A program made the translations under genes and the position numbers. From contig NC_015663.1 of NCBI RefSeq assembly GCF_000215745.1, positions 4,436,780-4,500,779 on the forward strand: 64,000 nt of DNA, in the 5' to 3' direction. Below, in pieces: positions 1 to 64,000 of the stretch. The notes beneath the pieces are model-generated. The model had not been told where the DNA came from. It was given only the letters and a program-made list of their open reading frames with translations, and did no database searches. Each line of letters starts with the position of its first letter. The first letter of the stretch is position 1. Source of the DNA: Klebsiella aerogenes KCTC 2190. GTDB lineage: Bacteria; Pseudomonadota; Gammaproteobacteria; Enterobacterales; Enterobacteriaceae.

Positions 1-1424
1 CCTTTTAGCGCCCTCCGGGCAACACTTCCTCAGGCACGCTCAGCGGCGCCCCGGCATCAAAGGCGGCGGCATACATATCGTGCAGCACAATCTTTGACAG
101 CAGGCTGGCGGCATCGGTCTGCACTTTGCCGAGTTCCGTGGGTTTACAGTCGCCGCCAACATCGGCATGCATCCCGGGATAGACCACCTCCACCGCTCCC
201 CGCCGGGTATTTACCGTCCGGACCGCGAATGGAGTCCAGCGGCAGGTCGCCGTGCTGCTCGTGGCCGGCGACAAAGTGGTAGCAGCTTTTTAAGAAGCCT
301 TTGGTGGTCGGCAGCCGCAGGTTGTTGGCCGCCCAGCCCAGATGCCCGGTGGCCGACGGCAGGATATGCGGCACGCCAACCGCGGAGACCGTATCCAGCA
401 GCCCCATAAACTCGATACTGATGGGGATGCCCAGCAGGGTCGGGCCGCCTGGCACCCCGGTCCCCGCCGGCAGCATATTTGTCGCATCGAGCGGCATTTT
501 AGCGTCATCAAGCAGCGACTCCAGCCCGCGGGCGAAGGCGCGGGCGGTGGCGGCCCCCCGGCAGTAGCCGTAGACGAACAGCTTGATTTTGGCGATGCGC
601 CGCTGCGAGCGCTGGATATGCAGCCGCGTCGGCTGCCGTGGCCACTGGTTGACCACGCACCCCAGATGGTCGTCGCAGAATTTGTCAAGCGCGCTTTTAC
701 GGTTGAACTTCTGGGTCAGCCGCGAGAAGGGCCAGACGGTGGCCATCTGAGGCCGAAAGATATCCAGTTCGCTGTCTTCGATCCTTTCCTTTCTCACCGC
801 ATAGCAAATGCTGCTGTAGGTTTTAAGCAGCGCCTGGTTGATACGGTCCTCACCGCCGTTGGCAAACAGCTCGCCGTCCAGCGAGTAGTGCTCTTCGCCA
901 ATCTCCGGAAAGCGCGCCCCGCAGCCGGGAAAGTAGTAACTGAAGTAGCCGTCACTCTCAGCTGTTTCCTTCTGATCTTTCCAGTTGGCTGCATGATAGA
1001 GGCGGCCGATATTAGTCAGCGGCGGGTTACGCGAGCCATACACCTCATCGGCCCCCTTTTCATTACAGCAGGTACCGTCAAAGAACAGGCTGATATGCAG
1101 GCTGGCGGGACAGCCCGGCTCCGTTTTTTTGTCCGATTGATGTTCAGACTCCCCGACATATCCTTCCAGATACTGCCTGGCGAAGTTGCCTTCGGCCTGC
1201 GTTCTGCTCGCCGGCAGGCGGCCGCGCTCGTTGTATTCGGCTTTCTGCTGCACAGAGTTATCGGCAGACTTTTCTCCGTTTTTATCATCCGGCCCGGGAA
1301 ACTTCGGCGGTAAGCTGGCCGCTTCCGCGGTGGAGGTTTTAACCGTGACCGGGGTGGCGCCGGTCTGAAAGGCGGCAATAAGCGCCTTCAGGGCATTCAG
1401 CGTGGACTCTGCGGTGTCGGACAT
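1..1424 (-). pseudogene. DUF2235 (Tle1-like) T6SS-associated protein, copy 1, frameshifted and cut by window edge
   Basis: Nearly identical to the intact copy at 2089-4476, with the same N-terminus, the FFDGT motif and the GYCRG motif. The reading frame is lost near base 200: the C-rich run there has one base more than the matching stretch near 3250. The protein then continues in another frame with the typical HADVGG motif. A second one-base excess near base 15 (GGAGGG against GGAGGT) puts a stop after LPGG. The rest lies outside the window. Two shifts in one copy suggest a decaying duplicate, although errors in G/C runs could also explain them. It follows its own DUF3304 lipoprotein gene, overlapping it by 28 bases. 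Confidence 0.8.
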
Positions 1425-1969
1425 ACGATCTCCTCCTTAATATGTTTGAAAATGATCTTATCCGCTCGTTGCTCCCAGTCAGGAGGAGACTGGGGTACCG
1501 GGTAGCCCGGCTGTCCCGGTGGAATGCAGGAACGGACTATCCGCACCTTATCGCAGGGGAAAATATGCACATGAAAGCCGCAAGCCTGATCCTCTTCCCA
1601 GCGTTCAATGGGCACGGTGATCGGGCCATGGCGCTGATAGTATTGCGAATAGTTGTCAGGCATATCGCTTATTTTCATCCAGGAGTTAGGGTCGGAAGTC
1701 CAGGTAATTTTTGCCGTCAGCCCCGGGCGCCAGACATCTGGCACCATCACACAGCAGAAGCCGCCGCCGCCGCCGTAGGAATTGGCCCTTGGTCCCCCGT
1801 AGCCGTTCACCTGCACCGAAACGATGGCGTCCGGACCATGGTTTAAAAGGGTGATGTCAGCGCCGCTCATGCCGTCGCGACTGTGGTCACGACAGGCCGT
1901 CAGCAGGCAGAGAAAAACGGCGGCCAGCACCGCCAGCCCGCCGGGCAAAATACGGATATGCTTTATCAT
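1397..1969 (-). CDS. DUF3304-family lipoprotein, copy 1 (putative immunity or accessory protein)
   Basis: A 190-residue protein with a lipoprotein signal: a positive N-terminus, a hydrophobic stretch and the lipobox LTAC, with Cys26 as the lipidated residue. The start is the ATG giving MIKHIR; codons open upstream (to 2092) are AT-rich and not matched in the paired copy. The rest is a small predicted beta-rich domain with a GYGG and GGGGG stretch and several cysteines, resembling DUF3304 proteins that accompany T6SS lipase-like genes. Its 3' end overlaps the downstream DUF2235 gene by 28 bases, so the two are probably co-translated. A periplasmic immunity role is inferred only from this pairing. 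Confidence 0.75.
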   Translation of the reverse strand: MIKHIRILPGGLAVLAAVFLCLLTACRDHSRDGMSGADITLLNHGPDAIVSVQVNGYGGPRANSYGGGGGFCCVMVPDVWRPGLTAKITWTSDPNSWMKISDMPDNYSQYYQRHGPITVPIERWEEDQACGFHVHIFPCDKVRIVRSCIPPGQPGYPVPQSPPDWEQRADKIIFKHIKEEIVCPTPQSPR

Positions 1970-2088
1970 TGATGTGTCCTTACAAAAGAAATTAAATGCG
2001 TCGTTATTAAGAGATGACGTGATGACAGAATTATATTTTGCTGATATATATACCTCCCGAAAATTTGTGATAATGATATTTGTAGCGG

Positions 2089-4476
2089 TCAAATAGAATT
2101 GGCCGCTATAAATATCTTCAGCTGTATTTTCATATCCGTTCGCGCCTGCACTAATATATCGCCGACATTAATATCTATAATCGCTTTTACCCGCTGGCCA
2201 AATTGTTTCACCGAATCCCACGTATCGTCATCGTTATCGTAAATCGTCCGCGACGCAAAATAACCGTGGGAAAACGAGGAGTGCAGCGGGTCATGATTAT
2301 ATTTGGCCAGCGTGTCATGCACGTAGTTATCGTAAAAATCCAGCATCGTCGGCGAGCCCATCAGCGCCGCCCGCCGGGCATCGCCGCTTTTCTTGATCTG
2401 GATATATTCCGACTCCTGCGCCGCCACCAGCGGACCGCCAAGCTGGTCGGTTTGCGTGGTGGGGATCACATCCAGCAGCACCTGGCCCAGCAGCGCCACG
2501 ATACCGGTATGGGCAAAGTCATAACCCCATGCCGCGCGATCCAGACGATCCTTATCGATAAACGGCACTTCACGCGGCACTTCACTTTCCACGGGCGCCG
2601 TCGCCGACGGCAGCGCGCCGGACGATTCATTCAGCGCCTGCTGATAAAAAAGCTTACGCTGATAATACTTATCGACATATTGCGGGCTGGCAAAGCGCTC
2701 GGTGCGCCAGGCGGTGATCCAGCTCAGCTGGTCCGCCAGCATCACCTCCAGCGCTTTGGCCTTCAGCGGCACATACACCGGATCCGGCAGCTTGCCCAGC
2801 GGGCCGTTCTCCGGCGACTTCGCGGCGGTGGCCGCGGCTTTCGCCTTATCGCCATCCGCCTTCTTGCGAGCCGCCTCCAGCGCGGCGACCGGATCCCGGC
2901 CCTGAGCCACGGCGATGGCCACCACCTCCGCCTCGTTAACGGCCGGCGTTTCGGTCTTCGCCCCGGCCTGCTGCCAGGCGTTAAACAGGGCGATGGCCTG
3001 GGCGGAGATTTTGAATTGGTCAGCGACATCCCCTTGCATTACCCGGTAGGTTTTGTTCTTAGCACCTCCGGGTAGAACATCACGCGGAACACTTAACGGC
3101 GCCCCGGCATCAAAGGCGGCGGCATACATATCATGCAGCACAATCTTTGACAGCAGGCTGCGGGCGTCGGTCTGCACTTTGCCGAGTTCTGACGGTTTAC
3201 AGTCGCCGCCGACATCGGCATGCACCCCGGGGTAGACCACCTCCACCACCCCCGCCGGATACTTACCGTCCGGACCGCGAATGGAGTCCAGCGGCAGGTC
3301 GCCGTGCTGCTCGTGGCCGGCGACAAAGTGGTAGCAGCTTTTTAAAAAACCTTTGGTGGTCGGCAGCCGCAGGCTGTTGGCCGCCCAGCCCAGATGCCCG
3401 GTGGCCGACGGCAGGATATGCGGCACGCCAACCGCGGAGACCGTATCCAGCAGCCCCATAAACTCGATACTGATGGGGATGCCCTGCAGGGTCGGACCGC
3501 CGGGCACCACCGTCCCCGCCGGCAGCATATTTGTCGCATCGAGCGGCATTTTAGCGTCATCGAGCAGCGACTCCAGCCCGCGGGCGAAGGCGCGGGCTGT
3601 GGCGGCCCCCCGGCAGTAGCCGTAGACAAAGAGCTTGATTTTGGCGATGCGCCGCTGCGAACGCTGGATATGCAGCCGAGTTGGCTGCCGCGGCCACTGA
3701 TTGACCACGCACCCCAGATAGTCGTCGCAGAATTTGTCAAGCGCGCTTTTACGGTCAAACTTCTGGGTCAGCCGCGAGAAGGGCCAGACGGTGGCCATAC
3801 TGTTCCGGTATCTGGTCAGTTCGCTGTCTTTGATCGCGGTTTTGTTCACCGCATAGCTGATGCTGCTGTAGGTTTTAAGCAGCGCCTGATTGATACGGTC
3901 CTCACCGCCGTTGGCAAACAGCTCGCCGTCCAGCGAGTAGTGCTCTTCGCCAATCTCCGGAAATCGCGCTCCGCAGCCGGGAAAGTAATAGCTGAAGTAG
4001 CCGTCGTTTTCCGCAGTTTCATCCTGCTCTTTCCAGTTTGCCGCATGGTAGAGCCTGCCGATATTGGTCAACGGCGGGTTACGCGAGCCGTATATCTCAT
4101 CAGCCCCCTCTTTAGTACAGCAGGTACCGTCGAAGAACAGGCTGATATGCAGGCTGGCCGGGCAGCCCGGTTCGGTTTTTTTGTCCGATTGATGATCGGA
4201 CTCCCCGACATAACCCTCCAGATACTGCCTGGCATAGTTGCCTTCGGTCTGCGTTCTGCTCGCCGGCAGGCGGCCGCGCTCGTTGTATTCGGCTTTCTGC
4301 TGCGTGGAGTTATCCGCCGGCGTTTTCTCCTTTTCATCATCCGGCCCGGGAAACTTCGGCGGTAAGCTGGCCGCTTCCGCGGTGGAGGTTTTGACCGCGA
4401 CCGGGGTGGCGCCGGTCTGAAAGGCGGCAATAAGCGCCTTCAGGGCATTCAGCGTGGACTCTGCGGTGTCGGACAT
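2089..4476 (-). CDS. DUF2235 (Tle1-like) T6SS-associated protein, intact copy
   Basis: A 795-residue protein of the DUF2235 alpha/beta-hydrolase family that includes the T6SS phospholipase Tle1. The fold motifs are in order: FFDGT near residue 115, a nucleophile-elbow motif GYCRG at 286-290, LLDTV with a likely catalytic Asp344, and VHADVGG with His419. The elbow carries Cys288 where the family normally has Ser (GFSRG), so activity is uncertain. Residues 540-580 are Ala/Lys rich and low in complexity. There is no signal peptide, as expected for a T6SS cargo. It lies downstream of a DUF3304 lipoprotein gene, overlapping by 28 bases. Family assignment is firm; an effector role is inferred from the T6SS context. 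Confidence 0.8.
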   Translation of the reverse strand: MSDTAESTLNALKALIAAFQTGATPVAVKTSTAEAASLPPKFPGPDDEKEKTPADNSTQQKAEYNERGRLPASRTQTEGNYARQYLEGYVGESDHQSDKKTEPGCPASLHISLFFDGTCCTKEGADEIYGSRNPPLTNIGRLYHAANWKEQDETAENDGYFSYYFPGCGARFPEIGEEHYSLDGELFANGGEDRINQALLKTYSSISYAVNKTAIKDSELTRYRNSMATVWPFSRLTQKFDRKSALDKFCDDYLGCVVNQWPRQPTRLHIQRSQRRIAKIKLFVYGYCRGAATARAFARGLESLLDDAKMPLDATNMLPAGTVVPGGPTLQGIPISIEFMGLLDTVSAVGVPHILPSATGHLGWAANSLRLPTTKGFLKSCYHFVAGHEQHGDLPLDSIRGPDGKYPAGVVEVVYPGVHADVGGDCKPSELGKVQTDARSLLSKIVLHDMYAAAFDAGAPLSVPRDVLPGGAKNKTYRVMQGDVADQFKISAQAIALFNAWQQAGAKTETPAVNEAEVVAIAVAQGRDPVAALEAARKKADGDKAKAAATAAKSPENGPLGKLPDPVYVPLKAKALEVMLADQLSWITAWRTERFASPQYVDKYYQRKLFYQQALNESSGALPSATAPVESEVPREVPFIDKDRLDRAAWGYDFAHTGIVALLGQVLLDVIPTTQTDQLGGPLVAAQESEYIQIKKSGDARRAALMGSPTMLDFYDNYVHDTLAKYNHDPLHSSFSHGYFASRTIYDNDDDTWDSVKQFGQRVKAIIDINVGDILVQARTDMKIQLKIFIAANSI

Positions 4477-5021
4477 ACGATCTCCTCCTTGATATGTTTG
4501 AAAATGATCTTATCCGCTCGTTGCTCCCAGTCAGGAGGAGACTGGGGTACCGGGTAGCCCGGCTGCCCAGGCGGGATGCAGGAACGCACTATCCGCACTT
4601 TATCGCAGGGGAAAATATGCACATCAAAGCCACAGGCCTGCCCCTTCTCCCAATGTTCGATAGGGACAGTAATCGGCCCATGTTTCTGATAGTGAGTTTC
4701 ATAATCGTCCGGCATCTCACTCGATTTCATCCAGGAGTTAGGGTCGGAAGTCCAGGTGATTTTTGCCGTCAGGCCCGGTCGCCAGTCGTTGGGCACCATC
4801 ACGCAGCAGAAGCCGCCGCCGCCGCCGTAGGGATTCGCCCTTGGCCCGCCGTAGCCGTCAACCTGCATAGAAACAATGGCGTCTGGACCGTGGTTATAGA
4901 CATTTATATCAGCGCCGCTCATCCCGTCGCGACTGTGATCGCGACAGGCCGTCAGCAGGCAGAGAAAAACGGCGGCCAGCACCGCCAGCCCGCCGGGCAA
5001 AATACGGATATGCTTTATCAT
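4449..5021 (-). CDS. DUF3304-family lipoprotein, copy 2 (putative immunity or accessory protein)
   Basis: A 190-residue paralogue of the lipoprotein at 1397-1969. The signal peptide, lipobox LTAC with Cys26, and the last 40 residues are identical; differences cluster in the middle (residues 40-45 and 110-140). It starts at the ATG giving MIKHIR. The 3' end overlaps the intact DUF2235 gene by 28 bases. That each DUF2235 copy has its own lipoprotein, with divergence concentrated in the exposed middle, fits an effector and cognate partner pair, but no sequence feature proves immunity. Confidence 0.75.
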   Translation of the reverse strand: MIKHIRILPGGLAVLAAVFLCLLTACRDHSRDGMSGADINVYNHGPDAIVSMQVDGYGGPRANPYGGGGGFCCVMVPNDWRPGLTAKITWTSDPNSWMKSSEMPDDYETHYQKHGPITVPIEHWEKGQACGFDVHIFPCDKVRIVRSCIPPGQPGYPVPQSPPDWEQRADKIIFKHIKEEIVCPTPQSPR

Positions 5022-5139
5022 TGATGTGTCCTTACAAATACAAAGTGATGACTTATTAATAAATGGCGTAATTAAATGCTTGTATTTATGCTAATAGATG
5101 AACCTCTATATATAACTGATGATGATATTTGTAGCGGTC

Positions 5140-5398
5140 AATGAATATTGGCCACGATAAATATTCTCAGCAGTTATTTCATATCCGTTCGTGCGTGTAT
5201 TAATTATTTCGCCGATATTAAGTTCAATAATTGTTTTACTCGCAGGCCCGGCAGGACGCTATTATCGTAAAAATCCAGCATCTGCGGCGAACCCAGCTGC
5301 GCCACGATGCCGGTGTGGGCAAAGTCATAGCCCCACGCCGCGTGGTCCAGCCGATCCTTGTCGATAAACGGTACCTCACGCGGCCCCACGCTCTGCGC
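5140..5398 (-). pseudogene. Remnant of a third DUF2235 gene (C-terminal pieces)
   Basis: The minus strand encodes REVPFIDKDRLDHAAWGYD and AHTGIVAQLG, matching the C-terminal third of the intact gene. It then jumps to SPQMLDFYDN and, after another gap, to RVK followed one frame away by IIELNIGEIINTRTN, the counterpart of the extreme C-terminus. Two internal deletions and one frameshift are therefore visible. The 5' side is joined directly to a tssF fragment at about 5398. It cannot make a functional protein and is best read as the fossil of an older cassette. Confidence 0.75.
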
Positions 5399-5715
5399 AG
5401 GCGGCGCAGCAGACGGTATTTTTCGGCCCCAGCGGGCGGGAATATATCTCCAGCCCGGCAGGCACCGTTTCCGCCATCTTCATCGTCGGTAGTTCCGGCG
5501 TCAGCGCCACCACCGATAGCCACGGAATGGTGCGCAGATAGTGCGGCCACAGCATGCTAACCAGCCCTTCGGTAAGCTCAGGCAGGTCGTCATCAATCTT
5601 TTCCCGCAAGCGCTCCATGGAAAAAGCAACCCCTTCAAACAGACGCTCTACGTAGGGATCCGGCGTACCGGCTTTGTCGAGATCCAGCATCGAAATAGCG
5701 CAAGGTTAAATCATC
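5396..5715 (-). pseudogene. tssF: tssF fragment (T6SS baseplate subunit)
   Basis: An internal stretch reads LDKAGTPDPYVERLFEGVAF, then ELTEGLVSMLWPHYLRTIPW and AGLEIYSRPLGPKNTVC, typical of the N-terminal 120 residues of TssF. Just upstream in another frame (5692-5715) the bases encode DDLTLRYF, the usual TssF start. The intervening twenty or so residues are missing, so a small deletion with a frameshift has removed them. Downstream the gene is cut after the SRPL-GPKNTV region and fused to the DUF2235 remnant. About three quarters of the roughly 580-residue protein is absent. No other tssF copy is in the window. Confidence 0.8.
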
Positions 5716-5759
5716 GATCGTATGCTATCCGTTACTCGTCCATGACGATCATCAGGCGT

Positions 5760-7334
5760 TTAAACGCACAGCACCGCCGCGCGGGCGGGGTCAATAGCAA
5801 TCAGGTCCGCCAGCAAACGGTCCATCTGCGACTGCAGACGAGCTCTTTCCGTTTCGCTGCGTCCGGCCTTACCGCGCAACAGCCGCAGATGACGCGCTCG
5901 GACTTCAAACAGTAGTTCCGGTTCCCATTGCGCCAGTGACAGCGTGGCTGCCAGCACGTCCAGTTCCGCCAGCAGATGTTGCGCCAGTTCGTTTTTCCCG
6001 CTCTGCTCGGCAATCCGCGCCATCAATAATCGCAGTAACCAGCGGCTTCTGGGGGTGGTGATACCCGGACGATGTTGCAGCCAGGTCAGCGCCGCCTCAG
6101 CGCCATCGCTGTCGACCAGAGCCAGCGCCTCCGGCTCTAACTGAAGGATGTTGTCGTCGCCGGAAGCGGTGACGGCGCGGGAAGCGGTGTCGTCCAGCCA
6201 GATGGTTGCATTATCCAGCACCTGTTGCTGTATCCAGTTCAGCGTCACCTCATCGGCAAACGGCGTACCATCGTTAAACGCCAACCCTTCCAGGCCGATC
6301 AAACGTGCCAGCAGTCCTTGCAGATCATGCTGAATAATAGCGGCCTGCGCGTCGCGCCCGGATTTCAACAGCGCCTGGTGAACATACCACTGCAGATCCA
6401 GCCACAGATGGTTTGCGCCGCGGGAAAACATCTCGCTGGCCTGCTCGAGTAATTCCATCCAGCTCTGTTGGAGATACAGCCTTTTCAGCAGCGCCCGCTG
6501 GTCCGGTTTTGGCGGATCAATACGAGTTCTGCCGCCCGCCAGTAACGGCGGCAACTGATGCAGCGTATCATGGCGAATGCTCTTTATCAGGTGATGGGCA
6601 GAGAGCCAGCCATCCGGCTGGTCGCTGAGATACTTTGCCAGCACCCGCGCCTGCGTCAGCAGCTCCTGACCAGAGGTGATACCGCTGAGCACTGGCGCGC
6701 TGCCCCCCACCGCCGCTAGCGGCGCATCGCTGATATTCTGCGGGACCACAGCTTCTGGCCCGCCGGATTTCATTAACCGGGTTTCGAGGGCGGCGCACAA
6801 CGCGCCGGGGACCGCCCCTTCTTGCGTCTGCTCCATGATCAGCAACGCGCCGGTGATACGTAGCGCATCGCTGTTGCATACCTCCGGGTATAACGACAGG
6901 CTGTCGAGCATGCGCTGGCTCGCCAGCCAGTCAAGGGCAGCTCTCCTGCTGCGATCCCGCTGCGGGTGTAGACTCACGCCAAAACGCTGCATTAATCCAG
7001 CCAGTAATTCCAGCCCATCAGCCAGACCCGCTTCGCCATCGCGGTGCAGGCGGGCCCAGGCGTAGTATGAGGCGACGCGGATATCCTGAGTGACGGTGGT
7101 CAGCAGCTTTTCCGCAAGCTGACAAATCAGATCGGTATTGGCGCCGGATAGCTTATTCACTTCTTCGCGCATCAACTGGAAATCATCGTCATAGCCGGGA
7201 TCATCGCCCGTTGGTTGCTCGGCCGTGACCGGCTGCAGCCAGTTTTCCCACAGCAGCAAACGCTGCTGGGTCTGTGCGGCCAGCGCTTCCGGCGCTACCT
7301 GGCTCGCACTAATCAATGTATGAACTGATGCCAT
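5760..7334 (-). CDS. tssA: T6SS protein TssA (ImpA/VasJ type)
   Basis: A 524-residue protein with the N-terminal ImpA domain: the WENWLQPV and QPTGDDPGYDDDF stretch, then a helical region around residues 55-160 with YYAWARLHRDG. The C-terminal half is a long helical VasJ-like domain. TssA primes baseplate and sheath assembly and caps the growing sheath. The start ATG overlaps the stop of a vgrG fragment (TTTATTAATG), and a GGGAGG ribosome site lies inside that fragment. The gene looks intact although its neighbours on both sides are broken. Confidence 0.88.
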   Translation of the reverse strand: MASVHTLISASQVAPEALAAQTQQRLLLWENWLQPVTAEQPTGDDPGYDDDFQLMREEVNKLSGANTDLICQLAEKLLTTVTQDIRVASYYAWARLHRDGEAGLADGLELLAGLMQRFGVSLHPQRDRSRRAALDWLASQRMLDSLSLYPEVCNSDALRITGALLIMEQTQEGAVPGALCAALETRLMKSGGPEAVVPQNISDAPLAAVGGSAPVLSGITSGQELLTQARVLAKYLSDQPDGWLSAHHLIKSIRHDTLHQLPPLLAGGRTRIDPPKPDQRALLKRLYLQQSWMELLEQASEMFSRGANHLWLDLQWYVHQALLKSGRDAQAAIIQHDLQGLLARLIGLEGLAFNDGTPFADEVTLNWIQQQVLDNATIWLDDTASRAVTASGDDNILQLEPEALALVDSDGAEAALTWLQHRPGITTPRSRWLLRLLMARIAEQSGKNELAQHLLAELDVLAATLSLAQWEPELLFEVRARHLRLLRGKAGRSETERARLQSQMDRLLADLIAIDPARAAVLCV

Positions 7335-7669
7335 TAATAAAGATCCTCCCTGCGCTGTTCACTCTCCGCCTCGCAGCCCCATACGGACTCCGCCCCGCTG
7401 TCGCTCATTCCCGACGGGCTGTTGACGGGGAGTGTCTTACCAAATATCAACGCGCGCTGCGCATCGGCGAAATTCACCACTTCGCTCTGCGCCTCTTCCT
7501 GCAGGGTGAAATAATAGAATATGCCGACTTCAGCCAGCAGGCGCTGAATAAACGCCAGGTCGCTCTCGCGATACTGGTTTATCTGTTCGCGTTTTGGGTA
7601 GCTTTGCTTGAGATTAAATTCATATTCCCAACCATGCAGGTTATGCTCCTGCGGTTGTGTTGCGCTCAC
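7334..7669 (-). pseudogene. vgrG: vgrG (tssI) internal fragment
   Basis: The open frame of 111 codons contains YEFNLKQSYPKREQ, INQYRESDLAFIQRLLAEVG and SGMSDSGAESVWG, characteristic of the gp27-like N-terminal part of VgrG spike proteins (roughly residues 120-230 of a 600-800 residue protein). The true N-terminus, the needle domain and the C-terminus are all missing. The sequence ends in unrelated residues (CEAESEQRREDLY) that run into the tssA start. It lies between clpV and tssA, so a former vgrG gene there has been almost entirely deleted. Confidence 0.85.
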
Positions 7670-7796
7670 GGCCCAACGAACTCATCCAGGTCATATTTTT
7701 TCTCCATAAGACCGCAATGCCCTGCAGATAGTGTTCTGCTTGCCCATCGCCCGCGCCATCCTGTACCGGGATGGCGTTGACGCTAAGATATCCTCA

Positions 7797-10427
7797 TCAG
7801 GAGTGGCTAAATTCCATGACCACGCCGCCTTCTTCATCGACATCCAGAGAAAGGCTCTGCGGCTTCAGCCCTGCCGCCAGATGGCTCAACAGTTGCTGAC
7901 TCAGCACTGGTAGAATTTGTTGATTAAGCAGGCTGTCAATGTTACGCGCGCCGGTATCCGGCAGCAGGCAGGCGTCCGTCAACGCATCGTACAGGCCTTC
8001 GGCAATATCGGTTGTCATACCGTAATGACGATACAAACGCTGGCTGACCTGGTTGAGTTTCATGTTGACAATTTTGCGCATCGCCGGCTGGCTGAGCGGC
8101 CGGTAAATAATGGTCTGGAAACGCGCGAGCAGCGCTGGTTGAAAATGTTCTCGCAGCACCGGCCGCAACAGGTCATGTAAATCGGATTCTGTCGCTTCCG
8201 GATGTTCCTTCAGCATCTGCATCAGCCGATCGCTGCCGAGGTTTGAGGTCATCAGGATCACCGTATTACGGAAGTCGATTTCGCGTCCTTCGCCATCGCG
8301 CATAAAGCCACGGTCGAACACCTGGTAGAATAAATTCATCACATCGCGATGCGCTTTTTCCACTTCATCAAGCAGGACCACGCTGTACGGACGTTTGCGT
8401 ACCGCTTCGGTGAGAATCCCCCCCTGACCGTAGCCGACATAACCGGGAGGCGATCCTTTCAGTTGGGACACCGTATGCGGCTCCTGATATTCGGAAAGAT
8501 TGATGGTAATCAGCGATCTTTCACCACCGAACAGTTCATCAGCCAGCGCCAGCGCGGTTTCCGTTTTTCCAGTACCGCTCGGACCGACAAGCAGAAATAC
8601 GCCCTGCGGGCCGTTATCCGGTGCAAGCCCGGTTTTGGTCGCCCGCAGTCTCTGGGCAATGGCGTTTAGCGCCATATCCTGCCCCACCACTCGTTTATCC
8701 AGATTAGATTCGAGACTCAGCAGTTCCGTCTGCTCGTCCTTCAGCAATGGAGAGAGCGGTACCCCGGTCCAGTCGGCAATCACCGTTGCTACGGTACGTA
8801 AATCGACATCCAGCCCCAGCAGCGGATGGTTATTCTGGACGCTGGCAAGTTGGCTCTGTAATTCACCGATCTCCTTGCGGCGGGAAGGATCGGCTCGGCA
8901 GCTCAGCAGTTGCTCGGTCAGCTTAAGTTCCAGGCCGTACTGCGTTTCCAGGTCATCAAGCTGTAAAATCATACGCGATTCTTCCAGCTCAATTGCCGCC
9001 AGCCGCGCTTCGTCGCTACCGCTACCGACCATGGCATCTTCCAGTAGCGCCTGTTTTTCCATTTCCAGCGCCGTGATTTGCGCTTTCATACGCGTCAACA
9101 ATTCCGGCACCGTATCGATTCCCATGCGAATGCGGGCCGATGCGGTATCCAGTAGGTCCACCGCTTTATCTGGCAACTGGCGACCGGTGAGATAGCGTCG
9201 GGAAAGTGTCACGGCGGCGCGAATGGCTTCATCGGTGATATGTACCCCGTGATGATGAGCATAGCGAGATTTCAGCCCGCGCAGCATCAGACAGGCGGTG
9301 TCATCGTCCGGTTCGTCGACTTTGACCATCTGGAAGCGGCGCTCCAGCGCGGCATCACGCTCGAAGTACTGCTTATACTCACTCCAGGTCGTGGCGGCGA
9401 TAGTTCGCAGTTCGCCGCGCGCCAGGGCCGGTTTGAGCAAATTAGCGGCATCCGCGCCACCGGCCTGGTTGCCTGCGCCGATGATAGTATGAGCTTCATC
9501 GATAAACAGCAGCACCGGGACAGGCGACTGCTGTACCGCTTCGATAATGTTCTTAAGCCGCTGTTCGAATTCCCCTTTGACGCCTGCGCCGGCCTGCAGT
9601 AAGCCGAGATCCAACGTACGCAATGAAACCGGCTTCAGACTGTCCGGCACGTTGCCCTCCGCGATACGCAACGCCAGCCCTTCGACCAGCGCGGTTTTGC
9701 CGACACCGGGTTCGCCAACCAGGATTGGGTTGTTTTTTCTTCTGCGCGACAGGATATCCACCATTTGACGAATTTCGTTATCGCGACCAAAAACCGGGTC
9801 GATTTTGCCTTCACGGGCACGAGCAGTGATATCAAGGGTAAATTTATCCAGCGCGTTCTGTAATGCTGGGTTCATCTCAGCGGACTTCACGGCCGATTCC
9901 ACGGGGCGGCCGACAAACTCCACATCGCCAGCGTGGCCAGGCTCATCTGGCTGTAATTCCGGGCGCTCATCAGACTGCATATCTAATAATGGTCGCAGGT
10001 GTTCAAGCTGCGCTTGTCCCAACGTTAACAGCGGCCACAGACTGTCACAGCGCACCCGCGTTGGGTTGCTGACTAACGCCATCAGTAGATGAACACTGCG
10101 TAGAGAGGTCTCCCCCGCCAGTGAAGCCCGCAGCCACGCCTCCTGCATCAGGCTCTGGATGCTGCCGGACAGCTGCGGCCGGCTGTGTACCGAACGTGGA
10201 AGCGTTTCCAGAAAAGAGAGCAGATCCTGCCAGATAGCGTCCATATCCCACTCATAACGCCGCGCTAAAACGGTCAGGTCTCCCTCGCCCTGCTCCAGTA
10301 GTTTTAGCAGCCAGTGTTCTGGAAGGATTTGCGCATGCGCGCGGGCCTGACACAGCGAAGCGGCGCCTTCCAGGGCGCGGGCGCAGTAAGGGTTTAAACG
10401 GCGTAACAGGATGGCTGGGTTTTCCAT
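7797..10427 (-). CDS. clpV: T6SS ATPase ClpV (TssH)
   Basis: An 876-residue AAA+ disaggregase that disassembles the contracted TssB/TssC sheath. It has a ClpN repeat domain (residues 1-150), first Walker A GEPGVGKT at 238-245 with Walker B LLFIDEAH, a coiled middle domain (about 420-520), and a second Walker A GPSGTGKT near 611 with VVLLDEVEKAH. The length is normal for TssH. It lies downstream of hcp behind a strong hairpin terminator, so its level is probably much lower than that of Hcp. The following spacer leads into the vgrG fragment. Confidence 0.95.
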   Translation of the reverse strand: MENPAILLRRLNPYCARALEGAASLCQARAHAQILPEHWLLKLLEQGEGDLTVLARRYEWDMDAIWQDLLSFLETLPRSVHSRPQLSGSIQSLMQEAWLRASLAGETSLRSVHLLMALVSNPTRVRCDSLWPLLTLGQAQLEHLRPLLDMQSDERPELQPDEPGHAGDVEFVGRPVESAVKSAEMNPALQNALDKFTLDITARAREGKIDPVFGRDNEIRQMVDILSRRRKNNPILVGEPGVGKTALVEGLALRIAEGNVPDSLKPVSLRTLDLGLLQAGAGVKGEFEQRLKNIIEAVQQSPVPVLLFIDEAHTIIGAGNQAGGADAANLLKPALARGELRTIAATTWSEYKQYFERDAALERRFQMVKVDEPDDDTACLMLRGLKSRYAHHHGVHITDEAIRAAVTLSRRYLTGRQLPDKAVDLLDTASARIRMGIDTVPELLTRMKAQITALEMEKQALLEDAMVGSGSDEARLAAIELEESRMILQLDDLETQYGLELKLTEQLLSCRADPSRRKEIGELQSQLASVQNNHPLLGLDVDLRTVATVIADWTGVPLSPLLKDEQTELLSLESNLDKRVVGQDMALNAIAQRLRATKTGLAPDNGPQGVFLLVGPSGTGKTETALALADELFGGERSLITINLSEYQEPHTVSQLKGSPPGYVGYGQGGILTEAVRKRPYSVVLLDEVEKAHRDVMNLFYQVFDRGFMRDGEGREIDFRNTVILMTSNLGSDRLMQMLKEHPEATESDLHDLLRPVLREHFQPALLARFQTIIYRPLSQPAMRKIVNMKLNQVSQRLYRHYGMTTDIAEGLYDALTDACLLPDTGARNIDSLLNQQILPVLSQQLLSHLAAGLKPQSLSLDVDEEGGVVMEFSHS

Positions 10428-10559
10428 GAGGCTCTCTCTTTGTCGATTCCGGACACGCTACCGCCCATCGCCGTTTCCCGTAATGCAGGAGACCAAAGCG
10501 CGCAAGGTCGGGCAGGCTGATTGTTTTTTGCTAAAAGCCAGCGGTCACAGGCGCTTAGC

Positions 10560-10585
10560 AAAAAAGCAGACGGCGAACCGCCTGC
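10560..10585 (-). terminator. Rho-independent terminator after hcp
   Basis: Read on the minus strand, GCAGGCGG, a TTCG tetraloop and CCGTCTGC (one G-T pair) are followed by six T residues. It begins nine bases after the hcp stop. A stable UUCG hairpin with a T-run inside the T6SS operon should let most transcripts end after hcp, giving high Hcp and lower ClpV and TssA. Confidence 0.85.
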
Positions 10586-10593
10586 TTCGGGCG

Positions 10594-11085
10594 TCAGGCT
10601 GTCGTTCGTTCATTCCATGAATCGGAATGAATGATGTTGCCGTCTTTATAGGTCCAGGTGATTTTTTCGTAGCGCAGTTCAATCTGCTCAAGATGGCTGT
10701 GCTTCTCGTAGGCTGGGTTCTTGATGTCGTGCATCAGCGGATTGACCTTCACCACTTTCACGTTTTCCAGTTTTGTGTTGAAGTATTCCACTTCCTGACC
10801 AGCATCATTGATTTTGTACCACTTGAATTCGGCAGACTTCAGCGTCTGGCCGGTAGTCACCGCCTTGTAGAGATAGGGGCTTGAGGAGTCGATTTCCTTG
10901 GTAAACAGAAACGGCGTGTGGATACGCGTGCCGGTTAGCTTTCCGGTGTTGTTGTCGGTCGGGATGTACAGGTTATGCTCCTGCGCCACCACTTCGATGC
11001 TGCCTTCCCGATCTTTCACATCCACGGAACCTTTAATGTCCGCCCCGCCGTCGTCTTTCAACCACAAATAGACTGGTATTGCCAT
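10594..11085 (-). CDS. hcp: T6SS tube protein Hcp (TssD)
   Basis: A 163-residue Hcp1-family protein, starting MAIPVYLWLKDDGG, with the expected beta-barrel pattern and ITWTYKDGN near the C-terminus. Hexameric rings of Hcp form the inner tube inside the TssB/TssC sheath and carry effectors. It lies between tssC and clpV and is followed by its own terminator. Length is normal, with no sign of a C-terminal effector domain. Confidence 0.93.
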   Translation of the reverse strand: MAIPVYLWLKDDGGADIKGSVDVKDREGSIEVVAQEHNLYIPTDNNTGKLTGTRIHTPFLFTKEIDSSSPYLYKAVTTGQTLKSAEFKWYKINDAGQEVEYFNTKLENVKVVKVNPLMHDIKNPAYEKHSHLEQIELRYEKITWTYKDGNIIHSDSWNERTTA

Positions 11086-11204
11086 GTTAATTACTCCATT
11101 TCATTTTTTGACACGCCATCATCCTGAGATGGCGCGGGTGTGTTCTCTGTCGCCAGACAGGCTGTAGCCTGTCGAGCCAGACGACCTGGATAGTGACTGG
11201 CGTG

Positions 11205-12740
11205 TTACCCTTTCGCCTTCGGCATCTGGCTAACCAGAGACAAATTGACGTCCATGCCTTCCACCTGGAAGTGCGGCACCGCGTACAGCTTGACGCGGAA
11301 GAAGCCTGGATTATCCTCGATATCTTCCACTACCACTTTCGCATCACGCAGCGGATGTGAGGCCTGCAGCTCGTCACCCGGATCGGTCATTTCCGTAACC
11401 AGGCCACGAACCCAGGTATTGAGCTCCAGCTCAAGCAGGCGACGATCTTTGGTGGTGCCGATGTTCTCGCGTTGGATCAGTTTCAGGTAGTGGGCGATGC
11501 GCGACAGCAGGAAGATGTACGGCAGGCGGGCGTTGATACGGCTATTGGCTGTCGCATCCGCGGTGTCGTACAGCGCGGGTTTCTGAGTTGAGTTAGCCGA
11601 GAAGAAGCAGGCGTAGTCACGGTTTTTATAATAAGACAGCGGAATAAAGCCCAGATTGGCGAATTCGAACTCACGGGTTTCCGGGATCATCACCTCGGAA
11701 GGGATTTTCACCTGATTTCCGGTGCCGAGATCATAGAGGTGAATGGGAAGATCTTTCACCGCGCCGCCCGCCTGCGGGCCGCGGATTTGCACGCACCAGC
11801 CGTTTTGAATAAAGCTGCGTACCATGTTCGAGGCGAAGGCGAATGACGCGCTGGTCCACAGATACTTTTCGTGATCCGGCCCCTTTACCTGCTCAATGTA
11901 GTTAAAGCTGCGCACCGGAACCGTGTCCGGCCCATACGGCAGACGGCCCAATACCCGCGGCATGACCAGGCCGATATAGCGCGAGTCATCGGTATCGCGG
12001 AACGATTTCCATTTAATGTACTCAGCGCGATCGAAATAGTTGCCGATATCTTTAATCGCCGCGACTTCTTCCATTGAATCCTTGAGGAAAAATTTCGGCC
12101 CTACGGCGCCGATAAATGGCATATGCGCCGCAGCGGAGACTTTCGAAATATTACGCAACAGCGCCATGTCCTGCGGGCTGGCGTCAAACTCGTACGCTGA
12201 AATTACCGAGCCTATCGGCTCGCCGCCGGGGGTGTCGTATTCGGCGGTGTAAGTATGCCAGTACAGGCCGCTCTGTATCAGCTCTGGCGCATCTTCAAAA
12301 TCCTGACGTAAATCGTCTTTGGACACATCGAGGATTTCGGTTTTCACGTTCTGGCGATAGTCGGTGTTATCTACCAGTTGCTTCAGGCCGCGCCACAGAG
12401 ATTCTACCTTCTGGAACTCCGGGTGATGCATAACAGCATCGAGTTGACGGCTTATACGGAAATCCAGCTCCGCGATGTGGTGGTCAATAAGCGTTTTATC
12501 GAGTTTCTCCACCTGCTGACCGGATTGACGAATGCAGTCCATAAAAACCTGCATCGCCGCGGTCAGGCGTTCCCCCGCCGTGGCCTCTGATAGCGCCGCA
12601 TCGTCCAGAAAGACATTAATATCGCCAAGGCTTGATGCCGGGCTCAGATTGATTTTTTCAAACAGAGAAGCGTAAACGCTTTCTTTGTTCATTACGGCGG
12701 TTTGCCCCTGCGCGGGGTTCGTTTCAGTATTTACAGACAT
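11205..12740 (-). CDS. tssC: T6SS sheath protein TssC (VipB)
   Basis: A 511-residue large sheath subunit with the features of the EvpB/VC_A0108 family: HHPEFQKVESLWRGLKQLV near residue 105, the GPKFFLKDS segment, and LGFIPLSYYKNRDYACFF toward the C-terminus. The start is the ATG giving MSVNTET, behind a CGGGA site; two codons upstream are also open. It works with TssB, encoded 42 bases upstream on the same strand. No disabling change is visible, so the sheath genes look intact although the baseplate and spike genes in the window are not. Confidence 0.93.
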   Translation of the reverse strand: MSVNTETNPAQGQTAVMNKESVYASLFEKINLSPASSLGDINVFLDDAALSEATAGERLTAAMQVFMDCIRQSGQQVEKLDKTLIDHHIAELDFRISRQLDAVMHHPEFQKVESLWRGLKQLVDNTDYRQNVKTEILDVSKDDLRQDFEDAPELIQSGLYWHTYTAEYDTPGGEPIGSVISAYEFDASPQDMALLRNISKVSAAAHMPFIGAVGPKFFLKDSMEEVAAIKDIGNYFDRAEYIKWKSFRDTDDSRYIGLVMPRVLGRLPYGPDTVPVRSFNYIEQVKGPDHEKYLWTSASFAFASNMVRSFIQNGWCVQIRGPQAGGAVKDLPIHLYDLGTGNQVKIPSEVMIPETREFEFANLGFIPLSYYKNRDYACFFSANSTQKPALYDTADATANSRINARLPYIFLLSRIAHYLKLIQRENIGTTKDRRLLELELNTWVRGLVTEMTDPGDELQASHPLRDAKVVVEDIEDNPGFFRVKLYAVPHFQVEGMDVNLSLVSQMPKAKG

Positions 12741-12782
12741 CAGCATATTCCCGGTTAATCCATTAAAAGAGATGACCGCCGT

Positions 12783-13274
12783 TTACTTCCCGGCAAGGGC
12801 ACTCATTTCGGCGCGTAATTCGCTGGACAGAGCTGGATCTTTAAGGATTCTCTCAAGCTCTTTTCTGAAAGTAGCGTTATCTAGCAGGTTCGATTTGAGA
12901 TCGCGTAATAAATTACGCATCGCCAGCATGGCGCGGAGTTGAGGGATTTGCCGGGCAACCTGTTCGGGCTCAAAGTCTTTTATATCGGAAAAACGCAGTT
13001 TAACATTGTCTTCTGAGTTATCACCTGCCAGCGTATTCTCAACGGTGAGATTGATCTCTGGGTTAAATTCAGAAAGTACGCTATTAAAATTATTCTTATT
13101 GATATCTATTTTCTGGCGCTCGGCCAATGGTCGATGCTCTTTTCCATTACTGAAATCACCAACGGTGAGCAATTTAAGCGGTAGTTCAACCTTCTTCTGC
13201 GCCCCCCCGGTATGTAAGGATAATTTTAAATTAATACGTGCCTTCGGCACCTCATTCTGGAATGAATCAGCCAT
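12783..13274 (-). CDS. tssB: T6SS sheath protein TssB (VipA)
   Basis: A 163-residue small sheath subunit of the VipA/ImpB family. It has the N-terminal KARINLKLSLHTGGAQKKVE region, the LTVGDFSNG motif and the helical C-terminus with RAMLAMRNLLRDLKSNL. It is the first T6SS gene on this strand, preceded by an AT-rich spacer that is the natural place for the operon promoter. TssB and TssC polymerise into the contractile sheath that ClpV recycles. Confidence 0.93.
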   Translation of the reverse strand: MADSFQNEVPKARINLKLSLHTGGAQKKVELPLKLLTVGDFSNGKEHRPLAERQKIDINKNNFNSVLSEFNPEINLTVENTLAGDNSEDNVKLRFSDIKDFEPEQVARQIPQLRAMLAMRNLLRDLKSNLLDNATFRKELERILKDPALSSELRAEMSALAGK

Positions 13275-13627
13275 AGCGGTCCCTTTTCCTTAAGGAATGA
13301 TTGTGGAGTAAATTTCGTTTTATTCACAACGTTATGTTTAAAGAAACCAGGGCAATATATCAACCAGCAGATACGAAGATCCAGAGATAACGAGTCATTT
13401 AATTGGCATAGATCAATATCGCTGGCAAGCAATAATTTCAACCAATAACTCATGCAATCTCAACACGACAACCAATATGTAATTTACTCAATCACAGATG
13501 GAAACTATTTAAATATTATAAATTCAACTTTCAGCGTCGAAATAAACTCATTCCTTTTAATAAATGAATTATTAAAAGGAAGTATTAATAGAGACGTTAA
13601 TAAAATAGCGTTCTGGGCGCCAAAAAC
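13275..13627. other. AT-rich intergenic region, likely T6SS promoter
   Basis: No convincing gene. Short frames on both strands (for example plus-strand 13452-13643) lack a ribosome site and show no family resemblance. The base composition is clearly more AT-rich than the flanking genes, as expected for a silenced T6SS promoter. No specific regulator site was recognised. Confidence 0.5.
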
Positions 13628-13655
13628 TACCAGACTGGCATAGGCCAGTCTGGTA
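13628..13655 (-). terminator. Hairpin terminator after the porin gene
   Basis: A perfect 12-base inverted repeat, TACCAGACTGGC and its complement, separated by four bases. On the minus strand it is followed by GTTTTTGG. It sits 20 bases beyond the porin stop codon. Confidence 0.75.
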
Positions 13656-13674
13656 TTCCCGTAAACGCATTCTC

Positions 13675-15060
13675 TCAGAACCACGCCTCAAACATACCGC
13701 CGATGTTCAGCGAATCCAACCGCTCGTCGCTGGTGCCGTCTACTTTCGCGGTGTGCTCGTTATTCACCTGGCCGCCGGTAACATAGAAGCGCAGCATCGG
13801 GCGGAACTCCGGACCCATGCCGATGGCGATGTTCTGCGACAGCGTCAGCTTCCAGCCGTGGTTATCCCCGCCCTGGTCGTAGTCAACGCGCTGGTAGCCC
13901 GCTTCCAGCCAGGTCGAGTGCACATCGTTCCAGAAGTACATTGGCCGGACGATCGCGCCGTAGTTTTTACGGTTGTCGGTATTATCCTTGCCGTTGTCGT
14001 AGTCGTGGAAGGCCAGCAGATACTCGATCTGCGCCTGCTGGGTGAATTTATGGCTGCCCTCGAAGCTGGCGTAGACCGTGGTCAGGTCGTCGGTTTTGTT
14101 ATAGACGCTGTTATCCGAGTTATCGGAGTAGCGCAGGATCACCTTATTCACCCCGCTGTCGTTGGTATGGCTCAGCACCAGCCCGCCCTGCCAGGCATCG
14201 AGGCGCGCGTCGCTGTCCACCGCTTTTGAGTCAAAGCCGTAGTTGGCGTACACCTCGACGTCGATCGGCCCGGCCTTGATGTTGTGGGTTTTGGTGGTCA
14301 GCGCGTAGTGACCGTTATCGCCGGTATCCGAGCTGCCGGTACAGGTGATGCGCGACGGGTTGGTCTCATCGGCCATCACTTCCGGGCTACAGGATTTCAC
14401 CTGCGACACCGTCGCCACGTCGAACTGCACGCCGCCGATATCGAAGTTCTTCACCCCCGCGCCCTGACCGTCGTGGTTCATCCAGAAGTAGTCGTTGATC
14501 CCCTGTTGCGGGCGCTGGTGGAAATCGCGGCCGGCCCAGATATAGGCGTTGGGGTTGGATTCGAGGACGTTGGTGACGCCGACGTAGGCTTTTTTCAGGT
14601 TAACCTCGTCGCTCCAGTGGTCAAACATGACGTTGAGATCCCAGATGGCTCCCTGCGCGCTTTTGAATGCTTTGCTGATCTGGAATTCGCCGCCGTTACT
14701 TTCGTTACCGAGACGGCCGATCGCCGAGGCGCCGTTATAGGAGCCGTCGACGCCGACATATTTCTGGTCGCCGGTCTGGAAATGGGCGCCATAGCGGGCG
14801 TAGCCGCTAAATTTCAGGCCGAAAGGGATCGCCATATCCGGCGAAGCGGCGGTGGTCTGCGGGTTGGTCATCACGTCGACTTTTTTATTGGCGGCGGCGT
14901 CGATTTTAGCCTGGCGGTCGGCCAGCGCTTTATCGACGGCTTTCGCGACGATGGCGTCGATCTGTTCCTGGGTAAATTCTTGGGCTATTACAGAGGTAAA
15001 CGGAGAAAACGCGGCGATAACCGCCATAGTTAATGGAAGCTTTCTAATCATTGTCATCAT
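13675..15060 (-). CDS. LamB-family outer membrane sugar porin
   Basis: A 461-residue porin. A signal peptide (IRKLPLTMAVIAAFSPF, cleavage after SVIA) is followed by a short helical, charged segment (EQIDAIVAKAVDKALADRQA) reminiscent of the N-terminal extension of ScrY. An 18-strand LamB barrel follows, with YARYGAHFQ at its start, WAGRDFHQR and a C-terminal phenylalanine. Such channels admit di- and oligosaccharides. It is divergent from the xyloside transporter and xylosidase genes, so xylo-oligosaccharide uptake is a reasonable inference. The exact substrate cannot be read from the sequence. Confidence 0.85.
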   Translation of the reverse strand: MMTMIRKLPLTMAVIAAFSPFTSVIAQEFTQEQIDAIVAKAVDKALADRQAKIDAAANKKVDVMTNPQTTAASPDMAIPFGLKFSGYARYGAHFQTGDQKYVGVDGSYNGASAIGRLGNESNGGEFQISKAFKSAQGAIWDLNVMFDHWSDEVNLKKAYVGVTNVLESNPNAYIWAGRDFHQRPQQGINDYFWMNHDGQGAGVKNFDIGGVQFDVATVSQVKSCSPEVMADETNPSRITCTGSSDTGDNGHYALTTKTHNIKAGPIDVEVYANYGFDSKAVDSDARLDAWQGGLVLSHTNDSGVNKVILRYSDNSDNSVYNKTDDLTTVYASFEGSHKFTQQAQIEYLLAFHDYDNGKDNTDNRKNYGAIVRPMYFWNDVHSTWLEAGYQRVDYDQGGDNHGWKLTLSQNIAIGMGPEFRPMLRFYVTGGQVNNEHTAKVDGTSDERLDSLNIGGMFEAWF

Positions 15061-15640
15061 TATCTCAATAGAGGTTAATTTTATTCAGACAATAACAACC
15101 TTACTCTGGCTACGCAGAATATGTCGCTACTGTGAGAACAATTTATTTTTATTTTGTACCATTACAGAGGTTTTAAACTAGTATCGTAATTCTTTCTCCA
15201 CAATCGAAATTAATGATTAGCGCTGATAGAAAATCATCGCCACAGTGATTCTGCCGCGTGGGCATCATTATATGGTGAGTAAAACCCTTGATAGTTATCC
15301 GCCTAAACTAAGATGGCATAATACCTCCGACATTGGTGAATGTAAGAAATGTAACAACTATGACACATCCTGTATTCTATAAACCGGTTGCTCAATTACG
15401 ATATTTCACTCAGCGATTGAGAAAACACTCAAATGTGAGCCACCTCGCAAATATTACTTTCAAATATTTAATGCGAGAAAATCCATATAGAGTACATAGA
15501 TTGTGTCAAGTGGCTGTTGCTCTGAGGATCACAGAAGTAAAAAAACATAATTAATTAATTTAAAAACGTAATAGATTCTTCGAGATCATTTGTGTCAGAA
15601 AGTGTTTCACACTCACACAACAAACCGGAGTCTGCTCAGA
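15061..15640. promoter_or_regulatory. Divergent promoter region between porin and xynT, with a possible CRP site
   Basis: An AT-rich 580-base spacer between two divergent transcription units. TGTGA-N6-TCGCA at 15434-15449 differs from the CRP consensus by one base and lies about 190 bases before xynT. A plus-strand frame at 15333-15554 has no ribosome site and no recognisable family, so it was not called. No binding site for a xylose regulator could be assigned. Confidence 0.4.
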
Positions 15641-17095
15641 ATGGGTAAAAAAATAATGCAAAGTCGCAATGATGAATATCATAAGTTAACTCGTGGGGAA
15701 CGTATTGGCTACGGGATGGGCGATTTTGCGCAAAACCTGGTTTTCGGCACAATAGGCGGCTTTCTTGCTCTACATATGTTGACGGTGAATACGATCAGTA
15801 CGGCCACTGCGGGGTTCATTTTTCTTTTCGTACGAATAATCAATGTGTTTTGGGATCCGATGGTTGGAACCTATGTAGACAAAAGAACGTCAGTCGCGGG
15901 TAAATACCGTCCCTGGCTGTTAAGAGCCGGCGTGCCGCTGGTGATCCTTTCCGCTTTGCTTTTTGCTCCCATTCCTGGCGTGAGAGGTTCCGTACCGTTC
16001 GCCTTTATCATTTATTTAGCGCTGGATTTAGTTTACTCCCTGGTGAATATCCCTTATGGTTCTCTTAATGCCTCACTGACAAGAGATCCGGAATCTATTG
16101 ATAAATTAACCAGTACGCGAATGATGCTGGCTAATAGCGCCAATCTTCTGGTGTATACCCTTTTTCCGATGTTCGTGCAAATGGCCTCACCAAAAGACCG
16201 TAGCCTGAAGGATACCGGTTTTTTTGGCATAGAACTCAATCTGGGGAACTATACCGATCCATCAGCGAATTACGCCTGGTTCGGCGTCTACTCCGTGTAT
16301 ATGTTATTAGGTGCGGTGGCACTTTTCATTTGCTATAAATTCACTAAAGAACGCGTTGTTGCGACCGCGGAACAGACCGCCAACGTTAAAACAACCGATC
16401 TGTTCCTTGAACTTAAAAATAATCGTCCACTCGTCATTCTTGGATTGTTTTTCATGCTGGCCTTTACCTTCATGTTCTTTATGAACACGGTTAACGGCTT
16501 TTTCAATCAGTATGTTGTTGGTCACTCCGAATGGATGGGCGCCGTTGGACTGGTCGCCTCCATACCCGGTATTGCGTTCCCCATATTTTGGCCAAAACTA
16601 AAAAAGATTTTTGGTAAAAAAGGCTTCTTCCACATTTTCCTGGGAATGTTTATTGCCGGTGAATTATTAACTTACGTCTGGTCGCGTGAAGGCATGCACG
16701 ATGCGCTGTGGCTTGCTTACATCGCCACATTCATTAAACAGTGGGGCTTAACCTCAGCCACCGGATTTATGTGGGCGCTGGTTCCTGAAGTTATTGCTTA
16801 TGGTGAATTAAAGTCTGGTAAGAGAAATGCAGCAATTATTAATGCCATTATGGGACTGTTTTTCAAGATTGGCTTTACCATTGGCGGCGCCATTCCTCTG
16901 TGGCTGCTGGCCGCCTATGGATTTAATGAAACCGGCGCGCAGCAAAGCGCGAGCGCTATCGATGGGATCATGATGACAGCGGTCTGGATCCCTATCGCCT
17001 TAGCGATTGTAGCAATGATCGTCATGCAAATTTATCCCATCTCAGACAAACACGTCAGCGACATTAACCGCCAGCTTGATGAGATTCGGGTGTAA
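15641..17095 (+). CDS. xynT: GPH-family xyloside/sugar:cation symporter (XynT/YagG type)
   Basis: A 484-residue inner-membrane carrier of the glycoside-pentoside-hexuronide family with about 12 hydrophobic segments. Signature stretches include GERIGYGMGDFAQNLVF near the N-terminus, DPMVGTYVDKRTS in loop 2-3 and SLVNIPYGSLNASLTRDP in the middle. The start ATG at 15641 follows a CCGGAG site ten bases upstream; the frame is open further upstream without a better site. It is 43 bases before the GH43 xylosidase gene, so import of xylosides followed by cytoplasmic hydrolysis is the expected job. Confidence 0.85.
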   Translation: MGKKIMQSRNDEYHKLTRGERIGYGMGDFAQNLVFGTIGGFLALHMLTVNTISTATAGFIFLFVRIINVFWDPMVGTYVDKRTSVAGKYRPWLLRAGVPLVILSALLFAPIPGVRGSVPFAFIIYLALDLVYSLVNIPYGSLNASLTRDPESIDKLTSTRMMLANSANLLVYTLFPMFVQMASPKDRSLKDTGFFGIELNLGNYTDPSANYAWFGVYSVYMLLGAVALFICYKFTKERVVATAEQTANVKTTDLFLELKNNRPLVILGLFFMLAFTFMFFMNTVNGFFNQYVVGHSEWMGAVGLVASIPGIAFPIFWPKLKKIFGKKGFFHIFLGMFIAGELLTYVWSREGMHDALWLAYIATFIKQWGLTSATGFMWALVPEVIAYGELKSGKRNAAIINAIMGLFFKIGFTIGGAIPLWLLAAYGFNETGAQQSASAIDGIMMTAVWIPIALAIVAMIVMQIYPISDKHVSDINRQLDEIRV

Positions 17096-17138
17096 ATTCA
17101 ATACAGATTAAACTTTAAATTTATAAAGGTGTAATAAT

Positions 17139-18818
17139 ATGTCCCTTATCCAAAACCCTATATTACGTGGTTTTAATGCCGACCCTAGTATTATCCGTGT
17201 TGAGGACACCTACTATATCGCCAACTCGACATTTGAGTGGTTTCCTGGCGTTCGTTTACATGAATCAAAAGATCTGCAACACTGGAATCTTCTGCCGTCG
17301 CCATTGTCGACCACTACCCTCTTAGATATGAAGGGGAATCCGTCTTCAGGCGGTATTTGGGCTCCGGCGCTCTCTTATGCGGATGGTAAATTCTGGTTAG
17401 TGTATACCGATGTGAAAGTCACCGAAGGTGCCTTTAAAGACATGACAAACTACCTGACCACCGCAACAGATATTCGCGGCCCGTGGAGTGCGCCGATAAA
17501 ACTGAATGGCGTGGGTTTCGATGCTTCACTTTTCCATGACGATGATGGCCGTAAATATATTGTGCAACAGACGTGGGATCATCGGGAGTATCACCATCCT
17601 TTTGATGGGATTACCTTAACAGAGCTTGATACAACAACTTTAAAATTAATGCCGGAAACCGCGCGTACCATCTATCGCGGTACCGCAGTGGCGCTCGTCG
17701 AGGGACCTCATCTCTATAAACTGAACGGTTATTACTATCTCTTTGCCGCTCAAGGGGGGACGGTATTTACTCATCAGGAGGTGGTAGCCCGTTCCAAGAC
17801 ATTAAACGCCGACAGCTTCGAAACAGAGCCTGGCGAGGTATTTTTAACTAACGTTGATACCCCTGACAGCTATATCCAGAAACAAGGACACGGCGCTTTG
17901 GTTTCGACGCCCGAAGGCGAATGGTATTATGCTTCGCTCTGCGCTCGTCCGTGGAATCGCCCAGGCGAGTCTATTTATGATCCTCGCGGCTGGTCTACCC
18001 TTGGCCGGGAAACGGCCATCCAAAAAGTATATTGGGATGAAGATGGCTGGCCGCGTATTGAAGGCGGTCACGGCGGTAAAACGTTTGTCGAGGGCCCAAA
18101 AGACGCCATTTATACCGAAAGCGCGAAAGATAATAGCCAGCACGATGAATTTACTACGCCAACGTTTAATCTCAACTGGAATACCCTGCGGGTACCGTTT
18201 ACCGAAAAGATGGGTACCACAGGCGACGGAAAGCTTACCTTAATCGGCCAGGGATCATTAGCGAATACGCATGATTTGTCGTTGATTGCCCGCCGCTGGC
18301 AAGCCTTTTACTTTAATGCCCAGGTTAAAGTCGCTTTTAATCCTTTCAGCTACCAACAAATGGCCGGATTAACCAATTACTACAACGACCGTCACTGGAG
18401 TTTTGCTTTTGTAACCTGGAATGAAATTAACGGCAGAGTCATCGAGGTTGCCGAGAACAATCGTGGAAAATATACTTCGTACCTGAAAGATAACGCGATT
18501 AATATTCCTGACGACATCGAATTCGTGTGGTTACGGACAAAAGTCAGGAAGCAGACCTATAGCTATGAGTATAGTTTTGACGGCGCCGAGTTTATTGAAA
18601 TTCCGGTAGTTTTCGATGCCGCAGTCCTTTCCGATGACTATGTTCTGCAAAGCTATGGCGGGTTCTTTACCGGTGCATTTGTCGGTCTTGCGGCAGTAGA
18701 CTACTCAGGCTACGGCGCCAGCGCTGAATTTTATGATTTCGATTATCAAGAGTTTGGCGACTCGTTAATTGGCACGGATGTTTATAGTTGGGAGGCTGGC
18801 GAGCTACGTGCTGATTAG
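17139..18818 (+). CDS. xynB: Glycoside hydrolase family 43 beta-xylosidase
   Basis: A 559-residue cytoplasmic enzyme that releases xylose from short xylo-oligosaccharides. The five-bladed propeller domain (residues 1-310) carries the three acidic residues expected for GH43: Asp15 (NADPS), Asp128 (GFDAS) and Glu188 (VEGPH). A C-terminal beta-sandwich domain (about 330-550) is typical of GH43 subfamily 11 enzymes of this length. There is no signal peptide. It is co-transcribed with xynT and followed by a hairpin, so transporter and enzyme form a two-gene operon. Confidence 0.9.
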   Translation: MSLIQNPILRGFNADPSIIRVEDTYYIANSTFEWFPGVRLHESKDLQHWNLLPSPLSTTTLLDMKGNPSSGGIWAPALSYADGKFWLVYTDVKVTEGAFKDMTNYLTTATDIRGPWSAPIKLNGVGFDASLFHDDDGRKYIVQQTWDHREYHHPFDGITLTELDTTTLKLMPETARTIYRGTAVALVEGPHLYKLNGYYYLFAAQGGTVFTHQEVVARSKTLNADSFETEPGEVFLTNVDTPDSYIQKQGHGALVSTPEGEWYYASLCARPWNRPGESIYDPRGWSTLGRETAIQKVYWDEDGWPRIEGGHGGKTFVEGPKDAIYTESAKDNSQHDEFTTPTFNLNWNTLRVPFTEKMGTTGDGKLTLIGQGSLANTHDLSLIARRWQAFYFNAQVKVAFNPFSYQQMAGLTNYYNDRHWSFAFVTWNEINGRVIEVAENNRGKYTSYLKDNAINIPDDIEFVWLRTKVRKQTYSYEYSFDGAEFIEIPVVFDAAVLSDDYVLQSYGGFFTGAFVGLAAVDYSGYGASAEFYDFDYQEFGDSLIGTDVYSWEAGELRAD

Positions 18819-18907
18819 TTTGATGAACGTCTTTTATAGTCAACCTGGCGCAGATTAACCCGGTAAGAAGAAAGCGAAGATCTGTGGATTGGCAATGTTT
18901 ATATCAG

Positions 18908-18929
18908 GACGGTGGGTTCCCCCACCGTC
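18908..18929 (+). terminator. Hairpin between convergent xynB and aldo/keto reductase genes
   Basis: A perfect stem GACGGTGGG, loop TTCC and CCCACCGTC. A T-run starts about ten bases later on the plus strand. It probably ends xynB transcripts and may work in both directions. Confidence 0.55.
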
Positions 18930-18943
18930 TCGTTATGACTTTT

Positions 18944-19810
18944 TTACTGCTTTTTAACGCCCAGACAACCACGTACAAATTCCGGATTAAAATGTTTCAC
19001 CGCTTCACCCACATAGCCTAAATCCAGTGCACTAATTAGCGCCATTTCGCTATCGGTTAGGGAGAAATCCCAGAGATCAAAGTTTTCTGCAATACGTTCC
19101 TGCCGGGTAGATTTAGGAATTACCGTGACGCCGCGCTGCACGTTCCAGCGCAGAATAACCTGGGCGATGGTTTTTTGATGGGCAGCGGCAATCCCCTGCA
19201 GCATTTCATTTTCATACGGTTTATGTCTCCCGCCGCCTAACGGCGCCCAGGCTTCGGGCTGAACGTTATAGCGCTTCATGGTTTCCAGCGCGGCGGGTTG
19301 CGCAAAATAAGGATGTAATTCGACCTGGTTCACCATGGGCTTAATTCTGACGGTTTCACAGAAATTAACTAACACGTGAGCGTAGAAGTTGGACACGCCG
19401 ATGGCTTTCAGTTTACCGGCTTCATAAGCCTCTTCCAGCGCGCGCCAGGCGCTGAAATAATCGCCCATGGCCTGATGCAATAAATAGAGATCAAAATACT
19501 CCAGGCCCGATTTTTTCAGCGACGCCTCAATACCGGCTTTAGCCACAGCGCCGTTGGCCATGTCCTGAACCCACAGCTTCGACGTGATAAATAACTCCTC
19601 GCGGGTACACAGCCCTTCGGCGATAGCCTCGCGAACCGCATCACCCACGGCATCTTCATTGGCGTAGATGGCAGCGGTATCAATCAGGCGATAACCGGTA
19701 CGAATAGCGCTTAAAACCGACTGCTTACACTCTTCTTTATCGGTGACCTTAAACACGCCAAAGCCGACCATCGGCATTCTGAGGTTGTTACTTAATACTG
19801 AATATTTCAC
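18944..19810 (-). CDS. Aldo/keto reductase
   Basis: A 288-residue NADPH-dependent reductase of the AKR superfamily. The catalytic tetrad is complete: Asp44 and Tyr49 in RLIDTAAIYANE, Lys78 in FITSKLWV and His112 in LYLLHQ. The cofactor-binding C-terminal motif VTVIPKSTRQERIAENFD is present. It resembles the bacterial AKR5 (2,5-diketo-gluconate reductase-like) group, which reduces a broad range of aldehydes and ketoses. It is convergent with xynB and appears to be a single-gene unit. The physiological substrate is not evident. Confidence 0.87.
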   Translation of the reverse strand: MKYSVLSNNLRMPMVGFGVFKVTDKEECKQSVLSAIRTGYRLIDTAAIYANEDAVGDAVREAIAEGLCTREELFITSKLWVQDMANGAVAKAGIEASLKKSGLEYFDLYLLHQAMGDYFSAWRALEEAYEAGKLKAIGVSNFYAHVLVNFCETVRIKPMVNQVELHPYFAQPAALETMKRYNVQPEAWAPLGGGRHKPYENEMLQGIAAAHQKTIAQVILRWNVQRGVTVIPKSTRQERIAENFDLWDFSLTDSEMALISALDLGYVGEAVKHFNPEFVRGCLGVKKQ

Positions 19811-20238
19811 GGCAAGGCCCCTGTCATGTTAAAACACCATTTTAGGCCGGAAACACCACCATGATTAGTCTGTCATTTCTCATTTGACCTATGCATTGAA
19901 TTCATAAATACAGGCAGGTTGATTGGCGCAACGCTACAGAGCGGCGAACGTATCGAATTAATGCCGGATATGGAAACGACGAGTAAGAGTGAACCACAAA
20001 ATATTGCTGCTTTTACCCTCATGCTCTTCACCCAACGTTAATCGTCAGGGCCGTAATTGATTATTAGATAGTCTTTTTAAGTAATTCTGATAACATGCCT
20101 GTAACAAATAGGCCACCATGGCGACCCATTTGTTACTCGTGGCGATTAGAACAGAATGCAGAAATAATATATGTCGCGATAATAATAACAATCATTGTGA
20201 ACGCGACATCATGTTACGGCATGCCATTATGCATATAT
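19811..20238. other. Intergenic region between aldo/keto reductase and PTS genes
   Basis: No gene supported. It should hold the promoter of the reductase and the 3' end of the PTS operon. One plus-strand frame ending at about 20040 reads SGERIELMPD followed by a short tail. It has no start or ribosome site and could be the worn end of a lost regulator gene, but this cannot be shown. Confidence 0.35.
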
Positions 20239-21345
20239 CTAACTAATCTTAATATCATCGAAGTTGATATCTTCCTCTTCTTGATCGTTATTGATAACAA
20301 CATCGCGAGGAACATCTTTTTTGATGACAGCATAAATGGTTGCTGTTACTAATATATTAACTATCAATGCCATAATACCTGCCATGGGATTTGACATTGT
20401 TGGGAGCATCAATACCCCGCCAAAAGGTACAGTTGCATCCGCACCATACACCATGGTGATTGCACCACCACAAGCACCGCCGATTGCCGCTGCTGCAATA
20501 CCGCGAACGATATCATTCATCACTATAGGGATAGACCCTTCAACAATATTCACTACCCCCATAGGAACCGCCGACTTTAACATTTCGATTTCTTCGTTAT
20601 TATAGATATTTTTGCGAAGCAGTTTGGCGATAAAAAATGCAAGCCCAAAACCGATAGGTGTTGCCGTGTTGACTAACTGAAGGGCCGTAACTGGCTCATT
20701 TATACCCTGTGCCTGGAGAGTTAAGACGAATGCAAAGCACGTTTTATTGATCGGCCCACCAAAGTCAACGATACACAACGCCCCAATAACAGCACCTAAT
20801 ACTAAATTAGATGAAGTTCCCATACTTCTCAGGAACGATGTGAGTGCATCGGTAAAAATACCAATAGGCGTGCCGATGATATAGACCATGAGCAGAGCAC
20901 TGAAAATGGATGCAAAAAATGGCACAATCAATGTCGGCATTAAACCCCGGGCCCAGCCAGGAACCTTCACATTTTTAATGATAGCAAGAGCAATATACCC
21001 GGAAATGTAGCCACCGATCATGCCCCCGATAAAACCCGCACCAATAGCATTAGCGGCCAGACCGACAACAAAACCAGGGGCAATACCGGGCTTACCTGCG
21101 ATCGAACCGGAAATTCCGATAGCAATAACAACGGGCAATAGTCCGAGCGCCTTAGCTCCCATGGTAGCGAAAGCCTGCCACAGATCAAATTGACCCGATA
21201 CTAAAGTGTCCTGAACCGTCCCGCCAAAACCCATACCGATGGCAATAATAAACCCAGCACCACAGACAATCGGAATCAAGAATGAGATGGCAGTCAGCAG
21301 ATGACCTTTAGGGTTTGCTGCTTTCCATATTTCTTTTATATTCAT
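20239..21345 (-). CDS. PTS fructose-type EIIC permease
   Basis: A 368-residue membrane protein with eight to ten hydrophobic segments and the fructose/mannitol-family EIIC pattern: GKPGIAPGFVVGL, GFIGGMIGGYISGY and VDFGGPINKTCFAF. It translocates a sugar that is phosphorylated by the IIB protein encoded next to it. The EIIC is a separate polypeptide, as in the fructose-like FrwC and FryC permeases. The C-terminus is acidic (NNDQEEEDINFDD). It is the last gene of a seven-gene operon and lies 43 bases after the IIB gene. Confidence 0.87.
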   Translation of the reverse strand: MNIKEIWKAANPKGHLLTAISFLIPIVCGAGFIIAIGMGFGGTVQDTLVSGQFDLWQAFATMGAKALGLLPVVIAIGISGSIAGKPGIAPGFVVGLAANAIGAGFIGGMIGGYISGYIALAIIKNVKVPGWARGLMPTLIVPFFASIFSALLMVYIIGTPIGIFTDALTSFLRSMGTSSNLVLGAVIGALCIVDFGGPINKTCFAFVLTLQAQGINEPVTALQLVNTATPIGFGLAFFIAKLLRKNIYNNEEIEMLKSAVPMGVVNIVEGSIPIVMNDIVRGIAAAAIGGACGGAITMVYGADATVPFGGVLMLPTMSNPMAGIMALIVNILVTATIYAVIKKDVPRDVVINNDQEEEDINFDDIKIS

Positions 21346-21388
21346 AAATTACGCCCTTTATTTTATATAGGATACGCATAGGTAGGTG

Positions 21389-21700
21389 TTATGAATTGAC
21401 TAATTCACCAAGCTTTTCAATAAGCTTATTTGGTGATTTAACTGCCATTTCCGTTGGTACTTTGACGACTTTCTTCCCGGCAAATCTTTCTTCACCTGAA
21501 ACTTTAACATCGGCGGCTAACAGAACAATGTCGGCTTGTGCAATTTCTTCAGCGGTCAAGGCATTCTCGATACCTATAGTGCCTTGCGTTTCGATTTTGA
21601 CATTGTGACCGGCCTTTTTTGCTGCCATTTCAATTTTCTTTTGCGCAATATAGGTGTGTGCAATACCTACAGTGCAGGCTGTAATTCCAACAATATTCAT
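21389..21700 (-). CDS. PTS fructose-type EIIB
   Basis: A 103-residue stand-alone IIB domain. The phosphocysteine is Cys9 in the active-site loop ITACTVGIAHTYIA, the standard motif of fructose-type IIB proteins. It receives phosphate from the IIA encoded 45 bases upstream and passes it to the sugar bound by the IIC encoded downstream. Length and fold pattern are normal. The sugar cannot be assigned from the sequence. Confidence 0.9.
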   Translation of the reverse strand: MNIVGITACTVGIAHTYIAQKKIEMAAKKAGHNVKIETQGTIGIENALTAEEIAQADIVLLAADVKVSGEERFAGKKVVKVPTEMAVKSPNKLIEKLGELVNS

Positions 21701-21745
21701 AACTATTCTCCGGGGTTAATTGTTTTCGATGCTATGATAATTAAA

Positions 21746-22210
21746 TTAAGCGCTGACACCTTCAGCATTTAAAAGATCAATGATTTTCTGCGGGGAATCT
21801 TCCATCAGTAATTTTCCTACTATCTCTTCATCGGCAAGTGAACCTGAAACCTGGGATAATAATCGGATGTGGGTGGTATTTTGATCCACCAGGCATACAG
21901 CAAATAAAATAATACAACGAACGTCACTACCATCCATAGTTTCCCAGGGGATATGATGTTGGGTTCGGCCAATGGCCAATGCCGTACGGGCTACGCCTGA
22001 GGATTTACCATGAGGGATCGCTATATGATTTTCGAATCCAGTAGAGCCCTGTTCTTCGCGTAACCAAACATCTTTCAGAAAAATATCTTTATTAATAACA
22101 GCTCCATCACGTACTAATAAGTCGGCTAATTCTTCAATTGCTTCTTTCTTACTCTTAGCCATCATGTTTAATTTAATATTTTTTACGTTCAGTACACTCG
22201 AAATGTCCAT
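21746..22210 (-). CDS. PTS fructose/mannitol-type EIIA
   Basis: A 154-residue IIA protein of the PtsN/FruA family. His67 in IAIPHGKS is the expected phosphorylation site. The helical start KSKKEAIEELADLLV and the segment LREEQGSTGFEN are typical. It is the first of three fructose-type PTS genes (IIA, IIB, IIC) and lies 267 bases after the epimerase gene, far enough for a secondary promoter or an RNA structure, though none was recognised. Confidence 0.9.
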   Translation of the reverse strand: MDISSVLNVKNIKLNMMAKSKKEAIEELADLLVRDGAVINKDIFLKDVWLREEQGSTGFENHIAIPHGKSSGVARTALAIGRTQHHIPWETMDGSDVRCIILFAVCLVDQNTTHIRLLSQVSGSLADEEIVGKLLMEDSPQKIIDLLNAEGVSA

Positions 22211-22477
22211 AAGTTACCTTCGTTAACATAAATAATCATCAGTAATCAGCGATACCAGGTTCTGCCACCACGTAGTCTGCCAAACCCGTCGGGGCCGGAC
22301 AGCATAATAGATAGCATCCGCAAGCGTACGACGAGGCGTCGCAAGCGAACTCCAGATATAAAAAGGGTTACAGCGCTCTCAACCATATAAATCTAACGCG
22401 AAGGCAAAGAGACAGACCGGTTAAATAGACTCTTTGCACTGCGCAATGGCTCAATACGGCTGAGCGCGCTGCAATTT

Positions 22478-23155
22478 TCAGGCAGCGATTTCGCGTTGAT
22501 AGATATCGACCATTTTATCCCATGCATCGCTGACATTATCCGCCAGGGAGAACAGGCCCGAGGTTCCCACAATAAAGACGTCAACGCCCGATTGGGAGAT
22601 AACATTAAAAGTTTTCTCGTTACAGGAGCCGTCAATTTCGGTCAGATAGTGGTAACCATGCACTTCGCGCATCGCGATCAGCTGTTTAATTTTATTGAGC
22701 GATTCTGGGATAAATTTCTGACCTGCGTAGCCCGGGTCAACCGACATGACGGTCACTTTATCCAGCAGGTGCGCGTACTCTTTAATAGCATCCGCCGGAG
22801 TAGCTGGGTTCAACACTACGCCGCAGCGACGACCAGCGTCTTTAATCTGGTTCAACAGCCGGAATATTTTGTTATTCGCCGTCTCAGGGTGGAAGCTGAT
22901 AATATCGGCCCCGGCATTAATACACATTGGAATTATATCTTCCGGGTGATTCACCATCAGATGTACGTCGATCGGCACATCGGTAATTTTTTTCAGGTTT
23001 TCGATAAAAAACGGTGATAGCGTAATATTCTTCACATAGTTACCGTCCATAATATCGACGTGATAAAAATCAGCCCGACCGTTCATTGCCGTAATTTGCT
23101 CTCTGAATTGCGTTAAATCCATACACATTAACGAGGGCGAAAATTTAGCTGCCAT
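22478..23155 (-). CDS. D-allulose-6-phosphate 3-epimerase-like (AlsE/Rpe family)
   Basis: A 225-residue TIM-barrel epimerase. It carries the family motifs SPSLMCMDL, HVDIMDGNYV (metal-binding His and Asp), DVHLMVNHPED, VMSVDPGYAGQKFIPE and the phosphate-binding VGTSGLF. The N-terminus and the EIDGSCN motif are closer to E. coli AlsE than to ribulose-phosphate epimerase Rpe. It interconverts 3-epimeric ketose phosphates. Its position between two PTS systems suggests that an imported sugar phosphate is epimerised on its way to fructose-6-phosphate or pentose-phosphate intermediates. Confidence 0.88.
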   Translation of the reverse strand: MAAKFSPSLMCMDLTQFREQITAMNGRADFYHVDIMDGNYVKNITLSPFFIENLKKITDVPIDVHLMVNHPEDIIPMCINAGADIISFHPETANNKIFRLLNQIKDAGRRCGVVLNPATPADAIKEYAHLLDKVTVMSVDPGYAGQKFIPESLNKIKQLIAMREVHGYHYLTEIDGSCNEKTFNVISQSGVDVFIVGTSGLFSLADNVSDAWDKMVDIYQREIAA

Positions 23156-23176
23156 ACCTCACCTCTATAAAATTAG

Positions 23177-24439
23177 TTAGTTAAACAGTGACACGACATG
23201 CCCAAGAATGATGCCAACAACGCCAAAGTCCGCATCGCCAAAGGTGGTGGATGCAAAGCCAAGGTCGCCCATCAGGGGCAGCAAAATCGCGGGCAAAAAA
23301 GAAATCAACAGACCGTGAGCGAATGCCCCCACCACCGCGCCGCGACGACCGCCGCAGATGTTGCCGTAAACGCCCGCCGTCGCGCCGCAGAAGAAGTGCG
23401 GCACCAGGCCGGGAACAATGACGCTCAGGCCAAGCAGCGGACACAGGAACATACTCACCAGACCAGCGGCAAAACTTGACAGGAAGCCGACGATCACCGC
23501 GTTCGGGGCGAACGGAAAGACGGTTGGACAGTCGAGCGCCGGTTTCGCGTCTTTCACCAGCTTGTCGGCGATGCCTTTAAAGGCCGGAACAATTTCGGCA
23601 ATAATCATGCGAACACCCGCAAGGATGATCCACACGCCTGCCGCGAAGGTCAGCGACTGGATAATGGCAAAGATGATAAAGTTCTGACCACCACTGATGC
23701 TGGTCTCAACAAACTCTTTACCTGCGACCAGTACCAGAATCAGGAACAGAATCATCATCGTCAGCGAGATAGCCACCGAGGAGTCACGCAGGAAGTTCAG
23801 CGTTTTCGGCACCTTCAGCTCTTCAATCGACGGGCTGCCTTTACCGATCGCTTTTCCCACCAGCGCCGACAGCAGATACCCGGTTGAACCAAAGTGGCCC
23901 AGCGCCAGGTCATCAGTGCCGGTAATTTTGCGGGTAAATGGCTGCAGAATAGCCGGAGAGACCACCATCATGATGCCGAGGATTACCGCCCCCACCAGTA
24001 CCACCCAGAACGGCGACAGACCGCCGACAGAGAGAATGACAGCCAGCATCGCCGACATATACAGCGTGTGGTGGCCTGTCAGGAAGATGTATTTCAGCGG
24101 CGTAATACGGGCAAGAACAATATTAAACAACATCCCCAGCACCATGATCATGGCTGTCGCAGTACCGTAGTTTTTCTGCGCCAGCGCCGCCATGGCGTCA
24201 GTATTGGGGACAACACCCTGAATATGGAAGGAGTGCTCAAACAGCTGGCTAAACGTCGTTAACGTCGTGGCGACAATCGCCGCCCCGGATGTTAATATCA
24301 CAAACCCCATAATGGTTTTGAGGGTTCCGGAAATAACGTCGGAAACTGCTTTTTTCTGCAATAATAAGCCGAACAGGGAAAACAAACCGACCAGTATTGC
24401 TGGTGTGCCCAACACATCATGAATAATAAACTGCAGCAT
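23177..24439 (-). CDS. PTS ascorbate-type EIIC permease (UlaA/SgaT family)
   Basis: A 420-residue membrane protein with about ten to eleven hydrophobic segments, of the UlaA family (ascorbate-Gat superfamily), unrelated to the fructose-type IIC in the same operon. Family-like stretches include LTGHHTLYMSAM, GSTGYLLSALVGKAIG, GLVPHFFCGATAGVYGN and GGRRGAVVGAFAHGLL. It works with the IIB and IIA encoded just upstream. Family members move L-ascorbate or related acids and pentose-like sugars; the substrate here is unknown. Confidence 0.88.
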   Translation of the reverse strand: MLQFIIHDVLGTPAILVGLFSLFGLLLQKKAVSDVISGTLKTIMGFVILTSGAAIVATTLTTFSQLFEHSFHIQGVVPNTDAMAALAQKNYGTATAMIMVLGMLFNIVLARITPLKYIFLTGHHTLYMSAMLAVILSVGGLSPFWVVLVGAVILGIMMVVSPAILQPFTRKITGTDDLALGHFGSTGYLLSALVGKAIGKGSPSIEELKVPKTLNFLRDSSVAISLTMMILFLILVLVAGKEFVETSISGGQNFIIFAIIQSLTFAAGVWIILAGVRMIIAEIVPAFKGIADKLVKDAKPALDCPTVFPFAPNAVIVGFLSSFAAGLVSMFLCPLLGLSVIVPGLVPHFFCGATAGVYGNICGGRRGAVVGAFAHGLLISFLPAILLPLMGDLGFASTTFGDADFGVVGIILGHVVSLFN

Positions 24440-24470
24440 AGAATGACTCCGTAAGGCCGCAAATAATTAA

Positions 24471-24737
24471 TCAGAGATTCTCGGAAAGAATTTCTTTGAT
24501 TTTATTGTTATCCAGCAGGTTAGATAAACCAAAAACCTGGGCAGAATGGCTGGACAGATGTTCAGCTATATCCCTGGCGCTAAGAATAATATCGGCAGTC
24601 TCGCTTTTTGCTGAAGTCAGATCGGTATGGGAAACCTCTGCTTCTTTATTTAACTCTGTAATGATTTTTTTCACGTTCATTTCAACGATAAAGCTACTAC
24701 CTAAACCGTTACCGCAAACAATCAGAACCTTTTTCAT
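24471..24737 (-). CDS. PTS ascorbate-type EIIB (UlaB-like)
   Basis: An 88-residue IIB protein with the phosphocysteine Cys8 in KKVLIVCGNGLGSS, the lactose/ascorbate-type active-site loop. The start ATG giving MKKVLI has a GAGG site just upstream and begins ten bases after the IIA stop. Another in-frame ATG six codons upstream would overlap the IIA gene and has no site, so it was not used. It links the IIA and the UlaA-like IIC. Confidence 0.87.
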   Translation of the reverse strand: MKKVLIVCGNGLGSSFIVEMNVKKIITELNKEAEVSHTDLTSAKSETADIILSARDIAEHLSSHSAQVFGLSNLLDNNKIKEILSENL

Positions 24738-24747
24738 CTCTACCTCA

Positions 24748-25188
24748 CTATCCATTGATAACGGCTTGAATTTTCGCCATTGATGATGCTTTCAGCAGTG
24801 CTGAGAGTCGTTCATCATCACTAAAAATGTCTGCCAGGGCTGTAATCATATTGATGTGTTCATCTCCCGAAAGCGCACACAGCATAATCACGACGTAAAT
24901 AGGGTCATTCTCTTCCGAGCCAAAAGAAACGCCTTTTTTAATATGCAAAAGCGATAAACCATTTTTAATTGCACCTTGCTCCGGGCGAGCATGAGGCATC
25001 GCCAGACCAGGCGCTAAAACATAATAAGGACCAAGTTTTTCATGGCTGTTAAAAATGGCCTGAATATAATTTTCAGTAATCGCCTCTTTCGCCAATAAGG
25101 GTTGAGCCGATAACGTAATTGCCTGTTTCCAGTCACTGACTGAATCCACAATCTGGATATTTTCCGTTGGTAACCAGGTCGTGATCAT
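24748..25188 (-). CDS. PTS ascorbate-type EIIA (UlaC-like)
   Basis: A 146-residue IIA protein, first gene of the operon. His66 in GLAMPHARPEQGA is the phosphorylation site expected from UlaC and PtsN. The preceding segment LGPYYVLAP and the following LSLLHIKKGVSFGSEENDP fit UlaC-type proteins. It lies about 220 bases from the divergent LacI-type regulator, with twin operators between them. Confidence 0.9.
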   Translation of the reverse strand: MITTWLPTENIQIVDSVSDWKQAITLSAQPLLAKEAITENYIQAIFNSHEKLGPYYVLAPGLAMPHARPEQGAIKNGLSLLHIKKGVSFGSEENDPIYVVIMLCALSGDEHINMITALADIFSDDERLSALLKASSMAKIQAVING

Positions 25189-25260
25189 AAATTCCCCGAT
25201 AGCATTGAAAGTGAGCCTACTATAGTGGAATCTCTTCGCGGCTTACCGTGATCTTCATCT

Positions 25261-25315
25261 CAAAGTTAGCGCTAACATGGCAACAATGTTAAAATTCTTG
25301 TTACCGCTAACTTTG
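25261..25315. promoter_or_regulatory. Twin palindromic operators for the divergent LacI/GntR-type regulator
   Basis: GTTAGCGCTAAC at 25265-25276 is a perfect 12-base palindrome. GTTACCGCTAAC at 25300-25311 differs by one base. The centres are 35 bases apart, and the outer flanks mirror each other (CAAAGTTAGCG at the left, CGCTAACTTTG at the right). They resemble sites bound by GntR-type LacI-family repressors (GTTAC...GTAAC). The position between the PTS operon and the regulator gene fits repression of the operon and autoregulation. Confidence 0.7.
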
Positions 25316-25410
25316 TTATCCATACTTATCATTACTTTGCAGTTGGGCAATACGTAAAATGCCAAACATCATTTACAATGGCTGCCCAGTCAGGCGAAAG
25401 GAGGACACCA

Positions 25411-26463
25411 GTGCAGACGTTAGAAGCGGACGATAGCGCGAGAGAAAAACGCAGGAAAAACACCGGTAAAATTACGCTTGCTGAAGTGGCAAAACTGGTC
25501 GGCGTGAGCACGATGACCGTGTCACGCGCGTTACGCATGCCTGAAAAAGTGAATCCTGAACTGCGTACACGCATTGAAGCCGCAGTAAGCGAGCTGGGCT
25601 ATGTGCCAAATCTGCAGGCCCGCAACCTTGCCTCTGCTGACTCCAGTCTGGTGATGGGCGTGGTTCCCTCTTTTTCCTCCCCGGGCTTTCTTGCCGTCTC
25701 CGAAACACTACAGACCGTGCTCACGACCCAGGGCTATAGCATGATGTTTATCGAGTCCGGTCAGGGTGGACAGAGTGAAGAAAAAGCTTTTGCGCAAATG
25801 CTCGCTTACAACCCGGCTGCGATTGTTCAATTCAATATTGATAACATCAGCAGTTGTTCGCAAATGATAAGTAACACCGGCGTGCCGGTGGTTGAGATTG
25901 GCGCCATCAATCGCGATGCGAGCTGGGTCAGCATTGGCGTTGACTATGCCGCAGCCATCAAAAAGTTGGTCACATCGCTTGTACAGACCGGATATAAAAA
26001 TATCGGCCTGCTTTGCACGGCTTCCAATAACATTATGTTTCGCCAGGTACTAAGCGGTTGGAACAGCGCGATGCTCTCCGTTAACCACTCTCCGCATCGC
26101 GTGGTGACCTCTCACCTGCCGGCAGGCATTACGACCGGCCTGAACCTGCTCGGCGATATTCGTATCACCTGGCCTGAGCTTGATGCGCTGATTTGCACAT
26201 CCGATGAAATCGCCTGCGGTTGCATTATGGCCTGCCATGGCGCGGGGCAAAAAGTGCCTGACTCTCTGGCACTGGCAAGCCTGAGCGGGGGGACTCTTGC
26301 CGCCGTTTGCTCACCGGCGCTGACTGCCGTCGAATTCCCCTGGAGTGAAACGGGAACCCTCGCAGGACAAACACTGCTTGAGCTGCTGGCGGGTAATTCG
26401 ACGGATAAATTCATTGAATTACCCTCAGCGTTACAAGTTCGCGCCAGCACCAGGAAGCAGTAG
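25411..26463 (+). CDS. LacI/GntR-type transcriptional regulator of the PTS operon
   Basis: A 350-residue repressor. The N-terminal helix-turn-helix reads VAKLVGVSTMTVSRAL, followed by the hinge LGYVPNLQARNLAS and a periplasmic-binding-protein-like sensor domain (VMGVVPSFSSPGF onward), closest to gluconate repressor GntR in style. The chosen start is a GTG at 25411, six bases after an AAAGGAGG ribosome site. An ATG 33 bases upstream would place that site inside the gene. The effector is presumably a sugar phosphate made by the divergent operon; this is inference. Confidence 0.87.
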   Translation: MQTLEADDSAREKRRKNTGKITLAEVAKLVGVSTMTVSRALRMPEKVNPELRTRIEAAVSELGYVPNLQARNLASADSSLVMGVVPSFSSPGFLAVSETLQTVLTTQGYSMMFIESGQGGQSEEKAFAQMLAYNPAAIVQFNIDNISSCSQMISNTGVPVVEIGAINRDASWVSIGVDYAAAIKKLVTSLVQTGYKNIGLLCTASNNIMFRQVLSGWNSAMLSVNHSPHRVVTSHLPAGITTGLNLLGDIRITWPELDALICTSDEIACGCIMACHGAGQKVPDSLALASLSGGTLAAVCSPALTAVEFPWSETGTLAGQTLLELLAGNSTDKFIELPSALQVRASTRKQ

Positions 26464-26569
26464 CGTTGGCGACATATTTATTGATTTGTTATCCCACCGA
26501 ATACGGCAGGATAACTATGCGTTAGAAAAGTTATGCTTTCTGCTGTGGCGGGTAATGGTCAGAAGGAGA

Positions 26570-26634
26570 AACTGGCGCTGTAAGCCGCGCCAGTTCTGAG
26601 GTTAGCGATGGTTGCCTGACGCCATCAGGCAACC
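26570..26634. terminator. Two hairpins between convergent regulator and mppA genes
   Basis: The first hairpin has arms AACTGGCGC and GCGCCAGTT (26570-26595). The second has arms GGTTGCCTGA and TCAGGCAACC (26610-26634). Both stems are perfect, but neither has a clear T-run. They lie between two converging genes and may end transcription from both sides, or belong to a repeat family. Confidence 0.4.
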
Positions 26635-26642
26635 GCTACTGA

Positions 26643-28259
26643 TTAATGCTTCACAATATACATCGTGCGGCTGTAGGCCACGTCTTCCGGATTGGTGATC
26701 GGGTATCCTTTTAACCACGGCTTGATCAGGCGGCCGTTGGTATACTGATATATCGGCGCAATAGGCGCTTTGGCCATGATGATTTTCTCTGCCGCATTGT
26801 AATCATCGTTACGCGCTTTTTCCGAGGTTTCCTGCGCCGCCTGGATGAGGATCTTATCGTATGCCGGATCGTTAAAGCGCGAGATATTACCGCTATGAGT
26901 AGAAGTGAGTAGCGACAGGAAAGTCGACGGCTCGTTGTAATCCCCTACCCACGATGCGCGGATAACGTCAAAATTACCGGTATTACGGCTATCGATATAG
27001 GTCTTCCACTCCTGGTTTTGTAGCTTCACATCCACACCAAGGTTTTTCTTCCACATCGATGCCACGGCGATGGCGATTTTCTGGTGATTTTCCGACGTGT
27101 TGTACAGCAGCGTCAGCTTCAGCGGACGGTCCGGGCCATATCCTGCCGCCGATAGCAGCGCTTTAGCCTGGGCATTAAGCTCGGCCTGGCTCATGCTTTC
27201 AAACTGCGAAGGCTGCGGGGTAAAGCCTGCGGTGACGTCAGGGGTGAACCGCCAGGCCGGTTTCTCACCGGTACCGAGGATTTTCTCCGCCATAATCCGC
27301 CGGTCGATGGTCATGCTTAACGCCAGACGCACGCGCTCATCGGCGGTTGGCCCTTTCTGGGTATTGAAAGCGTAATAATAGGTACCTAACTGCGGCGGCG
27401 TGTAGACCTGTCCGGGAATATCCTTCAGTAGCTTCTGATACATATTTTTCGGGAAGGATTCGGTGATATCAATATCACCCGCCAGATAACGTTTGGTCGC
27501 CGAAGATTCCTGGTTAATCGGCACGAAAGTCACCTGCTTAATCACCGTTTTGGCGTTATCCCAGTATTGTGTATTCGGCACGACAACCAGCTTCTCATTC
27601 ACCACCCGGTCTTTCAGCACATAGGCACCGTTGCCGATAAGGCTGCCCGGGCGCGTCCAGTTAGCGCCGCTTTCGACGTTAGCTTTCTGCACCGGGTAGA
27701 ACGCAAAGCTGGCGGTCAGGTTGCTGAACCACGGCAGCGGTTTATCCAGCTGCACGCGCAGCGTGTGGGCATCGACCGCCGTCACCCCGAGGGTGTCCGG
27801 CGCCGCTTTACCATCAATAATATTTTGCGCATTACTGATACCCGCTAAGGCGGCAAACCAGGCGAATGGCGAGGTGGTTTTCGGATCCACCAGCCGCTGC
27901 CAGCTATAGACGAAATCCTGCGCCGTCACCGGGGTGCCGTCGGACCAGCGCGCGTTATCACGCAGGGTAAAGGTCCAGACGCGGTTATCGTTGCTCTGCC
28001 AGCGGGTCGCCACGCCAGGGATGATATTGCCCTTCGCGTCCTGGTTCACCAGCCCTTCGAACAGATCGCGGATAACCTGAATTTCCGGCAGGCCGACGGC
28101 TTTAGCGGGATCTAATGAAGCGGGCTCGTCTTTTATATGGCGTACCAGCTGCTGTTTTTCAGCTAATACGGTTCCCGGAGGCACGTCCGCCGCCCAGGCA
28201 AGAGAAGAAACGCTGGCTAACCACAGCGCGCCGCATGTCAATGTGACAGGATACTTCAT
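26643..28259 (-). CDS. mppA: Periplasmic murein tripeptide-binding protein MppA
   Basis: A 538-residue family 5 solute-binding protein. A signal peptide (cleavage after LAWA) precedes the typical RHIKDEPASLDPAKAVGL start, YSWQRLVDPKTTSPFAW and GNGAYVLKDRVVNEKLVV. It delivers the murein tripeptide L-Ala-D-Glu-meso-Dap to the oligopeptide permease for recycling. Its neighbours mpaA (which cuts the Dap bond) and ycjG (which epimerises Ala-Glu) complete the recycling path. It resembles OppA, but the length and the conserved enteric neighbourhood favour MppA. Confidence 0.92.
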   Translation of the reverse strand: MKYPVTLTCGALWLASVSSLAWAADVPPGTVLAEKQQLVRHIKDEPASLDPAKAVGLPEIQVIRDLFEGLVNQDAKGNIIPGVATRWQSNDNRVWTFTLRDNARWSDGTPVTAQDFVYSWQRLVDPKTTSPFAWFAALAGISNAQNIIDGKAAPDTLGVTAVDAHTLRVQLDKPLPWFSNLTASFAFYPVQKANVESGANWTRPGSLIGNGAYVLKDRVVNEKLVVVPNTQYWDNAKTVIKQVTFVPINQESSATKRYLAGDIDITESFPKNMYQKLLKDIPGQVYTPPQLGTYYYAFNTQKGPTADERVRLALSMTIDRRIMAEKILGTGEKPAWRFTPDVTAGFTPQPSQFESMSQAELNAQAKALLSAAGYGPDRPLKLTLLYNTSENHQKIAIAVASMWKKNLGVDVKLQNQEWKTYIDSRNTGNFDVIRASWVGDYNEPSTFLSLLTSTHSGNISRFNDPAYDKILIQAAQETSEKARNDDYNAAEKIIMAKAPIAPIYQYTNGRLIKPWLKGYPITNPEDVAYSRTMYIVKH

Positions 28260-28447
28260 GAGATCCCCTTTTAAATGAACAAACCAGTGCTGGCAGAGCG
28301 ATAATTATTTGTTTCCCCACCTGAAATTGCAAACGGCTTATGATAGAAAATTGACATGACGAGTTTTTTCGCCAGAGAGGGAAAGCGTTTGATTCCGGGA
28401 CGCTTTTCTACAACACTGCTAACAATAACCTGATGACAGGATACCCT

Positions 28448-29161
28448 ATGCCCGTTTCACGCCCTCGCCCCCTGCGCGGCGCTTTCCCGCCAGGCACGCA
28501 ACGTTACGGCCAGTCGCATCTCGGCGCGCCGTTGCTGTGGTTCCCCGCTCCGCTGGCTGATAGCCGCAGCGGTCTGATTATCGCCGGCACGCACGGCGAC
28601 GAAAACTCGTCGATCGTCACCCTCTCCTGCGCGTTGCGCACGCTGAAACCGGAGCTACGTCGCCATCACGTCGTTCTCACAGTCAACCCCGATGGCTGTC
28701 AGTTAGGGCTACGCGCCAACGCCCGCGGCATCGATCTCAACCGTAACTTTCCGGCCGCTAACTGGAAGGCGGGAGAAACGGTGTATCGCTGGAATAGCGC
28801 CGCGGAAGAGCGCGATGTAGTGCTGCTGACCGGTGAAAAGCCAGGTTCGGAACCCGAAACCCAGGCGCTGTGCCAGCTGATCCACCAGATCCACCCGGCG
28901 TGGGTGGTCTCCTTCCACGATCCGCTAGCCTGCATTGAAGACCCCGGCCACAGCGAGCTTGGACAATGGCTCGCCGGGGCTTTTAATTTACCGATGGTGG
29001 GCAGCGTCGGTTACGAAACGCCAGGCTCTTTCGGCAGCTGGTGCGCCGATATCGGCCTGCCGTGCATTACCGCCGAATTTCCGCCGGTCTCCGCCGACGA
29101 AGCGACTGAAAAGTACCTCGCGGCGATGACCGATTTACTGCACTGGCACACTCACAGATGA
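28448..29161 (+). CDS. mpaA: Murein peptide amidase A
   Basis: A 237-residue zinc carboxypeptidase of the M14 family. It removes meso-diaminopimelate from the murein tripeptide in the cytoplasm. Zinc ligands His49 and Glu52 (THGDEN) and His157 (SFHDP) and the catalytic Glu210 (TAEFPP) are present. The start ATG at 28448 has an AGGA site upstream, and the protein then begins like E. coli MpaA; an ATG five codons upstream lacks a site. The last ten bases overlap the convergent ycjG gene. Confidence 0.93.
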   Translation: MPVSRPRPLRGAFPPGTQRYGQSHLGAPLLWFPAPLADSRSGLIIAGTHGDENSSIVTLSCALRTLKPELRRHHVVLTVNPDGCQLGLRANARGIDLNRNFPAANWKAGETVYRWNSAAEERDVVLLTGEKPGSEPETQALCQLIHQIHPAWVVSFHDPLACIEDPGHSELGQWLAGAFNLPMVGSVGYETPGSFGSWCADIGLPCITAEFPPVSADEATEKYLAAMTDLLHWHTHR

Positions 29162-30117
29162 AGCATGCCGGTGCTGAACTTCAGCGCCGGTTCCACATCT
29201 ACCGCCAGCCAGGTCGGGCCATCGAGATCCGCAAAACGGGCCAGCGGCGCCAGCGGCAGCGCGGCGGAAATGGCCCGTGAAGTACAAAGCATACAGCCCA
29301 GCATCCTCTTATAACCCAGCCGTTCAGCCTCCTGCGCCAACAGCAATGCCTCGGTCAGACCACCGGTTTTATCCAACTTAATGTTGACCATTTCGTAGCG
29401 ACCCTGCAGCGCCGGTAGGCTTTCCCGCGTATGACAGCTCTCATCGGCGCAGATCGGCAGCGGATGAATGAAGTTTTCCAACGCCTCATCCGCGCCGGCC
29501 GGTAACGGCTGCTCCAGCATCGCCACGCCGAGATCGGCCAAAAGCTGACAGCGCGCCGCCAGACCTTCGCCACGCCACGCTTCATTAGCATCAACGATCA
29601 ACGTCGCCTGCGGCACCGCGTCGCGAATAGCAACCAGCCGCTCGCTAATCAAATGATCGTCGAGCTTGACCTTCAGCAGCCGCGCGCCTTTCTCCCACAG
29701 CGCGGCGGCGCTGGCCGCCATCTGTTCCGGCGTGCCGATTACCACGGTTTGCGCCGTCACGACTTCGCGCGGCAGATTGACGCCAAGCAGCTGCGGCAAC
29801 GTTTTCCCCGCGCGGCGCGCCTCCAGATCCCACAACGCGCAGTCGACGGCGTTGCGCGCGGCCCCAGCCGGCAGTAGCTGTTGCACTTGCTCGCGGGTAG
29901 CGCCGCGCTCAAGCTGCTCGCCGATCGCCATAATCTGCGCCATCACCGAGGCGATGCTTTCCCCGTAGCGCGGATAAGGCGTACATTCTCCGGCCCCTTT
30001 TACCCCATCCTCTTCTATTTCCACCACCACGACTTTGGCCTCGCTGCGGCTGCCGCGAGAGATAACAAACGGCGTGTGAAGCGGCCATGATTCTTCAAAA
30101 ACTCGAAGGTTGCGCAT
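29152..30117 (-). CDS. ycjG: L-Ala-D/L-Glu epimerase
   Basis: A 321-residue enolase-superfamily enzyme that converts L-Ala-D-Glu from recycled murein to L-Ala-L-Glu, which peptidases can hydrolyse. The catalytic KxK motif (LLKVKLDD), metal-binding Asp and Glu (IVDANEAW, LEQPLP) and CADES are visible, with MVNIKLDKTGG carrying the second catalytic Lys. It is convergent with mpaA, sharing ten bases, and divergent from tpx, as in other enterics. Confidence 0.92.
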   Translation of the reverse strand: MRNLRVFEESWPLHTPFVISRGSRSEAKVVVVEIEEDGVKGAGECTPYPRYGESIASVMAQIMAIGEQLERGATREQVQQLLPAGAARNAVDCALWDLEARRAGKTLPQLLGVNLPREVVTAQTVVIGTPEQMAASAAALWEKGARLLKVKLDDHLISERLVAIRDAVPQATLIVDANEAWRGEGLAARCQLLADLGVAMLEQPLPAGADEALENFIHPLPICADESCHTRESLPALQGRYEMVNIKLDKTGGLTEALLLAQEAERLGYKRMLGCMLCTSRAISAALPLAPLARFADLDGPTWLAVDVEPALKFSTGMLHL

Positions 30118-30219
30118 TCCCTGGGCCTCTTAGGTAAATGTTAAATAGAGTTTGCCGTGTTGCTGGCTGATGTCATACACTAACTACGACGTTAACTATA
30201 TGTAAACAGGAAGATAACC

Positions 30220-30726
30220 ATGTCGCAAACCGTACATTTCCAGGGTAACCCAGTGTCCGTTCAGGGCTCCATTCCGCAGGCTGGCGCGAAGGCGCAGCCG
30301 TTTACGCTGGTCGCCAAAGATCTCTCTGACGTCACGCTGAGCCAATACGCTGGTAAACGTAAAGTACTGAATATTTTCCCAAGCATCGATACCGGCGTCT
30401 GCGCGGCATCGGTTCGCAAATTCAACCAACTGGCTTCTGAGCTGAACAACACCGTGGTGCTGTGCATCTCCGCTGACCTGCCGTTCGCGCAGTCCCGTTT
30501 CTGCGGCGCAGAAGGCCTGAGCAATGTGGTCACCCTGTCCACCCTGCGCGCGCCGCAGTTCCTGGCAGATTATGGCGTTGCTATCTCCGCAGGCCCGCTG
30601 GCTGGTCTGGCTGCACGCGCAGTCGTTGTTATCGATGAAAACGACCAGGTGGTATACAGCCAGCTGGTTAACGAAATCACCGAAGAGCCGGATTACGATG
30701 CGGCGCTGGCTGCGCTGAAAGCGTAA
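30220..30726 (+). CDS. tpx: Thiol peroxidase Tpx
   Basis: A 168-residue atypical 2-Cys peroxiredoxin that reduces alkyl hydroperoxides using thioredoxin. The peroxidatic Cys61 ([10 protein letters not shown]) and resolving Cys95 (SRFCGAEG) are present. The sequence is almost colinear with the E. coli protein. The start follows an AGGAAGAT ribosome site. It is a single-gene unit closed by a good terminator. Confidence 0.97.
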
Positions 30727-30746
30727 TCGCTTCCCTTCTGTTATCA

Positions 30747-30771
30747 AGCCTCCTTCAACGGGGGCTTTTTT
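30747..30771 (+). terminator. Rho-independent terminator after tpx
   Basis: Stem AGCCTCC paired with GGGGGCT (one G-T pair), a six-base loop and then a run of six T. It begins about 20 bases after the tpx stop and overlaps the 3' end of the convergent AbrB-family gene. Confidence 0.8.
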
Positions 30772-31822
30772 CTTTGCGCGGCGCATAGCGCGAAATTAAC
30801 CGCGCGGTGGCCGGGCCGGTGAGCAATATGGTAAACAGGCGCAGCGTTTGCATCGCCATGATAAAAGACATATCCGCCCGGGTACCGACGGCGATTATCG
30901 CCACCGTATCCAGACCGCCGGGGCTAGTCGCCAGATAGGCGGTGAGAAAATCCAGCGCCAGCAGGTGCGTTAACGCTAAAGCCATCAGCGCGCACAGCGC
31001 GATCAAGCCGACGATGGCGGCGATGATTTGCGGTAGCGTCTTCAGCGCCAGCATAAAAATCTCGCGATTAAACTGCAGGCCAACCGTCCAGCCGAGCGCG
31101 GTATAGGCCAGCACCAGTAACCATTCCGGCAGCTCCAGCAATAGCACGCCTTCGCCCTGTGCCAGCGCGCCGGCCACCATCGGTAATAACATTGCCCCGG
31201 AAGGGATGCGTAAACGTAACCCCAACCAACCGGCGACCGCGGTCAATAGCAACGTTAACGGTAGATTAAAAGTCAGCGGCGGGAACCAGACGATCTGCTG
31301 GGTCATTTCCTGCGCCTCGCCGCCGAGCGCGAAACGCACCACCATTACCGCCGCGCCGACCACGAACAGTACCCGCAGATACTGCATCAGGGCCACCAGA
31401 CGAACGTCGGCGCCATACTCTTGCGCCATCACCACCATCGCCGAAGCGCCGCCCGGCGAGCTTCCCCACGCGCCGGTTGCCCCGGGTAGCGAACTGTAAC
31501 GCACCAGCAGCCAGCCGGTCAGCGCGCTGATAGCCAGCGTGGAAAGGAGGATAATCAACACCAACGCCCAGTTGGCGGCCAGAACGCCGAAAATAGACGG
31601 GGTTAGCGCGCGGGCGATCATACAGCCGATGATAGCCTGAGCGGAGATGAAGAATGGACGAGGGAGACGAATCGTGGCGCCGCGCAGACTAAGGGTAATT
31701 CCGGCGATAAGCGGGCCAAGCAGCGGCGCAGCGGGAAGATGGAGCCGGAACAGCACAAAGGAGAGCACGGCGGAGAGTGCCAGTAATATCATCCACTGAG
31801 GCCAATCCCGTTGCTTCGCCAA
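30755..31822 (-). CDS. AbrB-family inner membrane transporter
   Basis: A 355-residue membrane protein with about ten hydrophobic segments in two similar halves, as in the AbrB duplication family (PF05145, often mislabelled ammonia monooxygenase). Typical stretches are AAPLLGPLIAGI, LPGATGAWGSSPGGASAMVV and the second-half counterpart TSPGGLDTVAII. The transported compound is unknown. It sits between tpx and tyrR, where E. coli K-12 has no such gene, so it is an extra gene in an otherwise conserved block. Confidence 0.8.
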   Translation of the reverse strand: MAKQRDWPQWMILLALSAVLSFVLFRLHLPAAPLLGPLIAGITLSLRGATIRLPRPFFISAQAIIGCMIARALTPSIFGVLAANWALVLIILLSTLAISALTGWLLVRYSSLPGATGAWGSSPGGASAMVVMAQEYGADVRLVALMQYLRVLFVVGAAVMVVRFALGGEAQEMTQQIVWFPPLTFNLPLTLLLTAVAGWLGLRLRIPSGAMLLPMVAGALAQGEGVLLLELPEWLLVLAYTALGWTVGLQFNREIFMLALKTLPQIIAAIVGLIALCALMALALTHLLALDFLTAYLATSPGGLDTVAIIAVGTRADMSFIMAMQTLRLFTILLTGPATARLISRYAPRKEKSPR

Positions 31823-31925
31823 CCGTCACCTTCCCGGAAAAAGAATAATAAAATAAGTATATACAGAGATATCGCTGAAAAAACGCTGAAAATCGCGGCC
31901 GCGCCGAGCCGGCCGCACCGGTGAT

Positions 31926-33467
31926 TTATTCTTCGCCTTTCTTCTGGCTCAGACCATACTCGCGCAGCTTGTTAGCAATCGCGGTATGCGAAACGCCGAG
32001 ACGTTTGGCTAATTTACGCGTGCTGGGGAAGCTGCGATACAACTGGGTCAATACCGAACGCTCAAAGCGGCGGGTAATATCGTCGAGCGATCCTTCCATC
32101 GCCTCTTCACCTACCGGCAGCGACGACACATCGTGATCTGGCAGCAGAATATCCTGCGGGCGCAGTTCGAAGCCCTCGAGCTGGGTTAACGCGCGGTACA
32201 CTGCGTTTTTCAACTGACGCACGTTGCCCGGCCAGCTATAGCGGGTCAACACGGTATTAAGGTCAGCGGAGAGTTTTGGCCGCGGGATGCCCTGCTCATC
32301 GGCAAAGCGCGCGACGAACAGTTCGGTCAACGGCATGATATCCTGAGGACAATCACGCAGCGGCGGCAGGTTCAGCGTCAGCACATTCAGACGATAATAA
32401 AGATCTTCGCGGAACAGCCCTTTCTGCACCAGCTCAACGAGATTTTTTTGCGTCGCGCAGATAACCCGGACATCGACATGTACTTCGTGATCTTCACCGA
32501 CGCGACGGAAAGTGCCATCGTTGAGAAAGCGCAACAGCTTCGTTTGCATGCCAGGCGACATTTCGCCGATCTCATCCAGCAGCACAGAGCCGCCGTTGGC
32601 CTGCTCAAAGAAACCTTTTTTCCCCTGCGACGCATCGCCGAACAGCTCGCTCTCCACCGCGTTTTCCGGAATCGAACCGCAGTTCAGCGCCAGATAAGGT
32701 TTGCTGGCGCGCGGGCTGGCCAGATGGCAGGCATGGGCCAGCAGATCTTTACCGGTACCCGTATCGCCGACAATCAGCAACGGGGCGCTGAGCATCGCCA
32801 GCTTGCGGGCCTGTTCAACAACGTGGCGCATTTTCGGCCCAACGGCGAGGATCTGGCTAAAGGCGCTGGTATCCTGGGTCGTCAGCGTTTGCAGTTGACG
32901 CCCCATACGTACGGTGGAGCGCAACATCACCACGGCGCCGGTCAGCACACGCTCGGCGTGTTCGCCTTCCAGATACACCGGCGTCACTTCCAGCATAAAG
33001 TTTTGGCCATTAACGACCACATGCTCGGTATGCGACTCCAGCGGGTTGCCTTCCAGCCAGCGCTGCAGGTTGAAATCAGTAATGAGTTGCGCCACCGGAT
33101 GGCTGCGTAAGCGTGCCTGAGTTTGACCAAACAGTTGGCAGCTGGCCGGGTTGGCAAGCTCTACTTTGCCTTTGGCATCGAGCGACAGCACCGGTTCCGG
33201 CATTGCCACCAGCAGCGCGCTCAGCGCCAGATGTTCCCGCTCTGACGGCATCCACGCCACGGTACGAACATCGGTTACGCCGGAGATACGGCGGATTTCC
33301 GCCATTAAACTGCTGAAACTGGCGAACTCCAGCTCGGCGAAATTAAGGTAGATTCGGCCAATCGGGTCGATATCGATACCGCGCAGGTCAATACCGCGCA
33401 GCACCAGCAAATCGAGTAATTCACGGGTCAGACCAAGACGGTCCTGACAAAAGACTTCCAGACGCAT
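31926..33467 (-). CDS. tyrR: Transcriptional regulator TyrR
   Basis: A 513-residue regulator of aromatic amino acid synthesis and transport. It has an N-terminal ACT-like domain (MRLEVFCQDRLGL), a PAS domain (about 80-190), an AAA+ module with Walker A GDTGTGKD and a GSVLLDEIGEMS motif, and a C-terminal helix-turn-helix (RKLAKRLGVSHTAIANKL). The start giving MRLEVF matches E. coli; an ATG four codons upstream has no better site. The sigma54-contact GAFTGA motif is absent, as is normal for TyrR. Confidence 0.96.
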   Translation of the reverse strand: MRLEVFCQDRLGLTRELLDLLVLRGIDLRGIDIDPIGRIYLNFAELEFASFSSLMAEIRRISGVTDVRTVAWMPSEREHLALSALLVAMPEPVLSLDAKGKVELANPASCQLFGQTQARLRSHPVAQLITDFNLQRWLEGNPLESHTEHVVVNGQNFMLEVTPVYLEGEHAERVLTGAVVMLRSTVRMGRQLQTLTTQDTSAFSQILAVGPKMRHVVEQARKLAMLSAPLLIVGDTGTGKDLLAHACHLASPRASKPYLALNCGSIPENAVESELFGDASQGKKGFFEQANGGSVLLDEIGEMSPGMQTKLLRFLNDGTFRRVGEDHEVHVDVRVICATQKNLVELVQKGLFREDLYYRLNVLTLNLPPLRDCPQDIMPLTELFVARFADEQGIPRPKLSADLNTVLTRYSWPGNVRQLKNAVYRALTQLEGFELRPQDILLPDHDVSSLPVGEEAMEGSLDDITRRFERSVLTQLYRSFPSTRKLAKRLGVSHTAIANKLREYGLSQKKGEE

Positions 33468-33538
33468 AGGAGTTTTCACCCTAAAAAGGCCAATGACGGA
33501 TGAATGATAGGACAGATATGGGCTTACGTGAAGATAGC

Positions 33539-33556
33539 TGTCAACAATTATTGACA
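33539..33556. promoter_or_regulatory. Putative TyrR box upstream of tyrR
   Basis: TGTCAACAATTATTGACA is a perfect inverted repeat with a six-base spacer. It matches the architecture of the TyrR box (TGTAAA-N6-TTTACA) with one substitution per arm, and it lies 72 bases upstream of the tyrR start. E. coli tyrR is autoregulated through such a site, so the same is likely here. Confidence 0.65.
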
Positions 33557-33651
33557 GTATGACGGAAAAATGGGCTTTATGCCGTAAAGTTATGCGGGCA
33601 TTTCTTTTGCGTTATGGCTCGCATGGCACAGAGGGCGCTGGGCGCCAGGGG

Positions 33652-33818
33652 TTTTCCCGGAGGCGGCGCGTTGCGCCTTCTCCGGGCTACCAAATCGCAA
33701 AGCGCTGTAGCCCCGGTAAGCGGCAGCGCCACCGGGGGATCCAGCGTGGTGAAGACATTAAAGGCAGGTCGCACGAACCGTAGGCCGGGTAAGGCGCAGC
33801 CGCCACCCGGCATTTACG
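33652..33818. repeat. Cluster of three REP-like palindromes upstream of tyrR, after ycjF
   Basis: Three GC-rich imperfect hairpins lie between the ycjF 3' end and the tyrR promoter side. They sit at about 33654-33692 (GGAGGCGGCGCGTTGCGCC type), 33707-33740 (CCCCGGTAAGCGGCAGCGCC type) and 33778-33814 (TAGGCCGGGTAAGGCGCAGC type). The composition and CCGG-rich arms are those of enterobacterial REP/BIME elements, which bind DNA gyrase or stabilise mRNA ends. Confidence 0.7.
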
Positions 33819-33828
33819 CTTGCCGACG

Positions 33829-34890
33829 TTAATTCTCCGCGCCGGTTTTGCTTTTCTGCAGCGTCTCTTTTAACTGGCCGATCAGTTCGCGGCGGAAATC
33901 GCCGAGCCGCGGTTTATCATCCGCGATCCACGGTAGCGGACGACACAGCTCCATCGCCTTAATCCCCAGGCGGGCGGTCAACAATCCGGCGCCAATACCC
34001 TGGGCGGCGCGCGCCGACAAGCGGGCCGCCAGATCCTGCGACATCCAGTCCATTCCGACTTCGCGCACCAGTTCGCTGGCGCCGGCAAAGGCGATATTCA
34101 GCAAAACCAGGCGGAATAAACGCAGGCGGCTATAATAGCCAAGTTCAATACCGTAGAGGGTGGCGATACGGTTAATCAATCGCAGGTTACGCCAGGCGAT
34201 AAACGCCATATCCACCAGCGCCAGCGGGCTGACGGCGATCATCAGCGTCGATTCCGCCGCCGAGCGGCTGATTTCCCGCCGCGCCTGCGCATCCAGCACC
34301 GGCTGCACCAGTTGCGCGTACAGGCTCACCACTTCGCGATCGTTTTGCGTTTCATGGATCGCCGCATACCAGCGCTGCAGCGCCGGATGCGATTGATCCA
34401 GCCCGGCCTGCTGCGCCAGTTTCTCACAGAACGCGCGCCCTTTGCCCACCGCGTGGCTATGCATCAGATCCCGCGCTTCATCGCGTTCGTGCGCGCGCTG
34501 GCGCAGACGCCACAGGCGACGCCATTCGGTCGCTACCGACCCCACGCCCGCGCCGACAATCAGCGCCCCGGCCGCGCAGCCGCCAAGCGCAATCCAGTCC
34601 TGAGTCTGCCAGGCCGTCACCGTCCACTGCACGCCCTGCGCCACCACGCTAATACCAAAAATTGCCAGCCCGGCACTAACCATCCGCCGCCACAGGCTGC
34701 GTTTCGGGCGCAGTACCGATTCCACCACCGCTTCGGCGGCCCCCTCCTCTTCAGCAACCATTTCAGGCAGCATCGGAGAGAAGGTTTGCGCATCCGCCGC
34801 GTCAAAGGCGCGGGCCGATTTTAAGGTCTGGCTCTTTTCCGTTTCCAGTGGGCCATCGAAATCGATCCGCGGTTTTATCGGCTCGCTCAT
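33829..34890 (-). CDS. ycjF: Inner membrane protein YcjF (UPF0283)
   Basis: A 353-residue protein with two adjacent membrane segments (about residues 70-90 and 100-120), a charged cytoplasmic middle region and a C-terminal domain with [21 protein letters not shown]. It matches the YcjF family by length and by the start [15 protein letters not shown]. It overlaps the upstream ycjX by four bases (ATGA), so the two are translationally coupled. The function is unknown; the pair is induced with envelope or heat stress genes in E. coli. Confidence 0.92.
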
Positions 34891-36284
34891 CGCAATTTAT
34901 CTCCAATCAAAAATTCCAGCGCCGCGTCAAGGCGTATATGCGGCAGCGGTTTATCGACATCCATCGCTCTCGGGCGGAAGTTCTCAAACTGGAAGCCCTG
35001 CTGTTCCCAGAAGGCCTGGCCCGGCAGTCGCGCCGGCACCTCCCCCGGGAAAATGGTAAGCGGTTGCCCATCGCTCAGACGATCGCCGCGCAGCGCTGGG
35101 ATCTTCTCACCATTAACCTCGATAAGCCCGCCCTGGGTAGCCTGAATGGACGCCAGCCCCAGACAATCCATGCTGATGCCTTCAAAGGCGGCATTCTGCC
35201 AGGCGTCCTGAATCAGTTGCTGAAGTAGCGACACCATGTTGCCGTGCTGATCGACGGTCACGTGATCGGCTTTAGTGGCGGCAAACAGTAGCTTGTCAAT
35301 AACCGGTGAAAACAGGCGTCGGAACAGCGTTCGCTGGCCGTAATGGAAGCTTTGCATCAACTGGGTCAGCGCCAGACGCATATCATTAAACGCCTGCGGC
35401 CCGCTGTTTAACGGCTGCAGACAGTCCACCAACACAATCTGGCGGTCAAAACGCAGGAAGTGGTCTTTATAAAAGCCTTTCACCACTTTCTCGCAGTAGT
35501 ATTTGAAACGTTCGCGCAGCATTCCGGCATTGGTGTGTTTATCCGCCTGCGCCAGCCTGGCTTCGCCAATCGCATCGACATCCGGCCAGGGGAAGAACTG
35601 CAGCGCCGGGGCTCCCGCCATGTCGCCGGGAAGCACAAACCGCCCCGGCTGAATAAAGTGCAACCCCTCGCGCTTGCAGGCGTGCAGATAATCGGTCCAG
35701 GCGGCGGCGATCTCCGCCAGCCGGGTTTCGTCGGCGGGCGCCAGCGGATCGAGCCCATCACACAGCTGCCGCCAGCGGGCAGACCACTCCCCGCGCTGCC
35801 CCTGCAACAGCCCTGTCATTTGCCGCGACCAGCTTAAATAATCCTGCGCCAGCATCGGCAGGTCGAGCAACCATTCTCCCGGATAATCCACGATTTCCAG
35901 ATACAGGGTTGAAGTGTCTTTGAAATGACGCAGCAGGGAGTCGTTGGAGCGATAACGCAGCGCAAGGCGAATTTCGCTCACCCCACGGGTCGGCGTCGGC
36001 CAGGCCGGGGGCTGGCCATAAAGCTGCGCCAGGCCTTCATCATAGGTAAAACGCGGAATGCCGAAATCACGCTGCGGAACCCGTTTAACGCCCAACAGGC
36101 GTTCTTCGCGCGCCGCGCTCAGCAGCGGCAGTCGCGCCCCGGCGTGGATATTCAGCAGTTGATTAACCATCGCGGTGATAAAAGCCGTTTTGCCGCTGCG
36201 GCTGAGTCCGGTCACGGCAAGACGTAAATGCCGGTCAACCCCGCGGTTGACCAGCGCATTGAATTCAGTTTTGAGTCGCTTCAT
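34887..36284 (-). CDS. ycjX: P-loop protein YcjX
   Basis: A 465-residue YcjX/DUF463-family nucleotide-binding protein. The Walker A motif [10 protein letters not shown] lies near residues 25-34. [17 protein letters not shown] is the probable Walker B/switch region, and TKADHVT serves as a specificity motif. There is no membrane segment. It is encoded just downstream of pspD and upstream of ycjF, and its association with the phage-shock locus is conserved across enterics. The role is unclear. Confidence 0.92.
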
Positions 36285-36389
36285 CGCCAGTCCGTTATGC
36301 CCAGAAGGAATGTCGTTTAATGATAAGCTATTTAGATGGGGATAATCAGGGCCAATATAAAGCGCGCCGGTATTCCTCCCCCTGAGGAA

Positions 36390-36608
36390 TTATTTCATGC
36401 CGCGGGCAAAACGATTGGCCAGCCGACTGAGCAGCGGCTCAAGCGCTACCGCCAGCAACATTTTCAGCGGCCGACGCGCCACCGATTTCACCGCCCAACC
36501 GGCAACGCCCGCCGGGCCGTATCGCAGCGCGGTCAGTAGCACCAGCTTACCGGCGATCTTAAGACCCGGTTTCACTTTTTGCCCTGCCTGTTGCCATTTC
36601 ATATTCAT
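36390..36608 (-). CDS. pspD: Phage shock protein D
   Basis: A 72-residue small membrane-associated protein, starting [17 protein letters not shown] and containing [10 protein letters not shown], nearly identical to E. coli PspD. It is the last psp gene here: no pspE rhodanese follows, and ycjX comes next after 105 bases. The precise role of PspD is unknown. Confidence 0.92.
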
Positions 36609-36638
36609 GCGTTGCCTCGTTGGTTACATGGAAAAATT

Positions 36639-36998
36639 TTACAGCTGACGAAAACGGCTGCGCAGCGTGAAGGTATCGGAGGTGATATAACGCTCCATAT
36701 CACGCAGGCGCTGTTCGCCGGAAGCCAGTTCGGCATCCACGGCGGCCAGTAAATCGCCATTGCTCGGCCCTTTTTCGCCGTACAGTTCGCTATCCGGTAT
36801 CGGATCCAGCGCGAAAGTCAGAATGATGTAGGCCACCAGCACGAAAAAGAAGAGGCCAAAAATCATCGCCAGTACGGTTATCAGACGCACCAGCTTCACC
36901 GGCACATCCAGGTGCTGCGCGATACCGGCGCAGACCCCCTTCACCATTCCGCGCTGCGGGATACGCCACAGTTTTTTATTAAAGTCCAATCCGGCCAT
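36639..36998 (-). CDS. pspC: Phage shock protein C
   Basis: A 119-residue inner-membrane sensor. It has the N-terminal PspC domain (LWRIPQRGMVKGVCAGIAQH) and a single strong membrane segment near residues 40-65. With PspB it senses envelope stress and draws PspA away from PspF. The start overlaps the pspB stop by one base (TAATG), showing translational coupling. Confidence 0.95.
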   Translation of the reverse strand: MAGLDFNKKLWRIPQRGMVKGVCAGIAQHLDVPVKLVRLITVLAMIFGLFFFVLVAYIILTFALDPIPDSELYGEKGPSNGDLLAAVDAELASGEQRLRDMERYITSDTFTLRSRFRQL

Positions 36999-37222
36999 TA
37001 TTTGTCTCTCCAGTTCGGATGTTCCGCGTCAAGGATCGCTTCCAGCGCCTGAATGCGTTCGCGCATCCGTTTCGCGTCATCGGTCAGCTGCAGCAGGCGC
37101 TGCTGTTCGTTCTGGGTTAACGCCCCGTCCGCCGAGCGATTGTTGTAGTGCAGCCATAACCAGACCGGCAACACGAACAGCACAAACAGCGTGAGCGGGA
37201 TGGCAAGAAAAAGCATGCTCAT
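36998..37222 (-). CDS. pspB: Phage shock protein B
   Basis: A 74-residue inner-membrane protein. An N-terminal membrane segment (LFLAIPLTLFVLFVLPVWLW) is followed by a short coiled region with RMRERIQALEAILDAEHPNW. It acts with PspC as the stress sensor of the Psp system. Position between pspA and pspC is standard. Confidence 0.95.
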   Translation of the reverse strand: MSMLFLAIPLTLFVLFVLPVWLWLHYNNRSADGALTQNEQQRLLQLTDDAKRMRERIQALEAILDAEHPNWRDK

Positions 37223-37277
37223 GTGTACTCCTTACAGGTGGTGAGCCGCGGCGCAACACCGCGCCGCGTAATATGCA

Positions 37278-37994
<717 letters not shown>

Positions 37995-37999
37995 TTAAT

Positions 38000-38015
38000 A
38001 CAAATGGCGTGCCAA
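38000..38015 (-). promoter_or_regulatory. Sigma54 promoter of the pspABCD operon
   Basis: Minus-strand TTGGCACGCCATTTGT matches the -24/-12 consensus TGGCACG-N4-TTGC, with T in place of the final C as in the E. coli pspA promoter. It sits upstream of pspA and divergent from pspF, which encodes the enhancer-binding activator. Upstream activator sites should lie at about 38040-38110 but were not resolved. Confidence 0.8.
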
Positions 38016-38113
38016 CTTTTTATCTTATTGATTTTAAACAAGGTGGTTGAGATATGGCCGCCTGCTTGCTACAGTGAGTTGGCGAATCACACTACTTAAT
38101 GGCGAAATTCATC

Positions 38114-39085
38114 ATGGCGGAATACAAGGATAACCTGCTGGGCGAGGCTAACAGCTTTCTGGAGGTGCTCGAACAGGTCTCGCAGCTGGCGCCGCTGGAT
38201 AAACCGGTGCTGGTGATCGGCGAGCGCGGGACCGGCAAAGAGCTCATTGCCAACCGACTGCACTTTCTCTCTTCGCGCTGGCAGGGACCGTTTATTTCGC
38301 TGAATTGCGCGGCGCTGAATGAAAACCTTCTCGATTCCGAATTGTTTGGTCATGAAGCCGGCGCCTTTACCGGCGCCAGCAAACGGCATCCGGGGCGCTT
38401 TGAACGTGCCGACGGCGGCACGCTGTTTCTCGATGAGCTGGCCACCGCTCCGATGCTGGTGCAGGAAAAATTGCTGCGGGTAATTGAATACGGCGAGCTC
38501 GAACGCGTTGGCGGCAGCCAGCCGCTGCAGGTTAACGTACGGCTGGTGTGCGCCACCAACGCCGATCTGCCCAAAATGGTCGAGGAAGGTCATTTCCGCG
38601 CCGACCTGCTCGACCGGCTGGCGTTTGATGTCGTGCAACTACCGCCATTGCGTGAGCGCCAGAGCGACATCATGCTGCTTGCCAACCAGTTTGCCATTCA
38701 GATGTGCCGCGAGCTGGGGCTTCCTCTGTTTCCCGGCTTTAGCGAGCGAGCCGTCGACACGCTGCTCGCATACCGCTGGCCGGGCAATATTCGTGAGCTG
38801 AAAAACGTGGTTGAACGTTCGGTTTACCGCCACGGCAGCAGTGATAGCGAGCTGGATAATATCATTATCAACCCATTTAATAGCGCGACGCCTGCGCCTG
38901 CACCGGTCGTTGAACATGCGCTTCCCGCGTTGCCACTGGACCTGCGCGCCTTTCAGCTGGAGCAAGAAAAAAGCCTGCTGCAGTTGAGCCTGCAGCAGGC
39001 GAAGTACAATCAAAAGCAGGCGGCGGAGCTGCTGGGGCTAACCTACCACCAGCTACGCGCCTTGTTGAAGAAGCATCAGCTATGA
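38114..39085 (+). CDS. pspF: Psp operon activator PspF
   Basis: A 323-residue sigma54 enhancer-binding protein consisting of the AAA+ domain and a C-terminal helix-turn-helix, without a regulatory N-domain. Walker A is GERGTGKE, the sigma54-contact loop GAFTGA is intact, and the C-terminal helix-turn-helix includes KYNQKQAAELLGLTYHQLRA. The start giving MAEYKDN agrees with E. coli; an ATG five codons upstream is also open. It is divergent from pspA and its 3' end overlaps the MFS gene by ten bases. Confidence 0.95.
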   Translation: MAEYKDNLLGEANSFLEVLEQVSQLAPLDKPVLVIGERGTGKELIANRLHFLSSRWQGPFISLNCAALNENLLDSELFGHEAGAFTGASKRHPGRFERADGGTLFLDELATAPMLVQEKLLRVIEYGELERVGGSQPLQVNVRLVCATNADLPKMVEEGHFRADLLDRLAFDVVQLPPLRERQSDIMLLANQFAIQMCRELGLPLFPGFSERAVDTLLAYRWPGNIRELKNVVERSVYRHGSSDSELDNIIINPFNSATPAPAPVVEHALPALPLDLRAFQLEQEKSLLQLSLQQAKYNQKQAAELLGLTYHQLRALLKKHQL

Positions 39086-40467
39086 GCGGCGCGCGGCAGC
39101 ATCATCGCGCTCACCACCATTGAGCCTAAACACAGCGCGGCGTTAAACCACAACGCGTATTGCGCGGCGCTGGCCATTCCCAACGGCAGGAACAGCGCGA
39201 AAAGTGACGCCGTCACGGCAATACCCATCGCGCCGCCAAGCGAGCTACCCATCTTATAAACCCCTGATGCGACTCCGATTTTGTTCTCCGGCGCATTGGC
39301 GACGGCGGTATCGGTCGAAGGCGTGGCGTAACAGCCGAGCCCGAGGCCAAACAGAATATTGCTGAAGAAGACGGTCCCGATATACAGTGACTTATCGAGG
39401 AAGGTACAGGAGATCAGCAAAATGCCGATGGCGGTAAAGACCGGCCCGGTCATCATCGGCAACCGCGCGCCGTAGCGCTGGAGCAACTTTTCCCCAACGC
39501 GAATCATCGCCAGTACCGTCACCAGATACCCCAGCGTCATCATGCCGGTTTCCAGCGGGGTAAGATGATGCCCCTGCTGCAGCCAGATGCTGGTGATCAT
39601 CATGGTGCCGATAGCGCCATTAAGCATGAAGTTCGACAGCACCGCCGCGCCGTAGGCCCGGTTGCGAAATAAAGCGAAGTCGATTAGTGCCGCTTCACCT
39701 TTACGCAAACCGCTACGGATAAACAAACCACCCGTAATTACCGCGCCGCCCAGCATCGACAGCGATAAGCCACTGCTCCAGCCCCATTGATGGCCCTTGC
39801 TGATAAACAGATTAAGCAGCACCAGCGACGCGATCAGGCTTAATAATCCGCCCACATCAAGCTTATGCCGATCGGCGCTGGCGCTTCGACTCTCCGGCGT
39901 GCCACGCAGCAGCAGCAACGCCAGCAGCGCCACCGCAATCGAGAACACGAAGATCCACCGCCAGCCAAGACCGGTGGCAATCGCGCCGCCGACAAACGAG
40001 CAAAGCCCGCTGCCGCCCCAGGAACCAATGACCCAGAAACTCACCGCCCGCTGCCGCGCCCTACCTTCATACCAGGTTTTAATCAGCGCCAGCGTCGCCG
40101 GCATAATGCAGGCCGCAGAGAGCCCTTGCAGGATGCGACCGGTGATAAACAGACCCGGCCCCTGCGACGCCGCCAGAAACGCGCTGCCGATAATACTTAA
40201 CGCCAGGCCGAGATAGGTCATCCGCACCCTGCCGAATTTATCCGCCAGCCCGCCGCTGGCCACCACGAAGCAGCCGCTAAATAAGGCGCTGAGACTCACC
40301 GCCAGGGTTAGCGTCTCCAGTGAAATATCGAGGCTGCTTTTCATCGCCGGAACAACATTGATAACCGATTGCGCAAACAGCCAGAACGTCAGCACGCTGA
40401 GCACAATACCCGCCAGCAGGCGATCGCTACCGACGAAACGAGATTCGCTTAACGATACAGAACTCAT
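39076..40467 (-). CDS. MFS drug/metabolite exporter (DHA2-like)
   Basis: A 463-residue major facilitator protein with 12-14 hydrophobic segments. It has the conserved loop GGLADKFGRVRMTYLG after segment 2, GRILQGLSAACIMPATLALI in segment 4 and GSWGGSGLCSFVGGAIATGLGWRWIF in segment 5, typical of the EmrB/QacA (DHA2) group. The last ten bases overlap pspF convergently. It lies 25 bases downstream of the amidohydrolase gene, so the two probably form an operon and the exporter may handle the product or substrate of that enzyme. Confidence 0.82.
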   Translation of the reverse strand: MSSVSLSESRFVGSDRLLAGIVLSVLTFWLFAQSVINVVPAMKSSLDISLETLTLAVSLSALFSGCFVVASGGLADKFGRVRMTYLGLALSIIGSAFLAASQGPGLFITGRILQGLSAACIMPATLALIKTWYEGRARQRAVSFWVIGSWGGSGLCSFVGGAIATGLGWRWIFVFSIAVALLALLLLRGTPESRSASADRHKLDVGGLLSLIASLVLLNLFISKGHQWGWSSGLSLSMLGGAVITGGLFIRSGLRKGEAALIDFALFRNRAYGAAVLSNFMLNGAIGTMMITSIWLQQGHHLTPLETGMMTLGYLVTVLAMIRVGEKLLQRYGARLPMMTGPVFTAIGILLISCTFLDKSLYIGTVFFSNILFGLGLGCYATPSTDTAVANAPENKIGVASGVYKMGSSLGGAMGIAVTASLFALFLPLGMASAAQYALWFNAALCLGSMVVSAMMLPRAAHS

Positions 40468-40492
40468 AATCGGGTCCCCCCGTCGCGATAGG

Positions 40493-41662
40493 TTAACGCA
40501 GATAGCGTTCCGTCAGGCCGCACCACAGCGCTGCGCCGGTAAGCAGGATTTGATCGTTAAAATCGTATCCCGGGTTATGCACCATGCAGCGGTCAGCTTC
40601 ATCACCCGCGCCGATAGTGAAGTAGCAGCCGTTGGGATTGCTCTCCAGCATGAAGGCGAAATCTTCGCTACCCATGAATGGATTCACGGTACCAACCTGT
40701 TCTTTGCCAAACAGCGAGGTCGCCACTTCACGGACCAGCTCATTAGCCGCCGGATCGTTACGTAAAACCGGGCTGCCGTTGACGTGGGTTAAGGTAGCGC
40801 TGGCGTTAAAACTTTCTGCCTGAGCGACCGCAATATCGTGAATGCGCTGCAGCACCGTCTCGCGCACCTGCTGGTTAAGGGTACGGACCGTTAGCTTCAT
40901 CAACACTTTATCGTTGATGATGTTCGGCGCGTGACCAGCCTGAATGCTGCCGACGGTGACTACCGCAGGTTCAAATGGCGTGATGTTGCGTGAAACGATC
41001 GATTGCAGCGCGAGGGTAATGTGGCAGGCAACCAGCGTCGCATCCACGGTATGTTCCGGTACCGCGCCATGGCCGCCAACGCCCTTCACTTCGATATGCA
41101 GCGTATCGGAAGAAGCCATCATCGCGCCGTCGCGCAGGCCGATTTTGCCCAGTTTCTGGCCCGGCATGTTATGCAGGCCAAAGATGGCGTCGCAGGGGAA
41201 TTTTGTGAACAAGCCATCTTCGACCATCACCCGTCCGCCGTACAGCAGCTCTTCTGCCGGTTGGAAAATTAACTGCAGCGTACCGTTAAACTGACGCGTG
41301 CGCGCCAGATATTCCGCCGCATACAGCAGCGTGGTGGTGTGACCGTCATGGCCGCAGCCGTGAAAACGCCCGTCGACCTGGCTTGCCCATGCTTTACCGC
41401 TCATTTCCTGCATCGGCAGCGCATCCATATCCGCGCGTAGACCCAGACGTTTTTCGCCGCTGCCGACTTTCAGCGTCCCGACCACGCCGGTACCGGCGAG
41501 GCCGCGATGCACTTCATATCCCCACTCAGCAAGCAGCCTGGCGACTTCATCGCTGGTTTTATGTTCTTCAAAGCCAATCTCGGGCTGTTGGTGGAAGCGG
41601 CGACGTAACGCCACAAACTGCGCTTCATTAACTTGCAAAGATTCAATCAATGGATGTGTCAT
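40493..41662 (-). CDS. M20-family amidohydrolase (hippurate hydrolase-like)
   Basis: A 389-residue zinc-dependent amidohydrolase of peptidase family M20D. Metal-ligand motifs include the FEEHKTSDEVA region, LRADMDALP, and HGCGHDGHTTTLL with its His and Asp ligands; QPAEELLYGGRVM follows and a late ligand is in NPFMGSEDFAFML. It should cleave N-acyl amino acids or related amides. The start giving MTHPLIE follows an AGGA site nine bases upstream; an earlier in-frame ATG lacks one. It is divergent from an AraC-type regulator. Confidence 0.87.
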   Translation of the reverse strand: MTHPLIESLQVNEAQFVALRRRFHQQPEIGFEEHKTSDEVARLLAEWGYEVHRGLAGTGVVGTLKVGSGEKRLGLRADMDALPMQEMSGKAWASQVDGRFHGCGHDGHTTTLLYAAEYLARTRQFNGTLQLIFQPAEELLYGGRVMVEDGLFTKFPCDAIFGLHNMPGQKLGKIGLRDGAMMASSDTLHIEVKGVGGHGAVPEHTVDATLVACHITLALQSIVSRNITPFEPAVVTVGSIQAGHAPNIINDKVLMKLTVRTLNQQVRETVLQRIHDIAVAQAESFNASATLTHVNGSPVLRNDPAANELVREVATSLFGKEQVGTVNPFMGSEDFAFMLESNPNGCYFTIGAGDEADRCMVHNPGYDFNDQILLTGAALWCGLTERYLR

Positions 41663-41833
41663 TTTTATTATTCCTGTGTTGTGTTTGCACGACACTTTCG
41701 AGTTTATGCGCCCCACCCGGCTTTAAAATGCGCTTTTTTGTTTTATATTGACGAATTATCAATGACTGTTTTCTATACAATTCTGTTATGACAAAAAACA
41801 CCCTGTTATTTTTTGTCTTTTAAGGAGCGGCGC

Positions 41834-44131
41834 ATGGAACACCATCTCGGCGATTTCAGCCTCACGGTGCGCGATATTCGCCACCTCAGCCCGCCGGAAA
41901 GCGACGGATTAACGCTGCTGTGGCTGCTGGAAGGCAGCGCGCGGTTGCAACTCGGCGAAGCGCCGCAACCGATGCGGGTTGATGAACTGGCGATCGTTAA
42001 CCGCCGCCAGCGCTGGCAGATTACCGGCGAAGAGGCCAATGCGGCCATGATCCTCAACCTTGCCGCTGGTTGGCTCACCCGCCTTGATAGCGATTTTTTT
42101 GCCTGTGATTATCGGGTTAACGGCGAAAACATGGATGCGGCAGATAACCTGCGCCAGCTGATGCGCCAGTTGCTGGTAGCCGGGCTGGTTAATCATCAGT
42201 CGCGTTACCGCTTAGAGGCCAACCGCTGGCTCAGCGAAATCGCCCTGCTGCTGGCGACCCGCTTTACGCAGCCCATCGTACCCAGCCTGCGCCGCGGCGC
42301 CGAAAACTGGAGCCGACGAATTATCAACGTAGTAGCGCGCATTGAAGCCAACTATCAGCGGCGGATCTCGCTGCAGGAAGTGGCCGCCGCTGAGTTTGTC
42401 TCGGAGGCCTGGCTTTCCCGCCTGTTTCATAAAGAGGTCGGCGTCAGCTTCGTGCAGTACATTACCGCCCTGCGTCTCGGCAAGGCCGCCGAGCAACTGC
42501 TGGCCACCCGGCGTTCGGTGCAGCAGGTGGCGCAGGACAACGGTTTCGCCAGTGCCCGCATCATGAGCGATCTGTTTAAGCGCCAGCATGGCGTCACACC
42601 GCGGCAATTTCGCCAACAGCAGCCGCAGCCCGCCGCTCGTCCGCGAGTCAACGCCAGTGAGGTCTGGTATCCGGTCGCGGTTGAGCGGCTTTACGCCCGC
42701 CTTAACGAGGCGGAAAAAAACAGCGATAATACGCCGCCGCTGCTGCTCAACCCGCGTCAGACCAGGCTGGTGGATATCCGCCAGTTGCCAGCGCGCGCGC
42801 CGTTATTGCGCCATACCCGTACGATCGTCACCGTTCGCGAACTTGATGATTTACTCCGCGAAGATGTCCGCCGCGAGCTGGAGCAACTGCAGCAGACGCT
42901 ACCCGTCTACGGCATCGATATTCACGATCCGTTTCTCAGTAGCCGCCTGTTTGGCGAAGGCTGGGACGACCCGACGCTCGCGGGCTATGCCTGTTGGTAC
43001 AATCTTCAGCAGCTGTTTAGCTGGCTGGCGCAGAAAGGCTGGACGGTGCTACTCCACACCGGTTTAACCACCCGCTGCGATTTACTACAGCGTTTTCTGC
43101 AACTTGCCGCCAATCACTTTTCACCCACGACGCTTGCGAGCTGGCGTTTTGTCTGGCACTGGTCGCCGCAGGCCAGTGAAGCGGCGCGACAGCAGGCCTG
43201 GCGACAACAGCGCGAAGTGCTCGCGTCCACCTTGCAACAACCGCAAATGGGGATCTGGCATCGTTTCCCGCAAAGCGATATTGCCGACGATCCGCTACTG
43301 CATTCCCCGCTGCTCAGCGAAGCCGATTTTCTCGCCTGCCAGGCGGATGCTAATGAACTGCTTGACCTGGCGCAGGCCGATAGCAGCAAGCTAGCCGCCA
43401 GTGAAAGCTATCCGCGACAGAAATTACGCCAAATACATAATGCCCTACGGCAACGGCAGCTCTCGTTGCCGCTGTGGCTGCTATCGTGGAATACGTTGAC
43501 CGGCGATACCCGCGATACCAACGGACGTTTTTTCCGCGGCGCGCTATTGATGGATAACCTGCTGGGCATTGCCGAACAGGTGTGGCTGGCAGGCTTCTGG
43601 CTTAATTCCGGGCTGCAGGGGGAGGCGCGGGACAACGGTAAACTTGACACCTCCAGCCTGGCGCTGCATTACCTGCATGGTCTGCCGCGCCCGGTTTACT
43701 GGGTATTATGGCTGTGGCGGCGTCTGCGCGGCGAAGTCTTAATCAATGACAAAAACCTGTTGTTATTGCGCCATAACGGACACTACCAGTTGCTGCTGCG
43801 CAATACGGTGATTTTCAACCCCTGGCTATCGAGCGAAGAGGCCTTTACTCAGCGGTTTCGCCAGCCCTATACCCTGCGGCTTGAAGGGCTGGAGGGACGC
43901 TGGCGCATCAAACAGCATCTGTTCGATCAACATCACGGCGCGCTATTTCCGCTGTTTGAGGCATTCCGCAGCCGCAGCGGCCCGGACGAAGAAGATTATC
44001 GCTGGCTCCAGCACCACGCCCGCCCGGCGCTGAGCGTGCATGAGGAACTGATGGATGATGGCTGGCTTCGGGTGGATTCACTGCAGAGCAATGCGCTGGC
44101 ATTATATGAATTCACACCGCTGGATGATTGA
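41834..44131 (+). CDS. AraC-family regulator fused to a GH39-like domain
   Basis: A 765-residue protein. Residues 1-150 form a cupin-like domain, and residues 160-270 an AraC DNA-binding domain (SLQEVAAAEFVSEAWLSRLF, then RSVQQVAQDNGFASARIMSDLFKRQHGVTPRQF). The remaining 480 residues resemble a GH39-type barrel and sandwich, with LPVYGIDIHDPF, LPLWLLSWNTLTGDTRDTNG and the late HGLPRPVYWVLWLWRRL. The start has a TAAGGAG site six bases upstream. The C-terminal half is probably a ligand sensor rather than an enzyme. It likely controls the divergent amidohydrolase and exporter genes. Confidence 0.78.
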   Translation: MEHHLGDFSLTVRDIRHLSPPESDGLTLLWLLEGSARLQLGEAPQPMRVDELAIVNRRQRWQITGEEANAAMILNLAAGWLTRLDSDFFACDYRVNGENMDAADNLRQLMRQLLVAGLVNHQSRYRLEANRWLSEIALLLATRFTQPIVPSLRRGAENWSRRIINVVARIEANYQRRISLQEVAAAEFVSEAWLSRLFHKEVGVSFVQYITALRLGKAAEQLLATRRSVQQVAQDNGFASARIMSDLFKRQHGVTPRQFRQQQPQPAARPRVNASEVWYPVAVERLYARLNEAEKNSDNTPPLLLNPRQTRLVDIRQLPARAPLLRHTRTIVTVRELDDLLREDVRRELEQLQQTLPVYGIDIHDPFLSSRLFGEGWDDPTLAGYACWYNLQQLFSWLAQKGWTVLLHTGLTTRCDLLQRFLQLAANHFSPTTLASWRFVWHWSPQASEAARQQAWRQQREVLASTLQQPQMGIWHRFPQSDIADDPLLHSPLLSEADFLACQADANELLDLAQADSSKLAASESYPRQKLRQIHNALRQRQLSLPLWLLSWNTLTGDTRDTNGRFFRGALLMDNLLGIAEQVWLAGFWLNSGLQGEARDNGKLDTSSLALHYLHGLPRPVYWVLWLWRRLRGEVLINDKNLLLLRHNGHYQLLLRNTVIFNPWLSSEEAFTQRFRQPYTLRLEGLEGRWRIKQHLFDQHHGALFPLFEAFRSRSGPDEEDYRWLQHHARPALSVHEELMDDGWLRVDSLQSNALALYEFTPLDD

Positions 44132-44255
44132 AGCGTGACAACGTCACTATCATTTCATGTATGAAAACGCGAGGAGTTAATAATATGTAACTGGTAAGAT
44201 GTCTTAATGTGAATTATCATCGGCGGCAATTATATTCAATGGACTGAAAATTCAC

Positions 44256-44540
44256 GTGATTCCGGTTAATTCTCATACGCTAACCCGCTATGCCGCCCAT
44301 GCCAGTTTGATCCACACCATGAAAAATCATCATGCCCCAGCCCTCTCTTTAATGATGATTTTCTCGGATCTCTGCGTGCGCTCCACGCGCGATGCCTACA
44401 GCGAACAAGGATGGGAAATATCAGAACGTAAAAGCGGACTGGTGCTGCGTACCTTTGTCGCTATCCATCGCGACGGCGGAGAACTGGAGATCAAGCCAAA
44501 GGATTATATCGCCCGCTATAATCAACTCCTTCCGCTCTGA
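44256..44540 (+). CDS. Small hypothetical protein
   Basis: An open frame of 94 codons beginning at a GTG; an internal ATG at 44319 gives a 73-residue version. No ribosome site is clear for either. The protein is soluble, ends EIKPKDYIARYNQLLPL and was not recognised. Third-position composition is like that of neighbouring genes, and it fills most of the space between the AraC-type regulator and sapA. It may be real but unsupported by homology. Confidence 0.4.
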   Translation: MIPVNSHTLTRYAAHASLIHTMKNHHAPALSLMMIFSDLCVRSTRDAYSEQGWEISERKSGLVLRTFVAIHRDGGELEIKPKDYIARYNQLLPL

Positions 44541-44777
44541 TCCCGCAATTCACACCCCCCCTCTACAGAACGCATACAGATGGCTAACTGGAGAAATCGG
44601 CAATAAAAAGATACCATGTTTCTTAATACTGGTTTATTTCCGACACTATTTTGACCAACTGGCTGGACAACATGCGCTGCCGGTGACCGCATTATCCCCC
44701 TCGATGTCGTAAAGGTGGTGGTAAATGTCATTTAATATTAATAAGATAGAGCTCTGCTCTATGATCAAAAAGAAAAT

Positions 44778-46424
44778 ATGCGCCTGAAATTGTCCTCTCT
44801 TTTAGCGGCAGCCTCGATGCTGTGCGGGCAGGCTTTTGCCGCACCGGCCCCGGCGCTGCCGGCTAATGCCGATATCCGCGATAGCGGGTTTGTCTATTGC
44901 GTCAGCGGGCAGGTAAATACCTTTAACCCGCAAAAAGTCAGCAGCGGCCTGATTGTCGACACCCTCGCCGCCCAGATCTACGATCGCCTGCTCGACGTTG
45001 ACCCTTATACCTATCGTCTGGTGCCTGAACTGGCGGAAAGCTGGGAAGTGCTCGATAACGGCGCCACCTACCGCTTCCACCTGCGCGATAAGGTCCAGTT
45101 CCAGACTACCGACTGGTTTAAACCGACCCGCGCTTTTAACGCTGATGATGTCATCTTCACCTTCGGGCGCATCTTTAACCGCGACGACCCGTGGCACAGC
45201 GTCAACGGCAGTAGCTTCCCCTATTTCGATAGCCTGCAGTTCGCCGACACCGTAGAAAGCGTTCGTAAGCTGGATAACCATACCGTCGAGTTTCGCTTGA
45301 AACGCCCGGATGCCTCATTCCTGTGGCACCTGGCAACACACTATGCTTCAGTCATGTCGGCGGAGTATGCCGCGCAGCTGACCAAAAGCGACCGCGAAGA
45401 ACAACTCGACCGCCAGCCCGTCGGTACCGGCCCGTTTAAATTGGAAGAGTATCGCACCGGGCAGTATATCCGCCTGCAGCGCCACGCGGCCTACTGGCGC
45501 GGCAAACCCTTGATGCCGCAGGTGGTGGTGGATCTCGGTTCCGGCGGCACCGGCCGTCTGTCAAAACTGCTGACCGGCGAATGCGACGTGCTGGCCTGGC
45601 CCGCCGCCAGCCAGCTCACCATCCTGCGCGACGATCCGCGCCTGCGTCTGACGCTGCGCCCGGGTATGAATATCGCCTGGCTGGCTTTTAACACTGCTAA
45701 ACCGCCGCTGGATAATCCGGAAGTTCGCCACGCGCTGGCGCTGGCGATCAACAACCAGCGTCTGATGCAATCGATCTACTACGGCACCGCGGAAACCGCG
45801 GCCTCAATGCTACCACGCGCCTCGTGGGCTTATGATAACGACGCTAAAATTACCGAATACAACCCCGCGGAGGCGCGCCGTCGCCTGCAGGCGCTGGGTC
45901 TCAGTAATCTCACGCTAAAATTGTGGGTGCCGACCAGTTCCCAGGCGTGGAACCCCAGCCCATTGAAAACCGCCGAGCTGATACAGGCGGATATGGCGCA
46001 GGTGGGTGTCAAAGTGATTATTATTCCGGTTGAAGGCCGCTTCCAGGAGGCGCGATTGATGGATATGAGCCACGATTTAACGCTTTCCGGCTGGGCGACC
46101 GACAGTAATGACCCGGATAGCTTCTTCCGCCCGCTGTTAAGCTGCGCGGCGATTGGTTCGCAGACCAACCTCGCCCACTGGTGCAACCGCGAGTTTGACG
46201 AGGTATTACAAAAAGCGCTGATTTCACAACAGCTGGCGTCGCGTATCGAAGCCTACAAAGAGGCGCAGCATATTCTCGCCCGTGAATTACCGGTGCTGCC
46301 TCTGGCCTCTTCGCTGCGTCTGCAGGCTTATCGCTATGATATGAAAGGACTGGTGCTGAGTCCGTTTGGCAACGCCTCCTTCGCAGGCGTGTCGCGCGAA
46401 AAAGAAGAGGTGAAAAAACCATGA
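44778..46424 (+). CDS. sapA: Periplasmic peptide-binding protein SapA
   Basis: A 548-residue family 5 solute-binding protein with a signal peptide (cleavage after GQAFA). Typical stretches are [39 protein letters not shown] and [19 protein letters not shown]. It is the binding protein of the Sap ABC transporter, linked to resistance to antimicrobial peptides and to putrescine export in E. coli. The stop overlaps the sapB start by four bases. The rest of the transporter (sapC, D, F) is broken or absent here, so its present function is doubtful. Confidence 0.94.
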
Positions 46425-47386
46425 TTATTTTTACTCTGCGCCGCCTGCTGTTGTTGCTTGTGACGCTGTTTTTTCTCACCTTTATCGGCTTTAGCCTCAG
46501 CTACTTTACGCCGCACGCGCCGCTGCAGGGCGCATCGCTATGGAATGCCTGGCTGTTCTGGTTCAAAGGGGTTCTGCACTGGGACTTTGGCGTCTCCAGC
46601 ATCAACGGCCAGTTGATTTCCGAACAGCTGAAGGTGGTCTTCCCTGCCACGATGGAACTGTGCATTCTGGCGTTTGGTTTTGCGCTGCTGGTCGGCATTC
46701 CCGTGGGGATGATTGCCGGAATTATGCGTAATAAATGGCCGGACACGCTCATTAGCGCCCTGGCGCTGGTGGGGTTCTCCATTCCGGTGTTCTGGCTGGC
46801 GTTGCTGTTTACCCTGTTCTTCTCGTTAACGCTGGGTTGGTTGCCGGTCTCCGGCCGCTTTGATCTGTTGTACGAAGTGAAAACGGTGACAGGCTTCGCG
46901 CTCATCGACGCCTGGCTCTCTGATTCGCCGTGGCGCCATGAGATGATCGTCAGCGCCGCGCGGCATATGGTGCTGCCGGTGTTGACGCTGGCCGTCGCGC
47001 CGACCACCGAAGTGATTCGCCTGATGCGTATCAGCACCAGTGAAGTCTACGATACTAACTATGTTAAAGCGGCGGCGACCCGCGGCGTTACCCGCAGGAC
47101 GATTCTGCATCGTCACGTGTTGCACAATGCCCTGCCGCCGGTGATCCCGCGCCTGGGTCTGCAGTTCTCCACCATGCTAACGCTGGCAATGATTACCGAA
47201 ATGGTCTTCAGCTGGCCGGGACTGGGGCGCTGGCTGATCAACGCCATCCGCCAGCAGGATTACGCAGCGATTTCCGCCGGAGTGATGGTGATCGGCGCGC
47301 TGGTCATTATCGTCAACGTGATCTCGGATATTTTAGGAGCCATGGCTAACCCACTGAAACATAAGGAATGGTATGCCCTACGATAG
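46421..47386 (+). CDS. sapB: Sap transporter permease SapB
   Basis: A 321-residue inner-membrane permease with six membrane segments and the EAA loop ([18 protein letters not shown]). The C-terminus [12 protein letters not shown] agrees with E. coli SapB, so the gene is complete. It ends by overlapping the sapC start. Immediately after this overlap the sequence departs from sap genes. Confidence 0.94.
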
Positions 47387-47417
47387 CACCTACAAAGCAA
47401 AAAACTTTATCAATTAA
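47373..47417 (+). pseudogene. sapC: sapC, first seven codons only
   Basis: ATG within the sapB 3' end starts MPYDSTY, the expected beginning of the SapC permease. The frame then reads KAKNFIN and stops, and no further similarity to the roughly 296-residue protein is seen. The join lies at about 47393. From there the DNA becomes strongly AT-rich and leads to unrelated accessory genes. sapD and sapF are not in the window. Confidence 0.85.
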
Positions 47418-47497
47418 AAACAATGAGTTAAATTTTAAAATTGTTCGATATTCCTGACTTTAATACACAATTTTGTACACATTGTTTTTAACGTTAG

Positions 47498-47530
47498 CTC
47501 CGACAGTCATCAGTTTGATTGCTGTCGGAG
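47498..47530. other. Inverted repeat in the AT-rich junction before yedK
   Basis: Arms CTCCGACAG and CTGTCGGAG with a 15-base loop lie in the AT-rich stretch between the sapC break and the yedK-like gene. No T-run follows. It could be a terminator-like structure at the junction or part of a mobile-element end. Confidence 0.35.
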
Positions 47531-47587
47531 TTCCCTTCCTACTCCTCCACACATTCTATACTTTCAGTCTGCAAACTGGAGGTAACC

Positions 47588-48263
47588 ATGTGCGGACGCT
47601 TTGCTCAATCACAAACCCGTGAAGAGTACCTGGCTTATTTGGCTGAAGAGGCTGAGCGGGATATCGCTTATGACCCCGAACCAATCGGCCGGTACAACGT
47701 GTCGCCAGGGACAAAGGTTTTGCTCCTGAGCGAACGCGACGAACAACTGCATATCGATCCTGTCTTCTGGGGTTATGCGCCCGGGTGGTGGGATAAGGCT
47801 CCACTGATTAACGCGCGTGTTGAAACTGTGGCCACCAGCAGGATGTTTAAGGCGCTATGGCAACATGGCCGGGCGATCTGCTTTGCTGATGGGGGCTTCG
47901 AACGGAAGAAAGAAGGTGACAAGAAGCAACCCACTCTACTTTATCCATCGTGCCGATGGCCAGCCGATATTCATGGCAGCAATCGGAAGCACACCATTTG
48001 AACGTGGAGACGAAGCAGAAGGCTTTCTGATTGTCACCGCAGCAGCAGATAAAGGTCTGGTAGATATTCACGACCGCCGGCCGCTGGTACTTTCACCAGA
48101 AGCGGCCAGGGAATGGATGAGACAGGATATAGGAGGGAAAGAGGCTGAGGAGATATCCGTCGACGGCGCCGTGCCAGCCGACAAGTTTATCTGGCACGCA
48201 GTGACGCGCGCCGTAGGAAATGTGAAGAATCAGGGCGCCGAACTAATCGAGGCAGCACAATAA
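47588..48263 (+). pseudogene. yedK: SRAP-family protein YedK, frameshifted
   Basis: The HMCES/YedK family forms a thiazolidine crosslink with abasic sites in single-stranded DNA through Cys2. Here MCGRFAQSQTREEY, GRYNVSPGTKVLL and WGYAPGWWDKAPLINARVET are intact. Near 47935 the frame shifts; it continues one frame over as FIHRADGQPIFMAAIGSTPF through IWHAVTRAVGNVKNQGAEL. Before the shift, the usual DGWFEWKKEG reads DGGFERKKEG: two conserved Trp codons are changed. The catalytic Cys2 remains, but the protein would be truncated. A strong site (ACTGGAGGT) precedes the start. Confidence 0.85.
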
Positions 48264-48284
48264 CAGATAGAAGAGATCGAGCAC

Positions 48285-48308
48285 GTCCGCTACGAGCGAG
48301 GAGCGGAC
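48285..48308. repeat. 24-bp palindromic repeat, GAGCGA-loop type (single)
   Basis: Arms GTCCGCT and AGCGGAC around a ten-base loop ACGAGCGAGG. It lies 22 bases after the yedK pseudogene stop and is one of six units with the same 7-10-7 layout in this segment. Confidence 0.85.
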
Positions 48309-48381
48309 CTTTAAAAATAATATTTGATGGATTGAATGTTGGGAACTAAATGATTAGCATTTGCTCTTTCGGACAAAGAAA

Positions 48382-48999
48382 ATGACGGTTAACGATTCCC
48401 TCCTCGCATTCTCTCTCGCTGCACTGATACTTACCCTAACTCCCGGCCTCGATACCGCACTTATTCTGCGCACCGCTTGTGCCGAGGGCGGTAAAAAGGC
48501 ATTTCACGCTGCGCTTGGCATTGATGCCGGCTGTTTTGTATGGGGTGCGCTGATCGCGTTAGGTCTTGGTGCTCTTCTGGCGGTTTCAGAGATGGCATAC
48601 ACTGTTCTCAAAGTTTGTGGCGCGGTCTACCTGAGCTGGCTAGGCTTACAACTGCTGATACGTCCCCGATCATCTTTCAGTGATGGTGATGACAACAGTT
48701 CTCAGGGGAACTGGTTTATCAGAGGGATGCTGGGGAATGTGCTCAATCCTAAAATGGGTATTTTCTATGTCTCTTTTTTGCCGCAGTTCATACCTGCCGG
48801 TCACTCTCCTTTGATATGGACTTTTATCCTGGTCAGCATCCACGTTGCGATTGGGACTATATGGTCACTCACACTCATTCTATCCACGCAATTTGCGTCA
48901 GCCGTATTGAAGAAAAGCCACGTTGTCCAAATGATGGATAGAGCAACAGGCGGCTTGTTTCTATGCTTCGCGGCTAAACTTGCATTTAGCACGAGATAA
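48382..48999 (+). CDS. LysE/RhtB-family amino acid exporter
   Basis: A 205-residue membrane protein with six hydrophobic segments and the family start NDSLLAFSLAALILTLTPGLDT. Other family stretches are GIDAGCFVWGALIALGLGALL, YLSWLGLQLL and NVLNPKMGIFYVSFLPQFIP. Members export amino acids or homoserine lactones. The ATG at 48382 gives the normal length; an upstream TTG is open but has no site. It stands alone between repeat elements. Confidence 0.88.
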   Translation: MTVNDSLLAFSLAALILTLTPGLDTALILRTACAEGGKKAFHAALGIDAGCFVWGALIALGLGALLAVSEMAYTVLKVCGAVYLSWLGLQLLIRPRSSFSDGDDNSSQGNWFIRGMLGNVLNPKMGIFYVSFLPQFIPAGHSPLIWTFILVSIHVAIGTIWSLTLILSTQFASAVLKKSHVVQMMDRATGGLFLCFAAKLAFSTR

Positions 49000-49019
49000 G
49001 CCTTGGACTGGCTGTTAAC

Positions 49020-49085
49020 GTCCGCTCCTGGCACGAAGCGGACCGCCTAAAGCGTGGCAAGGTCCGCTCTGAGCGAAAAACGGAC
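49020..49085. repeat. 66-bp composite of two 24-bp palindromes
   Basis: First unit 49020-49043: arms GTCCGCT and AGCGGAC, loop CCTGGCACGA. Second unit 49062-49085: arms GTCCGCT and AACGGAC (one mismatch), loop CTGAGCGAAA. The starts are 42 bases apart, exactly as in the composite at 61771-61836. It lies 20 bases after the LysE-family gene. Confidence 0.88.
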
Positions 49086-49233
49086 CTTCAAATCCGAACC
49101 GGTTCGATTGATTAACCTTGGCTGTCAGTCAAGCCATCGTTAACATGAATCCGATCGAAAATTCCTTATCGCATTTTTTACAAATACGCAGTGTCAAGAA
49201 AGACAGATTCTGGCTCATGACAAGTAGAGTGGT

Positions 49234-50142
49234 TCATTTGTATAAAGAGACTTCGCCTTCAGGACGCGTTTTGAACCTGCGATGCATCCACAGGTATTGC
49301 TCAGGAGCACGGAGAATTTCATGCTCGATGATCTTATTCATATAAGCCGCTGCGGCGACCTTGTCTTCCCCTGGATAGCCTGACAACGGATTGCTGATAT
49401 ACATGTGATAACCTTTTTTATCGCTACGTCGAATCATGCTAAGTGTGATTAAGTGTGCACCAGCGAGCTTTGACAGAGCATACGTTCCGTTCGTCGTTGC
49501 TGCTTTTTTTACCGAGAAAAAAGGTGCAAAAACGCTTCCTTTAGACCCATAATCCTGGTCTGGTGCAAACCAAACGGCTTCACCAGCTTTTAGCGCATGA
49601 ACAAAACCAGATAAATTACGGCGATTAATCATAGCTTTATTTGAACGCATACGCCCTTTTGTCTGTACCCATTCCATTAATGGATCATTGTGTGGGCGAT
49701 ACGTTGCCATCATAGGATGACATAACCCCATTACCCTTCCACACAACTCAAGGGACATAAAATGAATCCCGACAACCATTACTCCTCTTGTCGCGCCGGT
49801 CAGGTTTTCAAGCCCTTCGACATCAAACCATTTTTTGACTCTCGCATCGCTCCAGAACCAGGCCATTCCTGTTTCCATCAGTCCCAGCCCAAGAGAAACA
49901 AAGTTTTTATTAACCATCTGGCTCCGGGCAAACGGTGTCATCTCGGGGAAGCACAGTTCGATATTTCTAATCGCAATTCCTTCCCGACGTTTCAGAAAGG
50001 GTCTGGATATTTTTCCAAGGCCAGAACCCAGAATATGTAAAACCGGGTAAGGAAGCTGAACGAGAAGCCACAGCAGACCCAAACCAGACCAGGTAAGCCA
50101 GTGGCGAGGATGAAGTAAATTATGAGTAAACGTCTGTGCCAT
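49234..50142 (-). CDS. lpxP: LpxP-like lipid A palmitoleoyl acyltransferase
   Basis: A 302-residue inner-membrane acyltransferase of the LpxL/LpxM/LpxP family. One N-terminal membrane segment is followed by the catalytic HX4E motif (His127 and Glu132 in GIHFMSLEL). Stretches such as KWFDVEGLENL, MGLCHPMMATYRPHND and VWFAPDQDYG are closer to cold-inducible LpxP than to housekeeping LpxL. LpxP adds palmitoleate in place of laurate to lipid A at low temperature. It is not in its usual chromosomal setting: it stands among accessory genes and probably supplements a resident lpxL. Confidence 0.87.
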   Translation of the reverse strand: MAQTFTHNLLHPRHWLTWSGLGLLWLLVQLPYPVLHILGSGLGKISRPFLKRREGIAIRNIELCFPEMTPFARSQMVNKNFVSLGLGLMETGMAWFWSDARVKKWFDVEGLENLTGATRGVMVVGIHFMSLELCGRVMGLCHPMMATYRPHNDPLMEWVQTKGRMRSNKAMINRRNLSGFVHALKAGEAVWFAPDQDYGSKGSVFAPFFSVKKAATTNGTYALSKLAGAHLITLSMIRRSDKKGYHMYISNPLSGYPGEDKVAAAAYMNKIIEHEILRAPEQYLWMHRRFKTRPEGEVSLYK

Positions 50143-50343
50143 AAATTTCCTTAATGCTAATGAAGGTTATAACGCAAAAGGAAAACAATGAGGCAATTCG
50201 TCTTTAGCGATACATTTTGTTTTAGACAATTTAAACCCATCTAAATTCAGAGAAAATTATTTTGAAATGCCTGGTAAAGGATTTAAAGAGCCAGAATGAA
50301 TTGTAAGCCAGCAAATTTATTCTGTTATAAATCCATGGTTTTA

Positions 50344-50616
50344 TCATTGATACTCAAGAAATTGTCTTCTTGATTCATCATCATCAAGGTACTCAAAAGA
50401 AAGAAGCCGAATTTTGGTAAGTTTATAAAACCACTCGCAATCGTTTCGTTGAATATTTTCGCCTGGTTTGAAACATATCCCTGAAGCCACCCGGATAATC
50501 GCATATTTACCATTACTAAACCTGACCCGGTGAATACAGAAAGGTTGGCCAGCCTGTCCGTGACAGCTGTTCGACAGGATATGCCCTTCAATAAAAACAG
50601 ATTTTTTAGATTTCAT
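50344..50616 (-). CDS. Small hypothetical protein
   Basis: A 90-residue soluble protein, not recognised. The start giving MKSKKSVFIEGHIL has a GAGGG site seven bases upstream; an ATG two codons earlier would sit on top of that site. It contains CIHRVRFSNGKYAIIRVASG, suggesting a small beta-barrel, and an acidic C-terminus. It lies between lpxP and a zinc-ribbon gene on the same strand. Confidence 0.6.
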   Translation of the reverse strand: MKSKKSVFIEGHILSNSCHGQAGQPFCIHRVRFSNGKYAIIRVASGICFKPGENIQRNDCEWFYKLTKIRLLSFEYLDDDESRRQFLEYQ

Positions 50617-50695
50617 TATCATACCCTCGACAACTGCAGTACAGGAGAAATGTTGTCATTTCCCGACATCACGGTCGTTAAGTGGCAGAAGCTGA

Positions 50696-50872
50696 TCAGC
50701 CGCCGATACACCAGCATTCTGAAGGCCTGAACAACAGTCCGCAGGCAGGGCACTCAAGAACCGCATCTTTTCTTAGTTTACCTGCTTTCTGATCGGCTCT
50801 GTGTGCGCATACCGGGCAGGCAACATGAACCGGTCTTTCTTTAAAATACCTGAGCCCATTTGTATAAGACAT
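50696..50872 (-). CDS. YnfU-like zinc-ribbon protein, copy 1
   Basis: A 58-residue protein starting MSYTNGLRYFK with two CPxC knuckles: VACPVCAHRADQKAGKLRK and LECPACGLLFRP. This is the YnfU family layout of a tiny treble-clef or ribbon zinc protein. The frame is open 20 codons upstream, but these encode an implausible hydrophobic start. A second member lies at 60017-60187, on the far side of the glucan synthase. The function is unknown. Confidence 0.72.
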   Translation of the reverse strand: MSYTNGLRYFKERPVHVACPVCAHRADQKAGKLRKDAVLECPACGLLFRPSECWCIGG

Positions 50873-50994
50873 AAATAATTCTCTGAGGAATATAGTAGTT
50901 ATTATACGCTTTAATATAAAAATAACTGGCATAAGTTATGTTAAGTTGTGTCTGAATCAGGATATCAGATATTGAAAATTGAACGTCTCATTTA

Positions 50995-51003
50995 TGGTAT
51001 ACT
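50995..51003 (+). promoter_or_regulatory. Extended -10 promoter for the AriR-like gene
   Basis: TGGTATACT matches an extended -10 element (TGN-TATAAT with one change). Transcription from it would start near 51010 and lead directly to the ATG at 51026. This supports the shorter protein rather than a start at 50948. Confidence 0.55.
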
Positions 51004-51025
51004 ACCCTTCCGTGAGAAATTTAAG

Positions 51026-51259
51026 ATGAAATCAGAAGACACCCTTGACTGGTATCCGGCACAACTACCGCCTGTGAAAATTATTCTTGGCGAAGCCGTG
51101 CTGGCTGTGGGTAAACAGGGCCGACCGATTAATACCCGCACCTTGCTGGAATACCTTCAGGTCATGCAGGACAAACAAAAAAGGCGGGATGACAAAATCG
51201 CCATGCAGACTGCGATTGATGTTCTCAGGGATAATCAGCGCATTAACGGCAGACGTTAA
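51026..51259 (+). CDS. AriR/YmgB-type small regulatory connector
   Basis: A 77-residue protein starting MKSEDTLDWYP, with the helical core ILGEAVLAVGKQGRPINTRTLLEYLQVM. Length and the GEAV...G-INTRTLL pattern resemble the YcgZ/YmgA/AriR family of small proteins that act on the Rcs phosphorelay and biofilm matrix in E. coli, a group induced by cold and blue light. The similarity is in the core only, so this assignment is moderate. It converges on the glucan synthase gene with a 19-base gap. Confidence 0.55.
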   Translation: MKSEDTLDWYPAQLPPVKIILGEAVLAVGKQGRPINTRTLLEYLQVMQDKQKRRDDKIAMQTAIDVLRDNQRINGRR

Positions 51260-51278
51260 TGCACCTCCGGGATCAGTG

Positions 51279-54200
51279 TCAGTTCTGAATGATCTCAACC
51301 GTATGGTTTTGTCCATCATCCTTCAGCGGTATTCTGTCATCAGGGAGGAGAACACCATCCAGCGTCACGCAATATTCTGCATCGCCGCGTGAAACACTAA
51401 TCTGATAATGGCTTTCACCATATTGATATGCCATAGAAAAAGACGACCACTCATCCGGTAACCTGGCATGAACACTAAAGTCAGTGCCGGAACGTTTTAT
51501 CCCCAGTAATTCCTCGGTAAGTAAACGCCAGGCCCAGCCTGCGGAACCGGTATACCAGCTCCACCCTGCACGTCCGGTATGGGGAGCGACGCTGTAGACA
51601 TCAGCACTCATGACATAAGGCTCAGCTTTATAAATCCCGACAGAGTCCGCATTCAGGGTATGATTTATAGGGCTGAGCATTGACCAGAGTTGCCAGGCTC
51701 GTTCGGTATTCCCCATTCGGGCAAAGGCCATCACTGCCCAGATGGCGCCATGCGTATACTGCCCTCCGTTTTCCCGCACGCCGGGCAGGTACCCCTGTAT
51801 GTAGCCCGGATTTGGACCGTGTCCGTCGAAAGGAGGCGTTAACAGTTTGATCAGCCCTCCTTCGTTATCCACAAGGTGCTTATCCAGCGCCTGCATGGCC
51901 TTTGCGCACCGTCCCGGGCTCGCGGCGCCGGACAATACAGACCAGCTCTGCGCAATCGCATCAATCCGGCAGTCCTGTGAGGTTTTCGATCCCAGGGGAG
52001 TACCATCGTCAAAATACCCGCGCCGGTACCATTCCCCATCCCAGGCGTGGGCTTCGAGATTACTTTGCAGGCGCAGAGCCTGTGAACGGCACATCGCGGC
52101 GACGCTTTCATCCAGCCTGCGCTCCGCCAGCGCTGCAAACCGCTGCAAAATGTCGTACAGGAAGAAGCCCAGCCAGACGCTTTCACCTTTGCCTTCGATA
52201 CCCACCCGGTTCATCCCGTCATTCCAGTCACCAGCCCCCATCAGCGGCAGGCCATGCTCCCCGAAGCGAAGTCCATAGTGAATAGCTTTGACGCAGTGTA
52301 ACCAGAGTGTCTCTTCGGTGCCGCTGATGACCGGCGTGTCATAGACAGACTCTTCACCTGGCTGAAGCGAGCGTCCCTCCAGATAAGGAATGCGTATTTC
52401 CAGTGCATCCATATCCCCCGTCGTTTCAACATAGTGGCAAACAGCAAGCGGCAGCCAAAGATAGTCATCGGAACAGCGGGTACGCACACCGTTGCCGTGT
52501 GGCGGGTGCCACCAGTGCTGCACATCCCCCTCGATAAACTGCCGTGATGCACAGAGTATTATCTGTTCACGCATCCGGTTCGGAGCAGCGTGGCTCAGAG
52601 CCAGCGTATCCTGCAGCTGATCGCGAAAACCAAATGCCCCCCCAGACTGATAGTAGCCACTCCGGGCCATAAGACGGCAGGCGACCGTCTGATACAACAG
52701 CCAGCCATTAACCAGTAAATTTACTGACGTGTCGGGGGTGTTAACTACGATTTTATCGAGCACATTGTGCCAGTGATTATGAATCCGGTTCAGCTCCTGG
52801 CGGACCGTATCCTCGTTCATGTAGCGGGCCAGCGTCTCCTGAGCACAAACATCATTCTCCTCTGCGCCGAGGATAAAAATAAACGTCCTCTGGTCCCCGT
52901 CAATTAATGTAACCGCCGATTGCACCGCTCCGCAGGGATCCAGACCGGCCCCCGTCTTACCAGAAAGCTTTTGCAGTTTCATGGCCGAAGGGGCGTGAAG
53001 GGAACCATTACGGCCAATAAACTCCCGGCGGTCCCCTGTCAGAGAACAGTCATTACCGCTGACGGCAAAAAATGCAGTTCGGCCGCCACCATTATCACCA
53101 TAAAAGTTATTCGCAAGCACCCCGCAGCCGCCGGGCGTTCTGGCCACATGTGTCACAATGTGAGGGGCTGAGCGCGTTCGTGTTTCTCCGAGCGTCCACT
53201 CTACATAGCCTGTGACGGAAAGTTGACGTGTCCGTCCCGAAGAGTTACTGAGCGTCAGGAGCACCAGTTTAACCGGATCCGCTTCGGCAACCAGGACCGT
53301 CAACTCGCTGTCTATACCATTCTCACGATGGGCAAAAACGCTGTAGCCAAAACCATGGCGGGTCAGGTAATCACCGTGTCCGCGAACAGGTAAAGCCGTC
53401 GGCGACCAGCACTCCCCGCTCTCTTCATCGCGCAGGTAAAATGCCTCGCCGTTGCGATCGCTCACCGGATCGTTCTCCCACGGCGTCAACCGGTATTCAT
53501 GGGCATTCTCATACCAGGTATAGGCCTGCCCTGCCTCTGAGATCACGCTGCCAAAACGGGAATTTGCCAGTATGTTCGACCAGGGAGCCGGTGTAAGCGC
53601 ATTTTCCCGAAGGACGATCTGATACTCCCGCCCATCCTGAGAAAATCCACCGTACCCATTGAAATGGCATAACTGACTGGTATCAGGGATCCAGTCCGTA
53701 TGTTGATTACGCTCGCGCACAGCACGCGGAATGAATGCCCTTGCCGGCGATTTCAGGGTATGAATACGCTGGTTAAGCTGCTCAATAATACCCCCTGCGC
53801 GATCATCAAGATACAGACAGGCCACGCTCATCAAAAGCAACTTATCCTCAGCGGAGAGATGCTCACCGTTGCGGACAAAAAGCCCGCCCTTTTTATCCAG
53901 CAGACTGGCTTCAGACCCGGCATATATTAACTCCATAATCTGATTTTGTAATCCCTGCTGGTAGCCGCCGGGGCTGTTATTCAGGATAACCAAATCAACA
54001 TTCAGCCCTTTCTGTCTCCAGTAACGGTGTGCCTGAATCAGTGTGGTCACTGAGGTGATACTTTCCTCGCTGGTTATACTCAGCAGCACTATCGGCAGAT
54101 CCCCTGAAATTGCCCAGCCCCACAGTCCGGACTGGCCACGCCGGTTGCGGCCGATCGCCTGGCCTTCGGCGCGCAGCTCCTGGACAGGGTAAAGCACAGC

Positions 54201-57200
54201 GCTGGCGAGACAATTGAACAACGTGGCATCATCTTCACTGGCGTTCATCTGGCGCAGTACCACCAGACTGTGAGACCAGGCCAGTTCAAAGACGCGATCG
54301 GCGATAGGGTAATCGCGATATTTCTCCAGCAACGCCAGGCTCTGCTGACGGGTCTCGCTGATGCCATAAATGATATCAATCGTAACCGGCTGCCCCGGCT
54401 GCAGAATGATTGCGTTGCGAATTGCCAGTATCGGATCCAGCACCGAGCCCGACGTGTTGCTTAGCATCCCTCCCGTCTCTATTGCCTGGGCATTCGCAGG
54501 GTTTCTGCCACGTCCAATAAACCTTGCCCTGTCCGTTTCAAACGACACGTTATGTCGGTTATCGCCGTGCACCACCATCATGTGAAACAGGCAAGGACAC
54601 GGTTCATCCGGTGAGCGCGGGCGCCGGTGGCAAAGAATAGCGTCACGCTCAGGAGCCAGCTCAGTCTGAATAAACAAATTGCTGAATGCCGGGTGTGCCA
54701 GATCGCTGGCATCAGATGCCAGTACCACTTCAGCATAGGTTGTCAGCTCCAGAGAGCGAGGCTTGCGACCACGATGAATCAGTGTGAGCCGTCGCAATTC
54801 AACATCATCCTCCGGAGAGATCACCACCTGAGTTTTGACGCTGAGTCCCCCTAAGCTGCGTCTGAATTCTGCCCCCGCATCGGTGAACAACACTTCCTCG
54901 TCTTGTCCGCTGGTGTAGCCTGTTGGTTGCCAGGTATTGCTCCACACATCTCCCGTCTGGGTATCGCGGATGTAGCAGAATGCTCCCCAGTTATCACGGG
55001 TGGTATCACTGCGCCAGCGCGTTAGTGCAATATCATTCCAGCGACTGTAACCACCGCCGCCCGCGGTCAACATCAGATGATAATGGCCGTTGGACAGGAG
55101 CTGAATATCCGGGGCGGGGGTATCCACGCTATAGAAAATACGGGGTTCATAGCGAACGGGTTTGACCATGCCCTCATGAGATTCAAAATGACGGCGCGGA
55201 CTGTACAGATCGACCGCATCCGGCACGCGCTCCTGTAACAGCAGACTCGCTGACCGGAATACCGTGCTGGACATAAAGCGTTCAGTCATGGGGGCGTCAA
55301 GCAGCACATGAGCCAGCGCCTGAAATGCCATACCCTGGTGATGCGCCATCCAGGACTGTACCACCGCATAGAGCTGACCGGTTGCAAGACGTGAGGGGGT
55401 ATAGTCCAGCGCTTCATAAAAACCGTATTCTCCGCGTGCACCATTTTTTTGCAGCCTGAACAGGTTCTCACAGGCTCTCTGTGGGGAAACCATCAGCGCC
55501 AGCAGCGTGGCGTAAGGAGCAACAACCATGTCATCGGCAAGTCCCCTGCGCAGACCGAGCCCCGGTACGCCAAATGCCTGATACTGATAATTATGCTGAA
55601 CATCAAAAGCATGATAGCCAGACTCTGAAACACCCCATGGTACCCCGCGTTCTTTCCCCCAGTGAATCTGGCGCATAACCGCCGACTGACTCATTTCATC
55701 GAGCAGGCTGCCGGGCCAGGTGGGCATGACCAGATTCGGCATCAGATATTCAAACATGGATCCGCTCCATGACATCAGGGCAGTTTCATTATCAATCGTG
55801 GTAAACAATCGACCCAGCGCGTACCAGCTTTTAAGAGGCAGCTGATTAGTCGCAATGGCAAGAAAACTGGTCAGGCGGATTTCAGACGGCAGGAGATCGT
55901 AGTGGCTCTTGTCAGGCATATTGGTGTCACAGTTATAACCGACGCTGAGCAGACTGGTTGCTTCACTGTACAGAAAGGCGAAATCCATCCGGGCATGCTC
56001 ATCCAGCCGCTGTTCCAGCTCGGTGATAATATTGAGTCGCATTCGGGCCTGCTCCGCCACTGACGCCGGAGCCATTCCTGTACCGGTTAATGTCGGACGG
56101 GCAAGCTCGCTCAGCGTCGGCAGCGTCTGTTCATTCCAGGATGCAGGCAACCAGCCAAGCAACAGAGACCACTCATGGCAAAGCTGAACCAGTTGATGCT
56201 CCAGATGTCCAGCCCAGCGCATCTGAAGAGGAGACCCCTGATGACATGCGCTGGTCAGATGGTTGCACTGGGTGCGCATGCTTTTCAGTTCGCTGAAAAG
56301 CGCCTGCGGAGAGAGCGACACCGCGTTCAGGCAATGCTTGCGCAGCAGTCTCAGGCTGTCAGGTGGGTTCTTACCCCACTGTTTTTCCAGAATATCCAGC
56401 GTATCGTTCAGTCCTGCCAGTATCTGTTGGTTGCTTAAAACAGGCTGATGACGCATGGCGGACAGACCTGCACGCAGGGTCAATAAATGCCCGGCCATAT
56501 TACCGCTGTCGACGCTGGAGATATAGCGTGGACTTAGGGGGACCAGCGTACGGGTGTCATACCAGTTGTAGAGATGGCCCCGGTAGTGCTCCATTTTATC
56601 CATCGTGTCGAGCGTGAGCGACACGCGCCGGAGCACCTCTCCGCCAGGCAGGTAGCCAAAGTCCCATGCCGTCAGGTTAGCCATAAGTGAAAGACCAATA
56701 TTGGTAGGAGAAGTTCGGTGTGCCACCGTCGGTTGTGGCATTTCCTGATAATTATCAGGCGGAAGCCAGTTCTCTTTTGCTGTGGCAAATGTTTCAAAAA
56801 AAGCCCAGATTTCACGGCTTGTCTGGCGTAACAGCTGTTTTTGTTCCTGGTTAGGCGAAAAAACCTTACGCACGGGCTGGCGACTCAGCCAGCTCATCAG
56901 CAGTGGTGCCACACACCATACCAAACCGATCGGTAACGCAATCCCCAGCAGCTGTGGGGCAAATTGTCCGGTCAGTATTGTCAGCGCCACGCCACCGGCA
57001 ACGTTCAGCCACATCGCCTGATAAAAACGTGCAACAGTGGGTCTGGCCTGACTGCTGTCCTGGCTGTGGCTGACCCACTGGCTGAGGTGACGCCTGCTTA
57101 TCCCCAGTCGCCATAGCGTCACGGCGATCGCTTTCAGCGAATATCCGGCTTCGTGCGGCAGTATCGCAAAATTAAGGCTGATACCTGACAGACGCTTTAG

Positions 57201-59861
57201 CGCGCCCGCCCCCACCAGTAACAGATGTGGCTTCACGCGGCGACGCAGAGGTTTATGCAGAAGGTCGTGGCTAATGCAGAGGATGGCTGGCAACAGCCAT
57301 ATCAGCAACAGTATGCCCAGCCAGTAAACCGGATTGGGTACCCAAAGCAGAGTGAAGAACAGCAATACCAATAAGGAGGGGGCGACCAGACTGCGACGTA
57401 GATTATCGAGTAATTTCCAGTAAGAAAGCGCGGTCAGCGGATTCCTGCCCCGGGTTCCATCGGCTTTTCTGACGCGTGGTTTTAGCCAGTTAAGTAGTTG
57501 CCAGTCACCCCGGATCCAGCGTGAACGTCGTGCAACATCCGACAGATAATTATTAGGGTACTGTTCGTACAGTAACACCTCGCTCAGCAGACCCGAACGT
57601 GCATAGCATCCTTCAAGCAGATCGTGGCTGAGTACCAGATTTTCCGGGCAGATGTTGGTAGTGGCCTGCATAAAAATATCAACATCGTAAATCCCTTTGC
57701 CCACAAACGAGCCTTCCCCAAAGAGATCCTGATAAATATCCGAAGACATCATCGAATAAGGGTTATTGCCCGGTACGCTGCTGCGCAGGGCTGCGTAACG
57801 CCCCTGACCGTTGCGTGGTATCTCCTCCGCAAGACCGGGCTGTAAAATACCGAATCCTTTGACAACCCTCTGGCGTACCGGATCATACTCAGGCGTATTC
57901 AGCGGATGCGCCATCGTCGCGACGAGTTTGTGTGCCGTATCGCGCGGGAGCACCGTATCGCTGTCCAGGGTAATGACGTATTTTATGTGACCCGGTAAAA
58001 GGTGGGCAGGCATCTCTGCAACGCTGACGAATTGCGTTCCGGGATGGCGCAACCAGCTGTTCAGTAACGCCAGTTTTCCCCGCTTGCGTTCATAGCCCAT
58101 CCACGCTCCTTCCGAGGGGTTCCATTCAGGCTGACGATGTAACAGATAAAAACGTGGTCGGCCGGAGGGGTAACGGCGATTAAGCGCCTGCGTATCGGCG
58201 ATAGCCTTTCTGAGCAGCGCATGACTTTCCGGCGAGGGTTCATTTTCAGAATCAGCAAAATCAGTGAGCAGCGCGAACCTGAGATTTTCGTTTTCATTCC
58301 CCAACCAGCAGACTTCAAGACTGGTGAGGAGCTGGCTGAAACTTTCGTGGCTGGTCAGCATGCAGGGAATGACTAACATGGTGGCACTGTCAGCGGGAAT
58401 ACCGGCTGAAAAATCCATCCCCGGCAAGGGGCGAGGAACGCGAAAACGGGTGGTTGCATCACTGAGTAAATCGCTCATTAACTGAGTTAAAGCGATAATC
58501 AGAGGTAATATCACAGCGATCAATAGCCATTCTGCGCCCTGCATGGCGGTTTCGTGCAATATTGCTGCGGTCGCTGCGGTTGTCAGCAACGCCAGGCTTC
58601 CAAGCCATGACAGCAGGGTTATTCTGTTGAAACTGTGCCGCAAGCGTATGAGCCTTGAGGCGTCTGCCAGGAGATGAATATCCAGCGCCTGTCGACCTTC
58701 GCCTGCAAGATAATAACCAACATGATGTTCCGGTGTATCGCGCGCTTTTTCCTCTGAAAGCGCCAGCGCCTTCTCAGCAACATCAGGCTCGCTGAGACCG
58801 CTGTCTCTGGCCAGAACCTCAACTACGTGCCGGTAATGATCCCGGGTATTGAAGTGCATCCGGGGATAGATGCCGGCAGGATCATTGCGTAATGTCTGTT
58901 CGACAACGCTTATCGTTTCGGCGAAATCAGCCCAGTCCGTTTCACTCACTAATCGCAGGCCCGCGATGCTGTTACTGACGGACAGCTGGCTGGCGGCAAG
59001 CTGCTGATTGAAACTATGTATGAGAACGTCAGTGGTGATCCCCTGTTCCCGAAGGCACTGATCAACCCAGGTCAGAGGTAACGACAGCGCGTTGCCATGC
59101 CCCTGCAGGCGCCGCACCAGCTCTGCGACAAACGCACTGGTTAACGGAGGTCGGGAGCGCGCCATATCGGCAACTACCATGATTAAATCACCAGGCGCAC
59201 TCTCTGCGCATTCGACAATCCTTGTTATCCACGTATCGGCAAGGTTTCTGTCTTGCTGCGCTTTTATCACTTCCATACTGATACGACGAAGATTTTCAAT
59301 CAGTGCCAGGCGCAGCATTCCCGGTAACGCCCAGATTTCACCCAGCGTCAGCGGCGTCACCTGTTGATAGGCAGTGAGATAGCTGGTCAGGCTGGCGGCA
59401 TCCCAGCGGCCATCGCCGTGAGCAATAGCCTCTGATGCAATATGATAAATTCGTGGGCAATTCAGCGGCGATACCAGCGATGGAAGACCTTTGCCAAAGC
59501 TTTTCGGCAGATGCTGGCGGACAGTGCGGATTTGTTCCTCAATCAGATAATAATTGTCCAGCAGCCATTCACCGGCGGGCATGATACTGGTCTTTTTACC
59601 CGCGTTAAGCTCATAGCAGTTTTGGGTAATGACGGCCTCATTGTCGCCAAGCCGTTTCAGAAGATAATAAGGATGCTTATCCGGTGATACTTTATGAGTC
59701 CGCGCCAGCTTCTGGCCGTAGCGTTCCATCTGGGCGGTCGAAAAGAGTTCTGACCGCGGCGAGCTTTCACCGGCAGGATCGTTCGCCGAAAACGTTATGT
59801 TTTCGGCAGCATTCATCAGAATACGGGAGCGGTTAAACCACGCTCTTGGGTTCATTTTCAT
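51279..59861 (-). CDS. ndvB: Cyclic beta-1,2-glucan synthase (NdvB/ChvB type)
   Basis: A 2860-residue inner-membrane enzyme, matching the length of rhizobial NdvB/ChvB and Brucella Cgs. Membrane pairs lie at about 414-470, with further clusters at about 820-860 and 960-1000. Between them is the GT84 glycosyltransferase domain with the DSDTVLP motif (near 633-639) and RRSRWIRGDW (near 778). A glucoamylase-like domain follows (about 1290-1550, GVPWGVSESGYHAFDVQ), then two beta-sandwich regions. The GH94 phosphorylase-like domain carries GDWNDGMNRVG near 2545 and sets ring size. It makes cyclic osmoregulated periplasmic glucans, unlike the linear OpgGH type usual in enterics. The frame is uninterrupted. 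Confidence 0.93.
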   Translation of the reverse strand: MKMNPRAWFNRSRILMNAAENITFSANDPAGESSPRSELFSTAQMERYGQKLARTHKVSPDKHPYYLLKRLGDNEAVITQNCYELNAGKKTSIMPAGEWLLDNYYLIEEQIRTVRQHLPKSFGKGLPSLVSPLNCPRIYHIASEAIAHGDGRWDAASLTSYLTAYQQVTPLTLGEIWALPGMLRLALIENLRRISMEVIKAQQDRNLADTWITRIVECAESAPGDLIMVVADMARSRPPLTSAFVAELVRRLQGHGNALSLPLTWVDQCLREQGITTDVLIHSFNQQLAASQLSVSNSIAGLRLVSETDWADFAETISVVEQTLRNDPAGIYPRMHFNTRDHYRHVVEVLARDSGLSEPDVAEKALALSEEKARDTPEHHVGYYLAGEGRQALDIHLLADASRLIRLRHSFNRITLLSWLGSLALLTTAATAAILHETAMQGAEWLLIAVILPLIIALTQLMSDLLSDATTRFRVPRPLPGMDFSAGIPADSATMLVIPCMLTSHESFSQLLTSLEVCWLGNENENLRFALLTDFADSENEPSPESHALLRKAIADTQALNRRYPSGRPRFYLLHRQPEWNPSEGAWMGYERKRGKLALLNSWLRHPGTQFVSVAEMPAHLLPGHIKYVITLDSDTVLPRDTAHKLVATMAHPLNTPEYDPVRQRVVKGFGILQPGLAEEIPRNGQGRYAALRSSVPGNNPYSMMSSDIYQDLFGEGSFVGKGIYDVDIFMQATTNICPENLVLSHDLLEGCYARSGLLSEVLLYEQYPNNYLSDVARRSRWIRGDWQLLNWLKPRVRKADGTRGRNPLTALSYWKLLDNLRRSLVAPSLLVLLFFTLLWVPNPVYWLGILLLIWLLPAILCISHDLLHKPLRRRVKPHLLLVGAGALKRLSGISLNFAILPHEAGYSLKAIAVTLWRLGISRRHLSQWVSHSQDSSQARPTVARFYQAMWLNVAGGVALTILTGQFAPQLLGIALPIGLVWCVAPLLMSWLSRQPVRKVFSPNQEQKQLLRQTSREIWAFFETFATAKENWLPPDNYQEMPQPTVAHRTSPTNIGLSLMANLTAWDFGYLPGGEVLRRVSLTLDTMDKMEHYRGHLYNWYDTRTLVPLSPRYISSVDSGNMAGHLLTLRAGLSAMRHQPVLSNQQILAGLNDTLDILEKQWGKNPPDSLRLLRKHCLNAVSLSPQALFSELKSMRTQCNHLTSACHQGSPLQMRWAGHLEHQLVQLCHEWSLLLGWLPASWNEQTLPTLSELARPTLTGTGMAPASVAEQARMRLNIITELEQRLDEHARMDFAFLYSEATSLLSVGYNCDTNMPDKSHYDLLPSEIRLTSFLAIATNQLPLKSWYALGRLFTTIDNETALMSWSGSMFEYLMPNLVMPTWPGSLLDEMSQSAVMRQIHWGKERGVPWGVSESGYHAFDVQHNYQYQAFGVPGLGLRRGLADDMVVAPYATLLALMVSPQRACENLFRLQKNGARGEYGFYEALDYTPSRLATGQLYAVVQSWMAHHQGMAFQALAHVLLDAPMTERFMSSTVFRSASLLLQERVPDAVDLYSPRRHFESHEGMVKPVRYEPRIFYSVDTPAPDIQLLSNGHYHLMLTAGGGGYSRWNDIALTRWRSDTTRDNWGAFCYIRDTQTGDVWSNTWQPTGYTSGQDEEVLFTDAGAEFRRSLGGLSVKTQVVISPEDDVELRRLTLIHRGRKPRSLELTTYAEVVLASDASDLAHPAFSNLFIQTELAPERDAILCHRRPRSPDEPCPCLFHMMVVHGDNRHNVSFETDRARFIGRGRNPANAQAIETGGMLSNTSGSVLDPILAIRNAIILQPGQPVTIDIIYGISETRQQSLALLEKYRDYPIADRVFELAWSHSLVVLRQMNASEDDATLFNCLASAVLYPVQELRAEGQAIGRNRRGQSGLWGWAISGDLPIVLLSITSEESITSVTTLIQAHRYWRQKGLNVDLVILNNSPGGYQQGLQNQIMELIYAGSEASLLDKKGGLFVRNGEHLSAEDKLLLMSVACLYLDDRAGGIIEQLNQRIHTLKSPARAFIPRAVRERNQHTDWIPDTSQLCHFNGYGGFSQDGREYQIVLRENALTPAPWSNILANSRFGSVISEAGQAYTWYENAHEYRLTPWENDPVSDRNGEAFYLRDEESGECWSPTALPVRGHGDYLTRHGFGYSVFAHRENGIDSELTVLVAEADPVKLVLLTLSNSSGRTRQLSVTGYVEWTLGETRTRSAPHIVTHVARTPGGCGVLANNFYGDNGGGRTAFFAVSGNDCSLTGDRREFIGRNGSLHAPSAMKLQKLSGKTGAGLDPCGAVQSAVTLIDGDQRTFIFILGAEENDVCAQETLARYMNEDTVRQELNRIHNHWHNVLDKIVVNTPDTSVNLLVNGWLLYQTVACRLMARSGYYQSGGAFGFRDQLQDTLALSHAAPNRMREQIILCASRQFIEGDVQHWWHPPHGNGVRTRCSDDYLWLPLAVCHYVETTGDMDALEIRIPYLEGRSLQPGEESVYDTPVISGTEETLWLHCVKAIHYGLRFGEHGLPLMGAGDWNDGMNRVGIEGKGESVWLGFFLYDILQRFAALAERRLDESVAAMCRSQALRLQSNLEAHAWDGEWYRRGYFDDGTPLGSKTSQDCRIDAIAQSWSVLSGAASPGRCAKAMQALDKHLVDNEGGLIKLLTPPFDGHGPNPGYIQGYLPGVRENGGQYTHGAIWAVMAFARMGNTERAWQLWSMLSPINHTLNADSVGIYKAEPYVMSADVYSVAPHTGRAGWSWYTGSAGWAWRLLTEELLGIKRSGTDFSVHARLPDEWSSFSMAYQYGESHYQISVSRGDAEYCVTLDGVLLPDDRIPLKDDGQNHTVEIIQN

Positions 59862-60016
59862 AGCATTGCTCTGATGCGACGTTAGCGCGCAGGAGCAGTT
59901 GCGAAATCAGTTCAGAAACGTTCTCTCAGGATGGGCGTCAGGCATCAGGGATTTAACAGCTGCCGGAATCTAACATAAGTATAGGACATGAGATCTGTTA
60001 TGCGGTTTTTGTCGAG

Positions 60017-60187
60017 CTAGCGTCGGGAGATAAACAGAGCCTTACATCCGGGGCAAAGCATGGTCTGGTTGAGCCGAATTTTTGACAACGGTTGTGCTGA
60101 TTTTAAGCCACAAACAGGACAGGCAGCAGCGGCAGTAGACGCACTGCTGAAGAGTTTCATTGCGTAATTGATAACAGACATAACCAT
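60017..60187 (-). CDS. ynfU: YnfU-like zinc-ribbon protein, copy 2
   Basis: A 56-residue protein starting MVMSVINYAMKLFSS, with CPVCGLKSAQPLSKIRLNQ and LCPGCKALFISRR. It has the same two CPxC knuckles and spacing as copy 1 at 50696-50872. A possible AGG site lies upstream. It lies between the glucan synthase promoter side and cspH, all on the minus strand. Assignment is by the zinc motif, length and the ALFI ending. Confidence 0.7.
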   Translation of the reverse strand: MVMSVINYAMKLFSSASTAAAACPVCGLKSAQPLSKIRLNQTMLCPGCKALFISRR

Positions 60188-60262
60188 TAACCTTTCAATG
60201 AATGAGATTCATCGTACCACATGTGGTTAAGTTTTAATCTATTTATTTTGACACACTGAAAA

Positions 60263-60475
60263 TCAGGAAAGATAAATGTTCGCAGCCACAGGCCCCCTGA
60301 GACCGTTTATCCGGCAAAATTCTATGCGCCTTCCAGGGATGAGTAATTCTGATTCGCGGGAGTTAACGGCTGAAATGTGAAGCAGAACGTCTTTTCGGCC
60401 ATCAGCTGGGATGATGAGGCCTTTACCGCTAAGAATGTCAAAGCTTTTGACAATTCCTGTCATTTTATGGGACAA
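60263..60475 (-). CDS. cspH: Cold-shock-like protein CspH
   Basis: A 70-residue cold-shock-domain protein very close to E. coli Csp[30 protein letters not shown] and [19 protein letters not shown]. As in CspH, the usual RNA-binding aromatic motif (KGFGFI) is replaced by KGLIIP, so nucleic-acid binding may be weak. The start is a TTG preceded by AAGGA six bases upstream; an internal ATG four codons later has no such site. It is divergent from the CspG-like gene. Confidence 0.88.
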
Positions 60476-60753
60476 GTCAATTCCTTATTGAAAACACGTA
60501 AAGACTATACATTGAAAATGGCATTCAGCCACTTTTATTTTCCCTACAGGACCTCTGGACGGCTAAAAGATAATTTGCTTATATCGATTCCCTGTGCCTT
60601 AATGAATCGCATCAGTTAGATGTACGAATGAAAGTTTGAAATTTTCCGGGCAGTTCTCATTACCAGGTGCTATCGTTGATATCCCCTCTTTTGAGTCCAT
60701 ACATTTAATCTTATACGTTTACTATCAATACAATCATGTATAACGGAGTCAGT

Positions 60754-60972
60754 ATGACCTCTAGAATTATGGGCCTGGTTAAATGGTTTAACGAAGACAA
60801 AGGTTTTGGCTTCATCTCTCCTCTTGATGGCAGCAAAGATATCTTTGTCCATTTGTCTGCACTTAATGGCGACAACTTTAAAACTTTATTTGAAGGACAG
60901 AAAGTTGAATTCGCCATTCACCGTGGAGACAAGGGGCCTACTGCTGCAAACGTAACACTTTGCGATAAATAA
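60754..60972 (+). CDS. CspA-family major cold-shock protein (CspG/CspB-like)
   Basis: A 72-residue cold-shock-domain protein. Both RNA-binding motifs are intact: KGFGFI and [22 protein letters not shown] and [18 protein letters not shown] resemble the cold-inducible CspA/B/G/I group. The start giving MTSRIMG has a CGGAG site upstream; an ATG six codons earlier does not. A 278-base spacer separates it from cspH, long enough for the structured leader typical of cold-inducible csp mRNAs, but no cold box could be assigned. Confidence 0.88.
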
Positions 60973-61240
60973 ATCATTGTGGGTCTGCGATAACGATGAA
61001 GGATTATTCCTGAGTAGACAGATCCATAACTTAAATCAGATGAAAGTCGTTTATTCTTAATATCTGATCAGTATAATTTTCAAAATTATGAGTATGCTAA
61101 CCGATGTGATGAAGTGCAGTACTACTGCATAAAAAGTCTAAAAGCACAAGCTAACCACATGTTAAATAAGAAGTGCGTAATGGCTTTGACCTTAATGGCA
61201 TCTGCCAGTTAATATCCACGAGAGAACAGGGTAATAGAAT

Positions 61241-61468
61241 ATGATTAAAGTCCTTGTTTTCTTTAATGCTGAATCCTGTAAAGTCATGACCGTTCTGGAA
61301 GGTATATCCTCTATCAGGCAGGAATATCCAAACGGTGAAGAAACACATCTTCGGATTATGTCTGCAGGTTTTCCTTCCTTAACTGGCGATCATGGCATTG
61401 TTTACGTAGCTACTGACAGGGAGTTAACGTCACAGGAGATACTTGATGCGGCCAGGAAATATTTATAG
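61241..61468 (+). CDS. Small hypothetical protein
   Basis: A 75-residue soluble protein starting MIKVLVFFNAESCKVMTVLE, with an acidic C-terminal helix (SQEILDAARKYL). An AGGGTAA site lies upstream and a terminator follows 90 bases after the stop. The alternating alpha/beta pattern suggests a compact domain, but no family was recognised. It is isolated in an AT-rich stretch between the csp gene and the phosphatase. Confidence 0.6.
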   Translation: MIKVLVFFNAESCKVMTVLEGISSIRQEYPNGEETHLRIMSAGFPSLTGDHGIVYVATDRELTSQEILDAARKYL

Positions 61469-61770
61469 CATTTTTTTCATGCTCTCTGCTTCACGTTTAA
61501 TTGCAAGCTTATCCTATTTATCAGAATCGAACAAAAAATGAGTTAAAAACATTTATGGCCTGCTAACAACAGGCTTTTTTTTACATTTAACTTTTAGAAC
61601 CTTCCTCTGAAAAGAGAGAATAATTCACTTTCCTCGGACAAAATGCAGGCTCTCTCGCCCTACCATCTTGCTTTTTGTGCGAAATCTTCCTAAGCGGCAG
61701 GGCTAATTAACTTGTCGACTCTTCTGCTTTCAGTTCATCAAGTATGACTGATGCAACAAGATATAAAGAT
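61469..61770. other. AT-rich spacer with a terminator
   Basis: No gene seen. Apart from the hairpin terminator at 61558-61582, the region is plain AT-rich DNA leading to the composite palindromic repeat at 61771. Confidence 0.5.
61558..61582 (+). terminator. Rho-independent terminator
   Basis: Stem GCCTG and CAGGC with a seven-base loop and a run of eight T. It ends transcripts from the small gene at 61241-61468, 90 bases upstream. Confidence 0.8.
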
Positions 61771-61836
61771 GTCCGCTTGTGGCACAGTGCGGGCTAACTC
61801 ACCGAGCATAAAGTCCGCTGTGAGCGAGGAGCGGAC
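61771..61836. repeat. 66-bp composite of two 24-bp palindromes
   Basis: First unit 61771-61794: arms GTCCGCT and TGCGGGC (two mismatches), loop TGTGGCACAG. Second unit 61813-61836: arms GTCCGCT and AGCGGAC, loop GTGAGCGAGG. The 42-base start-to-start distance equals that at 49020-49085, but the 18-base linkers differ. It lies 60 bases beyond the phosphatase stop. Confidence 0.85.
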
Positions 61837-61896
61837 ATTGTGCTTAAATAATGATGACTCTGGCAGGATGGGTTTTCAATGCCTGGAAGGTAGCCA

Positions 61897-62517
61897 CTAA
61901 TTCAGGTGACGTAAATGTGTAGCAATCCCCCACTTTAGGCCGATACATTTTCCATTAATCAGGTCGATAACAGAATAACTTGCATTGGGGTGAGCATAGC
62001 GAGGGAAACTATTGACAGTCCCTTCTTTAAGAATTGCCAGAGTGCCCTGACTGACATGCCCGTGAGACACAATACATATTGTTTGTTGATGTGATGAGGT
62101 ATCTTCCAGGTTTTGTAAAAAACGCATAACTCGCTGAGAAGCATGCGCCAGTGACTCCCCCCCAGGTGGACAATACTCTGCATCAAGCCTGAATAACGCA
62201 TTTGCATAGTTTGGATGTTTTTGTCTGAGTAGTTCTAACGGCATACCTTCAAACTGACCAAAGGCCTGCTCTTTAAGGGCCGGTTCAGCCGTCAGTGAAC
62301 AATGAAAGTGTTCAGCCAGGCTTTGCCCCATTTGCCAGGCACGCCCAAGCGGAGAAGCGTAAACACGCTCTATTTGATACTCACTTGCACTAAACGCTGC
62401 TAGTAGGACGGATGTTTCACGCAAACCCCGACAGGTCAAGGAGCTATCGCTGTGCCCCTGAATAATTCCTTCCCAATTCCACTCTGTTTCTGCGTGTCGA
62501 ACAAGTATCAATTTCAT
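61897..62517 (-). CDS. Histidine phosphatase family protein
   Basis: A 206-residue phosphoglycerate-mutase-like phosphatase. The phosphohistidine motif LVRHAETEWN gives Arg7 and His8, with the second catalytic His in CIVSHGHVSQG and the YASPLGRAWQM and PGGESLAHASQRV segments. Such enzymes hydrolyse small phosphorylated metabolites; the substrate here is unknown. The start giving MKLILVRH fits the family; codons open upstream do not resemble it. It lies between two copies of the 24-bp repeat family. Confidence 0.83.
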   Translation of the reverse strand: MKLILVRHAETEWNWEGIIQGHSDSSLTCRGLRETSVLLAAFSASEYQIERVYASPLGRAWQMGQSLAEHFHCSLTAEPALKEQAFGQFEGMPLELLRQKHPNYANALFRLDAEYCPPGGESLAHASQRVMRFLQNLEDTSSHQQTICIVSHGHVSQGTLAILKEGTVNSFPRYAHPNASYSVIDLINGKCIGLKWGIATHLRHLN

Positions 62518-62689
62518 CGTTAGCTGGCCATGCTCGTTGTTGATCAAAATGTCCCAACTGCGCGATATCAAACACACACCGTTGAAGCAGCGGAAGGCTT
62601 TCCTGTTTTGGAAATAATGAACAAGTGTAGCTTATTGCCGTTATGCAGCGGCTCTGGGTGTGGGGCGCTGAATTTTATCCGTAGTTAAC

Positions 62690-62713
62690 TTCCGCTCCTG
62701 GCACAATGCGGAC
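62690..62713. repeat. 24-bp palindromic repeat, GGCAC-loop type (single)
   Basis: Arms TTCCGCT and TGCGGAC (one changed base in each arm) around the loop CCTGGCACAA. It lies between the phosphatase start and the umuC 3' end, 17 bases past the umuC stop. Confidence 0.75.
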
Positions 62714-62730
62714 CAAGACATCAACAATAC

Positions 62731-63996
62731 TCATCGAACCCTAAGCAGGTCTGAATATCTTGTTGTATAGCGAGGCGAAAGCATTTCTCTCTTCATCTGC
62801 CAGGTGGCCTGGATCCCCTGTCCAGCAAAATAGAGAGTTCCCCTTCCGTCCTTTGCATTGAGGTGGTCGAGAACTTCCATCAGTTTCTCACTATTCTGCC
62901 TTGGCGCATTATCGTCGAACAGGTTCAGCTGCGCGACACCCTGGCTATAGAAATCACCGAGCATGATCCCCGCTTTCTGATACCTGTGCCCGTCGACCCA
63001 TATCGCATCCAGGCACTTTACTGCGGCATTGATGATATCCCGGCTATCCTGCGTGGGCGTCAGCAACTTAATGGATCCGCTGTTACCGTAGTATTTTTCG
63101 TTCAGCGCAAAGGGAGATGTCTTCACAAAGGTGGAAATATAGCGACAGTACTGATGCTCTCCACGAAGTTTCTCTGCCCCTCTGGCCGCATATGAACAAA
63201 TAGCCTGGCGCATTTGTTCATAGGTGGTAATGCGTTCCCCGAACGACCGGCTGCAGACGATTTCCTGTTTCACTGGCGCAAACTCTTCCAGTTCAAGACA
63301 CGGCTCGCCGCGAAGTTCCCGGACGGTTCTCTCAAGCACAACGTTGAAGTGCTTACGGATGAAGCGAATATCCGTATCAGCTAGCTGTAGGACGGTTTTT
63401 ATCCCCATAGCCTCAAGCTTTTTGCTGATACGGCGACCAACACCCCACACCTCATCAACCGGAAGTAAAGCCATCAGTTTGCGCTGCCGTTCCACATTCG
63501 AAAGGTCGACAACTCCGCCAGTGGCTTTCCATGTTTTCGCCGCATGATTGGCGAGTTTTGCCAGCGTCTTTGTTTGTGCGATCCCTACCCCGACCGGGAG
63601 CCTGGTATTACGGTAAACGGTATCTTTTAACTCATGTCCGAACTCTTCCAGCACACGACAATTACGTACACCAGTTATATCGCAAAATGCCTCATCAATG
63701 CTGTAGATTTCAACTCTGGGACATATTTCCTCCAGTGTCGTCATGACCCTGTTGCTCATATCCGCGTAGAGCTCATAGTTCGAACTGAAGCAAACCACTC
63801 CATGCCGGCGGAACTGGTCTTTGCATTTGAAGTACGGATCCCCCATCTTAATACCAAGCTTCTTGGCTTCGGCAGAACGCGCTATCACGCAACCATCGTT
63901 GTTGGACAATACGACAACTGGCTTCCCTCGCAGATCCGGCCTGAAAATGGTTTCGCAGCTCGCATAGAAGCTGTTCACATCAACCAGAGCAAACAT
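62731..63996 (-). CDS. umuC: DNA polymerase V catalytic subunit UmuC
   Basis: A 421-residue Y-family translesion polymerase. Catalytic acidic residues are Asp6 (FALVDVNSFY) and Asp101-Glu102 (SIDEAF). Helix-hairpin-helix GVGRRISKKLEAMGI and the C-terminal clamp-binding segment AQLNLFDD are visible. Complete at both ends. The partner umuD would lie just outside the window upstream. A plasmid- or prophage-type umuDC is possible given the accessory surroundings. Confidence 0.94.
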   Translation of the reverse strand: MFALVDVNSFYASCETIFRPDLRGKPVVVLSNNDGCVIARSAEAKKLGIKMGDPYFKCKDQFRRHGVVCFSSNYELYADMSNRVMTTLEEICPRVEIYSIDEAFCDITGVRNCRVLEEFGHELKDTVYRNTRLPVGVGIAQTKTLAKLANHAAKTWKATGGVVDLSNVERQRKLMALLPVDEVWGVGRRISKKLEAMGIKTVLQLADTDIRFIRKHFNVVLERTVRELRGEPCLELEEFAPVKQEIVCSRSFGERITTYEQMRQAICSYAARGAEKLRGEHQYCRYISTFVKTSPFALNEKYYGNSGSIKLLTPTQDSRDIINAAVKCLDAIWVDGHRYQKAGIMLGDFYSQGVAQLNLFDDNAPRQNSEKLMEVLDHLNAKDGRGTLYFAGQGIQATWQMKREMLSPRYTTRYSDLLRVR

Positions 63997-64000
63997 TACA

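Follow-up and report, generated by a model that had tools for sequence, protein, structure and literature searches.

A conserved block joining ndvB, lpxP and cold-shock homologues in Klebsiella aerogenes and on enterobacterial plasmids

Described cold-shock sets and glucan synthases

The gene families found in the block described here are known from several sets in Escherichia coli, namely those of the Qin prophage (cspI-ynfQ-ynfN, and cspB/cspF, ynfU and ydfK) and cspH/cspG-ymcF. YmcF and YnfQ are cold-shock proteins. The cspB/cspF pair of Qin is divergent, as is the csp pair of the block, and ynfU, ynfN and ydfK lie in that same prophage. YdfK is reported to be strongly upregulated in the cold (PMC10654059), and K-12 cspB, ydfK and ynfN are reported to be upregulated also when cultures held at 37 °C reach long-term stationary phase (PMC7406224). 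LpxP, whose cold induction is known from E. coli, is a palmitoleoyltransferase that adds palmitoleate at 12 °C (PMC8406137); after a shift of E. coli O157 to 14 °C, lpxP was reported to rise by a mean of +3.60 log2, with cspG and cspH also up (PMC4057180). Unlike the E. coli sets, the genes of the block are joined to lpxP and to an 8.6-kb ndvB, and are carried on plasmids as well.

A mobile NdvB is also described from a related bacterium: the integrated element IE06 of Klebsiella pneumoniae 342 carries one, and an osmotic role was proposed for it (PMC2453333); the passages on it name neither lpxP nor cold-shock genes nor a leader. The Agrobacterium enzyme differs from the NdvB of the block, which lies in a mobile block with cold-shock homologues, has its own conserved leader and comes from a genome with no exporter over the cut-off. 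Neither the island nor the leader is described among the literature matches listed, a coverage that mostly leaves out subscription papers.

Extent and gene content of the block

The window is the whole 64,000-nucleotide stretch of the K. aerogenes KCTC 2190 chromosome that was analysed. A 12.7-kb conserved block occupies window positions 49017–61770 and comprises nine genes, bordered by palindromes:

49017–49086, no strand: left edge with two palindromes (GTCCGCT...AGCGGAC type), where homology to other copies starts
49234–50142, minus: lpxP, Kdo2-lipid IVA palmitoleoyltransferase, second genomic copy
50344–50622, minus: orf92, orphan 92-aa protein
50696–50872, minus: ynfU2, YnfU-family zinc ribbon (NF038384, 59.0 bits, cut-off 36; PF23499, 32.2 bits, cut-off 27); start at 50872 inferred from homologues, open reading frame listed from 50932
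51026–51259, plus: ydfK homologue (62% to K-12 YdfK, E 9e-33)
51279–59861, minus: ndvB, 2860 aa, identified by profile match
60017–60187, minus: ynfU1, YnfU-family zinc ribbon directly upstream of ndvB (NF038384, 57.3 bits, cut-off 36)
60263–60475, minus: cspF/cspH-type cold-shock-domain protein
60736–60972, plus: cspB/cspA-type cold-shock protein, divergent from cspF/H
60611–61009, plus: cspA thermoregulator match, 5′ UTR plus coding part (RF01766, 104.3 bits, cut-off 78, E 1.4e-25)
61241–61468, plus: ynfN homologue (67% to K-12 YnfN over 49 aa)
61764–61838, no strand: right edge; homology ends at 61764–61770, directly before a palindrome of the left-edge type

On the left, homology starts either at 49017 or at the second palindrome (49059–49062). 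The 24-base palindrome core has six copies in the genome at up to three mismatches, four of them within window positions 48285–61836. No integrase or transposase was found among the nine island genes scanned with Pfam and NCBIfam profiles.

The two enzymes are those named in the preliminary description of this DNA. The LpxP-like acyltransferase scores 535.6 bits against the NF005952 equivalog (cut-off 517). It is a second copy, 72% identical to the other LpxP of the same chromosome (C1:4664244), and its specificity and regulation remain putative. The NdvB-type cyclic glucan synthase matches PF17167 at 400.6 bits, and its residues 78–2836 match the Agrobacterium enzyme (8rf9, 8rf0) at 1949.5 bits. 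In alignments to both structures, with a numbering offset of 19 derived from the 8rf9 alignment and residue roles taken from PMC10901819, the GT, cyclase and phosphorylase residues and the primer tyrosine are all kept (11 of 11 checked). Both genes are under purifying selection, with dN/dS of 0.04–0.09 for lpxP and 0.10–0.18 for ndvB. No ChvA/NdvA exporter in the genome exceeds the cut-off (best 269.8 against 585.4 bits), a result that touches export of the product and not the identity of the synthase.

The names of the smaller genes needed more revision. Two YnfU-like proteins had been proposed, and both exceed the NF038384 cut-off, although ynfU1 falls short of PF23499 (20.6 against 27); of 74 family loci, 20 have a YnfU gene upstream of ndvB at a distance of at most 700 bp. 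The protein called CspH stays below the CspH cut-off of NF012008 (122.1 against 141) and passes that of the CspF subfamily, NF012007 (126.5 against 111), its identity being 71% to K-12 CspH and 70% to CspF. For the supposed CspG/CspA-type protein, the cold-shock domain holds (PF00313, 102.1 against 27), but among K-12 CspB, CspF, CspG, CspH and CspI, a comparison that left out CspA, CspC, CspD and CspE, it is closest to CspB (68%); no NCBIfam csp model reaches its cut-off, the best being CspE at 111.3 against 120. The AriR/YmgB-like connector was misnamed: the gene taken as meant is the ydfK homologue, and it has no YmgB Pfam match at E ≤ 10. Overall, the small genes that accompany lpxP and ndvB have their homologues among the cold-shock genes of E. 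coli, which supports the earlier reading.

The ynfN homologue, orf92, the cspA thermoregulator match and the ndvB leader were not named in the earlier account. The orf92 product has no Pfam match at E ≤ 10, and 35 protein clusters match it at E ≤ 0.001. RF01766 also scores above cut-off in loci L115, L116, L119 and L124 and in the K-12 cspG control, with no match in L121 or L192; since the model spans part of the coding sequence, the UTR accounts for only part of its score.

The block is best explained, with a probability of about 0.55, as a mobile stress module, probably one of cold response, that reshapes the envelope through lipid A and cyclic β-1,2-glucan. On a drop in temperature, the cspB-like gene would be switched on through a cspA-type mRNA, and the Csp proteins, together with YdfK, YnfN and the YnfU zinc ribbons, would keep RNA translatable. 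The extra LpxP, if this copy is cold-induced, would replace laurate with palmitoleate on lipid A and so keep the outer membrane fluid. NdvB would turn UDP-glucose into cyclic β-1,2-glucan, which, once exported, would buffer the periplasm at low osmolarity, and the two enzymes may act jointly. The ndvB gene would probably have its own promoter, with the conserved 5′ leader controlling translation or mRNA stability.

The 5′ leader of ndvB

Directly in front of ndvB lies a conserved element, preceded by a possible promoter hexamer:

59862–59968, minus: ndvB 5′ leader (about 105 nt), candidate cis-regulatory RNA
59978–59983, minus: TATACT, a −10-like hexamer 14 nt before the conserved leader core

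The leader is 91–93% identical among copies in which the synonymous sites of ndvB are near saturation. This conservation in front of ndvB is new here, and the element has no Rfam match. As conservation is higher in the leader than in the gene that follows, the signal that it senses is a well-posed question, for which the leader offers a compact, testable target. In 295 family genomes, a model of the leader has hits at 23 places, all of them in front of ndvB; of these, 22 were training loci. Sixty-six loci of divergent NdvB (L140–L185 and 20 more) were also searched; only L140 and L185 match, and both were already in the training alignment, so the search added no new locus. Of 38 loci, 31 have one of five −10-like hexamers at a spacer of 12–19 nt, as a pattern only. 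General promoter and terminator scans gave 13 and 13 hits against 13.5 and 12.1 in shuffles, and with counts so near those of shuffles they are uninformative.

Several descriptions of the leader were tried and rejected. An RNA thermometer that opens the SD sequence finds no support in folding predictions for 38 sequences, in which the start region is 0.38 unpaired at 10 °C and 0.43 at 37 °C (0.42 and 0.46 in a shuffled control of 20). A conserved small ORF is contradicted by an extra base that breaks the window's 12-codon frame in L130–L137. The leader is also not a multi-gene repeat: in 40 relatives, every strong match, in nine genomes with E ≤ 1.4e-8, is located at ndvB; the others, among the matches listed, are weak (E ≥ 0.026). 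A common fold beyond the closing helix fails at L211, where both strands of that helix are kept and the inner hairpins hold nonstandard pairs. The leader fold has a z of 0.32. In the alignment, 98.9% of cells are paired, and both sides have changed in two of 23 pairs; shuffles gave a mean of 0.4 such changes, with 11 of 500 as high as two.

Tentatively, and with the odds somewhat against it, the leader may represent a new class of cis-regulatory RNA sensing an envelope, osmotic or temperature-linked signal, and the block an undescribed mobile system of cold/osmotic envelope remodelling built around it from the synthase, a zinc-ribbon partner, RNA chaperones and a lipid A enzyme.

Spread, linkage and neighbours

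The block is carried by plasmids and chromosomes, in gut and plant bacteria. It occurs at about 92–98% identity on plasmids of Enterobacter, Klebsiella, Escherichia and Salmonella, and of the 53 records that match, 21 contain 80% of it or more. A match to ndvB is likewise present in every one of the 24 plasmid records that carry lpxP of this type (at least 98% of the gene at 80% identity or more). The left-hand neighbours vary in the near-complete copies opened. Because the same order is found on plasmids and chromosomes of several genera, the grouping is not chance. The grouping of envelope and cold-type genes seen in the preliminary description is thus real and recurs on other replicons, and its suggestion of one transferred unit agrees with the same gene order in different surroundings; a check for scattering of the genes in relatives found conserved linkage. 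Of that interpretation as a whole, the transferred unit and the cold-shock homologues stand; a temperature or osmolarity response, a glucan product and a joint function remain putative, some evidence speaks against a purely cold role, and the AriR/YmgB name was wrong.

The purely cold role is weakened by most NdvB loci of the family, which have no cold genes in their flanks, and also by the stationary-phase rise of K-12 cspB, ydfK and ynfN and the lack of a ChvA/NdvA exporter over the cut-off. With flanks of roughly 5.4 kb, some ending early at contig ends, csp lies beside NdvB at 13 of 75 family loci (62 without) and lpxP at 12 of 75 (63 without), and ndvB has a wide distribution (78 of the 392 family genomes). 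These counts would suit a glucan module used in living with plants or on surfaces, in which NdvB contributes to osmotic fitness or to the interaction with plants and the cold-shock homologues act in general or stationary-phase stress, temperature being incidental. Plasmid carriers of ndvB that come from plants or soil, among them Pantoea, Kosakonia and Klebsiella variicola, point the same way, as do the reading of the NdvB of the endophyte K. pneumoniae 342 as a possible osmotic adaptation, the placing of Pantoea ananatis NdvB beside plant-defence protection (PMC4070556) and the stationary-phase rise of the K-12 homologues noted above. Such a module is nevertheless rather unlikely, leaving unexplained both the extra palmitoleoyltransferase and the several different sets of cold-shock homologues beside ndvB. 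At L124, cspH/cspB and ynfQ lie upstream of ndvB in another arrangement; in yet another, at L211, ynfT, two ydfK, ynfQ, ynfN, two ynfU and orf92 lie beside it, and the stretch fetched there matches neither csp nor lpxP. The pair lpxP-ndvB is adjacent a second time, in one Brenneria-like genus that also has an additional LpxP-like paralogue.

These pairings, repeated in different arrangements, also speak against the suggestion that the genes have no joint function, plasmid and island DNA having gathered stress genes that were caught up beside repeats and later spread as a single block. The palindromic repeats at both edges are consistent with this, as are the mixed cargo of the plasmid neighbourhoods (arsenic genes, restriction, transporters) and the fact that csp, ynfU and ydfK also ride in Qin. 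Some copies, moreover, lack lpxP or csp: both are absent from the E. coli copies L007 and L008, and lpxP is reduced to a 95-base remnant in one further record. Several E. coli copies are in decay, which counts against the stress module: in L006, ndvB has a frameshift and an IS1 separates orf92 from lpxP, and in L009, ndvB is truncated. Mere accumulation is nonetheless unlikely, given the purifying selection on lpxP and ndvB and the roughly nested pattern on the NdvB tree.

If the reading as a mobile stress module is true, plasmids can move a ready-made envelope kit for cold and low osmolarity between enteric and plant-associated bacteria, which would bear on survival in water, soil, food and plants. 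Enterobacteriaceae use linear OPG-type glucans and would gain an acquired cyclic one. As regards the chromosomal site, relative G001 provides no clean empty site: the search for ndvB found none in it, and over the 19 kb fetched it has nothing but the LysE-type stretch in common with the window. G309 carries the island at the same site, next to SRAP, with its orientation reversed.

Composition and mobility of the island

The island is a real transferred unit. The window corresponds to C1:4436780–4500779 of a 5.28-Mb single-contig enterobacterial chromosome. There the island is bounded by a LysE-type transporter gene on one side and a histidine phosphatase/umuC pair on the other, as named from the translations and, for the transporter, from an NCBIfam comparison.

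Features of the window
49017–61770, both strands, the island, about 12.7 kb
51279–59861, minus strand, ndvB, 2860 aa
59862–59968, minus strand, leader of ndvB
61241–61468, plus strand, ynfN homologue
62731–63996, minus strand, umuC

The minus-strand order is cspF/H, ynfU1, ndvB, ynfU2, orf92 and lpxP; the cspB-like gene and the ynfN and ydfK homologues are on the plus strand. The gene list of the preliminary description holds except for the ‘AriR/YmgB-like’ protein, which is a YdfK homologue (62%) with no YmgB match; the ynfN homologue was absent from that list. The island lpxP is a second copy in a genome whose other LpxP is 72% identical and which encodes three more distant acyltransferases. 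GC content is 0.53–0.55 across ndvB and drops to 0.41–0.47 in those 2-kb windows that contain the small genes to either side. Elsewhere in the window, positions 12000–26000 have a GC content of 0.43–0.52 versus mostly 0.55–0.60 in the surrounding region, possibly indicating a further acquired segment. More copies of umuC are found at C1:4743571 (89%) and C1:4684031 (72%), and the umuC stretch adjoining the island is possibly integrated plasmid DNA.

A search with the 12.7-kb island against 72,556 plasmid records, a biased sample, yielded 53 matching records, 21 of which carry at least 80% of the island in one place. These 21 belong to Enterobacter, Klebsiella, Escherichia and Salmonella; remoter or partial matches add Kosakonia, Lelliottia, Erwinia, Duffyella and Pantoea to the same four genera. 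Among 5426 E. coli genomes, 13 match, two over at least 80% and two through a 64-base edge match alone. This lpxP type (≥80% identity, ≥98% of the gene) is present on at least 24 plasmid records, and the island match extends into ndvB in all 24; by band counts, five further records of the 64 matching lpxP reach 80% identity, one of them, among the matches listed, a 95-base piece. Another lpxP, about 67% identical, occurs on Klebsiella pneumoniae and Salmonella plasmids (H107–H113) outside the list of island-matching plasmids.

Relative to the window, homology ends at 49017 or 49059–49062 on the left and at 61764–61770 on the right. Palindromes of one type, GTCCGCT...AGCGGAC, are located at both edges (48285–49086 and 61764–61838); the genome contains six copies at up to three mismatches, four of them around the island, while the fifth adjoins a 98% identical duplicate of window 61890–62713 at C1:3755842 and the sixth lies about 8 kb from there. 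No integrase or transposase is encoded among the nine island genes. In the relative G309 the island occupies the same chromosomal place, beside SRAP, in inverted orientation. The left-hand neighbours vary among the near-complete copies inspected.

Left-hand neighbours of near-complete island copies
Copy 1: ABC/Mla-type genes, SRAP, IS110
Copy 2: arsH
Copy 3: acetyltransferase and glyoxalase
Copy 4: alkyl sulfatase
Copy 5: hypothetical genes
Copy 6: Tn7-like tns set

Right-hand neighbours are common to some copies, with inter-copy homology extending beyond the window's right island edge, and two E. coli plasmids with ndvB, ydfK and orf92 and without lpxP share their surroundings. An H-NS family gene lies past the right edge in two loci (L187, 18964–19368; L006, 7567–7971), and in a third (L186, 19053–19457) the gene is annotated just as ‘DNA-binding protein’; none was seen adjoining the island in the window. 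It is possible that this gene silences the island. A match to the sRNA isrN (149.9 bits, cut-off 44) adjoins the island copy of locus L116 (18061–18203). In the literature consulted, the nearest earlier report describes NdvB on IE06, an integrated element of K. pneumoniae 342 (PMC2453333); the portion of that report consulted mentions neither lpxP, the cold genes nor the leader.

Companion genes of ndvB

ndvB was found in 78 of 392 genomes of the family. Linkage was assessed in 74 loci together with at most about 5.4 kb of DNA on each side, contig ends having shortened some of the flanks. In the eight loci L112–L119, whose NdvB is 87–99% identical, ynfU1, ydfK and a cspF/H-type gene (partial in L118) are always present, the divergent cspB-like partner is at its usual place in six and lpxP is found in five. 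In 20 of the 74 loci, a profile built from YnfU proteins detects a YnfU that is on the same strand as ndvB and no more than 700 bp upstream of it. On a FastTree phylogeny of NdvB (75 rows, three of 78 having been dropped), with states set by hand and partial csp hits scored as present, the companions ynfU, ydfK, csp and lpxP occur in 24, 18, 13 and 12 rows and require at least 8, 4, 3 and 4 changes, respectively. They are roughly nested in that order, ynfU being the deepest, with exceptions such as L121–L124; upstream of ndvB, L124 has a cspH/cspB pair plus ynfQ. Locus L211 (12223–16529) combines NdvB (73%) with ynfT, two ydfK, ynfQ, ynfN, orf92 and two ynfU in a different order, and no csp or lpxP match was found there. 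A chance assembly of stress genes is unlikely.

In four genomes of one Brenneria-like genus, an LpxP-like paralogue lies immediately before an NdvB of only about 41% identity; three of these loci also have a YnfU upstream. The nearest named relative of one of these acyltransferases is from Brenneria roseae (84%); the two scanned fall short of the LpxP equivalog threshold (463 and 465 versus 517), and all four genomes have a separate, closer LpxP (66–67%). This adjacency is counted as a single event within one genus.

The leader of ndvB

The last 105 nt or so before ndvB are nearly constant, while the preceding DNA and the upstream gene differ. The leader sequence is strongly constrained and better conserved than ndvB itself. 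With the window as reference, loci whose NdvB is 77% identical show a fourfold-degenerate identity of 0.40–0.44 (dS 1.57–1.91) and a leader identity of 0.91–0.93, and loci at 71–72% show 0.34–0.38 and 0.80–0.86; shuffled leaders give a baseline of 0.40. A comparison of nine intergenic stretches across 11 loci recovered the leader alone from every locus, at 92–100%. It is found in every one of L112–L140 (NdvB 68–99%), with L140 and L211 having a diverged form only, and is absent from the five loci compared at 58–65% NdvB (identity 0.20–0.61). A one-sequence profile built from the window's leader matches 70 of 202 loci, many being copies of one place. Of 295 genomes of the family, a covariance model picked out 23, each with a single leader that abuts the ndvB start; since 22 of these loci had built the model and filters were strict, the search argues for a lack of other leader copies and not for the existence of new ones. 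DNA similarity led to four more genomes, G398, G399, G402 and G403, which had no part in the model and carry the leader at ndvB. In Rfam (E ≤ 1), cspA is the sole match in the island and the leader has none. In 31 of 38 loci a −10-like hexamer (five forms allowed) precedes the leader by 12–19 nt, and the leader therefore probably makes up the entire 5′ UTR of ndvB.

The consensus fold, in which 98.9% of cells pair, consists of two hairpins enclosed by a closing helix (GCAGCUGUU-AAUC with GAUU-CGCAACUGC); in the diverged L211 leader the helix is conserved and the hairpins partly are not. Both sides changed in 2 of 23 pairs (shuffled mean 0.4; 11 of 500 shuffles as high). Covariation scored 0.050, versus 0.039 shuffled and ≤0.029 slid. 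Relatedness alone could produce these values. The single-sequence folding energy is ordinary (z 0.32), and no cold opening was seen in folding predicted at 10–37 °C.

Predicted glucan synthesis and the proposed cold link

NdvB aligns with Agrobacterium Cgs over nearly its entire length (1949.5 bits). All 11 residues checked, with roles taken from the part of PMC10901819 consulted, are conserved (D527, D624, D626, Y694, D739, R773, S1101, D1104, E1300, D2393 and D2528), and the protein looks functional. Relative to other copies, dN/dS is 0.10–0.18 for ndvB, 0.04–0.09 for lpxP and, where defined, 0–0.14 for ydfK; values for ynfU, csp, orf92 and ynfN are more variable (ynfU1 up to 0.93), in part owing to partial hits or low numbers of changes, which render the ratio unreliable. 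No ChvA/NdvA exporter exceeds the cut-off in the window's genome, which counts against a full pathway. That the island is a general module for glucan or plant life is rather doubtful.

The favoured reading, at a probability of roughly 55%, is that the island serves as a mobile stress module. It would probably act in the cold and at low osmolarity, adding cyclic glucan and palmitoleoyl lipid A, with Csp-type proteins as RNA chaperones. The K-12 homologues of the small island genes cluster at cspH/cspG–ymcF and in Qin. According to the sections consulted of the respective sources, lpxP, cspG and cspH are induced following a shift to 14 °C (PMC4057180), YdfK is upregulated in the cold (PMC10654059) and LpxP is active at 12 °C (PMC8406137); as a counterpoint, however, cspB, ydfK and ynfN are also upregulated in long-term stationary phase in cultures at 37 °C (PMC7406224, likewise in part). 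The cspA thermoregulator is not found in L121 and L192 of seven loci searched; it is present in L115, L116, L119, L124 and the K-12 control L090, and on the window's cspB-like gene it scores 104.3 bits against a cut-off of 78.
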